Notes under the pieces: model-generated
Seen by the model: only the letters and a program-made list of their open reading frames with translations
Databases searched by the model: none
Told to the model about the DNA's origin: nothing
DNA from: a virus
DNA: 34,719 nucleotides
Reading direction: 5' to 3' (one strand)
Virus record (IMG/VR): IMGVR_UViG_3300001680_000635
Coordinates: 1 to 34,719 of that record
Translations under genes and position numbers: made by a program
In this document: piece after piece, positions 1 to 34,719 of the stretch
Layout: each line of letters begins with the position of its first letter
Position numbering within the stretch: the first letter of the stretch is position 1

Positions 1-1
1 G

Positions 2-433
2 TTTCTAACGGAACGAACCCACCTCGAAGACTTCATCAATCCCCCTATGCTTATTATAGGCGGGGATAGAGGGGAAGAGCTCCTTGATTTATATGATAAA
101 TACTCTATAGTTAAAACAGATAAAAGGTTTCTTACGTCAGTGGCAAATGCAAGTCATATTAAATATATGATGAATACCTTCTATGCAATGAAGGTAACAT
201 ATATGAATGAGATGTATGATGTTATTGGTAAAGATGATTGGGAAGAAGTAACAGGGATATTAGCCCAACATCCATGGATGGGAACCCATCACTTCCAAGT
301 GCCAGGCCCTGACGGTAAGCGCGGCTTTGGCGGTAAGTGTTTCCCTAAGGATACTAAGGCCTTAGTAGATAAATATGATATTAAATTATTGGAAAAAGTA
401 TTGGAGTTAAATGAAGGCTTTAACCTAAAATAA
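2..433 (+). CDS. UDP-glucose/GDP-mannose dehydrogenase family protein, 3' part (5' end outside window)
   Basis: The reading frame is open from base 2, so the gene begins before the window; the ATG at 47 is internal. Seen: an N-terminal stretch reading FLTERTHLEDF, matching the family region before the central helix, a central-domain helix (ASHIKYMMNTFYA), and the catalytic-cysteine motif FGGKCFPKD with the cysteine codon at 338-340. Family members oxidise a nucleotide sugar (for example UDP-glucose to UDP-glucuronate) with two NAD+, the cysteine forming the thioester intermediate. Only about 30 residues follow the cysteine, against roughly 140 in full-length bacterial enzymes, so the C-terminal nucleotide-sugar-binding domain is missing or encoded elsewhere. 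The sugar is not known. It fits the epimerase and glycosyltransferase genes further along. Confidence 0.85.
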   Translation, partial: FLTERTHLEDFINPPMLIIGGDRGEELLDLYDKYSIVKTDKRFLTSVANASHIKYMMNTFYAMKVTYMNEMYDVIGKDDWEEVTGILAQHPWMGTHHFQVPGPDGKRGFGGKCFPKDTKALVDKYDIKLLEKVLELNEGFNLK

Positions 434-437
434 TTAG

Positions 438-445
438 TATAAATA
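438..445 (+). promoter_or_regulatory. T4-type late promoter octamer
   Basis: TATAAATA sits just after the dehydrogenase stop and 28 bases before the ATG at 474. This is the T4 late promoter -10 consensus, recognised by gp55-type sigma with the sliding-clamp system. In T4 transcription would start a few bases downstream, leaving a short leader. The motif also turns up by chance inside genes here, so position is the main support. Confidence 0.55.
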
Positions 446-473
446 CCTATATGAATAAAAACAGGTTTAAATA

Positions 474-1106
474 ATGGGAACAACTAGCACAAACTATTGC
501 ATAACTCATACGTGGATCTACGCGCCAGCTTATCAAATATCGTGTTCAGTATACAGGGCTAGGCGTACTAATGTGAGTGTAACATCAGCGGCCGTGGTCG
601 CTGGTAATACAATTACAGCCGCGAGCTGGAAACTTTTAGTCACAGATATAGAAGCTGAAAGGCAAGCTAGAGGTTTGCCTAACAATACAGCATCTCAAAA
701 AGCTTATTTTGCTGCGGGGGGTCATATGGATGATGCTGATATTGAACGCGTGAGAGATAGATTAGAAGACATTTATGGGTCAGTAAATTCAACTAGACCC
801 GGAGGTATTAGCACAACTACGCGACAATATAATAGAACAAAAACAGATGGAGGAGTATTAACTGCTGGTACATCTGTCACTGGCATATGGTCGACAGCAA
901 CTGGTTGGACTACTGCATCTAATCCGCGTGCTCATGGAAATATAAATAATACAGATTATAATGGCGTAATCGCGTATGCTGGCGCAATAGTGGATTTAAG
1001 AAATAAATTAATACAGAAAATGAAAGATTGTGTGTGTCATGCCGACTGTGGTTCACATACCGCCTGTACGTGTTATAGTTCACACTGTAACAGTTATTAC
1101 TACTAA
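474..1106 (+). CDS. Late protein with six-cysteine C-terminal tail; possible virion protein or radical SAM substrate
   Basis: 210 residues, no recognised domain. The N-terminal half has two cysteines (9 and 24) and a charged helical part (about 55-110); the middle is Thr/Gly/Asn-rich, like phage structural proteins. The end is striking: Cys186, 188, 192, 198, 200 and 205 form CxCx3Cx5CxCx4C, then a Tyr-rich terminus. The gene follows a T4-type late promoter, so it is probably made late, as virion proteins are. A SPASM-type radical SAM gene lies about 1.7 kb downstream on the same strand with no clear break. Cys-dense tails next to SPASM enzymes occur in thioether-forming maturation systems (QhpC/QhpD, ranthipeptides), so a modified tail is possible. 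Metal binding or disulfides are simpler alternatives. Confidence 0.6.
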   Translation: MGTTSTNYCITHTWIYAPAYQISCSVYRARRTNVSVTSAAVVAGNTITAASWKLLVTDIEAERQARGLPNNTASQKAYFAAGGHMDDADIERVRDRLEDIYGSVNSTRPGGISTTTRQYNRTKTDGGVLTAGTSVTGIWSTATGWTTASNPRAHGNINNTDYNGVIAYAGAIVDLRNKLIQKMKDCVCHADCGSHTACTCYSSHCNSYYY

Positions 1107-1123
1107 TATTAGAAGGAAATTAA

Positions 1124-1768
1124 ATGATAAATTATAGTTTAGCATCAGTTAAAGATGTAAATGGGGTTTTAGAAGTGATCGATGTTGTACCAAATAATAC
1201 GGTATTACTTGAACCTGGGGTTCAATATGAAAAGCTTAGTGCCGCGGCAGGAGAAATGATTGAAAATTTGTTAAGGGAAGGTAAAAGATGTGCTATACCT
1301 AAAGGACTTAATAGAGAAATAATGCCAGAAGATATAGGAATTAGAGAAGCACAAACGCCTGCTGAGTTTGAAGTAATTTTAGGTAGAAGTAAATTGCATG
1401 ATTTGTTTACTGAATCACTATTAGTAGGTAATATTATACAATACTATAACTTTACTGAAATTAATAATTATCTTATTGATGCAGGGTATGCAATACATAA
1501 TGGCAATAAAGAAGAAAAATATATCGAAATTCTAGAAACTGGAGATGATGCATTAATTACTAAATTAGAAACGTACTTGGAAGCTAAGGATATACTTAAC
1601 ATCCTAAGCTGGAAAATGAAGAAGATTGAAGAGTATGAAGAAGAAGTTAAAGTATTAGAAGATCCTTTAGAGGTTTCAGCAGTATCTATTAAATATTTTG
1701 AATTGCTGGATGATCAAAATGAAAATCAAATTATCGCTAGACACCAGGCACAAGATAATCCAGAATAA
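1124..1768 (+). CDS. Hypothetical acidic protein
   Basis: 214 residues, not recognised. The start has a good ribosome site (AAGGAAA a few bases upstream). The sequence is acidic; about residues 165-185 form a Glu/Lys-rich helical run that may be a short coiled coil. No signal peptide, membrane segment or cysteine cluster is seen. It lies between the cysteine-tailed protein and the glycosyltransferase-like gene at 1719, whose start it overlaps by about 50 bases, so the three are probably co-translated from the late promoter at 438. A role tied to the neighbouring cysteine-tailed protein, such as chaperone or partner, is only a guess from position. Confidence 0.6.
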   Translation: MINYSLASVKDVNGVLEVIDVVPNNTVLLEPGVQYEKLSAAAGEMIENLLREGKRCAIPKGLNREIMPEDIGIREAQTPAEFEVILGRSKLHDLFTESLLVGNIIQYYNFTEINNYLIDAGYAIHNGNKEEKYIEILETGDDALITKLETYLEAKDILNILSWKMKKIEEYEEEVKVLEDPLEVSAVSIKYFELLDDQNENQIIARHQAQDNPE

Positions 1769-2564
1769 TGTAATATATTATTTTATAAGCAATAAAAAGG
1801 TGAATGGCACTCTTTTTTATTGCTTTGAGCATTTTGTATTTGCTAACAAATACATTGATACTACTCTTACTATTTTTGATGCAACAGAAGCAGATATTGA
1901 ATTCATAAAGAGTATATTCAAAGAAAGATACAATTTTGACCACAAGCTTTTAGATAAAATTGTACTACTTAAGAAAAGAACAGACTTACAAAAGACTGTA
2001 TATCACAAATCCTTATTTCTTGATATGAGAACATTTAGAGAACTATACATGTTCACTAATAATACATCTAAAGAAATTCTATGTTATTCAAATAATACCC
2101 ATGATAATGTTAGGTCTAATAGACAGAACATAACCTATTACGGGAGTTATAACGAATACCAAGTATATGATAAAGAATCATATCTTAAATTAAACTTCGA
2201 TATATTCAAGTCTATCTTAGCATCTGCAGATGCCGCCCTCATAAGTTCACCCCAAATATCTGATATAAATACTATTGTTAATGGTATGGGTATCACCGAA
2301 GAAGTGGTGCTGAGTAAGCAAAATAACATATCACATACTAAATTATTTGAAAGCTTTAGTGCGTTGTATTATTATCATTCGGGAAGGGACAAGAATAATA
2401 GGTTAATCCCTGAATCATATTTTTATAATAAGAAGGTGGTAGTACAATATAATAATAACTATAACGATAGTATATATTATAGGAATGAAGATATAAAGAA
2501 AAATGGGTTAGGTAATTACTGGTTAAGTGAGGGCGATGTGATGTTACAAGATTTTATTATATAA
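1719..2564 (+). CDS. Glycosyltransferase-like protein, paralogue of the gene at 4014
   Basis: About 281 residues from the ATG at 1719; a TTG at 1698 is a less likely start. Family assignment is weak, but it aligns by eye with the protein at 4014-4925: an early helix (CFEHFVFA versus VIEYFWLL), then KERYNFD versus RDKYDFS, and near the end YNKKVVVQY versus YNKEVIYEI followed by IYYRNEDI versus LYYRKQDI. In the second copy this C-terminal region resembles GT-B glycosyltransferases, where a donor-site helix is followed by a 'gKpVi' strand. I infer a GT-B-like protein acting in the cytoplasm on an unknown acceptor. It lies upstream of the SPASM radical SAM gene, its paralogue just downstream. Confidence 0.5.
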   Translation: MKIKLSLDTRHKIIQNNVIYYFISNKKVNGTLFYCFEHFVFANKYIDTTLTIFDATEADIEFIKSIFKERYNFDHKLLDKIVLLKKRTDLQKTVYHKSLFLDMRTFRELYMFTNNTSKEILCYSNNTHDNVRSNRQNITYYGSYNEYQVYDKESYLKLNFDIFKSILASADAALISSPQISDINTIVNGMGITEEVVLSKQNNISHTKLFESFSALYYYHSGRDKNNRLIPESYFYNKKVVVQYNNNYNDSIYYRNEDIKKNGLGNYWLSEGDVMLQDFII

Positions 2565-2573
2565 GGAATATGA

Positions 2574-2816
2574 ATGCAAAAAGAACTAGAAAAAATATCG
2601 AATGACTTGTTATTAGCCACTTCACATATTGTTGAAGCTGGCAATATTTTAAAAGATATGCCATTAAGTGAAACTAAAGGATTAGAGATAGCTCTTTATG
2701 AAATTGCTTATGATATGTTTGCATTGAATAAAGACCTTGAAGTAGGATTGAAGGTGCAGAGGGGAATTAATGATAAGTATAAAGACGGTATTGATGAAAT
2801 TGCGGGGATGATATAA
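2574..2816 (+). CDS. Small helical hypothetical protein
   Basis: 80 residues, predicted almost entirely helical and acidic, with no cysteine and no signal or membrane segment. Start chosen at the ATG preceded by AAGGAAT; its stop codon overlaps the start of the SPASM radical SAM gene by one base, which suggests translational coupling. Small helical proteins next to radical SAM/SPASM genes are sometimes precursor-binding partners, but this one does not show the winged-helix pattern of a RiPP recognition element that I could recognise. Function unknown. Confidence 0.55.
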   Translation: MQKELEKISNDLLLATSHIVEAGNILKDMPLSETKGLEIALYEIAYDMFALNKDLEVGLKVQRGINDKYKDGIDEIAGMI

Positions 2817-4048
2817 TGTTTTTAGAAAATAATTTAACTACAATTGCACAGACGGTGGCCACCCCGAACCCTGAGAAACAAAAATATTGTTTTGAAGTAA
2901 CGACTACACAGTTATGTAATATGAGGTGTACCTATTGTTTCGAAAACATAGGTGGCCACTTAGAAGATAAACGTAATCTAAACGACTACATCCCTAATAT
3001 TATAGAAAAAGCTAAGTTGATGCTAACATACCCTGATTTTACAGAAAAGTATGGGGGAATACATTTCGCGTTTTGGGGTGGGGAGTCATCTATGAATATG
3101 CGGATGATAAAACAGATAGTAGATGAATTCATTAACTACCCAGAGATTACCTTCTTTACATATAGCAATGGTTTAGATGTACGTGGATTGTACAAGTACC
3201 TTGATAGCTTAAAGGCTAAGAGGCCTGATATCGTAGATAGATTTACATTACAGTTTAGTTATGATGGCAAAGCTGTACATGACCTAACACGATTTGATAC
3301 AAAGGGAAACCCTACCGCTGATAAAGTTATTAAGAATCTTACTAAGTTCCATGAGAATGGATTTAGTCCAACGGTAAAGAGTACTATTAGACATCAAGAC
3401 TTCAAATATATGATTGATTCTTGGAAAGATATTAATGAATTAAGTAATACTTTAAGTGAGCGATTTGATTTTAATGGTATATCATATGCCCCTACAATTG
3501 ATGAAGATCACTCAACAGATGAAGTACACTTCAAGGACTTCAAGGAAGCTGTTGTGGGTATTGCTAAACTAGAGTTAGCCCGAAGTAAAGAGGATAAACC
3601 TAGGTTGTTAAGTTGGTTTGATGGTCAAAAGGGTCAATGTGCTGTAGGATCTACTATGGGTTGTTTAAGTGTAGATGGTAACTATTACTTATGTCATGCT
3701 GGCAATTATGCCGATGATGAAACTAAAGAAGCTTTTAAGATTGCTAATATTAATGATGCTGATGATGTATTTCTAGATAATATACTGAAATCATCAGAGA
3801 AGATAAACAACATTAGAAAGGACCATACCGATCCATTAGACTGTCAAACGTGTAGTGCTACTAACTGCCCTAGATGTGAAGTGATCAACTATGACAAATC
3901 TCAGAAGAAGACATTCGATGAGAAGTGGACAGAGTATAACGTTGATTATATGGGATTCTGTAGGTATTGGAAGTTCTTTGGTTTAGTTGATAGGGCTTTA
4001 CAACAAAAAATATATGATGAAAAAAATAGTACAGTTAAGCCAGTATGA
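2816..4048 (+). CDS. Radical SAM protein with SPASM-type C-terminal domain (rSAM 1)
   Basis: 410 residues. The radical SAM cluster motif is CNMRCTYC (Cys34, 38, 41), followed by a WGGESS form of the GGEP motif that contacts SAM. The C-terminal part has the SPASM pattern: Cx12Gx4C, then CQTCSATNCPRC (Cx2Cx4Cx2C) and a last cysteine in GFCRYW, enough for two auxiliary 4Fe-4S clusters. SPASM enzymes include the sulfatase maturase anSME, PqqE, AlbA and QhpD, all acting on peptides or proteins by radical chemistry. It is the longest of nine radical SAM proteins here and the only one with the full SPASM set. Its genomic partner is the cysteine-tailed protein at 474. The substrate is inferred, not shown. 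Confidence 0.9.
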   Translation: MFLENNLTTIAQTVATPNPEKQKYCFEVTTTQLCNMRCTYCFENIGGHLEDKRNLNDYIPNIIEKAKLMLTYPDFTEKYGGIHFAFWGGESSMNMRMIKQIVDEFINYPEITFFTYSNGLDVRGLYKYLDSLKAKRPDIVDRFTLQFSYDGKAVHDLTRFDTKGNPTADKVIKNLTKFHENGFSPTVKSTIRHQDFKYMIDSWKDINELSNTLSERFDFNGISYAPTIDEDHSTDEVHFKDFKEAVVGIAKLELARSKEDKPRLLSWFDGQKGQCAVGSTMGCLSVDGNYYLCHAGNYADDETKEAFKIANINDADDVFLDNILKSSEKINNIRKDHTDPLDCQTCSATNCPRCEVINYDKSQKKTFDEKWTEYNVDYMGFCRYWKFFGLVDRALQQKIYDEKNSTVKPV

Positions 4049-4925
4049 TCTAGTTCTAACATATTCTTGGAGTAGTGCAAATCATGGAATATGTGGCCAT
4101 ACGTATGAAGTCATTGAATATTTCTGGTTATTAAAAGACCACTTTAATGTGGGTATTATGTTTTGTGAAGACATCGATTGGGAAACATTCGAATCTGCAA
4201 TAAGAGATAAGTATGATTTTAGTGATGATGAAATCCAAATATACAAGGACAACACCCTCTTCTATAATAGACCAAGACTGGTAAAAGGGAACAACATCTT
4301 ATTTACTGATGGCGGAACCCGATCTATAAAACTCAACACCTTGTTATTCGATAATATTCTTATGTTTGCGTGTGGGGATAAAGAAGTCAAAGAGATAACA
4401 CAAGATAATGTTTATGTGTTACAAGACGATAGGGTATACGATCCGGTTAAGGGTAATGGTATAAACTATAAGAAGAAGCTGCTGTTCAGTAGATTTAAAG
4501 ATATTACAGAGGCTGATGATAACATACTGTTGTATGGTACTAAAAACTGTAGGGACATCGATAATGATATGTACCAAGGGTTGTTAAGTAAATATGATGA
4601 AGACTTTATAGTGTTAAGTAATGAAGAGAACACCAGAAGTGATTTAGATGAGAGGTTTAAGTTCTTGGAGATGCCAGTAACCAATCTCTTCAGTAAATTC
4701 AATACATACGTGTATACGCCCGTGCCGCGGAAGTTTGATTGTAGTCCTAGATTCATCGCTGAATGTAAATACTATAATAAAGAAGTTATATATGAGATCA
4801 ATTACTTAGAAGAAGATAAAGGATTGTACTATAGGAAGCAAGATATTGAGAATGATTTTGATTCTATATCTCTTAAAGAAGATGATGAGATTGTTGATAT
4901 CATAAGGAATACGTGTGGATTATAA
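4014..4925 (+). CDS. Glycosyltransferase-like protein, paralogue of the gene at 1719
   Basis: About 303 residues from the ATG at 4014 (a second ATG is at 4017; a TTG at 3987 lies further into the upstream gene). N-terminal SSANHGICGHTYEVIEY resembles the glycine-rich acceptor-side loop and helix of GT-B glycosyltransferases. The C-terminal SPRFIAECKYYNKEVIYE resembles the GT-B donor-site helix and following strand. It is paralogous to the protein at 1719, with matching landmarks at both ends. The gene overlaps the SPASM radical SAM gene by 35 bases and the next radical SAM gene by 11, so it belongs to this operon. A cytoplasmic sugar transferase is the best reading, with donor and acceptor unknown. 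Confidence 0.5.
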   Translation: MMKKIVQLSQYDLVLTYSWSSANHGICGHTYEVIEYFWLLKDHFNVGIMFCEDIDWETFESAIRDKYDFSDDEIQIYKDNTLFYNRPRLVKGNNILFTDGGTRSIKLNTLLFDNILMFACGDKEVKEITQDNVYVLQDDRVYDPVKGNGINYKKKLLFSRFKDITEADDNILLYGTKNCRDIDNDMYQGLLSKYDEDFIVLSNEENTRSDLDERFKFLEMPVTNLFSKFNTYVYTPVPRKFDCSPRFIAECKYYNKEVIYEINYLEEDKGLYYRKQDIENDFDSISLKEDDEIVDIIRNTCGL

Positions 4926-5916
4926 TATAGCAAGTAACAAGTTAAACCTTGATTATGATAGACCTATTAACAATAGAGCTAAGCTAGATACAGGCACGCA
5001 CTGTAATTATAAGTGTGACTTCTGTTATTATAAGACTCAGTTAGATGTTAAGACAGAATTCGATATCATTAAAGATCGTATTGACTACTTGATTGAATGT
5101 GGTATAACAGAATTGGACTTATCTGGGGGTGAATCATCTATTCATAAGGATTGGTTTAAGATATTAGACTACTGTACGGATAAAGGTTTATACCTATCAT
5201 GTTTAAGTAATGGCTTTAAATTTGCTAAGAAAGACTTCATCCAGAAATCATATGATCATGGGCTAAGGGAGATTCTATTCTCTGTACACGGGTATGACAC
5301 CGCGTCACATGACTTATTGGTTGGCAGGACACATGCATACAAGAATATCATTAAAGCAATTAAGAATGCTCAGGACCTTGATATGGTTGTACGTGTTAAC
5401 TGTACGATAACAGAGAGTAACTATAAACACTTAGATCAGTTCGTAGAGATGATGAACGAGCTTAAACCATTACAAGTTAACTTCCTTCCTTTAAATTATT
5501 GGGATGATGCACGACAGCAGAGCGCTTTAAACTATTCTGAGGTCTCTCCATATATCCATAAGGCTATCGATTCATTAAACATTGAAGAGATCAACGTTAG
5601 ATACATTCCATTCTGTTTCATGAAAGGATACGAGAGGTATGTGGTTGGATACTACCAGCATATATACGACGTTAAAGACTGGAACATAGCAGTGTACGAT
5701 CATACAATAGATCCTACTGAATACAAGAAAGATAAGGTTAAAGCTTTGTTTGATTCAGCTAAGGGGAATAGACTACGATCTTATTACAAAACAAAAGAGT
5801 GTTTTGATTGTAAACACTTCTATATATGTGATGGAGTAGAAAAACAGATAAAGGATATAGATGTATACCCTGAGGCTGCTACTAAGATAGAAGATTTAAA
5901 TTACTATTATGCATAG
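4915..5916 (+). CDS. Radical SAM protein (rSAM 2)
   Basis: 333 residues from a GTG start that overlaps the previous gene by 11 bases. Cluster motif CNYKCDFCYY (Cys30, 34, 37) and an SGGESS motif near residue 75 define the radical SAM core. NCTITESNYKH looks like the strand and loop common in MoaA/PqqE-type barrels. The C-terminus carries CFDCKHFYICDG (Cx2Cx5C), as in SPASM or twitch auxiliary-cluster domains. Such enzymes cleave SAM to a 5'-deoxyadenosyl radical to modify peptides or small molecules. It differs from the Cx4C group (rSAM 3, 5, 6, 7, 8), so it may have a separate substrate. The substrate cannot be told from sequence. Confidence 0.88.
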   Translation: MDYNIASNKLNLDYDRPINNRAKLDTGTHCNYKCDFCYYKTQLDVKTEFDIIKDRIDYLIECGITELDLSGGESSIHKDWFKILDYCTDKGLYLSCLSNGFKFAKKDFIQKSYDHGLREILFSVHGYDTASHDLLVGRTHAYKNIIKAIKNAQDLDMVVRVNCTITESNYKHLDQFVEMMNELKPLQVNFLPLNYWDDARQQSALNYSEVSPYIHKAIDSLNIEEINVRYIPFCFMKGYERYVVGYYQHIYDVKDWNIAVYDHTIDPTEYKKDKVKALFDSAKGNRLRSYYKTKECFDCKHFYICDGVEKQIKDIDVYPEAATKIEDLNYYYA

Positions 5917-6862
5917 ATTTGAATTAATACAAACCAATGAGTATCCTGACTTTGATATGAAGGTTACTATGAAGCCATCATTCAGGTGTAATCAGAACTG
6001 TTGGTTCTGTGAAGAGTATGATAATGATGCTGGTGATTGGACTCCTGAGATGCACGATGACGCGTTAAATATACTTCATGAAGCTATTAAAGATAAGGAT
6101 AATATTTTCATATATTTTTATGGGGGTGAGCCAACTCTATATAAGCGATGGGAGGAGCTACACTATGCCATAATCAAACGATACCCGGCGAAGCGACTGT
6201 TCATTCAAACACAAACTAATATGAGCGTAAACAGAGCTAGGCTCACCCGGTTTTTGAAGAAGATAAATGAGATTAAATCAGATACTCATACAATAGATAT
6301 TTGTAGTAGTTATCATTTAACTAAACAACGAGTTGAAGTATTCAAGGAGAAGATGGATATCTGTAATGAGTATGATGCTTTAGGTCTATGTTTCTTTAAT
6401 ACAGATTATATCAATGAAGAAAGATTCTTATCGGAGTTCAATACATTGGTTGATGGTTATCCTGACAAGGTTAAGTTGAGATTCACTGAGATCGGTGGTG
6501 GAGTATCAGGCACACCAGAAGCTCAACAGTATCCAACAGTTCTAGATATTAAATCATTTGAGTTCAGATACTTTGTTAATAAGTATCCTGAGTTAGTACA
6601 ATACTATGAAGATGGATTTAACTTTATGGTAGACAATGTTAAGATGAACTTCGCTGAGGTGTCAGCTAATGATATCCATAAGCAATTCAGATTCATGAAG
6701 TGTGAGTGTGGTACAAAGAATCTTGTTATAGATCATGAGTTAAACGTGTACAGATGTAATGATGACTTTAAGAATGGTAGGAAGAACGTACCAGATTCAG
6801 ATCCTAAGATATGTTTAAACAAAGAATGTTATGATGGATTGGAGTTCACGAAGTGGAGATAG
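5909..6862 (+). CDS. Radical SAM protein, Cx4C-type (rSAM 3)
   Basis: 317 residues, overlapping the previous gene by 8 bases. Motifs: CNQNCWFC (Cys27, 31, 34), YGGEPT, and a glycine-rich TEIGGGVSG stretch around residue 195. The C-terminal auxiliary region reads CECGTKN, a YRCN and then CLNKEC (Cx4C), a layout shared with four other radical SAM proteins here. A [4Fe-4S] auxiliary cluster of twitch/SPASM type is likely. The GGGVSG stretch resembles DGVSG in rSAM 7 and DGGDG in rSAM 6, so the family probably keeps the same SAM or substrate loop. Reaction unknown. Confidence 0.88.
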   Translation: MHRFELIQTNEYPDFDMKVTMKPSFRCNQNCWFCEEYDNDAGDWTPEMHDDALNILHEAIKDKDNIFIYFYGGEPTLYKRWEELHYAIIKRYPAKRLFIQTQTNMSVNRARLTRFLKKINEIKSDTHTIDICSSYHLTKQRVEVFKEKMDICNEYDALGLCFFNTDYINEERFLSEFNTLVDGYPDKVKLRFTEIGGGVSGTPEAQQYPTVLDIKSFEFRYFVNKYPELVQYYEDGFNFMVDNVKMNFAEVSANDIHKQFRFMKCECGTKNLVIDHELNVYRCNDDFKNGRKNVPDSDPKICLNKECYDGLEFTKWR

Positions 6863-7644
6863 AGATTGATCTAATTGATGCGTGTAACTTATCATGCCCA
6901 TTATGTAATAGGTCTAAACATTCTAGTAAAGATAAGTACATGCCTTTAGATGCATGGATTGATATAATTGACTTATATAACCCATCGATAATATACTTTA
7001 TTGGTACACGGAGTGAACATACGTTATATCCTGAGTTCATTGAGTTGTGTAAATATATTAAATCTAAGAGCATTAACATTGTATTAAGTACTAATGGATG
7101 CACAAGAACTGCTGAATGGTGGAAAGAATTATCTGAAGTATTAGATTGTAATGATGAAGTACGATTTGCCATCGATGGTATAACACAAGAAGTATATGAG
7201 ATATATAGAGTGGGGGGTTCACTTCAAAGAGTATTAGATAACCATAAAGCTTTCGGCTCAGGTATAATACAATACATAGAGTTTGATCATAATAAACATG
7301 AAGATATAACAGAATTTGTTAAGATGTTTGATGGTGTACGAATCATTAACTCTTCTCAAAGCGATACTGAGATAAGACCTAGAGACGATGTCATTAAAAC
7401 ATATGATATATTAAATAATATAGATAAAGATGTTATTGTTTGTGAGACAAAAGGCAAGATGGTGTTTGTTAATTATAATGGTGAGGTATCTCCATGTTGT
7501 CATTATAATGAACACTTAACCCTTAAAGGTCATGAATGGAATAAAGGGTATGAAGAGATTGAGGACGGTGATTACGACTTCTGTAAGATTATATGTGGCA
7601 AGAGGTCATCACTACTACGTAAGCATCTTAATATAGAACTATGA
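6853..7644 (+). CDS. Radical SAM protein lacking the GGEP motif (rSAM 4)
   Basis: 263 residues from a GTG that overlaps the previous gene by 10 bases. Cluster motif CNLSCPLC lies very near the N-terminus (Cys11, 15, 18). Where relatives have GGEP, this one reads YFIGTRSEHTLYPEF, so the SAM amino-group contact is altered. Later landmarks are present: LSTNG, RFAIDG, and a C-terminal Cx12Gx4C (ending GEVSPCC) with further cysteines in FCKIIC, consistent with an auxiliary-cluster domain. LSTNG, a DG-type strand and GEVSPCC are usual in SPASM enzymes of the peptide- or sugar-modifying type. It may still be active; some radical SAM families tolerate a degenerate GGEP. Confidence 0.85.
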   Translation: MEIEIDLIDACNLSCPLCNRSKHSSKDKYMPLDAWIDIIDLYNPSIIYFIGTRSEHTLYPEFIELCKYIKSKSINIVLSTNGCTRTAEWWKELSEVLDCNDEVRFAIDGITQEVYEIYRVGGSLQRVLDNHKAFGSGIIQYIEFDHNKHEDITEFVKMFDGVRIINSSQSDTEIRPRDDVIKTYDILNNIDKDVIVCETKGKMVFVNYNGEVSPCCHYNEHLTLKGHEWNKGYEEIEDGDYDFCKIICGKRSSLLRKHLNIEL

Positions 7645-8201
7645 AGATATCCATACTTGTGTTAACTCATAACAGGCCGGAACTATTTAAGAGGTGTATT
7701 GGTGCTTTACTAAAGAATAAGCCCAAGTGGGCAGAGATACTTGTTAATAATGATAGTAATGATATTGAAGAGATTGCAGGGGCAACATATTACTACGAGA
7801 AGAACAATGATCTATCTAAGACATATCAACACTTATTCGATAAAGCCCAAGGGGAGTTTATATACTTCAGCGAAGATGATGATTACGTTATTGATAACTT
7901 CTGGGATATGGTTGAACCATTAACTGGAAATACAGTATTTCAATACTTACCTGAAAATGATATCAAGTTATACTATGAATACTTTATACACAAGCCAGAC
8001 TTCAAAGAGAACTTTCAATTATCTCAATTAGTGTTTAAGAAGAAAGACTTGAAGGAATTCCCTATAGGTAATGATATACACAATGATTGGTGCTTGTATG
8101 AATCTATCACAGATGTTTCATTCATTAATAAACCAATATTCACTCAAACTACGGATGGAAAGGATAACATAAGCTTCCCAGAATATGCAAAGACAATATG
8201 A
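7641..8201 (+). CDS. GT-A family-2-like glycosyltransferase
   Basis: 186 residues; the start overlaps the previous stop as ATGA. The N-terminus ISILVLTHNRPELFKRCIGA is the nucleotide-binding first strand and helix of family 2 glycosyltransferases. NNDSND and YFSEDDDYV give the acidic motifs that bind the nucleotide sugar and metal. The protein is shorter than most GT2 enzymes (220-300 residues) but holds the core, as small phage versions do. It would transfer a sugar from an NDP-sugar in the cytoplasm; the acceptor is unknown. It is the only clear GT-A gene in the island, set between radical SAM genes, which argues for a sugar in the pathway or on its product. Confidence 0.8.
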   Translation: MKISILVLTHNRPELFKRCIGALLKNKPKWAEILVNNDSNDIEEIAGATYYYEKNNDLSKTYQHLFDKAQGEFIYFSEDDDYVIDNFWDMVEPLTGNTVFQYLPENDIKLYYEYFIHKPDFKENFQLSQLVFKKKDLKEFPIGNDIHNDWCLYESITDVSFINKPIFTQTTDGKDNISFPEYAKTI

Positions 8202-9120
8202 TATAAAACATAAGATGCAACGACTATATGTACATTGGGATGTAAGTACCCAATGCAACTTAGCTTGCTCTTACTGTTATGCTATAAAAGACTACGGGGA
8301 TGAGTGGGGTAAGATAGACTCGTGGGCAAGACAAAGACTTGTCATGATGAATATGGCTAATAGTACATTACCGATATTCTTAGGATTACTCGGGGGTGAG
8401 CCTACCATACATCCAAGATATGAAGAGTTACTTGATTTAGCCCATGCCGCCATATCTAAACATAAGGATGGCAGGTTATACATTACCACTAATGGTATTA
8501 AGAGTAATGAATGGTTTAAGAACCATAAGTATTATCCTAACACATACTTCTTATGGAGTGCTCACTTTGAATATGAAAAAAGATATGGGGAAGGATTTGA
8601 AAGACTCTTAGAAAACATTCGTATTATAAGAAAAAAGGGGTTTAAGTGTAAAGCTAATGTAATGCTTAGCCCCGATGAAAGACTTTGGCCGAAGATACAC
8701 GCGTTCGTGGATGAGTTAGAGAAGATTGAGGGGGTAATTATTCATCCGCACTTCTTATATGATGAAGGTAATGTCCATAGACTACATCAGTACACCCCAG
8801 AATTCTATGAAGAGTTTAAACGATTTAAATCCTACCCTGAGTATTTTGTATTTGAGAATGATGGGGAGAGAACTACATATAATGATTATACCATATTTAA
8901 TAATGAGAAGACCTCATTTACTGGGTGGGATTGTTATAATAATAACTATGAGATAAGCTATAAGGGAGAAGTCAATAGGTTTTGTTTTGAGGAACGTGAT
9001 GACTTAATAACTAACTTCAACTTCTTTAAAAACCTTGGAGAGGTAATACCAACTAAGTGCCCTCATACAACATGTAACTGTGATGGATTATTAAAAATAT
9101 GCAAAGAATTAAAAAACTAG
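8185..9120 (+). CDS. Radical SAM protein, Cx4C-type (rSAM 5)
   Basis: 311 residues from the ATG at 8185, overlapping the glycosyltransferase by 17 bases; an ATG at 8215 is an alternative start. Motifs: CNLACSYC (Cys24, 28, 31), LGGEPT, ITTNG. The C-terminal part has an auxiliary pattern WDCYNNNYEISYKGEVNRFC, then CPHTTCNCDG with the Cx4C seen in rSAM 3, 6, 7 and 8. The extra cysteines (CNCDG, ICKEL) could complete a second cluster. The order of core, auxiliary half and terminal Cx4C is that of the twitch/SPASM class. Substrate unknown. Confidence 0.88.
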   Translation: MQRQYDIKHKMQRLYVHWDVSTQCNLACSYCYAIKDYGDEWGKIDSWARQRLVMMNMANSTLPIFLGLLGGEPTIHPRYEELLDLAHAAISKHKDGRLYITTNGIKSNEWFKNHKYYPNTYFLWSAHFEYEKRYGEGFERLLENIRIIRKKGFKCKANVMLSPDERLWPKIHAFVDELEKIEGVIIHPHFLYDEGNVHRLHQYTPEFYEEFKRFKSYPEYFVFENDGERTTYNDYTIFNNEKTSFTGWDCYNNNYEISYKGEVNRFCFEERDDLITNFNFFKNLGEVIPTKCPHTTCNCDGLLKICKELKN

Positions 9121-10025
9121 ATATTAAAAAACTAGTCGCTCCGCCTGACGCTTACGTATCATATGATATAACAATGAATTGTAATATGCGATGTGAATAT
9201 TGTTATGTCTTGGATAAGCTTGACAACAAAAAGAAAGGTAACTTGTTTATACAAGGCATGGTACTTAGGAAGTTCGAGAGATTCTTAAAGAAGTATAAGG
9301 ATCTATCCGTTGAATTTGACGTATTAGGAGGAGAACCTTTATTATTTAAAGGCCTAAGGGCATTTGTTGAGAAGCTAATTGTGTTACAAAATAAGTATAG
9401 CAACTTTAAATTGATAACTATCACTACTAATGCTACAATTCTTAATAATGATATTCTTAATTTAGATTATAACCCTAAGATACATTTCGTAATCTCGTAC
9501 CACAACAGCATTAAATCTATCGATAAATTAAAAACAAACTTAATAGCATTTGGTAAAATAACCGATTATGTTACATTAACAATACTACTATTTAAAAAAG
9601 ATATAAATATATCTAATATACTACTGTTACTTAAGTTTTGTGATGAGCATAATATTAACACGACTTCGATCGATGTGAATGATGGTGGTGATGGATTTGA
9701 GTTTGTAGATAAAGAGCTTTACAAGTTAATAACATCAAAAACTAGTAATTATAAAGACATAAAGAGGTATCCGTTTAATGGTGAAATGGTTTCAATGAAA
9801 GAGATACACGACAATAACTGGTACATTGAAAAGGATGTTATATGTACTATGGCATGTTTCAATATTGATTATGAAGGCAATATACACGCAGAATGCAATT
9901 ATCAATTACCCCATGCAAACATCAAAACATCAGATATAAATATTAATAAATTACACTGCGTGAATACATCATGCATGGGCGAGACTGGATTAAACCAAAA
10001 GAAAATAGAATGTAAAATGCTATGA
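9099..10025 (+). CDS. Radical SAM protein, Cx4C-type (rSAM 6)
   Basis: 308 residues, overlapping the upstream gene by 22 bases. Motifs: CNMRCEYC (Cys28, 32, 35), LGGEPL, ITTNA, and a DGGDG loop near residue 195. The auxiliary region holds CTMAC, GNIHAEC and then CVNTSC (Cx4C). The first residues contain a doubled lysine-rich stretch (KKLDIKKLV) coded by a short direct repeat, attaaaaaactag, within 9108-9135. A small peptide just downstream (10022-10066) resembles this N-terminus, hinting at past duplication. As for its relatives, a peptide- or metabolite-modifying radical enzyme is the safe call. Confidence 0.88.
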   Translation: MQRIKKLDIKKLVAPPDAYVSYDITMNCNMRCEYCYVLDKLDNKKKGNLFIQGMVLRKFERFLKKYKDLSVEFDVLGGEPLLFKGLRAFVEKLIVLQNKYSNFKLITITTNATILNNDILNLDYNPKIHFVISYHNSIKSIDKLKTNLIAFGKITDYVTLTILLFKKDINISNILLLLKFCDEHNINTTSIDVNDGGDGFEFVDKELYKLITSKTSNYKDIKRYPFNGEMVSMKEIHDNNWYIEKDVICTMACFNIDYEGNIHAECNYQLPHANIKTSDININKLHCVNTSCMGETGLNQKKIECKML

Positions 10026-10066
10026 TAGAAGTTTTAAAATTAAAAAAGCTAGTAGGGCGTAAATAA
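10022..10066 (+). pseudogene. Possible remnant of a radical SAM gene start
   Basis: A 14-codon reading frame starts with an ATGA overlap on the stop of rSAM 6. Its peptide, MIEVLKLKKLVGRK, resembles the first dozen residues of rSAM 6 (KKLDIKKLVA). It looks like the 5' end of a further radical SAM gene that was lost by deletion. A chance lysine-rich peptide or a translational filler is also possible. Confidence 0.3.
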
Positions 10067-10078
10067 AGGGATATGTAG

Positions 10079-10798
10079 ATGAAAATTAAAACAATTAATG
10101 ATATAAAGAAGGTTAAAAAAACAAATAAGTTTATTAAGGAAATGGCTGCTTTGACTGGATTTAATCCTAGGGAAATGACTACTAGTTATCATACTAATAA
10201 ACCATTATACTTCTTCATGTATCAAGGGAAAAAGTATATTTACAAGAAAGCTATAGATGCACAATTTGAATCTGCAACGGCATTTACAGATAGAGAACTT
10301 TTATATAATAAGAATAAGTTCAGTGGTGAAATTAGAATAAAATCTAGTGAACCTAGCGGCCCTTCTATAGAGGGTAAGAAGTATTATTCAATGAATAACA
10401 AACATTATGTTCGCGAGAAATACTATGAGTTTATTAATAAAAATGTAATTGAAGAAACCGAACACTTTATTATTAAAAATGCATTAGTTGGATATAGAAC
10501 CCTAGTTGAATCTGACTTAACACCTGAAGGGCGTACTAAGATTTTAGCTGGTTTAAACGCTGATGGTGAATGGAAATTTTATCCTAGTGTCGGTATTAAC
10601 GACTATATGATTAATGACGCCGGTGATATTCAGAATATTAGTGAGACACACCTAAATTATAGTAATGATACAACTGATCTATTTGTATGTAAATTTAGTG
10701 GTTCAAAGATGTCGGTGGTATATCCATTAGATACTAGTTACAACCTAGATGTGATTAAATTTAATTACGATACGACTGATGATGTATTGGTTAAATAG
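10079..10798 (+). CDS. Hypothetical protein, possibly kinase-fold; paralogue of the next gene
   Basis: 239 residues, no clear family. It shares landmarks in order with the following gene: GKKYIYKKAID versus GKKYVLKNELR, then an aromatic/acidic helix, EETEHFIIKN versus EETDHFFVFK, and a late FYPSVGINDYMINDAGDI versus VPIVLGRGNI...FIMYDIDI. The layout (glycine-rich start, strand with a lysine, hinge-like strand, and a late hydrophobic strand with Asp) recalls a protein-kinase-like fold. The usual HRD and DFG motifs are not seen, so activity is doubtful. It lies after a short 50-base gap, within the radical SAM array. Confidence 0.45.
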   Translation: MKIKTINDIKKVKKTNKFIKEMAALTGFNPREMTTSYHTNKPLYFFMYQGKKYIYKKAIDAQFESATAFTDRELLYNKNKFSGEIRIKSSEPSGPSIEGKKYYSMNNKHYVREKYYEFINKNVIEETEHFIIKNALVGYRTLVESDLTPEGRTKILAGLNADGEWKFYPSVGINDYMINDAGDIQNISETHLNYSNDTTDLFVCKFSGSKMSVVYPLDTSYNLDVIKFNYDTTDDVLVK

Positions 10799-10800
10799 TA

Positions 10801-11520
10801 TTGATTGACCAGGAAAAATTATACAGGAGATGGGAACGTATAATGTCTAAGGGGCTATCTCCTGAGATGTTTAGTATAAAGAAAACACTATATTTTAACA
10901 ATAAAGTATCAAAACTTCTATATAAAGACACAGGAGTTTTAGTTGACGTAAGATCGATTATTCCTTTAGGAACTCATGAAAACAAGTTTACATATAATTG
11001 TGTAATTTCTGGTAAAAAATATGTACTAAAGAATGAACTACGGCGTAATATAGAATCAACTCTTGCTTATCAATTTCGTTATTTTGATAAATTAAAAAAG
11101 AGATGTCCTCTTACTTTTGAAAGATTTAGAGCCCCAAAAGATGTTCTAAAGTATAATTCGAAAAAAGCAAAAGAGTTAATTAAATTTATAGGCTCCTCCG
11201 AATACTCTAGACAAGAGTACCTTCCGGAGTTATTAGAGGAAACTGATCACTTCTTTGTATTTAAAATGTATGATATTATAGAGTATTCAGAGGATGAATA
11301 TAAGAATAATATGCATACCTTATTAAATGTATTTAATAATGATATTGTACCTATAGTTTTAGGGCGAGGTAATATTGCGAAGTTGGTAGGCTCAGATAAG
11401 TTTATAATGTATGACATTGATATATTAAATAAAGATCCTATAATTAATTGGCCATTAACTCACTCTGGAATGAATGATAACGATATTTATGATTATATGG
11501 ATATAAATGATGATCGTTGA
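10801..11520 (+). CDS. Hypothetical protein, possibly kinase-fold; paralogue of the previous gene
   Basis: 239 residues from the TTG at 10801, two bases after the previous stop. An ATG at 10843 with AGGAGA at 10825-10830 is an alternative that shortens it by 14 residues. Seen: NKFTYNCVISGKKYVLKNE as a paired-strand start with a candidate lysine, EETDHFFVFKMYDI as a hinge-like strand, and GRGNIAKLVGSDKFIMYDIDI as a late strand ending in two Asp, like the metal-binding strand of kinase-like folds. It is paralogous to the upstream gene. It overlaps rSAM 7 by 14 bases. Function unknown; a phosphotransferase acting on an island product is a guess. Confidence 0.45.
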   Translation: MIDQEKLYRRWERIMSKGLSPEMFSIKKTLYFNNKVSKLLYKDTGVLVDVRSIIPLGTHENKFTYNCVISGKKYVLKNELRRNIESTLAYQFRYFDKLKKRCPLTFERFRAPKDVLKYNSKKAKELIKFIGSSEYSRQEYLPELLEETDHFFVFKMYDIIEYSEDEYKNNMHTLLNVFNNDIVPIVLGRGNIAKLVGSDKFIMYDIDILNKDPIINWPLTHSGMNDNDIYDYMDINDDR

Positions 11521-12241
11521 ATGGGAAGTAACCTTAGAATGTAATTATGATTGTTTCTATTGTACTAATCTAGATAAGACTATATTACCTAGAGATGATA
11601 TAGAGGCCTTTGTTAAAATGATATCTGAAACATATGACGCAGAGCTATTTGTATTTGGTGGGGAACCCTTCGTACACCCTCAGATAGAATGCATCATTGA
11701 AACCCTTAATAGATATAAAGTTGATTTTGTTATACAAACAAACCTATCGAAGAAGTCTGTCCATGTGATGAATAGAATTACAGAACCATTCAAGATTAAT
11801 GTATCAGTACACCCCACTGAAGTAACTCGTAAGGTAATATTGGAGTGTTTTAAAAAGGTTCCGGATAACGTACAGATTAAAACTATAGATGTGATGTACA
11901 CTGGAAGAGAGGCGATTAATTACTATATAGATATTAAAGAGTTTGGTGATACATACTTAACACCAATAGCTGATTTTGGCGATGGTGTATCAGGAAAGAC
12001 CCTTGAAGAGTATAATACTATGAGACACAATAAAATTTGGAACAAAGTCATATCATTTGAAACAGTGAAAAAGCTAGGCCAATACAGATCTGATCTATGG
12101 GAGAATTATAATCCACGTGGTAAGCCTTGTTTATATGATAACAAATATTTCTTATATGGACCTAATATGCAGTTATATAACTGTTGCTATAGAGAAAACC
12201 ATACAGGAATATGTAACCATGACAAGTGCTTTTTAATGTAA
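11507..12241 (+). CDS. Radical SAM protein, Cx4C-type, compact (rSAM 7)
   Basis: 244 residues; two adjacent ATGs at 11507 and 11510. Motifs: CNYDCFYC (Cys12, 16, 19), FGGEPF, IQTN and a GDGVSG loop near residue 163. The C-terminus has CLYDNKYFLYG, YNCC and CNHDKC (Cx4C), as in rSAM 3, 5, 6 and 8. It is the shortest member that keeps the auxiliary region. MYTG and TPIADFGDGV mark the later strands of a partial TIM barrel. The gene sits between a putative kinase-like gene and a U32-like gene. Confidence 0.87.
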   Translation: MMIVEWEVTLECNYDCFYCTNLDKTILPRDDIEAFVKMISETYDAELFVFGGEPFVHPQIECIIETLNRYKVDFVIQTNLSKKSVHVMNRITEPFKINVSVHPTEVTRKVILECFKKVPDNVQIKTIDVMYTGREAINYYIDIKEFGDTYLTPIADFGDGVSGKTLEEYNTMRHNKIWNKVISFETVKKLGQYRSDLWENYNPRGKPCLYDNKYFLYGPNMQLYNCCYRENHTGICNHDKCFLM

Positions 12242-12251
12242 TGGAATATAT

Positions 12252-13037
12252 ATGAGATATTTAATAGCAGGTGCCTTTTCAAGGACTCTTCCTATATTTA
12301 AAGCATTAACTAAATATAAAGGAGATGCTGATATAGTAGTATATGATGGTATTAATAAGTGTAAATGGAATGGCGGTAGGATCAATAGGGATATTAAATA
12401 CTCAGAAGGCCTAATGAATTACTATTACTCTAAAGGGGTAGGGATAGCTTTAACATTTACTAATCATAATATAGATTTGACAGATGATATGGGCAACCGT
12501 CTTCTTGCGAAGTTCCATAGAGAGGGTAATGCAATAATCTTAGTTAATAGTAGCTTACGTAAATACATTCGAAAGAACTATCCTAAGTATGAATTAATCT
12601 ATTCTATAACAGGTATGGGTACCCTTAATATACCATTACAGGATATAGATATTCAAGTGTACCATCACTTAGAATCCGTATATGATTGGATTGTTCCTAG
12701 GTTTGAACATGTGTTTGATAAAAGAGCTGATGAATTAGATCGTACTAAGTGGGAAGTAATGGTTAATGACACTTGTGTGTGGAAGTGTAAAAGGTTTGAT
12801 GAACACTTTAAAGCTATAGCTGATGAGAATACAAAAGGTAATGCGTATTCGGAGGAGATAGAGGGGTGTTGGATTAAGGGATTTGACCCTGATATTGAGT
12901 CTAAACAAGATACTATGGATATAGACACAGCTAATATTAATAGACTTAAAGGGGAAGGTGTGCAGTCATTTAAGATAATAGGTAGAGAATTAACAGATGA
13001 GGCTTATACGGGTGAACTTGAGAGATATTTGGTGTAA
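12252..13037 (+). CDS. TIM-barrel protein resembling the peptidase U32 group
   Basis: 261 residues. No radical SAM cysteine motif. The order of landmarks (KWNGGR, then GVGIALTFTN, LVNSSLRKYIRKNYP, LIYSITG and VNDTCVWKCKRFDEHF) matches, from memory, a bacterial U32-like family with lines such as 'TFTN', 'EYIRKNYP' and 'CxxxCxRxxH'. The late FKIIGRELTDEAY resembles the U32 'fKIeGR' strand. U32 relatives include UbiU/UbiV and RlhA, which bind iron-sulfur clusters and modify quinone precursors or RNA without oxygen. Here Cys in CVWKC and GCW might bind a cluster. It likely works with the adjacent radical SAM enzymes. The match is by eye. Confidence 0.5.
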   Translation: MRYLIAGAFSRTLPIFKALTKYKGDADIVVYDGINKCKWNGGRINRDIKYSEGLMNYYYSKGVGIALTFTNHNIDLTDDMGNRLLAKFHREGNAIILVNSSLRKYIRKNYPKYELIYSITGMGTLNIPLQDIDIQVYHHLESVYDWIVPRFEHVFDKRADELDRTKWEVMVNDTCVWKCKRFDEHFKAIADENTKGNAYSEEIEGCWIKGFDPDIESKQDTMDIDTANINRLKGEGVQSFKIIGRELTDEAYTGELERYLV

Positions 13038-13039
13038 AT

Positions 13040-13960
13040 ATGCCTGATAATATTAAAACAATAAATGCATTTAATGACAATTATACCCTAGTTGAATATG
13101 AATTATTTACTATGTGTGATAAAGCATGTTCATACTGTTATAATATAGATGAAGAAACACCTAAAAGATTTACTAATAATACTAAGGATATTATTGATGG
13201 GTTAGCCAGAATAATGGATATGGATAACAAGAGGATTATAATACAATTAATAGGTGGTGAGGTACTATTACATAAGGGGTTTAATGAGATCATACAATAT
13301 TTTATTGATAATAAACATCCATATCATAAACTATCGGTATTTACACATTCTGATCATGACCCATCTATGTTTAAATCAAAATTATCTCCTTTAATATCAC
13401 TTGGGGATAATGTTAAAATAAACATCACATTACATCAGGAACACCTAAACAAACTCCAATTTAAAAATAATCTTGTATTTGTAGAACAGGAATTTAATCA
13501 TTGTGCATTATACATATTTGTATATCCTGAATACATCAATAATTTTCCATTCTTATACGAACTATTAGACTCTACTAGGATCTCAATCTTTCCTATAATA
13601 TTAGATGATTCAGAAGATATTGCACTGGCCTATGAGATGACTAACTTAAATAAGTTAGAAAAGTATGAGAACAGGATGGATGTTCAATATGATATAGATG
13701 GTACTATAATGCCTTATAATAAAGGTAAATACTATATGTACAAATCTGAACAATTACGATATAAAGGTCGTAATTGTTCAGTTAGGGCATTTGAGGTGAC
13801 TAAAGATGGTAATATAACAATGTGTTGTTTTACCAATGAAGCCGATACCCTTGGTAATATATTCGATAAAGATTATAAACATCTATTTAACAAGAGAAAT
13901 ATTATATGCCAAGAGGATAAATGTCATTTTAATCTTGTTTCAATGAAAGTAGAAAAATGA
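13040..13960 (+). CDS. Radical SAM protein, Cx4C-type (rSAM 8)
   Basis: 306 residues, starting two bases after the U32-like gene. Motifs: CDKACSYC (Cys26, 30, 33) and IGGEVLL, a GGEV form of GGEP. The auxiliary region fits Cx10Gx4C exactly (CSVRAFEVTKDGNITMC), and is followed by CQEDKC (Cx4C). The middle is less conserved, with no TNG but FTHSD in the matching strand. Its last codons overlap the transketolase-like gene by 4 bases, which ties the radical SAM array to the halogenase and transketolase group in one transcript. Confidence 0.87.
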   Translation: MPDNIKTINAFNDNYTLVEYELFTMCDKACSYCYNIDEETPKRFTNNTKDIIDGLARIMDMDNKRIIIQLIGGEVLLHKGFNEIIQYFIDNKHPYHKLSVFTHSDHDPSMFKSKLSPLISLGDNVKINITLHQEHLNKLQFKNNLVFVEQEFNHCALYIFVYPEYINNFPFLYELLDSTRISIFPIILDDSEDIALAYEMTNLNKLEKYENRMDVQYDIDGTIMPYNKGKYYMYKSEQLRYKGRNCSVRAFEVTKDGNITMCCFTNEADTLGNIFDKDYKHLFNKRNIICQEDKCHFNLVSMKVEK

Positions 13961-14640
13961 AAAAGAAATTACTTGAATACAGCTACAAACAAGGGTTAAG
14001 CCATATACCTTCAGCATTATCTATGTTGGACTATGTGTGGGAGCTATTTAATGACAAGCTAGTAACCCCTGATGACCACATAGTAATAGGTAAACCCTTT
14101 GGGGCCCAAGCATATTATTTAATATGGAAAGAATTAGGGCTCTTAGATAATATAGAATCACTATCAATGGGGCTTAAACACGATGAGATACCTTTCGTTG
14201 ATTATTCAGAGGAGACTATTGGTAATGCCTTAGGGGTGGCGACTGGTATTGCTATGGCCTCTGATAAATTAGTATGGGTTAATATAACCGATGCGACCTT
14301 ACAAATGGGTAATACCTTAGAAGCTATTCAGTTTATAGGTCAACATCAACTAAAGAATATTATGTTAACGATTGACTATAATAACTCTCAGGTGGTTGGT
14401 AATACCTCTGATATTATAAATGTAGATCCGGTTATAAATATGTTTAAAGCGTATAACTGGCATGTTGAATATGACTTGAATAACTTTGGCATGGCATCAA
14501 GGCCAAAGGTTTTTATATTGAATACTATTAAAGGTAATGGGGTTCAAACAATGATTGAGGATAATAAATTATGGCATTACAAGAAAATAGAAACATCAGA
14601 ACAATTGCGGTCGTTGGTGGCGGAACTTCAGGATATATAA
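13957..14640 (+). CDS. Transketolase-like N-terminal (pyrophosphate-binding) subunit
   Basis: 227 residues, overlapping rSAM 8 by 4 bases. Landmarks of the thiamine diphosphate (ThDP) pyrophosphate domain: SHIPSALSM near residue 16, GNALGVATGIAMA near 90, then VNITDATLQMGN..IDYNN where transketolases have GDG...N, and NTIKGNGVQTM before WHY. The GDG glycines are replaced (TDA) while the Mg-binding Asp and Asn remain, and SKGH-type His is replaced in GKPFGAQA. Transketolases transfer two-carbon ketol units; split pairs also acylate or branch sugars in natural-product pathways. Its partner domain is at 15808, beyond the halogenase. The 3' end overlaps the halogenase by 70 bases. Confidence 0.85.
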   Translation: MKKKLLEYSYKQGLSHIPSALSMLDYVWELFNDKLVTPDDHIVIGKPFGAQAYYLIWKELGLLDNIESLSMGLKHDEIPFVDYSEETIGNALGVATGIAMASDKLVWVNITDATLQMGNTLEAIQFIGQHQLKNIMLTIDYNNSQVVGNTSDIINVDPVINMFKAYNWHVEYDLNNFGMASRPKVFILNTIKGNGVQTMIEDNKLWHYKKIETSEQLRSLVAELQDI

Positions 14641-15827
14641 CTACCCTCTTCCTCTGTAAGAAATATCCCAAGAAGAAGATAACATGGATTTATCCAGAGG
14701 CTAATGACCCTATAGGGGTAGGAGAAGCTATGGTCCCAGATGTATCAAACTTCTTAAAGGATTTAGGGATAACCACTGAGGATCTTATGCGCCATGCCAA
14801 TGGCACCTTAAAGTTAGGGATTGAATTCGAAGACTTTAATAAAGAGGGGGAGTCATTTAGATTACCCTTTGGCAGTAGCAACAATGGCTGGGGGGAAGGA
14901 GAAATCGATCGGATAATGACCTTAGGCACTATACCTTCTAATATATTAGACTATGAAGATATATCTGTACACTTTAGGGCCACTGAAGTTCTAAAGTATA
15001 TGGACACATTATATGGGGCCTTCGATAACCTTGAGATTAAACGGACCACTGCAACATTAGGGGAGCTAAGTCATGACTTAATTATTGATTCCACTGGATT
15101 TGGTCGGCATCTATTAGGGCCAGACCCTGAATTTGTATCAATCGCCGATAAGATACCTAATAATAAAGCGTTGGTATTCCGCCATCCTTATACAAATAAA
15201 AAAGAACAGATGGTACCCTATTCAATATTTAAAGGAATGGACCATGGATGGATATGGAATATACCGTTGGGCGATGAGATAGCTTATGGTTATGTGCATG
15301 ATGGGAAGTATGATGTAAAAGAAGCCTTTACTAATTATATCCAGGATAAGTTAGGGGTAGTCCCCGATAATATAAGAGAGATTGATATGGTTACTGGTAG
15401 AAATACCACCCACCTCAAAGATAATAAACTCTATATTGGCTTGGCTTCATCCTTCATTGAACCTATTGAGTCAACAGGATTATACTTAGTGACCCACGCC
15501 CTTAACTTGTTAAAGGAATATATTGACGGAGGTATCACTGAAGGTGAATATAATACTAGTATCAATAATGAATTTGATGTAATCACCAACTTTATTCTTG
15601 CCCATTATAAGTATTCATCAAGGGATAATGACTATTGGCAGGGCTATAAAGATGCTGACGTTAAATTATATAAGGAAATTGGGTTATTCCCTGCTGTAGC
15701 TTGGGCCCATATATTAAGTGGCTTTGGTAAAGCTAAAACCCCTGAATATAAGTTAGATGTAAGGGAACATATTAAAATTATTAAAGGTAAACAATATGTA
15801 GAATGGTATGAGAGCAACTTTAAATAA
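14571..15827 (+). CDS. Flavin-dependent tryptophan-halogenase family protein
   Basis: 418 residues. FAD-binding GxGxxG at residues 16-21 (VVGGGTSGY), GVGEAMVPDVSNFL near 49, the catalytic lysine in LKLGIEF (Lys81; Lys79 in PrnA), and the WxWxIP halogenase signature (Trp227, Trp229) are all present, with IEPIESTGLY late. The family uses FADH2, oxygen and halide to form hypohalous acid passed along the lysine. It is shorter than PrnA-type enzymes (about 510-540 residues). T4-like cyanophages carry relatives, and one such viral enzyme has been reported to iodinate. The start is placed inside the previous gene because the Rossmann strand begins at once; the 70-base overlap is unusual. Substrate unknown. 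Confidence 0.9.
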   Translation: MALQENRNIRTIAVVGGGTSGYITTLFLCKKYPKKKITWIYPEANDPIGVGEAMVPDVSNFLKDLGITTEDLMRHANGTLKLGIEFEDFNKEGESFRLPFGSSNNGWGEGEIDRIMTLGTIPSNILDYEDISVHFRATEVLKYMDTLYGAFDNLEIKRTTATLGELSHDLIIDSTGFGRHLLGPDPEFVSIADKIPNNKALVFRHPYTNKKEQMVPYSIFKGMDHGWIWNIPLGDEIAYGYVHDGKYDVKEAFTNYIQDKLGVVPDNIREIDMVTGRNTTHLKDNKLYIGLASSFIEPIESTGLYLVTHALNLLKEYIDGGITEGEYNTSINNEFDVITNFILAHYKYSSRDNDYWQGYKDADVKLYKEIGLFPAVAWAHILSGFGKAKTPEYKLDVREHIKIIKGKQYVEWYESNFK

Positions 15828-16269
15828 ATTTGTAAGACGCACAGATGTAATCCTATTACATTGCGATATGTGGGGGTTCGATTGCCCCTCAATTAATATG
15901 GGGATACAAGAACCCAACATGGTTAACATCGCTGCAGGCTTGGCTTCTCAAGGAAAGAAAGTAATCGTGTATGGTGTTGCAGGCTTTGTATTATATAAGG
16001 CCTATGAACAAATGAAATTAAATGTGAAGGGGTGGGCAGAGAATTATGGGTCAGTTGTATTCGTTAACGCGGGCAGAAATGGATGTTATTCAGCATGTGG
16101 TCGAGGCCACTTAGTTGATGATGACCAAGACTTGTGTAAGGCCTTAGATATGGATTTATATACCCCTGCCACCCGTAAAGAGTTTTTAAGAGATGTTAAG
16201 AACGGATTACAGGCTAATGGATCCAGATTTATTAGATTGGGGTTTGATGGGGAAGTATGGGATCAGTAA
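15808..16269 (+). CDS. Transketolase-like central (pyrimidine-binding) subunit
   Basis: 153 residues, overlapping the halogenase by 20 bases. GIQEPNMVNIAAGLASQGKKVIVYG matches the transketolase pyrimidine domain, where the Glu (in EPN) protonates the ThDP aminopyrimidine. FVNAGRNGCYSACGRGH resembles the following dimer-interface loop, and TPATRKEF matches the domain end. It lacks the third, C-terminal domain of full transketolases and of DXS. With the subunit at 13957 it could form a two-chain ThDP enzyme, the halogenase gene being placed between them. Such pairs occur in branched-sugar and aminocyclitol pathways. The product is not known. Confidence 0.83.
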   Translation: MRATLNKFVRRTDVILLHCDMWGFDCPSINMGIQEPNMVNIAAGLASQGKKVIVYGVAGFVLYKAYEQMKLNVKGWAENYGSVVFVNAGRNGCYSACGRGHLVDDDQDLCKALDMDLYTPATRKEFLRDVKNGLQANGSRFIRLGFDGEVWDQ

Positions 16270-16922
16270 TTGATAATATTATTAGAGGACTCTATATAGG
16301 TGGTGTAGGTCCTTGGGATGCTTGGGATGATAACAGCAGTCTTTCGAATAAAAATATATCCCTACTATATTTGACACAAGATTGTAATTGGTCTTGCTGT
16401 TATTGTGATTGTGGTACGAGGATAGGTAACAATACTATAGCAAGTGTGAATGATCTAGATCATCTACGTAATTCTGGGTTAACTTTATATGATATTATCG
16501 ATAGGTTGGTGGTGTTAACAAAGGGGAATGATATTATTTTATCAGGCGGGGAGTTTGCCTTATTAGATGTTAATATGATCGATTATATATTCAAGTCGTT
16601 TAAGGATAGGGCAGTGTCAGTAGCTACTAATGGATTGTTCTTTACCAAAGGGTATCATAAGAAATACGCTGGTCAATTTGACAAGATATATTACCACTGT
16701 GTAGAAGAATTAGGGCAGACAATAAAATACCCTAATATGAAAGACATAATATATATCCTATTAATACATCATAAAAATATATCAAAACTAAAAGATATGT
16801 TTGATATGTACCCAGATATAAAATTCCAGCTGGAATGCTATGCTGATGATATACCTAATGACCCGTTAACCCTAACCAAGGCAGATCATTTAAAAATTCG
16901 AATTTATGATAAGTATCTATGA
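16257..16922 (+). CDS. Short radical SAM protein without auxiliary cluster (rSAM 9)
   Basis: 221 residues, overlapping the previous gene by 13 bases. The motif is CNWSCCYCDCG (Cys43, 47, 50) with additional cysteines at 48 and 52, then ILSGGEFALLD and VATNGLFF. No C-terminal cysteine cluster follows, so only the core cluster is present. This resembles the compact activase or QueE-like size class. CxCG after the motif recalls QueE, but the usual long spacing of QueE is absent, so I do not assign it. It precedes the two epimerase genes. Confidence 0.8.
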   Translation: MGSVIDNIIRGLYIGGVGPWDAWDDNSSLSNKNISLLYLTQDCNWSCCYCDCGTRIGNNTIASVNDLDHLRNSGLTLYDIIDRLVVLTKGNDIILSGGEFALLDVNMIDYIFKSFKDRAVSVATNGLFFTKGYHKKYAGQFDKIYYHCVEELGQTIKYPNMKDIIYILLIHHKNISKLKDMFDMYPDIKFQLECYADDIPNDPLTLTKADHLKIRIYDKYL

Positions 16923-17524
16923 TTATAGCTGTTACAGGCCACTCAGGCTTTATTGGTAAAGCCCTATGTAAAGCCATATTAGATAAGGGATGGACCCTTA
17001 TTAAGATTAATAGATCATTTAAACCTACTGAATGCGATAGGATATATCATTTAGCGTGCCCCAGCACAACTAAAGCTATTAACGATGATCCTGTAGGGGT
17101 TATGGATACTATAATCGATGGCACGCGTAAAGCTATGAAGATATGCCCCACAGCGCAATTTATTAATGCTTCATCTATAGGGGCTAATGATACTATAGGG
17201 GATAATGCCCAAGTGTGTTATAATTCAGCCAAGAGGGTTATGGAGTTGTATCTTAAATATGCTGGTGTTGAGGGGATTAATTATAGACTACCTTCAGTAT
17301 ATGGTAAAGGGATGAGCAAAGATAGCTTGATCCAACGGTGTATTGATGGTAATGCCTACAAACCAAAGGATCCTGACCAGGTTCATTACATAAGCCATAT
17401 AAGTAATGTTATAACAGCAATGATTGATTTGAAGCCTTTAGAAGTAGAGGGAATTACATTAGGAGATATATATGAACATTTTAATTCTGGGCGGCGCGGG
17501 CTTTATAGGGACACACTTAGCTAA
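16919..17524 (+). CDS. Short NAD-dependent epimerase/dehydratase (extended SDR)
   Basis: 201 residues, starting by ATGA overlap on rSAM 9. Rossmann motif GHSGFIGK (TGxxGxxG type) at the N-terminus, IYHLA, INASS and YNSAK (the YxxxK catalytic pair) show an extended SDR sugar epimerase/dehydratase. It is shorter than usual (about 300 residues), missing part of the substrate-binding C-terminal domain. Its last 53 bases overlap the next, longer SDR gene. NAD(P)-dependent change of a nucleotide sugar in the cytoplasm is likely; the sugar is unknown. Confidence 0.8.
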   Translation: MIIAVTGHSGFIGKALCKAILDKGWTLIKINRSFKPTECDRIYHLACPSTTKAINDDPVGVMDTIIDGTRKAMKICPTAQFINASSIGANDTIGDNAQVCYNSAKRVMELYLKYAGVEGINYRLPSVYGKGMSKDSLIQRCIDGNAYKPKDPDQVHYISHISNVITAMIDLKPLEVEGITLGDIYEHFNSGRRGLYRDTLS

Positions 17525-18359
17525 ACGGCTAAAAAGTGAAGGCCATGAAGTAACAATCATTGACTCATTAAGTACATCAGTAATACCAGATTACGGGGTT
17601 AACTTCATTAAAGGTGATGTGTCGACGATGGATTTAGATATCTATCTAATAGAGGCAGACTTAGTATATTACTTGGCAGGATCTGTTGGAGTAGAATACA
17701 TTGATAAGAACCCATCAACAACTCTATTCAATAACATTGACTTAATGACTAAGTTAATCCCAGCATTCGAAAGAGCCCAAACAAAAGTTATATTCTCATC
17801 TACCTCTGAAGTATACGGTGAAGGCCCGACGTTTAAAGAAAGCGACCATTTAAGTATTGGATCTCCGGATAAATTAAGGTGGGGGTATGCCTGTGCTAAG
17901 CTAATGACAGAGTTCATGATTAAGGCTTCTACATTCCCATCAGTTATTGTAAGATTCTTTAATGTTGTAGGCCCTGGACAATCTAGTGCTTATGGCATGG
18001 TTCTACCTAGGTTCGTTGAAGCAGCTAAGGCAGGTAGAAACTTAATCATATATGGCGATGGCAAACAAGTAAGATCATTCTGTCATATAACAGATGCTAT
18101 TGATGCTCTCATACTATTACAAGATGCTGAAGGTACCTATAATGTAGGTAATGGCACCCCAACCTCGATGAATGAATTAGCTAAGGCAGTATTAGGGGCG
18201 CTTTCAACAACATCTAATATGGTATATCGTCCTTATGAGCGAGACTTCTCTAAAGAGCACGGTGATATATACTATAGGGTTCCTGATATTGCTAAGCTTA
18301 AGACGTTAGGATATGAACCTAAATTTGAATTGAATGATATTATTGAGGATATGTTATGA
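17472..18359 (+). CDS. NAD-dependent nucleotide-sugar epimerase/dehydratase (extended SDR)
   Basis: 295 residues. Strong ribosome site AGGAG just before the ATG. Motifs: GGAGFIG, VYYLAGSVGVEY, SSTSEVYG, the YxxxK pair in YACAK, RFFNVVGPGQ, and GDGKQVRSF(C)H, all typical of the GalE / UDP-glucuronate decarboxylase / dTDP-glucose dehydratase group. Such enzymes convert one NDP-sugar to another. With the dehydrogenase at 2-433 it could take UDP-glucuronate, but that is inference. The end overlaps the PIG-L gene start by 4 bases (ATGA). Confidence 0.88.
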   Translation: MNILILGGAGFIGTHLAKRLKSEGHEVTIIDSLSTSVIPDYGVNFIKGDVSTMDLDIYLIEADLVYYLAGSVGVEYIDKNPSTTLFNNIDLMTKLIPAFERAQTKVIFSSTSEVYGEGPTFKESDHLSIGSPDKLRWGYACAKLMTEFMIKASTFPSVIVRFFNVVGPGQSSAYGMVLPRFVEAAKAGRNLIIYGDGKQVRSFCHITDAIDALILLQDAEGTYNVGNGTPTSMNELAKAVLGALSTTSNMVYRPYERDFSKEHGDIYYRVPDIAKLKTLGYEPKFELNDIIEDML

Positions 18360-18968
18360 AAGTAGTTTTTATATTTGCCCACCCAGATGATGAGGCCTAT
18401 GGCCCAGCCGGAACGATTCACCAATTAGCTAATAAAGGACATGATGTTACCTGAAGAAGTATCAACAGGTAGAATGGCAGCATTCGAAAAGAGTTGTATG
18501 ACCTTAGGGGCTAAGCCTATTATGTTCTTAGGCCACGATTGTAAGTTAGAATACCATGAAACCCTTAAACAAATTGAAGAGGTTATTAATGATTTAGAAC
18601 CAAGTGCAGTTTATACCCATAATATATCAGATATCCACAAGGACCATCGCCTTGTTGCTGAATTAGTAATGGTAGCTACAAGACCTAAGCCTGGCTCTTC
18701 GGTTAAAGAATTATATATGTGTGAGTTACCATCCGCTACAGATTGGGCCTTTGGTCAGTTAGGAGCTCCTTTCGAGCCTAATGTATATAAAGATGTTAGT
18801 ATGGAGATCTATAAGAAACAACAAGTAATGGGGTTTTATGCAACAGAAACCTATGCATATCCGGATGCTAGATCAGTTGAATCAATGGAGAGTTTAGCAA
18901 TGTACCGTGGCAAACAAGTTGGAATGCACCGCGCCGAGGCATTTAAGCAGGTATATCGACTCGACTAG
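18356..18968 (+). pseudogene. PIG-L (LmbE) family deacetylase, frameshifted
   Basis: The frame from the ATG at 18356 codes FIFAHPDDEAYGPAGT, the PIG-L zinc and catalytic motif (HPDD), then stops at TGA 18452-18454 after 32 residues. The rest continues in the +1 frame from about 18441 to 18968: GRMAAFEKSC, YTHNISDIHKDHRLV (the second His motif) and the family C-terminal part. Family members remove N-acetyl groups from GlcNAc-type sugars. Compared with relatives, a strand of roughly ten residues after GHDV seems missing, so a short deletion (length not a multiple of three) explains the break. It could be real decay or a sequence error; a functional +1 slip is less likely. It converges with the minus-strand deacetylase and overlaps it by 26 bases. 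Confidence 0.8.
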
Positions 18969-19458
18969 ATCCATAAAATTTAGTGAAGCCATAAGGTTTA
19001 AGTAACCCCGCATATAATCCATCAAGCTCTACATTATATGGAAAGCAAAAACTTGTGGGTACATAGTCTAAATTAGTTTTAAACCAATCTAGCATTAGAT
19101 TAGTATCTTCTTTAATATGTTTAACTTTATCAATTAACTTAGGAATTTTAGATACATCTTTATGATAATGTGAGTGGCCCCCAATCTCTATACCCATATC
19201 AATTAATTCTTTTATTTGTTGTATGGTCATATAGTTCTCAGTGTTACCATCTCTATACTTCTTATGGGCATTAGGTGCTGATATAAACTCACTACTTTGT
19301 TCTTGTATACATATAACATTAGATGATATAAAGTAGATCTTATCGTTAGGTAGATCTTTACCATATAGGTATTGGCTATATAAACCATCATCAAACGTAC
19401 ACAGGCCTGATGGTATATGGGTATATTCATTCATTTCATGTATCATTAATACTGTCAT
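18943..19458 (-). CDS. Polysaccharide deacetylase (NodB-like)
   Basis: 171 residues, the only minus-strand gene. NodB motifs: FDDG (TFDDGLYSQY) near residue 22, HSHYH (GGHSHYH) near 95, and FCFPYN near 140. The Asp and two His bind zinc or cobalt in this family, which removes N-acetyl groups from GlcNAc polymers. It is shorter than most NodB-domain proteins but holds the core. Its tail overlaps the PIG-L gene's tail, so both are deacetylases meeting end to end. It is divergent from the tail-fibre genes, with 119 bases between them. Separate strand suggests separate timing or a more recent insertion. Confidence 0.82.
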   Translation of the reverse strand: MTVLMIHEMNEYTHIPSGLCTFDDGLYSQYLYGKDLPNDKIYFISSNVICIQEQSSEFISAPNAHKKYRDGNTENYMTIQQIKELIDMGIEIGGHSHYHKDVSKIPKLIDKVKHIKEDTNLMLDWFKTNLDYVPTSFCFPYNVELDGLYAGLLKPYGFTKFYGSSRVDIPA

Positions 19459-19564
19459 AGTTAGTACCTAGTGGCTTGGTGAACATGGTTCCATTATATC
19501 ATGCTTTATGCGGGTTGTAAACCGGCTAAACACAATTTATATATAATTATTAAAGATTTAAAGC

Positions 19565-19572
19565 TATAAATA
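19565..19572 (+). promoter_or_regulatory. T4-type late promoter octamer before tail-fibre genes
   Basis: TATAAATA lies five bases before the ATG at 19578. By T4 spacing transcription would start close to that ATG, leaving a nearly leaderless message; no ribosome site is seen there. It is well placed to drive the tail-fibre genes. The rest of the 119-base intergenic stretch is AT-rich and holds no clear terminator. Confidence 0.5.
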
Positions 19573-19577
19573 ACTAC

Positions 19578-19919
19578 ATGAGCATAATAAGACAATTAGC
19601 AAAATTCGACAGATATACTAAAGCCGAAACAGATATTAAGATAGTAGCTTTAAGTCCTCCAACGGACCTAACAGGCTATTATACTAAAGCCGAAACAGAT
19701 GTAAAAATAGTAGCTTTAAGTCCTCCAACGGATCTTAGCCCATACTATAATAAGGTACAAGTAGATTCAATTATAAATACCTTGAAAGGTACTGCATCCG
19801 CAGACTTCGATACTCTTGGTGAGCTTGAAGTTGGTATGGATGCTAATGAATTATCGGTGGTGAGTAACGCAGCAGCTATTGTAGCAGCTCAGAACCAAAT
19901 TGTGACTAACCATCCATAG
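19578..19919 (+). CDS. Tail-fibre-like protein with YTKAETD repeats
   Basis: 113 residues. Two near-identical 22-residue repeats (YTKAETDxKIVALSPPTDL, at 19614-19745) are followed by a YYNKVQVDSIINTLKGTASADFDTLGELE stretch that is common in phage fibre shafts. It appears to be an N-terminal fibre or adaptor piece; another copy of the repeat lies in the larger fibre gene at 20443. The ATG is close to the putative late promoter, and the start has no clear ribosome site. The next gene follows after 12 bases. It may be separate or part of a larger fibre gene broken in this sequence. Confidence 0.65.
   Translation: MSIIRQLAKFDRYTKAETDIKIVALSPPTDLTGYYTKAETDVKIVALSPPTDLSPYYNKVQVDSIINTLKGTASADFDTLGELEVGMDANELSVVSNAAAIVAAQNQIVTNHP
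19614..19745 (+). repeat. Tandem 66-base repeat coding a fibre module (two copies)
   Basis: Two tandem copies, 19614-19679 and 19680-19745, each coding a 22-residue unit beginning YTKAETD. A third, DNA-diverged copy with the same protein sequence lies at about 20443-20508 in the fibre gene downstream. Confidence 0.8.
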
Positions 19920-19931
19920 GAGAATATTTAA

Positions 19932-20303
19932 ATGAGTACATTAACAGATGCAGTAAATGCATTAGTAACAAACACAACAACCCTACAGACTACCGTAACA
20001 GGTAGAATTACAGATATGGATGGCAAGATTGCCTCAGCAGATACTGCTAAGGTAGCAGCTGAAGCAGCTAAGGCTGGAGCAGAAGTTGCAAAGAGTTTAG
20101 CTGATACAGCTAAAACAGATGCTGAAACTGCAAAGACATTAGCTGAGAACGCTAAGGTTGCTGCAGAAGCTGCTAAGACAACAGCTGCTACTGCTAAGAC
20201 AGATGCTTTACTAGCTAAGGCTGCTACAGATACTGCTAAAGGTAATGCAGTAGCTGCACAGTCTGCTGCTGAGAGTGCTAAGTGGTGCTGTTGCAGGTGG
20301 TGA
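19932..20303 (+). CDS. Tail-fibre N-terminal part with Ala/Lys coiled-coil repeats (frame breaks at its end)
   Basis: 123 residues as read. After an N-terminal segment come many short repeats of the AKxxAExAK type (about residues 32-115), typical of phage fibre shaft coiled coils. The frame then ends in a cysteine/tryptophan-rich run (KWCCCRW) that looks like out-of-frame translation. The fibre continues in the +1 frame from 20275 as SGAVAGGEMSAKYHAQ. Loss of two bases near 20280 in an 'agag' run would explain this. Together the pieces would form one fibre of about 455 residues. Confidence 0.7.
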   Translation: MSTLTDAVNALVTNTTTLQTTVTGRITDMDGKIASADTAKVAAEAAKAGAEVAKSLADTAKTDAETAKTLAENAKVAAEAAKTTAATAKTDALLAKAATDTAKGNAVAAQSAAESAKWCCCRW

Positions 20304-21300
20304 AATGTCTGCTAAGTATCATGCACAAACTGCTAGTACTGATGCAGCAACAGCGACTGCTAAAGCCGCTGCTGCACTAGCTTCTGCTAATGCTGCTGGC
20401 CCTAATGCTACTACAGCTGCTAATGCTGTGTTATCTGATAGATACACTAAAGCAGAGACTGATGCTAAGATTGTAGCATTGAGTCCTCCTACTGATATCT
20501 CAGGTAAATTGAGTTTATCTGGCGGAACTATGACAGGCACATTGAGCATTGATCAACCGTCTGATTATGATAAAACCACACTGACTTCTCTGACAAATGC
20601 ACCAATTATGGTACCAGAAACGAATGTAGGCTCAACTGACACATTCCTGCCAATCATACATCAAAAAGCATTATATGCATCTGGATATAGAACTCACCTA
20701 AATATAGGACTAAGAAAAGATGCCTCTGGATGGGGAACAGGTACTGAATTTAATTCTTCTACTGGTATGTATGTGGCATTGGGTGGTAATGATTCTAACC
20801 CGACTAAGGCGTTTAACTTAACCTATAATGGGAATATCTTTCACAGTGATGGGCATAAGTTCTGGAATTCCGATAATATGTCACCTTCTAAAGTGGTCTT
20901 TGCTGGTATGGACGCATCTCATTCTCAAGCAGGTAGTACTTGGGTTAATCCTGATTTAGGTAGTCACTATATAGCACCTAATGCTGACTATGTTACCCAG
21001 AGTGGTATTTACTTGACTATAGTTAAGGAAGGTTATTATCAAGTTTCAGGGCATGTCCTGATGCATGATAACGGTGGTTCATCTATGAGATGTCAAACAC
21101 TCGTAGATGATGTTGTCAAACAATATACTTACTTAAAAGCATCTAATGGTGGTTGGAATACCGCCTACCCTACGCATTCACAGCACTATACTGTGGGACA
21201 AAAGATATCCTTTGCATTCTTCACTAGTGGTGGTAATCCATATCCGTACCATAGCCACACTTACCACTCTAGAATTTATCTAACATACATAGGAACTTAA
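20275..21300 (+). CDS. Tail-fibre C-terminal part, likely joined with 19932-20303
   Basis: 341 residues from a GTG at 20275, though true translation probably comes from the upstream gene through a lost frame. Seen: an alanine-rich shaft, a YTKAETDAKIVALSPPTDI repeat (20443), then a 'LSGGTMTGTL' fibre motif, a middle domain, and a beta-rich C-terminal domain (from about residue 205) ending in aromatic, His-rich strands (YPYHSHTYHSRIYLTYIGT). The end resembles C1q/TNF-like trimeric receptor-binding heads, a weak match. It would sit at the tail tip and touch the host surface. Receptor unknown. Confidence 0.75.
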   Translation: MLSGAVAGGEMSAKYHAQTASTDAATATAKAAAALASANAAGPNATTAANAVLSDRYTKAETDAKIVALSPPTDISGKLSLSGGTMTGTLSIDQPSDYDKTTLTSLTNAPIMVPETNVGSTDTFLPIIHQKALYASGYRTHLNIGLRKDASGWGTGTEFNSSTGMYVALGGNDSNPTKAFNLTYNGNIFHSDGHKFWNSDNMSPSKVVFAGMDASHSQAGSTWVNPDLGSHYIAPNADYVTQSGIYLTIVKEGYYQVSGHVLMHDNGGSSMRCQTLVDDVVKQYTYLKASNGGWNTAYPTHSQHYTVGQKISFAFFTSGGNPYPYHSHTYHSRIYLTYIGT

Positions 21301-21304
21301 TAAC

Positions 21305-21580
21305 ATGAGAGTATTAATTACAGGACCAGATGGTGAACCTTTTGATAAAGAAGGTGTTGCTAAATTAAATTTAGGTGACTCTGAAACCCCAGAACTATTA
21401 ATAATAGAAGAGGCTCGTCTTGTTCTAGAATGGGAAGATGCACAGTATCAGAGACAACGAAAATACCCTTCACTAGAAGAGCAAGCAGACATGGCTTACT
21501 GGGATAGAAAGAATGGCACAACTACTCTTGATGATGCGTTAGACGCAGTCAAAGCTGAATACCCCAAGCCTGCAGAATAG
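21305..21580 (+). CDS. Small tail-fibre assembly-like protein
   Basis: 91 residues, starting 5 bases after the fibre gene. The C-terminal half (RKYPSLEEQADMAYWDRKNGTTTLDDALDAVKAEYPKP) resembles the 'YPsleeQldm.y..' region of small proteins often found after phage fibre genes and taken as tail-fibre chaperones or assembly factors. No membrane segment or cysteine is present. The location after the fibre supports the reading; no biochemical motif proves it. Confidence 0.6.
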   Translation: MRVLITGPDGEPFDKEGVAKLNLGDSETPELLIIEEARLVLEWEDAQYQRQRKYPSLEEQADMAYWDRKNGTTTLDDALDAVKAEYPKPAE

Positions 21581-21612
21581 AGCTAAGGACTGATGGATGT
21601 ATACCTATAGTG

Positions 21613-21620
21613 TATAAATA
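21613..21620 (+). promoter_or_regulatory. T4-type late promoter octamer
   Basis: TATAAATA in the 45-base gap after the small fibre-assembly gene, six bases before the ATG at 21626. Same arrangement as at 19565. It would serve the membrane-protein and phoH genes downstream. Confidence 0.5.
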
Positions 21621-21625
21621 AGTTC

Positions 21626-21981
21626 ATGAAGGCTCTAACATTATTATTTACTTTAATCTTTCTGGAGTTACTACCGCAGTAACATCTGTCATCGCAGGGC
21701 CTGTACCTGCAATAGCTAATCTAGTTGCTTCTGTAGCAGTAGATGAAGTCCTACCTGAGCCTGGACCTAAGATAGAAGATATCAAATCAAACAAACAATT
21801 AGTAGCCTATATGTGGAGTGAGTTTAAAGAATTCATCCTATATGGCGCTATCGCCTTCTTTGCCTTCACCACTGTTATTACCCCATGGGCAGTACAGCGC
21901 AGGGCCAGAAGAAAACGTAGATACGAACAATACAAATACGAAGCTAAATTAGCTAGGGAAAAAGACAATGGAAATTTATGA
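21626..21981 (+). pseudogene. Small membrane protein, frameshifted near its signal segment
   Basis: The ATG at 21626 begins MKALTLLFTLIF, a signal- or membrane-segment start, and ends at a stop 18 codons on. From about 21658 the -1 frame runs open to the stop at 21979-21981: SGVTTAVTSVIAGPVPAIANL (hydrophobic), VLPEPGPKIED, a second membrane segment (FILYGAIAFFAFTTVITPW) and a basic RRARRKRRY tail. No in-frame ATG exists upstream in that frame, so one missing base near the 'ctttct' run joins both parts into about 118 residues. Small two-segment membrane protein with basic tail; a lysis (holin-like) role is a guess. Confidence 0.55.
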
Positions 21982-22558
21982 TTTACTAGTACAGTTCTGG
22001 CAATTCACCGTGGTGGCTATACTCATTTTAGTGGGATATATAGTTTCCTTAGTTCACTCCTACAGCCATACTCCAATTGGCTTTAAAGCTAATGAGATGC
22101 CTGTAATGAGGCCTATTGCTATTCCTACAAAGGATAAAGGCTTTTGGGGTGGAGTATGGACATGGCTTATGGTTACCCGTAAGTGGGAAATTATTAAGGA
22201 TTATAAGTTTGTTATTAACGGAGAAGCTTATGTTATCCCTAAAGGATTTATATTCGATGGGGCTTCAGTCCCTAAATTCTTTAGAAGTTGGTTAAGCCCT
22301 ATGGGGGTATTGCTAATTGGTGGATTAGTCCACGACTATGGATATAAGTATCAAACCCTATTGAGGAAGGGTAAGAAGACTTGCGCAGGTCTTAAGAGAC
22401 AAAAAGAGATGGATATTATCTTTAGAGACATTAATATTGATGTTAATGGCTTTAAGGTTATAAACTATCTAGCCTATTATGCATTAAGGTTAGGTGGATT
22501 CTTCGCTTGGAAAGGCCACAGAAAGCGCGGGGATGATTGGAAATCTTCAGCTAAATAA
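21968..22558 (+). CDS. DUF1353-family protein with N-terminal membrane anchor
   Basis: 196 residues, overlapping the preceding frame by 14 bases. Residues about 8-30 form a membrane segment (FTVVAILILVGYIVSLV). The soluble part contains PKGFIFDGASVPKFF, LVHDYGY and then a helix with KEMDIIFRDI, the pattern of DUF1353, found in many phages, sometimes near lysis genes. The His-Asp pair (HDYGY) with the DGAS region may form an active site, but the function is not known. Placement beside small membrane proteins suggests a role at the cell envelope. Confidence 0.75.
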   Translation: MEIYDLLVQFWQFTVVAILILVGYIVSLVHSYSHTPIGFKANEMPVMRPIAIPTKDKGFWGGVWTWLMVTRKWEIIKDYKFVINGEAYVIPKGFIFDGASVPKFFRSWLSPMGVLLIGGLVHDYGYKYQTLLRKGKKTCAGLKRQKEMDIIFRDINIDVNGFKVINYLAYYALRLGGFFAWKGHRKRGDDWKSSAK

Positions 22559-22576
22559 TTAATTATGAGGGATTAA

Positions 22577-23278
22577 ATGAGTAAAAAGAAAAATATCATC
22601 AGTGCTAAGGCCCTGATGAATAAACAGCATTTAGAATTGGTAGGATTTGACCCACTAACTGATGCCCAAGATGCATTTTTTAAAAATTATGAAGGGGGTA
22701 AATCCCAAGTATTAGCCGGAAGCGCTGGTACAGGTAAGACCTTTATGTCCCTTTATAAAGCCTTCGAGGAGATACTTAACACCAAGTTAAATTATCGAAG
22801 AATAGTTATTGTAAGATCTGCGGTGGCCACTAGAGATATAGGACATCTCCCTGGTACCCTTGAGGAGAAACAAGCTATTTACGAGATACCATATATTGGT
22901 ATTTGTAATGAATTATTTAATAGAGGCGATGCGTATGGCCTAATGAAGAAGAATGGTATTATAGACTTTATGCTTACTTCGTACGTTCGAGGTATTACCC
23001 TTGATGAGACTATTGTTATCGTTGATGAGTTTCAAAACTTAACGGCCCATGAAGCTGATTCTATTATAACAAGATTAGGAAAAGGTTCAAAGATTATTTA
23101 CTGTGGAGATACTTGCCAAACGGACTTCACACGAAACGGTGAAAAAGATATTAAGTCATTTATTGACATTGTATCAGCCATGCCTAAATGGTTTAACATT
23201 AATAAGTTTACCACTGACGATATCGTTAGATCAGGTATTGTTAAAGATTATATTAAGACGAAAGAAAGGATACTTTAA
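22577..23278 (+). CDS. phoH: PhoH-like ATPase
   Basis: 233 residues. Walker A GSAGTGKT near residue 48, VIVRSAV, LPGTLEEK, Walker B IVIVDEFQN near 147, and IIYCGDTCQTD identify the PhoH/RecD-like P-loop NTPase common in marine phages. PhoH is named for phosphate regulation in E. coli, but its phage role is unknown; the fold is helicase-like and some relatives act on RNA. The start has a GAGGG ribosome site in the short gap before it. It is a useful marker of a marine T4-like phage. Confidence 0.92.
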   Translation: MSKKKNIISAKALMNKQHLELVGFDPLTDAQDAFFKNYEGGKSQVLAGSAGTGKTFMSLYKAFEEILNTKLNYRRIVIVRSAVATRDIGHLPGTLEEKQAIYEIPYIGICNELFNRGDAYGLMKKNGIIDFMLTSYVRGITLDETIVIVDEFQNLTAHEADSIITRLGKGSKIIYCGDTCQTDFTRNGEKDIKSFIDIVSAMPKWFNINKFTTDDIVRSGIVKDYIKTKERIL

Positions 23279-23299
23279 AATAAACACTAGGAGCTAAAA

Positions 23300-23395
23300 A
23301 TGAACAAAGAGAAGTGTATGCTGTGTGGCATAGCAATAATGGTTAATGTAGTGTTACTACTAAGTGTCATTATACTTCTCGTCAATGTTCAGTAG
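23300..23395 (+). CDS. 31-residue single-span membrane peptide
   Basis: Starts after a good ribosome site (AGGAGCT at 23288-23294). The charged start MNKEKC is followed by one hydrophobic span, IAIMVNVVLLLSVIILLVNV. Two cysteines (CMLC) precede the span. It overlaps the next small gene by 11 bases. A lysis accessory or a tiny membrane protein is possible; not identified. Confidence 0.55.
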   Translation: MNKEKCMLCGIAIMVNVVLLLSVIILLVNVQ

Positions 23396-23543
23396 ATTAA
23401 CCCACTGTTTAGCAGAGAAGAAATGTTTTACTTCTTGGACCTGGGTTAAGTGCCAGTGTTTAGCATATATACTTGTATGGATGATTGGCACACCTTTACT
23501 GCTAATTGGAATTGCATTAATACTAACGGAGGTTAATAAATGA
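23385..23543 (+). CDS. 52-residue membrane protein with cysteines
   Basis: Starts within the previous small gene and ends with an ATGA overlap on the exported protease-like gene. It has an N-terminal charged, Cys/Trp-rich part and one clear C-terminal membrane span (LVWMIGTPLLLIGIALILTEV). The tight overlap on both sides supports translation. Nested small membrane genes of this kind recall phage lysis sets (holin, spanin), but no signature such as a lipobox is seen. Confidence 0.5.
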   Translation: MFSRLTHCLAEKKCFTSWTWVKCQCLAYILVWMIGTPLLLIGIALILTEVNK

Positions 23544-24070
23544 AAGATGTTATAAAGGGTTTAGGTTTAGCAGGATTATTATGGGTACTTTTATCAGGGT
23601 TAGGTAAGTATGCATATGCTTTAGATGATTTTGATTTAATGAAGTATGGTCCTAAGGATACTATTGAAATCGGCCGTACCGAAGTTATTGTTAAATTAGT
23701 TTCATATACAAATCAAGATAGATTAAATTCAGCCTTTAATGATATGCAAAAGGAACCTATCCCTGAAGGCTCTGGGGTTCGTGGATTTGCGGTTGTTTCT
23801 GATAGCCAAGACGTTTGTTATATCCATATAATTCCTGCAGAGATATGGGATGATAGAGAAGCTATGGCGATTTTAGGCCATGAGTTATATCATTGCTTTT
23901 TATCAGACCATAATGCACCCCCATCGGTTGATGAAACCCCTAATCAAGAAGCTGCAGTAAGCCAAGAGGTCTTAGATCATATTGAAGACCTATATGCTGA
24001 AGATAGAAGATTAGAACTTGAATGGCTTAAAGATGATTATGAAGATATGGGCATTGTGATAGACGAATGA
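23540..24070 (+). CDS. Exported putative zinc metalloprotease-like protein
   Basis: 176 residues with a signal peptide: lysine, hydrophobic core (GLAGLLWVLLSGL) and an AYA cleavage site around residues 25-27. The motif HELYHCFLSDH (His114, Glu115, His118, His124) has the HExxH plus third-His spacing of metzincins (x5 between), though without the metzincin glycine. Thus a zinc-dependent peptidase or amidase of the periplasm is likely. The start GGAGG is strong (23528-23532). It may help cell-envelope breakdown at lysis with the neighbouring membrane proteins; the substrate is unknown. Confidence 0.65.
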   Translation: MKDVIKGLGLAGLLWVLLSGLGKYAYALDDFDLMKYGPKDTIEIGRTEVIVKLVSYTNQDRLNSAFNDMQKEPIPEGSGVRGFAVVSDSQDVCYIHIIPAEIWDDREAMAILGHELYHCFLSDHNAPPSVDETPNQEAAVSQEVLDHIEDLYAEDRRLELEWLKDDYEDMGIVIDE

Positions 24071-24393
24071 CCCCTGAGCAATTCTCCTCCCAGATAACCG
24101 AATGGGCCATGCCCTTCGTCTCAATGATGGGTATTGTTATAATAGGCTTATTAATAAAAGATATAGCGGTTGATATTGCTAATGGCTTACTGTTTAAATA
24201 CGCAGGCCCTTTTAAAGAGGGTGATCATATTATATTAGATGGGCATTCTGCAGTAATTGTTAAGATCGGCTTAATAACTACGGTAATTGGATGTGATGAT
24301 CCTGAGCGTGGATATATATGGAGATATATACCTAATGACCGGATAGGTACCTTGAAGCTAGGAAAAGTTATATCAAGCAAGAAAAAGATATAA
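24067..24393 (+). CDS. Mini MscS-like membrane protein
   Basis: 108 residues, overlapping the previous gene by 4 bases. One membrane span (about residues 15-30) is followed by VDIANGLLFKYAGPFKEGDHIILDG and VVKIGLITTVI-like strands, then WRYIPNDRIG. This order is that of the small-conductance mechanosensitive channel (MscS): pore helix, then the beta domain (PF..GD.I...G..G.V..I.. with 'iPN'). Full MscS is about 286 residues; here only the pore helix and beta domain are kept. It may assemble in the inner membrane. A role in osmotic stress or lysis is inferred. Confidence 0.7.
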   Translation: MTPEQFSSQITEWAMPFVSMMGIVIIGLLIKDIAVDIANGLLFKYAGPFKEGDHIILDGHSAVIVKIGLITTVIGCDDPERGYIWRYIPNDRIGTLKLGKVISSKKKI

Positions 24394-24402
24394 ATATAAA
24401 TA
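24389..24402 (+). promoter_or_regulatory. Double T4-type late promoter octamer
   Basis: TATAAATA occurs twice, overlapping (24389-24396 and 24395-24402), at the end of the MscS-like gene and 26 bases before the ATG at 24429. This spacing fits a T4 late promoter well. Confidence 0.55.
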
Positions 24403-24428
24403 GGTTATAATGTATTCAAGGACGTTTC

Positions 24429-24857
24429 ATGGAACAAAGGGTCAACTCACTCGAAACCGAGTTAGAGATATTAAAAAGAGATATGAGGAGTTGTCAAGCC
24501 TCTCTGCATAAGGACATGGAGTTCTTGAAAGGTACAAAGGCAGAACTACCACAATGGATTAAGAACGCTGCTGGAGCAATAGTTTTAGCTATCTTTGCTC
24601 AAACAGTATCAACAGTTTGGTGGGCCTCAGAACTTAGTGCTAAACAAAACAATATGCAAGCGCAAGTGGAAAAGAATACTGCCTTTATTGATGCTTGGCC
24701 TTCAATGCACAACGAAGTAATGGTTGGCTTAGCTGAAATTAAATCAGAGAGTCGCCATATGAAAGAAATGCTACAAACTCTTCAAAAAGAAAATTCTGCG
24801 ATTAAAGCTAAACAGTATGGCCACAACTCAACCAACTCAACATTCACCGAACAATAG
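24429..24857 (+). CDS. Coiled-coil membrane protein (holin-like candidate)
   Basis: 142 residues: an N-terminal coiled coil (LETELEILKRDMRSC), one membrane span (about residues 45-65, AAGAIVLAIFAQTVSTVWW) and a second helical coiled-coil part (about 70-130). This coil-span-coil layout resembles XhlA-type or other phage lysis accessory proteins. It is preceded by a double late promoter. Without further motifs, holin or lysis regulator is a suggestion. Confidence 0.55.
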   Translation: MEQRVNSLETELEILKRDMRSCQASLHKDMEFLKGTKAELPQWIKNAAGAIVLAIFAQTVSTVWWASELSAKQNNMQAQVEKNTAFIDAWPSMHNEVMVGLAEIKSESRHMKEMLQTLQKENSAIKAKQYGHNSTNSTFTEQ

Positions 24858-24867
24858 GAACTTAAAA

Positions 24868-25833
24868 ATGAAAATATTATCACAAATTAGAGAAGCATCT
24901 GGCGATAAAGCAGCCTATCAGAAGTTCGTCCAAACAATGCTTAAAAAGTTTGGGGTTAAGTCTCCAGCAGAGTTAGAAGGGGATAAAAAGAAAGAATTCT
25001 ATGATGCCCTTGATGCTGGTTGGGAAGGAGACAATGAAGAGCCTGAAGCTGGTGATAAGAAAGAATCAGCGGTAACTGAAAATTGTGGCCAAGACCATTC
25101 TAAAATGACTGGTAAATGCCCTGAATGTGGTAAGCAATTGAATGAAGAAACTCTTGAAGAGAATATGAAAGGTATTGCTAAGGCCTTAACTAGTTTAGCA
25201 GGTAAGCCTGAATATAAAAAGGTGGCAAAGAATCTTAAATCATTAGCGATGAGAGCCGCTGAAGGTGATAAGAGATCAGCTAAACAAGTTGCAACTCAAT
25301 TAGATAAACTAATTATGAAAGTTGGTAAGAAAGAAGCTAAAAAATTAATGGGCCTTGCGGACCTCGCTACTACATATGAATCAGTAGAAGAAGCAGTTTC
25401 AGCTGAATTAAGCGAAGCAGCTAATGCTAAATCAGTTATATCTGATTTGAAAAAGAAACTATCTTTATTAAACGGTGATGTTAAAAGCGGTAATATAAAT
25501 GATATTATTGGTAGATTAGAAAACATCGAAATCTTTATTGGAAAATCAGTTAAAGACTTAAAGAAGAATTTAAAAGAAGCTGTTAGTACTGATTGTAGGA
25601 CTAAAGGTTATAAAGAAGCTGTTAAGCGTTCATTACTAAGAAAAGAAAAGAGAGTGGCTAAAGCAACACAACAAACTATTGAAGATGCTAACAAGAAAAC
25701 TCTTGAAGCTGCTAATAAAAAGTTAACAGGGGAAGATATGACTGCTGGTGGTTCAGATGCGACAGGTGAGATTGCAGGTAAAGATATGCCATTAAAGAAA
25801 AAGAAAACACTTAAGAGGTTTAAAGATGCTTAG
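24868..25833 (+). CDS. Lysine-rich putative internal head protein with capsid-targeting-like N-terminus
   Basis: 322 residues from the ATG at 24868, which has AGGAA seven bases upstream; an in-frame ATG at 24817 lies inside the previous gene. The N-terminus, MKILSQIREAS, matches the T4 capsid targeting sequence type (MKxxxxxIxE then A), cut by prohead protease gp21 after (L/I)xE. The next segment (AYQKFVQTMLKKFGVKSPAEL...EFYDALDAGWEG) resembles a conserved block in T4-like phage head or core proteins. Then come a Cys/His zinc-ribbon-like patch (CGQDH...CPECG) and long Lys/Ala-rich helices with further LxE-A sites. A packaged internal or core protein is likely; its exact homologue is not certain. 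Confidence 0.6.
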   Translation: MKILSQIREASGDKAAYQKFVQTMLKKFGVKSPAELEGDKKKEFYDALDAGWEGDNEEPEAGDKKESAVTENCGQDHSKMTGKCPECGKQLNEETLEENMKGIAKALTSLAGKPEYKKVAKNLKSLAMRAAEGDKRSAKQVATQLDKLIMKVGKKEAKKLMGLADLATTYESVEEAVSAELSEAANAKSVISDLKKKLSLLNGDVKSGNINDIIGRLENIEIFIGKSVKDLKKNLKEAVSTDCRTKGYKEAVKRSLLRKEKRVAKATQQTIEDANKKTLEAANKKLTGEDMTAGGSDATGEIAGKDMPLKKKKTLKRFKDA

Positions 25834-26086
25834 ATTTAAAGATATAAGAGAGGCTTCTCCAGAGACTAAGTCGAAGATGAAGCGTGAACTCGATAAGGGT
25901 TATGCGGCCCAACTTAAACTGAAATTGAAGAATGCTACTGACTCTCTTAAGGAATTAGCATTTGATCTAGATAATAAAGTACAAACAGTAGATCCTAAAA
26001 TTTCTAAAGAGCTTAAAGCAAAGCATAAAGAACTTAAGAAATTTATTAAGACCTTTAACACCGCGCTGAAAGCTCAAACTAAGTAG
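25826..26086 (+). CDS. Small lysine-rich putative internal head protein
   Basis: 86 residues, overlapping the previous gene by 8 bases. The first residues MLRFKDIREAS repeat the IREAS pattern of the preceding protein, again a (L/I)xE-A prohead-protease-type site after about ten residues. The rest is a basic helical protein (many Lys), as T4 internal proteins packaged with DNA are. No other motif. Function inferred from the shared N-terminus and basic composition. Confidence 0.55.
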   Translation: MLRFKDIREASPETKSKMKRELDKGYAAQLKLKLKNATDSLKELAFDLDNKVQTVDPKISKELKAKHKELKKFIKTFNTALKAQTK

Positions 26087-26092
26087 TTCCCT

Positions 26093-27859
26093 ATGCCAGC
26101 GGCGGCAAGAACCACTGATCCAGTATCTACTGGTCATGGCTGTGATGGAACAACTACAGCTGATACCCATGCAAGTAGTGTCTATATTGAAGGCTTATTA
26201 GCCCATAGAGAAGAAGATTTAACTAGTTCACATACCCTACCATCAGGTGATAGTTGTGTGGCCCATACTGTAGCATTAGATGCAGGATCCCCAAACGTAT
26301 TTGTAGAAGGTAAAGCCCTTGGTAGGGTTGGTGATACCTATGGCTCCCATGCTATTACCGGTGGGGCCTCTAATGTATTTGTTAATGACCCATTCCCAGG
26401 AATAGAAACTGCCTACCCTAAAGCTACTAAGATGCTTATGGACGATTGGGATATCTTAGAGATGATTGCTACATTGATATTAGGGTCAAAAGTCTATGCA
26501 GATCCTATCGACCATCTCTCTGAAGAAGATTTTAAGAGTATCTTTGTTGAACGTGATAAATCTAAATACCTATCTACTGCGGAATATGAAAAAGCTATTG
26601 ATGAGGTTGCTAAGGGCCTGAGTCAAACTGCTGAAGACTTACATACCTTTAGAGGCCAAATGGGCTATTCTGCACAAGGTAAAGAACTTAGCCATGATGC
26701 ATTTATGGATTTATACGGGGATGATTTAAGGGAATACGCTAAGTTAAAACACGAAGCAGATGCCCTAAGAACTAGTGTAATTCAAAAGTTGGTTGATGAA
26801 AAAACAGGGGAGACATATGATAAGTATGTTTGGGCTGATAAACCTGGGTCAGCTGTAAGGATTAGAAAAATAGAACGTATTATGCAAGATATAGAGGCCA
26901 TATTAATTGAGAATATATCACACCACGAGATGGCAGGGGTGTTATGGAAAGAATCATCTGTAGTAACTGATCGCCCTGTTATTATAGAACGTATTCATGA
27001 TTTATATGCAGACGATGTTTTTGACTCAATATCGGGTGAGGAATACTTGATAAATAGATCCAAACCCCTAGAACCACCTAAACCTGCCGGTACTTATTCC
27101 GCTACTGTTGTTGATATCGATAAAATAGATAGAACAAGCGCACAGCCTTTAGGGGCTAGGGTTAAACAATACTGGATTTTACCAGCGGGTACTAGGGTTA
27201 TTCATACTGTTGGCCTTGCTGATAACTTAGAAATATTAGTATCAGGGCGAGATCTTTTAAATACTAAACTATTATATAGTGGATCAATTCTACAAGATAT
27301 TAAGATAAATTTAGATAGTAATAACTTAACCCATATTGATGATGAATTATTTGACCAATTAGAATTAGAATTTAAAGAGCGTAATCCAGGTAAACCTATT
27401 CCTAAATGGTGGGTTAGCCTTAAGGCAAATATCCCTGAGATTAAAGCAGCCCTTGAAGCTGAAGGTGGTTCTAGATTTAGGAACTGGAAACTAAATATGT
27501 TTCTAGTGATCCTTACAGGAGCTACCCATGCTATTATAGATAATGATGATGCCTATTGGGATATATGGCAAGCTGATGGTTTCCGTGATTATCAAGATAA
27601 GCTTACAGCTTATTATGGATCAAGTACCTATGAAATAACTAAGGCGGCAGACTTCCATGAAAGATTAAATCAAATAGCTATAGCATCCACCCTACAAGTA
27701 GTAGATATAGCATTTACTGGGGTTGGTGCTACTGTAGGAGCAGGTATGCGCGAGCTGTGGAAGCAACAGGATAGGGCTTGGATGTGGTTAATGGAGAATA
27801 TAAGTGAATTTGAGGATGCTTTAGATGAATTATTATTACCACCGGATGATTGGAACTAA
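26093..27859 (+). CDS. PAAR-domain spike-tip protein with long C-terminal extension
   Basis: 588 residues. The first 100 residues are a PAAR domain: PAAARTTDPVSTGHGCDG, paired THxxS/SxxV blocks and NVFVEGKALGRVGDTYGSH...NVFVNDP. PAAR proteins (T4 gp5.4) form the zinc-bound tip of the tail spike that punctures the outer membrane. The remaining 480 residues have helical and beta parts with no clear family; a hydrophobic stretch near residues 540-560 (VDIAFTGVGATVGAGM) stands out. T4 gp5.4 is only about 100 residues, so the extension may be an injected effector or an envelope enzyme. It is linked to the next large protein by a 1-base overlap. Confidence 0.82.
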   Translation: MPAAARTTDPVSTGHGCDGTTTADTHASSVYIEGLLAHREEDLTSSHTLPSGDSCVAHTVALDAGSPNVFVEGKALGRVGDTYGSHAITGGASNVFVNDPFPGIETAYPKATKMLMDDWDILEMIATLILGSKVYADPIDHLSEEDFKSIFVERDKSKYLSTAEYEKAIDEVAKGLSQTAEDLHTFRGQMGYSAQGKELSHDAFMDLYGDDLREYAKLKHEADALRTSVIQKLVDEKTGETYDKYVWADKPGSAVRIRKIERIMQDIEAILIENISHHEMAGVLWKESSVVTDRPVIIERIHDLYADDVFDSISGEEYLINRSKPLEPPKPAGTYSATVVDIDKIDRTSAQPLGARVKQYWILPAGTRVIHTVGLADNLEILVSGRDLLNTKLLYSGSILQDIKINLDSNNLTHIDDELFDQLELEFKERNPGKPIPKWWVSLKANIPEIKAALEAEGGSRFRNWKLNMFLVILTGATHAIIDNDDAYWDIWQADGFRDYQDKLTAYYGSSTYEITKAADFHERLNQIAIASTLQVVDIAFTGVGATVGAGMRELWKQQDRAWMWLMENISEFEDALDELLLPPDDWN

Positions 27860-30687
27860 TGGCTAATCATCATCAAAATCTAAAAACAACTACCCTAACT
27901 AATAGGTTAATTGCCCCTGCTAAAAAGTTTAGCTGTGCCTCTTCAAAAAACCAGATTAAATATTCTGGTACAGCCTTTGGTAATAATACTAAAATAGGTA
28001 TTATTATGATGTATGATGGGTTACTCTATAGAAATCCTACATTTGCTGTACCCTATGAACAATTTGAAACTAGTATGTTATGGCTTTTAGGCCGCATAGT
28101 TGATGCTGAAAATGTTAATTGGGACCCTAAGCTTGCTTCACGTAACCCTAAAAGTACGGCTTATGGGCTATTTCAGATTATAAACAATGATTGGTTTCCA
28201 ACTGCACTAATTAGGTGGCGTAGGTTAAGTATTAATTGGGATAAAAATACTCCTAATAGGACCTATAAAGTACCATCACAGCTACGTATTGGTGGTAAGA
28301 TGATGACTACTAAGAAATTACCTAAAACTTTAAAATATAAATCGCAGGTATTTACTACTAAAAATTATATTCCTAAATACCCTGAGTTTAATCAGAAATC
28401 ATCTATTACTTCTACATCAGCTTGGGATAGAATTCTTACCGCAATAATAGTACGTAATCGTACTAAAGAAGAAATCATTGATTATTATTCTTGGGATATT
28501 ATATCCGCTTTAGTAGTGGCTTATATAGCTGAATCAGATGGAACTGATAAGTGGTTATTAAAATTACATACAGATACTACTGATGCTGCTAAAATTATAT
28601 ATTATAGAGGCCACCATTTAGAGAGAACTTATAGTAATAATGATAATGATCTTTTAGCTGGAATTACAGTTACCCCTGGTGTTTATTCGAATGCTAGTAA
28701 CCACTTGGTATGCCATACAACTAAGGCTACTAATATTAGCCCTAAAATAGGTGGAGGGGTATTAGGACCTATAGAACCTAAGGTACCGTGTCATGGTGAT
28801 TTTGATATAAAGGATGTAAATAATGTAGTTGACCACATATTTAGTACTTTGGATGTTAAATCTGGTATTGAGTATTTAGACTTCTATAAAGATAGAGGGG
28901 TAATTGTTGAAGAAGTAACTGATCATATACCACCATCTACATCTCTTATAATGCCTGGGGTGAAAGAGGTATCAGGGATGACTCGTACCTATAGGATATG
29001 GAATTATGCTTATGAAGGTAAATACGTAGCTAAAACTACGTATATTGTTACTTCAGATACAGCTGGCTTAGATGAAATAAAAAAAGAATTACTAGCCTAT
29101 ATGAGAAAGGAAATTGCTGCTAGTTCCTATCCTAAAGAACTTGCTCATTCAGTAAGAATCGCATTCCATGGAAAGCATCCAGCCTATATCTTTGGGGTTA
29201 TTAAAAAGCTACGTGAACCAGTAAGTGCCTTAAACTTCTTAATAAAGACAGAGGATTTAAAACATATAACAAGAGGCCATGGTGGCAATAGACAGGTTAC
29301 TATAGGCCCTCATACTTTATTAGTATTCAATGATCGTGAATCTAATTATCCAGGGGTCACGACCTTGTCTGCCTATTATTATCCATCACCTACATTTGAG
29401 GCTAATTTCCGTAAAGCTGGAGGATCATTTAAAACATTTACTGATAAAACTGTTAGGATTTTAAATGATTATCATGATGTTCAACAGAGTTCAGTTAGCT
29501 GGGCTAATGCACCACAACTACAGGCTGAATACGAGCCAGGGGCTAAATATTTAAAAGACCACATTAAAGATGGTACTACTAAAAACGAGGGGGTAATATT
29601 AGGTTACCACGATTCTGCAAATGATCGTACGGTTTTAACTCTAGTTACTCCAGATATTACCCAAACATTCTTACATGAAATTGGCGCCCATCGCCATTAT
29701 AAAATTGGGTGGGGTGCAGGCGATGATGTATTATTTAGTTCTACTGATGTTATTAATGGGAGAATAGAGCTTAAGCTATTTACGGATCATGCCTATAAAG
29801 ATGCAAGGCTAACATATGATATATTAAATGAGCAAATATTAGATGATTATGCTAAAGGTTTAGATGGATCACCTGCAGCTGATCGCCTATATGATGAATA
29901 TAGAAAAGCTGCAAATGTAGTAAATAATATAATAGCATTAAAAGAAAATCCTATTGTTAAAAATATATTACCTTTGATAGATCCAATTTATACCCCTGCT
30001 AAAGCCGAAGATGAATTCATGGCTAGAATGTATGGCACTATGGCAATGAATAGATGTATTACCTTCCAAAATGATGTATATCCCCTCATAAAAGATATGG
30101 GCATTACTGTAGTAACTGATAAAATAGCATATGAAATTGATCGTATTATGCGAGAAGATATGAAGTTAGATATGCGTACGTACGGATCTTCATACATACG
30201 ATATGACCCATTCTCAATAGAATATGAATTCAAAGGGGAAGGTGTTGAATTACCTAAAGAGTATCATCCGTATTTAAATAGAAGTGGTGAAGAAGTACCA
30301 TATACATCTATAGATGATGGATCTAGGATATACTATGCCTTAGCATATCTGACAGAATTTAGTTCTGATCCTGAGGAATTTAATATAGTTAAAGGCTTAT
30401 TAGGTAATCTATTATTAACTGCATCAGTATTAGGAACTGAAAGGGATTCAACTTTAGTTAAAGTTGCTTCTACCTTATATGAAGTATTATACCAAGCTTT
30501 CCAAGCAATAACAATAGGTGATGTTATGGCAGAATTAGAAGATATTAAAGAGCAAGTTGGTGGTATTTGGACTACTCCCCCTGATTGGTTAATAGGTAGA
30601 TACTTTAAAGCTAATATTATAACTGGTCATGTATGGGCAGGGTTTGATACTAAGGGCACGTTTAAAATATATAGAAAAAGATTCTGA
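27859..30687 (+). CDS. Large virion protein with lytic transglycosylase-like domain
   Basis: 942 residues from the ATG at 27859, which overlaps the previous stop; a TTG at 27850 is less likely. Near the N-terminus, DAENVNWDP...AYGLFQI (Glu84; AYGLFQI at 101-107) matches the lysozyme-like SLT transglycosylase pattern. This would cut peptidoglycan glycan strands during DNA entry. The middle is beta-rich and unknown. Around 606-611 LHEIGAHRHY is a His-rich motif (HExxxH, not the canonical HExxH), which could bind metal. The C-terminus includes helices and WTTPPDWLIG. With the PAAR gene it likely makes the cell-puncturing tip. Confidence 0.7.
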   Translation: MANHHQNLKTTTLTNRLIAPAKKFSCASSKNQIKYSGTAFGNNTKIGIIMMYDGLLYRNPTFAVPYEQFETSMLWLLGRIVDAENVNWDPKLASRNPKSTAYGLFQIINNDWFPTALIRWRRLSINWDKNTPNRTYKVPSQLRIGGKMMTTKKLPKTLKYKSQVFTTKNYIPKYPEFNQKSSITSTSAWDRILTAIIVRNRTKEEIIDYYSWDIISALVVAYIAESDGTDKWLLKLHTDTTDAAKIIYYRGHHLERTYSNNDNDLLAGITVTPGVYSNASNHLVCHTTKATNISPKIGGGVLGPIEPKVPCHGDFDIKDVNNVVDHIFSTLDVKSGIEYLDFYKDRGVIVEEVTDHIPPSTSLIMPGVKEVSGMTRTYRIWNYAYEGKYVAKTTYIVTSDTAGLDEIKKELLAYMRKEIAASSYPKELAHSVRIAFHGKHPAYIFGVIKKLREPVSALNFLIKTEDLKHITRGHGGNRQVTIGPHTLLVFNDRESNYPGVTTLSAYYYPSPTFEANFRKAGGSFKTFTDKTVRILNDYHDVQQSSVSWANAPQLQAEYEPGAKYLKDHIKDGTTKNEGVILGYHDSANDRTVLTLVTPDITQTFLHEIGAHRHYKIGWGAGDDVLFSSTDVINGRIELKLFTDHAYKDARLTYDILNEQILDDYAKGLDGSPAADRLYDEYRKAANVVNNIIALKENPIVKNILPLIDPIYTPAKAEDEFMARMYGTMAMNRCITFQNDVYPLIKDMGITVVTDKIAYEIDRIMREDMKLDMRTYGSSYIRYDPFSIEYEFKGEGVELPKEYHPYLNRSGEEVPYTSIDDGSRIYYALAYLTEFSSDPEEFNIVKGLLGNLLLTASVLGTERDSTLVKVASTLYEVLYQAFQAITIGDVMAELEDIKEQVGGIWTTPPDWLIGRYFKANIITGHVWAGFDTKGTFKIYRKRF

Positions 30688-30695
30688 TATAAATA
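30688..30695 (+). promoter_or_regulatory. T4-type late promoter octamer before the neck genes
   Basis: TATAAATA begins one base after the large virion gene and 23 bases before the gp13 ATG at 30718, which has AGGA as ribosome site. Spacing and context suit a late promoter for the neck, sheath and terminase genes. Confidence 0.6.
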
Positions 30696-30717
30696 ACCTT
30701 ATACAACAGGAATAATA

Positions 30718-31464
30718 ATGGCAAAAGTAACTAATAGACCAGAACTAATCGATCACTGCTTAAGGGCTTTAGGAGCTCCAGTGATTGAAATTAACGTAGA
30801 TCAGGATCAAGTAGAAGATCGTATTGATGATGCCTTACAGTATTATCAAGAGTACCATGATGATGCTATTCTTCGTATGTACTATAAGCATAAACTAACG
30901 GCTGACGATATTACTAATAGCTATGTGACTATACCAAATAGTATTACAAGTGTGACCAAATTATTAGACTTTGGATCAGGTTCAGTTGAGAAGTTCTTTG
31001 ATGTAGAATACAATATGAGGCTTCAAGATATGTATGCCTTTAACACTATGGGTAGATCTAATATCCAAGATTATGCTGCAAGAACCCAACACTTAGCATT
31101 ACTAGATAATATCATTAATAGCACAGAGCTACTTAGATTCAATCGTCATATGAATAGACTTCATATTGATGAAGGCTTTGGTGATTTACAGGTTGATGAT
31201 TATATTGTTATAGAGGGATATGAAATAGTAGATCCTGCTACATATACCGATGTATATAATGATATGTTCTTAAAGAGATATTGTACAGCCCTAATCAAAA
31301 GACAATGGGGACAGAACATGAGTAAGTTCGAAGGTATGCAATTACCTGGAGGAGTTACTATGAACGGATTAGAAATCTTAAATCAAGCCAATGATGAAAT
31401 TATGAAGCTTGAAGAAGATATGCAATTGGCTTGGCAAATGCCTGATGACTTTTTAATGGGGTAA
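30718..31464 (+). CDS. gp13: Neck protein, T4 gp13 homologue
   Basis: 248 residues. The N-terminal LIDHCLRALGAPVIEINVDQ and DALQYYQEYHDDA are hallmarks of gp13 in T4-like marine phages; INSTELLRFNRHMNRLHID and the end LQLAWQMPDDF-like stretch also fit. In T4 (309 residues) gp13 and gp14 form the head-completion neck complex that joins head to tail. The gene follows a late promoter. The next gene (31468) is not a T4 gene, so the gp13-gp14 pair is split here. Confidence 0.9.
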   Translation: MAKVTNRPELIDHCLRALGAPVIEINVDQDQVEDRIDDALQYYQEYHDDAILRMYYKHKLTADDITNSYVTIPNSITSVTKLLDFGSGSVEKFFDVEYNMRLQDMYAFNTMGRSNIQDYAARTQHLALLDNIINSTELLRFNRHMNRLHIDEGFGDLQVDDYIVIEGYEIVDPATYTDVYNDMFLKRYCTALIKRQWGQNMSKFEGMQLPGGVTMNGLEILNQANDEIMKLEEDMQLAWQMPDDFLMG

Positions 31465-31467
31465 TGA

Positions 31468-32526
31468 ATGACAACAACAAGCAGTATATTATTTGAGGGA
31501 TTAGATGCTATTAATTATGGTGATGGGCATGCCCACGCATCAGCAGCTGCTCCTGGAAGTAGAATAGATATAACTCCGGCAGACATTAGGTATAAAAATG
31601 CTCCTGCAGGAGTAAAAATAACTGCAGGTTCGGTTATAGGTCTTTCTGGTGGTAGTAAGGCCATGATAGATTCCATTAATTGTCTTAGTCGTGATCAGAA
31701 AGCTTCCATTTATGGTAGTATTAAATCTATGGTCAGACCAATGTATGCAGGTTCTGATGAAGCTTATTTCAACTATCTGAAGGGATACGTTGGTTCATTC
31801 TTATATTCACCATTCGATTGGTATGATGTAGGGGATGATGTAGGGTTCTTTGATTTTTTCAGCTTGAACGCGGGAAATGCTTTATATCAATTTATAGATC
31901 AGGCAGTATCAGACGAGACTTTTTGGGAGGCTACTCAAGATTGGTGGCAACAACATAAGGGTACATTAGGGGCCTTATACAATTCAGCAGACATTAGAGA
32001 TGAATTGAGAGATACATATACTGTGGTAGAATTAGCTGATGAAAATGGGGGCCCTCCAATTTATATTGTAGCTGGATTTGATAGCGCTGGGAATTTTGTA
32101 GTAGATATTGATTCTAAAAAAAGTGGGACGGTATGTAATCAAAGTACTGGTAATTTGGATCTATCTGGATTAGGCATTCCTACATTAACTATGGGTGGAT
32201 CAGGATCATCATACTTCATTAATATAACCGTTGGTGACTGGGCGCCGTTTGGGTGGTCACATGATGGCTTCGGGAACATGCTTAGTTCAGCAGGATATTC
32301 ACTGTCATTTAATGAATTGGAGATTGGGGATATTAGTGATCCTGACTATGAGATGTGGACTGAGGTAAGTCTAACATGGCCTACTGTTGTTATGAGCTAT
32401 GATGATACCCAAGATATAACATTTAGTGGTGGATCATTCTACTATACGACACAATCAGTAGGACCATCAGATACTTTTTCTACAGTAGATAAATGGTATC
32501 CATCAGTATCAATATCTGTAGGTTAA
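31468..32526 (+). CDS. Hypothetical virion protein inserted between gp13 and gp14
   Basis: 352 residues, starting 3 bases after gp13; no family recognised. The start MTTTSSILFEG has an LxE-G site after about ten residues, like the prohead-protease cut sites. A middle segment is Trp/aromatic-rich (FDWYDV, FWEATQDWWQQH). The C-terminal 130 residues are beta-rich with Gly/Ser/Thr repeats, resembling a decoration or fibre domain. T4 has no gene at this place. It is probably a late structural or packaged protein. Confidence 0.6.
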   Translation: MTTTSSILFEGLDAINYGDGHAHASAAAPGSRIDITPADIRYKNAPAGVKITAGSVIGLSGGSKAMIDSINCLSRDQKASIYGSIKSMVRPMYAGSDEAYFNYLKGYVGSFLYSPFDWYDVGDDVGFFDFFSLNAGNALYQFIDQAVSDETFWEATQDWWQQHKGTLGALYNSADIRDELRDTYTVVELADENGGPPIYIVAGFDSAGNFVVDIDSKKSGTVCNQSTGNLDLSGLGIPTLTMGGSGSSYFINITVGDWAPFGWSHDGFGNMLSSAGYSLSFNELEIGDISDPDYEMWTEVSLTWPTVVMSYDDTQDITFSGGSFYYTTQSVGPSDTFSTVDKWYPSVSISVG

Positions 32527-32543
32527 TAGGATAAACGACTAAT

Positions 32544-33464
32544 ATGGCAACTTCAGTATACTTTTCAGGCAGCGTAAAATCAGAACAAGATCTCTATGAA
32601 GATTTAATCATAGAGGCTACACAGATTTATGGCCAGGATATAATTTATATCCCACGTCAACAAATTACCCGTGATGAAATACTAAATGAATCCTATTCTA
32701 AATTCTTAGAGTCTTATGTAGTGGAAATGTATATTGAGAATGTTGATGGGTTTGAAGGGGAAGGTGATTTACTATCTAAGTTTGGTTTAGAAATAAGAGA
32801 CCAAGCCACATTTATTGTATCTAAACGTCGATGGGATAAACAAATTGGTGCTTGGTTATCTGATGAATTAACTAATATTAGACCATTAGAAGGTGATTTG
32901 TTATATCTACCTATGTCAAAATCTGTATTCGAGATTAAATTCGTAGAGCACGAACAGCCATTCTACCAATTACAGAACGTACCTGTTTATAAATTACAAG
33001 CTGAATTATTCGAATATAACGGTGAAGTATTTGATACTGGTGTTGAAGCAATCGATGAGATTGAAAGACATTATGCTACATCTTATACATACCTAATGAT
33101 AACTGGAGCTGGTTATTATACTATTGGTGAAACTGTTACCCAGTGGACAGGCGTTAATGACGATGATGGTATTCCGATTAATATAGAAGCTGAAGTAGCC
33201 CAATGGGATGATACTGGTTTAGATACAGGTAATTTAACAGTAGTAAGTTATACTACATCTGATGGTAAATTTATGGAGTTTAGAATAGATCCAAGTAACC
33301 CTATCATAGGAACAGAATCAGGGGCCTCTTATAATTATGGTTCTATACATGATACTGCAAGTAGTTTTAATCATGATAGCACCTATGCTAGTAATGATAT
33401 CTTTGAATATGAAGCTGATAGTATTATTGACTTCTCTGAAAATAACCCATTTGGTATGCCATAA
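32544..33464 (+). CDS. gp14: Neck protein, T4 gp14 homologue
   Basis: 306 residues. SEQDLYEDLIIEATQIYGQDIIYIPR, the SYSKFLESYVVEMYIEN stretch, FGLEIRDQATFIVSKRRW and FWQ-type LRPLEGDLLYLP are well conserved in T4-like gp14. The protein is longer than T4 gp14 (256 residues), mainly through an acidic, Thr-rich segment after residue 180. It completes the head neck together with gp13. Confidence 0.9.
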   Translation: MATSVYFSGSVKSEQDLYEDLIIEATQIYGQDIIYIPRQQITRDEILNESYSKFLESYVVEMYIENVDGFEGEGDLLSKFGLEIRDQATFIVSKRRWDKQIGAWLSDELTNIRPLEGDLLYLPMSKSVFEIKFVEHEQPFYQLQNVPVYKLQAELFEYNGEVFDTGVEAIDEIERHYATSYTYLMITGAGYYTIGETVTQWTGVNDDDGIPINIEAEVAQWDDTGLDTGNLTVVSYTTSDGKFMEFRIDPSNPIIGTESGASYNYGSIHDTASSFNHDSTYASNDIFEYEADSIIDFSENNPFGMP

Positions 33465-34198
33465 TGTTTGAAAATCACTTTTACAATTCAAGTACAAGAC
33501 GGATGGTATCTGTCTTCGGTAGTTTATTTAATAACTTAGCGGTGGTTAAGACTGATGCTTTAGGTAAGGTATTACAAAAGTTAAAGGTACCATTAGCCTA
33601 TGGCCCTCGTCAGAAGTTCTTAGCTAGATCTAAAGAGAACTTAGATGATAGTAAAATAGGTATTAAATTACCACGTATCTCTTTCGAAATCACTGATATG
33701 TCTTACGATGGGGCTGCTAGAATTAACAAGAATAAGAAGTTTATTAAAGTTGATCCTAATGATAAGACAAAAATAACTACGTTAGGAGCCCCAAGTGTTT
33801 ATAAAGTAGGTTTTGAATTGAACATTATGACTAATGCCCAAGACGATGCCCTACAAATACTTGAACAAATTATTCCGATATTTCAACCTGATTATACTGT
33901 AACAATTAAAGATATTCCAGATATGGACCTAACATCGGATGTTCCAATTGTATTAACAGGGGTTACCCTTAACGATGAATATGAAGGTGATTTTTTAAGT
34001 AGAAGAACTATAGTGTATACATTAACATTTGAAACAAGAATCAAATACTATCAAGGTATTGATAATAGAGGTAGTATTATTACTGATACTGAAGTATACT
34101 ATAGAGATTCGGATTCACGTGAAACCTTTGAACTTCAGAAAGTTGACGGTGATACAACACCATATACAGAGACAATAGATTTTTTTAACGAACCCTAA
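33464..34198 (+). CDS. gp15: Tail sheath stabiliser, T4 gp15 homologue
   Basis: 244 residues; the start overlaps the gp14 stop (ATAATG). MFENHFYNSSTRRMVSVFGSLFNN and LKVPLAYGPRQKFLAR, ISFEITDMSYDGAARINKN and VYKVGFELNIMT are typical of T4-like gp15. In T4 (272 residues) the hexamer caps the tail tube and sheath and joins the neck. It is followed directly by the terminase genes, as in T4. Confidence 0.92.
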   Translation: MFENHFYNSSTRRMVSVFGSLFNNLAVVKTDALGKVLQKLKVPLAYGPRQKFLARSKENLDDSKIGIKLPRISFEITDMSYDGAARINKNKKFIKVDPNDKTKITTLGAPSVYKVGFELNIMTNAQDDALQILEQIIPIFQPDYTVTIKDIPDMDLTSDVPIVLTGVTLNDEYEGDFLSRRTIVYTLTFETRIKYYQGIDNRGSIITDTEVYYRDSDSRETFELQKVDGDTTPYTETIDFFNEP

Positions 34199-34206
34199 AA
34201 TATAAT

Positions 34207-34551
34207 ATGAGTGATGATTTAGATGATGATTATAATAAAATTAGACAATCCCTATATGATTTAACTGATCAAGGTGATGAAGCTATTGAGCTAATGATGG
34301 AATTAGCTAGAGAGTCTGAACACCCTAGGGCCTTTGAGGTCTTAGGCCAACTAATCAAACAAAATGCTGATATATCTGAGAAGATACTTAAGATGCATAA
34401 GACCAGAAAAGAAGTTGAGAAAGCTAGTGGTAATACCCCTGCCTTAGAAGGGGGAACTATTAATAATAACTTATTTGTTGGATCTACTACTGACCTACAA
34501 AGACTACTACAAAATGAAAAAGTGATTGATAATGGCAACGAAAAAACCTGA
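34207..34551 (+). CDS. gp16: Terminase small subunit, T4 gp16 homologue
   Basis: 114 residues, against 164 in T4. Central helices (ELARESEHPRAFEVLGQLIKQNADISEKILKMHK) form the coiled-coil ring core of gp16-type small terminases, which regulate gp17 and help start packaging. VGSTTDLQRLL is a conserved C-terminal feature of the T4-like marine versions. The last 20 bases overlap the start of the large subunit. Confidence 0.85.
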   Translation: MSDDLDDDYNKIRQSLYDLTDQGDEAIELMMELARESEHPRAFEVLGQLIKQNADISEKILKMHKTRKEVEKASGNTPALEGGTINNNLFVGSTTDLQRLLQNEKVIDNGNEKT

Positions 34552-34719
34552 GTCTTATTTAGGTAATGCTTCAGTAAAAAGAGATGGTATTACCCAAGAT
34601 TGGACTAAAGAAGATATATTAGAATATCAGAAGTGTATGGGGGACTCTATACACTTTGCTGAAACCTATTGTAAGGTAATATCATTAGATGATGGCTTAG
34701 TACCCTTCAAGCTATATCC
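34532..34719 (+). CDS. gp17: Terminase large subunit, T4 gp17 homologue (3' end outside window)
   Basis: The first 62 codons of the packaging motor ATPase are present; the reading frame is open at the window end. After a lysine-rich start, TQDWTKEDILEYQKC and FAETYCKVISLDDGLVPF align with T4 gp17, where TQWTREMVEEWKKC and FAETYCAITHIDYGVI precede the ATPase domain. Walker motifs lie beyond the window. It follows gp16 with a 20-base overlap, the T4 arrangement. Confidence 0.88.
   Translation, partial: MATKKPESYLGNASVKRDGITQDWTKEDILEYQKCMGDSIHFAETYCKVISLDDGLVPFKLY

Follow-up and report, generated by a model that had tools for sequence, protein, structure and literature searches.

The nine radical SAM (rSAM) genes clustered in the window, i.e. 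the 34,719-nucleotide stretch of viral DNA analyzed here, belong, in the reading we favor with moderate confidence, to a phage surface-maturation island made of two separable modules. In the first, an enzyme that we call RS1 (2816-4048) would act on the Cys-rich C-terminal tail of a neighboring protein (474-1106); the second would make and attach a surface sugar. Across phages, RS1 was almost always found with a Cys-rich, tail-fiber-like protein. This pairing suggests a chemical modification, by the phage, of its own tail tip. We are more tentative, at slightly below even confidence, about the broader proposal that T4-like phages mature their own virions by radical chemistry, with one to three CteB-like enzymes cross-linking a Cys-repeat tail-tip protein, in which case the rSAM-modified protein would be located in the virus particle rather than being a secreted peptide.

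All nine ORFs designated as rSAM genes in the preliminary description were found on the plus strand, within 14 kb, and each product carried a CxxxCxxC motif beginning between residues 11 and 43. A GGE-type motif followed in eight of the nine proteins; the product of 6853-7644 has IGTRSE in its place. When the genome was searched with PF04055, all nine proteins matched, eight of them above the cut-off (59.8 to 29.8 bits) and the product of 16257-16922 below it (21.0 bits). Scanned as a single protein, the product of 13040-13960 fell just short of the cut-off (28.7 versus 29.5 bits). Such a density of rSAM genes greatly exceeds what chance would give: of 50 control viral records, just 2 contained an rSAM gene, with one gene each; these control contigs were drawn from our first Cys pattern (CxC-x3 repeated), whose matches were mostly low-complexity noise.

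Non-rSAM genes lay between members of this set, and the conserved island, which spans approximately positions 1-19,458, was wider than the rSAM stretch. Much the same genes were present, in similar order, in many independent contigs. The window contig also encodes neck and head-closure proteins (phrog_211 and phrog_460), a tail-sheath stabilizer (phrog_227), a PAAR protein and PhoH. The T4 gp23 capsid gene was detected above the Pfam cut-off in six related records, and was absent from the window. The earlier view of a viral, T4-like island was upheld by the shared gene order, by these structural genes, and by the gp23-positive relatives. A chimeric assembly, in which a cellular gene cluster had been joined to phage genes, might be suspected from a linear 34.7-kb fragment with no capsid gene; however, the same gene order in many independent phage contigs, six of them gp23-positive, rules this out on the present data, and we give it a negligible probability. 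Moreover, in a collection of 84,980 species genomes, the Cys motif was found in a single 3-kb MAG contig.

The best clue to the function of the island is the Cys-tailed protein encoded by 474-1106 (plus strand), which the preliminary description had passed over. Its C-terminal end is a Cys-rich tail (CVCHADCGSHTACTC...; tail sequence CVCHADCGSHTACTCYSSHCNSYYY). When a profile built on the Cys-free head was run against more than a thousand ORFs, this protein came out at the top (E 9e-4), and contig L276 was found to encode a nearly matching tail, CVCNSDCGNHSVCSCHGDCGCNYS, directly 3' of RS1. In relatives, the tail is a repeat, mostly CTCNCNY, present in up to 16 copies and often located just 5' of an S74 tail-fiber chaperone domain; Peptidase_S74 (PF13884) was above the cut-off in six of seven relatives, beginning right after the Cys region. 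The window protein had no S74 domain and no Pfam match; it has an irregular tail and ends in NSYYY. It is probably a tail protein and may be located in the virion. The Cys proteins were mostly 167-381 aa long, with a folded-looking head and, in many cases, S74 after the tail, and did not resemble short leader-core precursors. The residues separating the repeat Cys were Thr, Asn, or Asp, residues that enzymes of this class are known to use as acceptors (PMC8326336). A tblastn search of the window protein against named phages gave no match.

The Cys repeat alone was scanned over 2.9 million viral contigs and was found in 27, all of which carried 3-16 rSAM genes, compared with the one gene each in 2 of the 50 controls; such raw counts are partly circular, because many contigs were found via the Cys motif, whereas the following reverse tests are not. 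Starting from RS1, 24 of 25 distinct RS1 clusters had a Cys-tailed protein no more than 5 kb away, and the single exception kept the remainder of the Cys protein. Among the contigs collected from the rSAM gene at 4915-5916, 21 had RS1 no more than 8 kb away, and 20 of these had the Cys protein; none of the 16 others had it. Five of these 16 contigs had RS1 elsewhere, as located by profile alone, and a Cys-tailed gene lay directly 3' in all five. Likewise, the 15 cultured Campylobacter phage records matching RS1 were those with a Cys-repeat protein, and G027, a gp23-positive contig of 111 kb, had only three rSAM genes, all beside the Cys protein. Overall, the Cys protein tracks RS1 and not the other rSAM genes. 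It is therefore difficult to regard it as a bystander of auxiliary metabolic genes, with the rSAM enzymes enhancing host metabolism or Fe-S use, even though the rSAM genes of CP220 (PMC2853527) and of marine T4-like genomes (PMC5332604) were read in that way: the linkage was kept in 24 of the 25 clusters, whose RS1 genes are divergent, and the Cys-protein neighbor was predicted correctly in five cases out of five. We consider this explanation improbable.

Module A would thus comprise RS1, the Cys-tailed protein and a partner protein (1124-1768, plus strand), which was usually encoded 3' of the Cys gene (alignment of 17 relatives). Directly 5' of RS1, a small protein of 80 aa is encoded (2574-2816, plus strand); small ORFs also precede RS1 in the related contigs G002 and G004. 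The best PDB match of the RS1 family profile was CteB (5wgg, E 9.9e-27), a thioether-forming peptide maturase. The same was true of two further enzymes, RSb and RSc, which were present in most relatives; RS1 alone was seen in the window, where the contig begins inside the UDP-glucose dehydrogenase gene. The profile of 4915 did not match CteB best. A SPASM Cys pattern (C275, C293, C343, C346, C351, C354, and C382) was kept in at least 90% of the RS1 family, and the Pfam SPASM model scored just below its cut-off on RS1 (20.5 versus 21.5). Against named NCBIfam maturases (PapB, SCIFF, CXXX-repeat, and others), RS1 was far under every cut-off (e.g., 55.5 versus 340 for PapB and 35.5 versus 425 for SCIFF). 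In the family alignment, RS1 had no N-terminal extension and no apparent fused recognition element (RRE). The partner protein was considered as a recognition element; a fold search with its predicted model returned no PDB match, a result that excludes nothing. When RS1 was used as the only query against viral contigs, nothing matched, and the RS1 profile contained no stretch of sufficient conservation for such a scan.

We regard the Cys protein as the likely substrate of RS1. The most plausible chemistry would link Cys sulfur with the side chain of a Thr, Asn, or Asp close by, although a thioether as the actual product is somewhat less than an even prospect; RS1 may instead catalyze a related Cys-directed radical reaction. 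The modified tail would make the tip of a tail fiber or spike rigid and stable. In most relatives, RSb and RSc would take part, with the S74 chaperone domain following the tail. Alternatively, the Cys tail may be a needle binding a metal or an Fe-S cluster, which RS1 would adjust or load without cross-linking. T4 gp37 is a needle with His-coordinated iron, the dense and regular CxC spacing lies in a probable tail tip, and genes for IscU and an A-type Fe-S carrier were found in some relatives. Metal binding alone does not account for the constant presence of a SPASM maturase, however, and Thr, Asn, or Asp between the Cys suits cross-linking, so that we consider a needle of this kind quite unlikely.

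Module B would consist of the other rSAM genes together with sugar enzymes. Among the rSAM enzymes, those encoded by 4915-5916 (57.9 bits with PF04055; phrog_27238, E 3.6e-100) and 8185-9120 (52.7 bits) each formed a clade across phages, and that encoded by 11507-12241 (30.2 bits) fell in a single clade with a support of 98; the others are encoded by 5909-6862 (43.3 bits), 6853-7644 (53.8 bits), 9099-10025 (37.5 bits), and 13040-13960 (29.8 bits in the genome search). The short protein encoded by 16257-16922 belongs to a real rSAM family despite its low score, because it grouped in a tree with relatives in other phages; the window copy has 221 aa, and the C-terminal Cys cluster present in the others is absent.

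Among the sugar enzymes, all encoded on the plus strand unless stated, we found a UDP-glucose/GDP-mannose dehydrogenase (2-433; PF00984, E 5.5e-14), truncated by the contig start and located at the island head in most relatives, and three glycosyltransferases. The product of 3987-4925, with a likely start at 4014, had no PDB match by sequence for its family, and its assignment to the GT-B fold is settled by structure: its AlphaFold model (pLDDT 90.8) matched PimA (Z 16.6, rmsd 3.4, 264 residues). That of 1698-2564, whose annotated start is too early, aligned with this family and is a GT-B-like paralog, and 7641-8201 encodes a short GT2 enzyme (PF00535, E 3.8e-9). The module also contains two NAD-dependent epimerases/dehydratases (16919-17524 and 17472-18359; PF01370, E 5.7e-14 and 1.3e-45), a PIG-L type deacetylase (18441-18968; PF02585, E 4.7e-9), and, on the minus strand at the island end, a polysaccharide-deacetylase-like protein (18943-19458; phrog_26430, E 8e-20), in the same place in relatives. 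A split transketolase was represented by an N-part (13957-14640; PF00456, E 5.2e-9) and a probable C-part (15808-16269; PF02779, 19.4 bits, under the cut-off of 27), which adjoins the N-part in relatives. By family match (PF04820, 203.9 bits) and motifs, the product of 14571-15827 is assigned to the flavin-dependent tryptophan halogenase family; the Lys of NGTLK, the Glu of EPIESTG, and WIWNIP were aligned and kept relative to tryptophan 5-halogenase (8fov). Other island proteins, also encoded on the plus strand, included a conserved Cys-containing protein (12252-13037) with invariant C37, C175, and C179, which is perhaps U32-like, one relative matching PF01136 below the cut-off (E 0.0018); a protein common to G001 and G002 (10801-11520; E 1e-122 to G002); and a protein with no family match, seen in the window only among the islands compared (10079-10798).

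Module B would make and attach an unusual sugar, on tail proteins or on the host surface. Peptide maturation and a modified glycan had been offered in the preliminary description as alternatives; the evidence points to both, in separable modules. If all rSAM enzymes, RS1 included, were devoted to a single unusual glycan or nucleotide sugar, then the Cys protein would be only a glycosylated carrier, with its Cys disulfide-bonded or S-glycosylated. The many sugar enzymes and three glycosyltransferases of the island are consistent with this, as is the location, in pelagimyophages, of rSAM cassettes together with LPS genes in a tail-fiber region (PMC7029224). We nevertheless consider it unlikely, since the Cys protein goes with RS1 rather than with 4915, the RS1 profile matches CteB, and G027 has RS1, RSb, RSc, and the Cys protein with no sign of module B rSAM enzymes.

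The earlier statement that no viral set of nine rSAM genes had been described does not hold: 11 were reported in the Campylobacter phage CP220 and 12 in CPt10 (PMC2853527), six in IBB_35 (PMC3322345), and 12 in the marine T4-like genome TARA_ERS488813_N000010 (PMC5332604). Large phage rSAM sets, noted since 2010 with no stated target, were therefore already known, and the new element appears to be the Cys-tailed companion protein. As a constant neighbor, often with an S74 domain, it provides a concrete substrate hypothesis, testable in cultured Campylobacter phages, and the tail tip is a place where radical SAM chemistry has not been sought. If the hypothesis is true, a virion protein would carry a radical-installed modification, the range of rSAM peptide chemistry would widen from small, secreted peptides to the structure of viruses, and genes now classed as auxiliary metabolism would receive a new reading. 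Within the non-subscription literature covered, we found no link between rSAM enzymes, tail fibers, and Cys-rich proteins, and no phage-encoded ribosomal peptides with rSAM enzymes.

Ranthipeptides are defined by a thioether that links Cys to a non-alpha carbon. Compared with the CteB/SCIFF and PapB ranthipeptide maturases, RS1 shares the rSAM core, the SPASM Cys pattern, and an adjoining Cys-rich target with Thr, Asn, or Asp near the Cys; this RiPP-type trait of a target gene beside the maturase was present in 24 of 25 RS1 clusters. In contrast to these maturases, RS1 apparently lacks a fused RRE and scores far below the NCBIfam cut-offs, and the proposed phage target is long, probably structural, and built of up to 16 repeats instead of being a short peptide. 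In His-Xaa-Ser and CXXX-repeat systems, a repeat protein is also encoded beside rSAM maturases, as in the phages; these systems are cellular, however, with a different repeat, and profile similarity was weak and far under the cut-off. Marine T4-like genomes and pelagimyophages resemble the window in being T4-like, with about a dozen rSAM genes or with rSAM cassettes in the tail-fiber region; in the accessible text of these reports, the sets are read as Fe-S metabolism or host-range flexibility, with no mention of a Cys-tailed protein (PMC5332604, PMC7029224). In the Firehammervirus phages CP220, CPt10, CP21, and IBB_35, the rSAM genes are not known to have been linked to CPT_0180. The Cys-repeat protein of IBB_35 is AEF56812.1. 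These phages have RS1, 4915, sugar enzymes, and CPT_0180, which is a Cys-repeat protein with CTCDCNY peptides, together with 11-12 rSAM genes (PMC2853527); unlike in the window, their genes are scattered over the genome.

The nine radical SAM (rSAM) genes counted in the preliminary description (named here by their start coordinates: 2816, 4915, 5909, 6853, 8185, 9099, 11507, 13040 and 16257) were all recovered on one strand of the record, a linear viral fragment of 34,719 bases, and all nine encode CxxxCxxC close to the N-terminus. In a genome search, eight passed the PF04055 cut-off, and the short gene 16257 fell below it. Interspersed with or adjoining these genes were a UDP-glucose dehydrogenase (UGDH), a GT2 glycosyltransferase, two GT-B-like proteins, a split transketolase, two epimerases, a PIG-L deacetylase and a polysaccharide-deacetylase-like protein, together with a flavoenzyme of the tryptophan-halogenase family whose catalytic motifs are retained. 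The GT-B assignment rests on a model graded confident (pLDDT 90.8), whose best solved matches were GT-B enzymes (PimA, Z 16.6). The window also contains PhoH and T4-type neck, head-closure and sheath-stabiliser genes. At 26093-30687, a PAAR protein with a long extension is followed by a 945-aa protein with a HEIGAH motif and a transglycosylase-like stretch; both are probable tail-tip enzymes.

The shared gene cluster sought in the preliminary description does recur: island order was largely kept in many viral contigs, including IMGVR_UViG_3300025727_000603 (G002), 3300010160_002125 (G003), 3300047548_001122 (G025) and 3300022602_000029 (G010). A chimeric assembly was ruled out, because the gp23 capsid gene scored above its cut-off in six related records and large tail-like genes surround the islands in several contigs; the window island is a genuine phage island, belonging to a type that had earlier been recognised in broad terms. 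IscU (PF01592) and A-type Fe-S carriers (PF01521), which perhaps load the rSAM enzymes, were found in 6 and 8 of the 24 records searched, respectively, with none in the window. Such genes immediately adjoin the island at G010:C1:150844-152331 and G015:C1:18154-19135, and also occur in G016, G017, G025 and G030.

The window protein encoded at 474-1106 ends in a Cys tail, CVCHADCGSHTACTCYSSHCNSYYY. In G002, the protein adjoining the homolog of 2816 (RS1) ends in CRSNCICDSDCACNAVCNCNNNCDCNYTQ, and in G003, CTCNCNY repeats occur in four consecutive proteins. Between the Cys residues, positions were occupied by Thr (85%), Asn or Asp (83%) and Asn (97%; n = 95 repeat units). When over a thousand island ORFs were searched with a profile of the Cys-free heads of CTCNCNY proteins, the window protein ranked first (E 9e-4) and a G004 protein second (E 0.02). 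An S74 chaperone domain begins directly after the Cys region in six of the seven relatives tested, and is absent from the window protein. Very long Cys arrays were observed at L187:13695-14570 (-) and L192:8772-9917, the one in G027 being divided into three blocks within one protein, and a Cys-rich N-terminal part plus a CTCNCNY array at L175:9608-10393.

We scanned 2.9 million viral contigs with the DNA of two CTCNCNY units alone. The 27 matching contigs, a raw count raised by near-identical contigs (about eight are near-copies of one population with an identical 202-aa Cys protein), all carried rSAM genes, 3 to 16 per contig, compared with 2 of 50 control contigs (one gene each). A collection of 84,980 species genomes of bacteria and archaea gave a single occurrence of the motif, on a 3-kb MAG contig that also bears RS1 together with the Cys protein and an S74-like remnant.

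The reverse test was seeded from gene 4915 instead of the repeat. With CPt10 and three contigs with RS1 just beyond the stretch set aside, a Cys-tailed protein was present in 20 of the 21 contigs with RS1 within 8 kb and in 0 of the 16 without. In the sole exception, L220 (protein at 5160-5600), the protein head was kept, the repeat was missing and the S74 remnant was out of frame owing to a frame break between head and remnant, reflecting either a deletion or a collapsed assembly. A profile search located an RS1 relative elsewhere in the record for 5 of the 16, each immediately followed by a Cys-tailed gene; one of these tails, CVCNSDCGNHSVCSCHGDCGCNYS, links the irregular window tail to the family. 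In all collected RS1 clusters but L220 (24 out of 25; joined at 80% identity, and partly found via the Cys motif), a Cys-tailed protein lay no more than 5 kb away. Among cultured phages, RS1 and the Cys-repeat protein CPT_0180 matched the identical 15 Campylobacter records. That RS1 and the Cys protein act together is well supported.

RS1 formed a single clade with one member per island (18 islands), and RSb, a further enzyme of the RS1 module, 4915, 8185 and 11507 also formed well-supported clades. The RS1 module can exist without the sugar-enzyme module, to which 4915 belongs, since the only three rSAM genes of the 111-kb, gp23-positive record G027 all adjoin its Cys protein; 4915 and its neighbours were also found without RS1 nearby. 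Of the three RS1-module enzymes, only RS1 was seen in the window, which begins inside the UGDH gene, so RSb and RSc may lie past its edge. At G002:C1:34470-34811 and L210:2842-3771, the first ATG/GTG/TTG of an RSb-like gene follows the CxxxCxxC region, so that either its start codon is unusual or the gene is damaged.

S74 domains occur in tail fibres and spikes, where they aid folding of the trimer before being removed by cleavage; this would leave the Cys region as an exposed tip. This domain and the context in relatives suggest a virion location for the Cys protein. By profile, the best solved relative of RS1, RSb and RSc was the SCIFF maturase CteB (5wgg; E-values 1e-26, 7.5e-31 and 6e-18, respectively); for 4915, SkfB, viperin-like and BlsE structures were listed instead. 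RS1 retains the SPASM Cys pattern, lacks a fused recognition domain and scored far under the NCBIfam maturase cut-offs. Given the CteB match, the SPASM pattern, the Thr, Asn and Asp residues between Cys and the S74 domain after them, RS1 is likely the enzyme and the Cys protein its substrate: RS1 would modify, most likely cross-link, the Cys tail of a tail-tip protein. In enzymes of this class, the sulphur of Cys becomes bonded to the side chain of Thr, Asn or Asp (PMC8326336), and from family and residues we would guess at the same bond here.

The preliminary description held that no such viral set had been described, which is contradicted by Campylobacter phages CP220 and CPt10, with 11 and 12 rSAM proteins (PMC2853527; our PF04055 search also gave 11 for CP220), by IBB_35, with six (PMC3322345), and by a TARA T4-like genome, with 12 (PMC5332604). 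CP220 encodes two more Cys-rich proteins of a different CxxC-repeat type (CPT_0032 and CPT_0154; L193:24206-24577 and L013:8107-8532), with some 0.8 kb separating the second from the 4915 homolog that follows it. The authors of these reports read the phage rSAM genes as host-metabolism or Fe-S genes (PMC2853527, PMC3322345, PMC5332604). In 2010 the 21-bp repeat of CPT_0180 was pointed out with no function assigned to it, and the searchable literature yielded no description of a constant Cys-tailed partner of the rSAM island; this partner makes a testable hypothesis out of an old curiosity.
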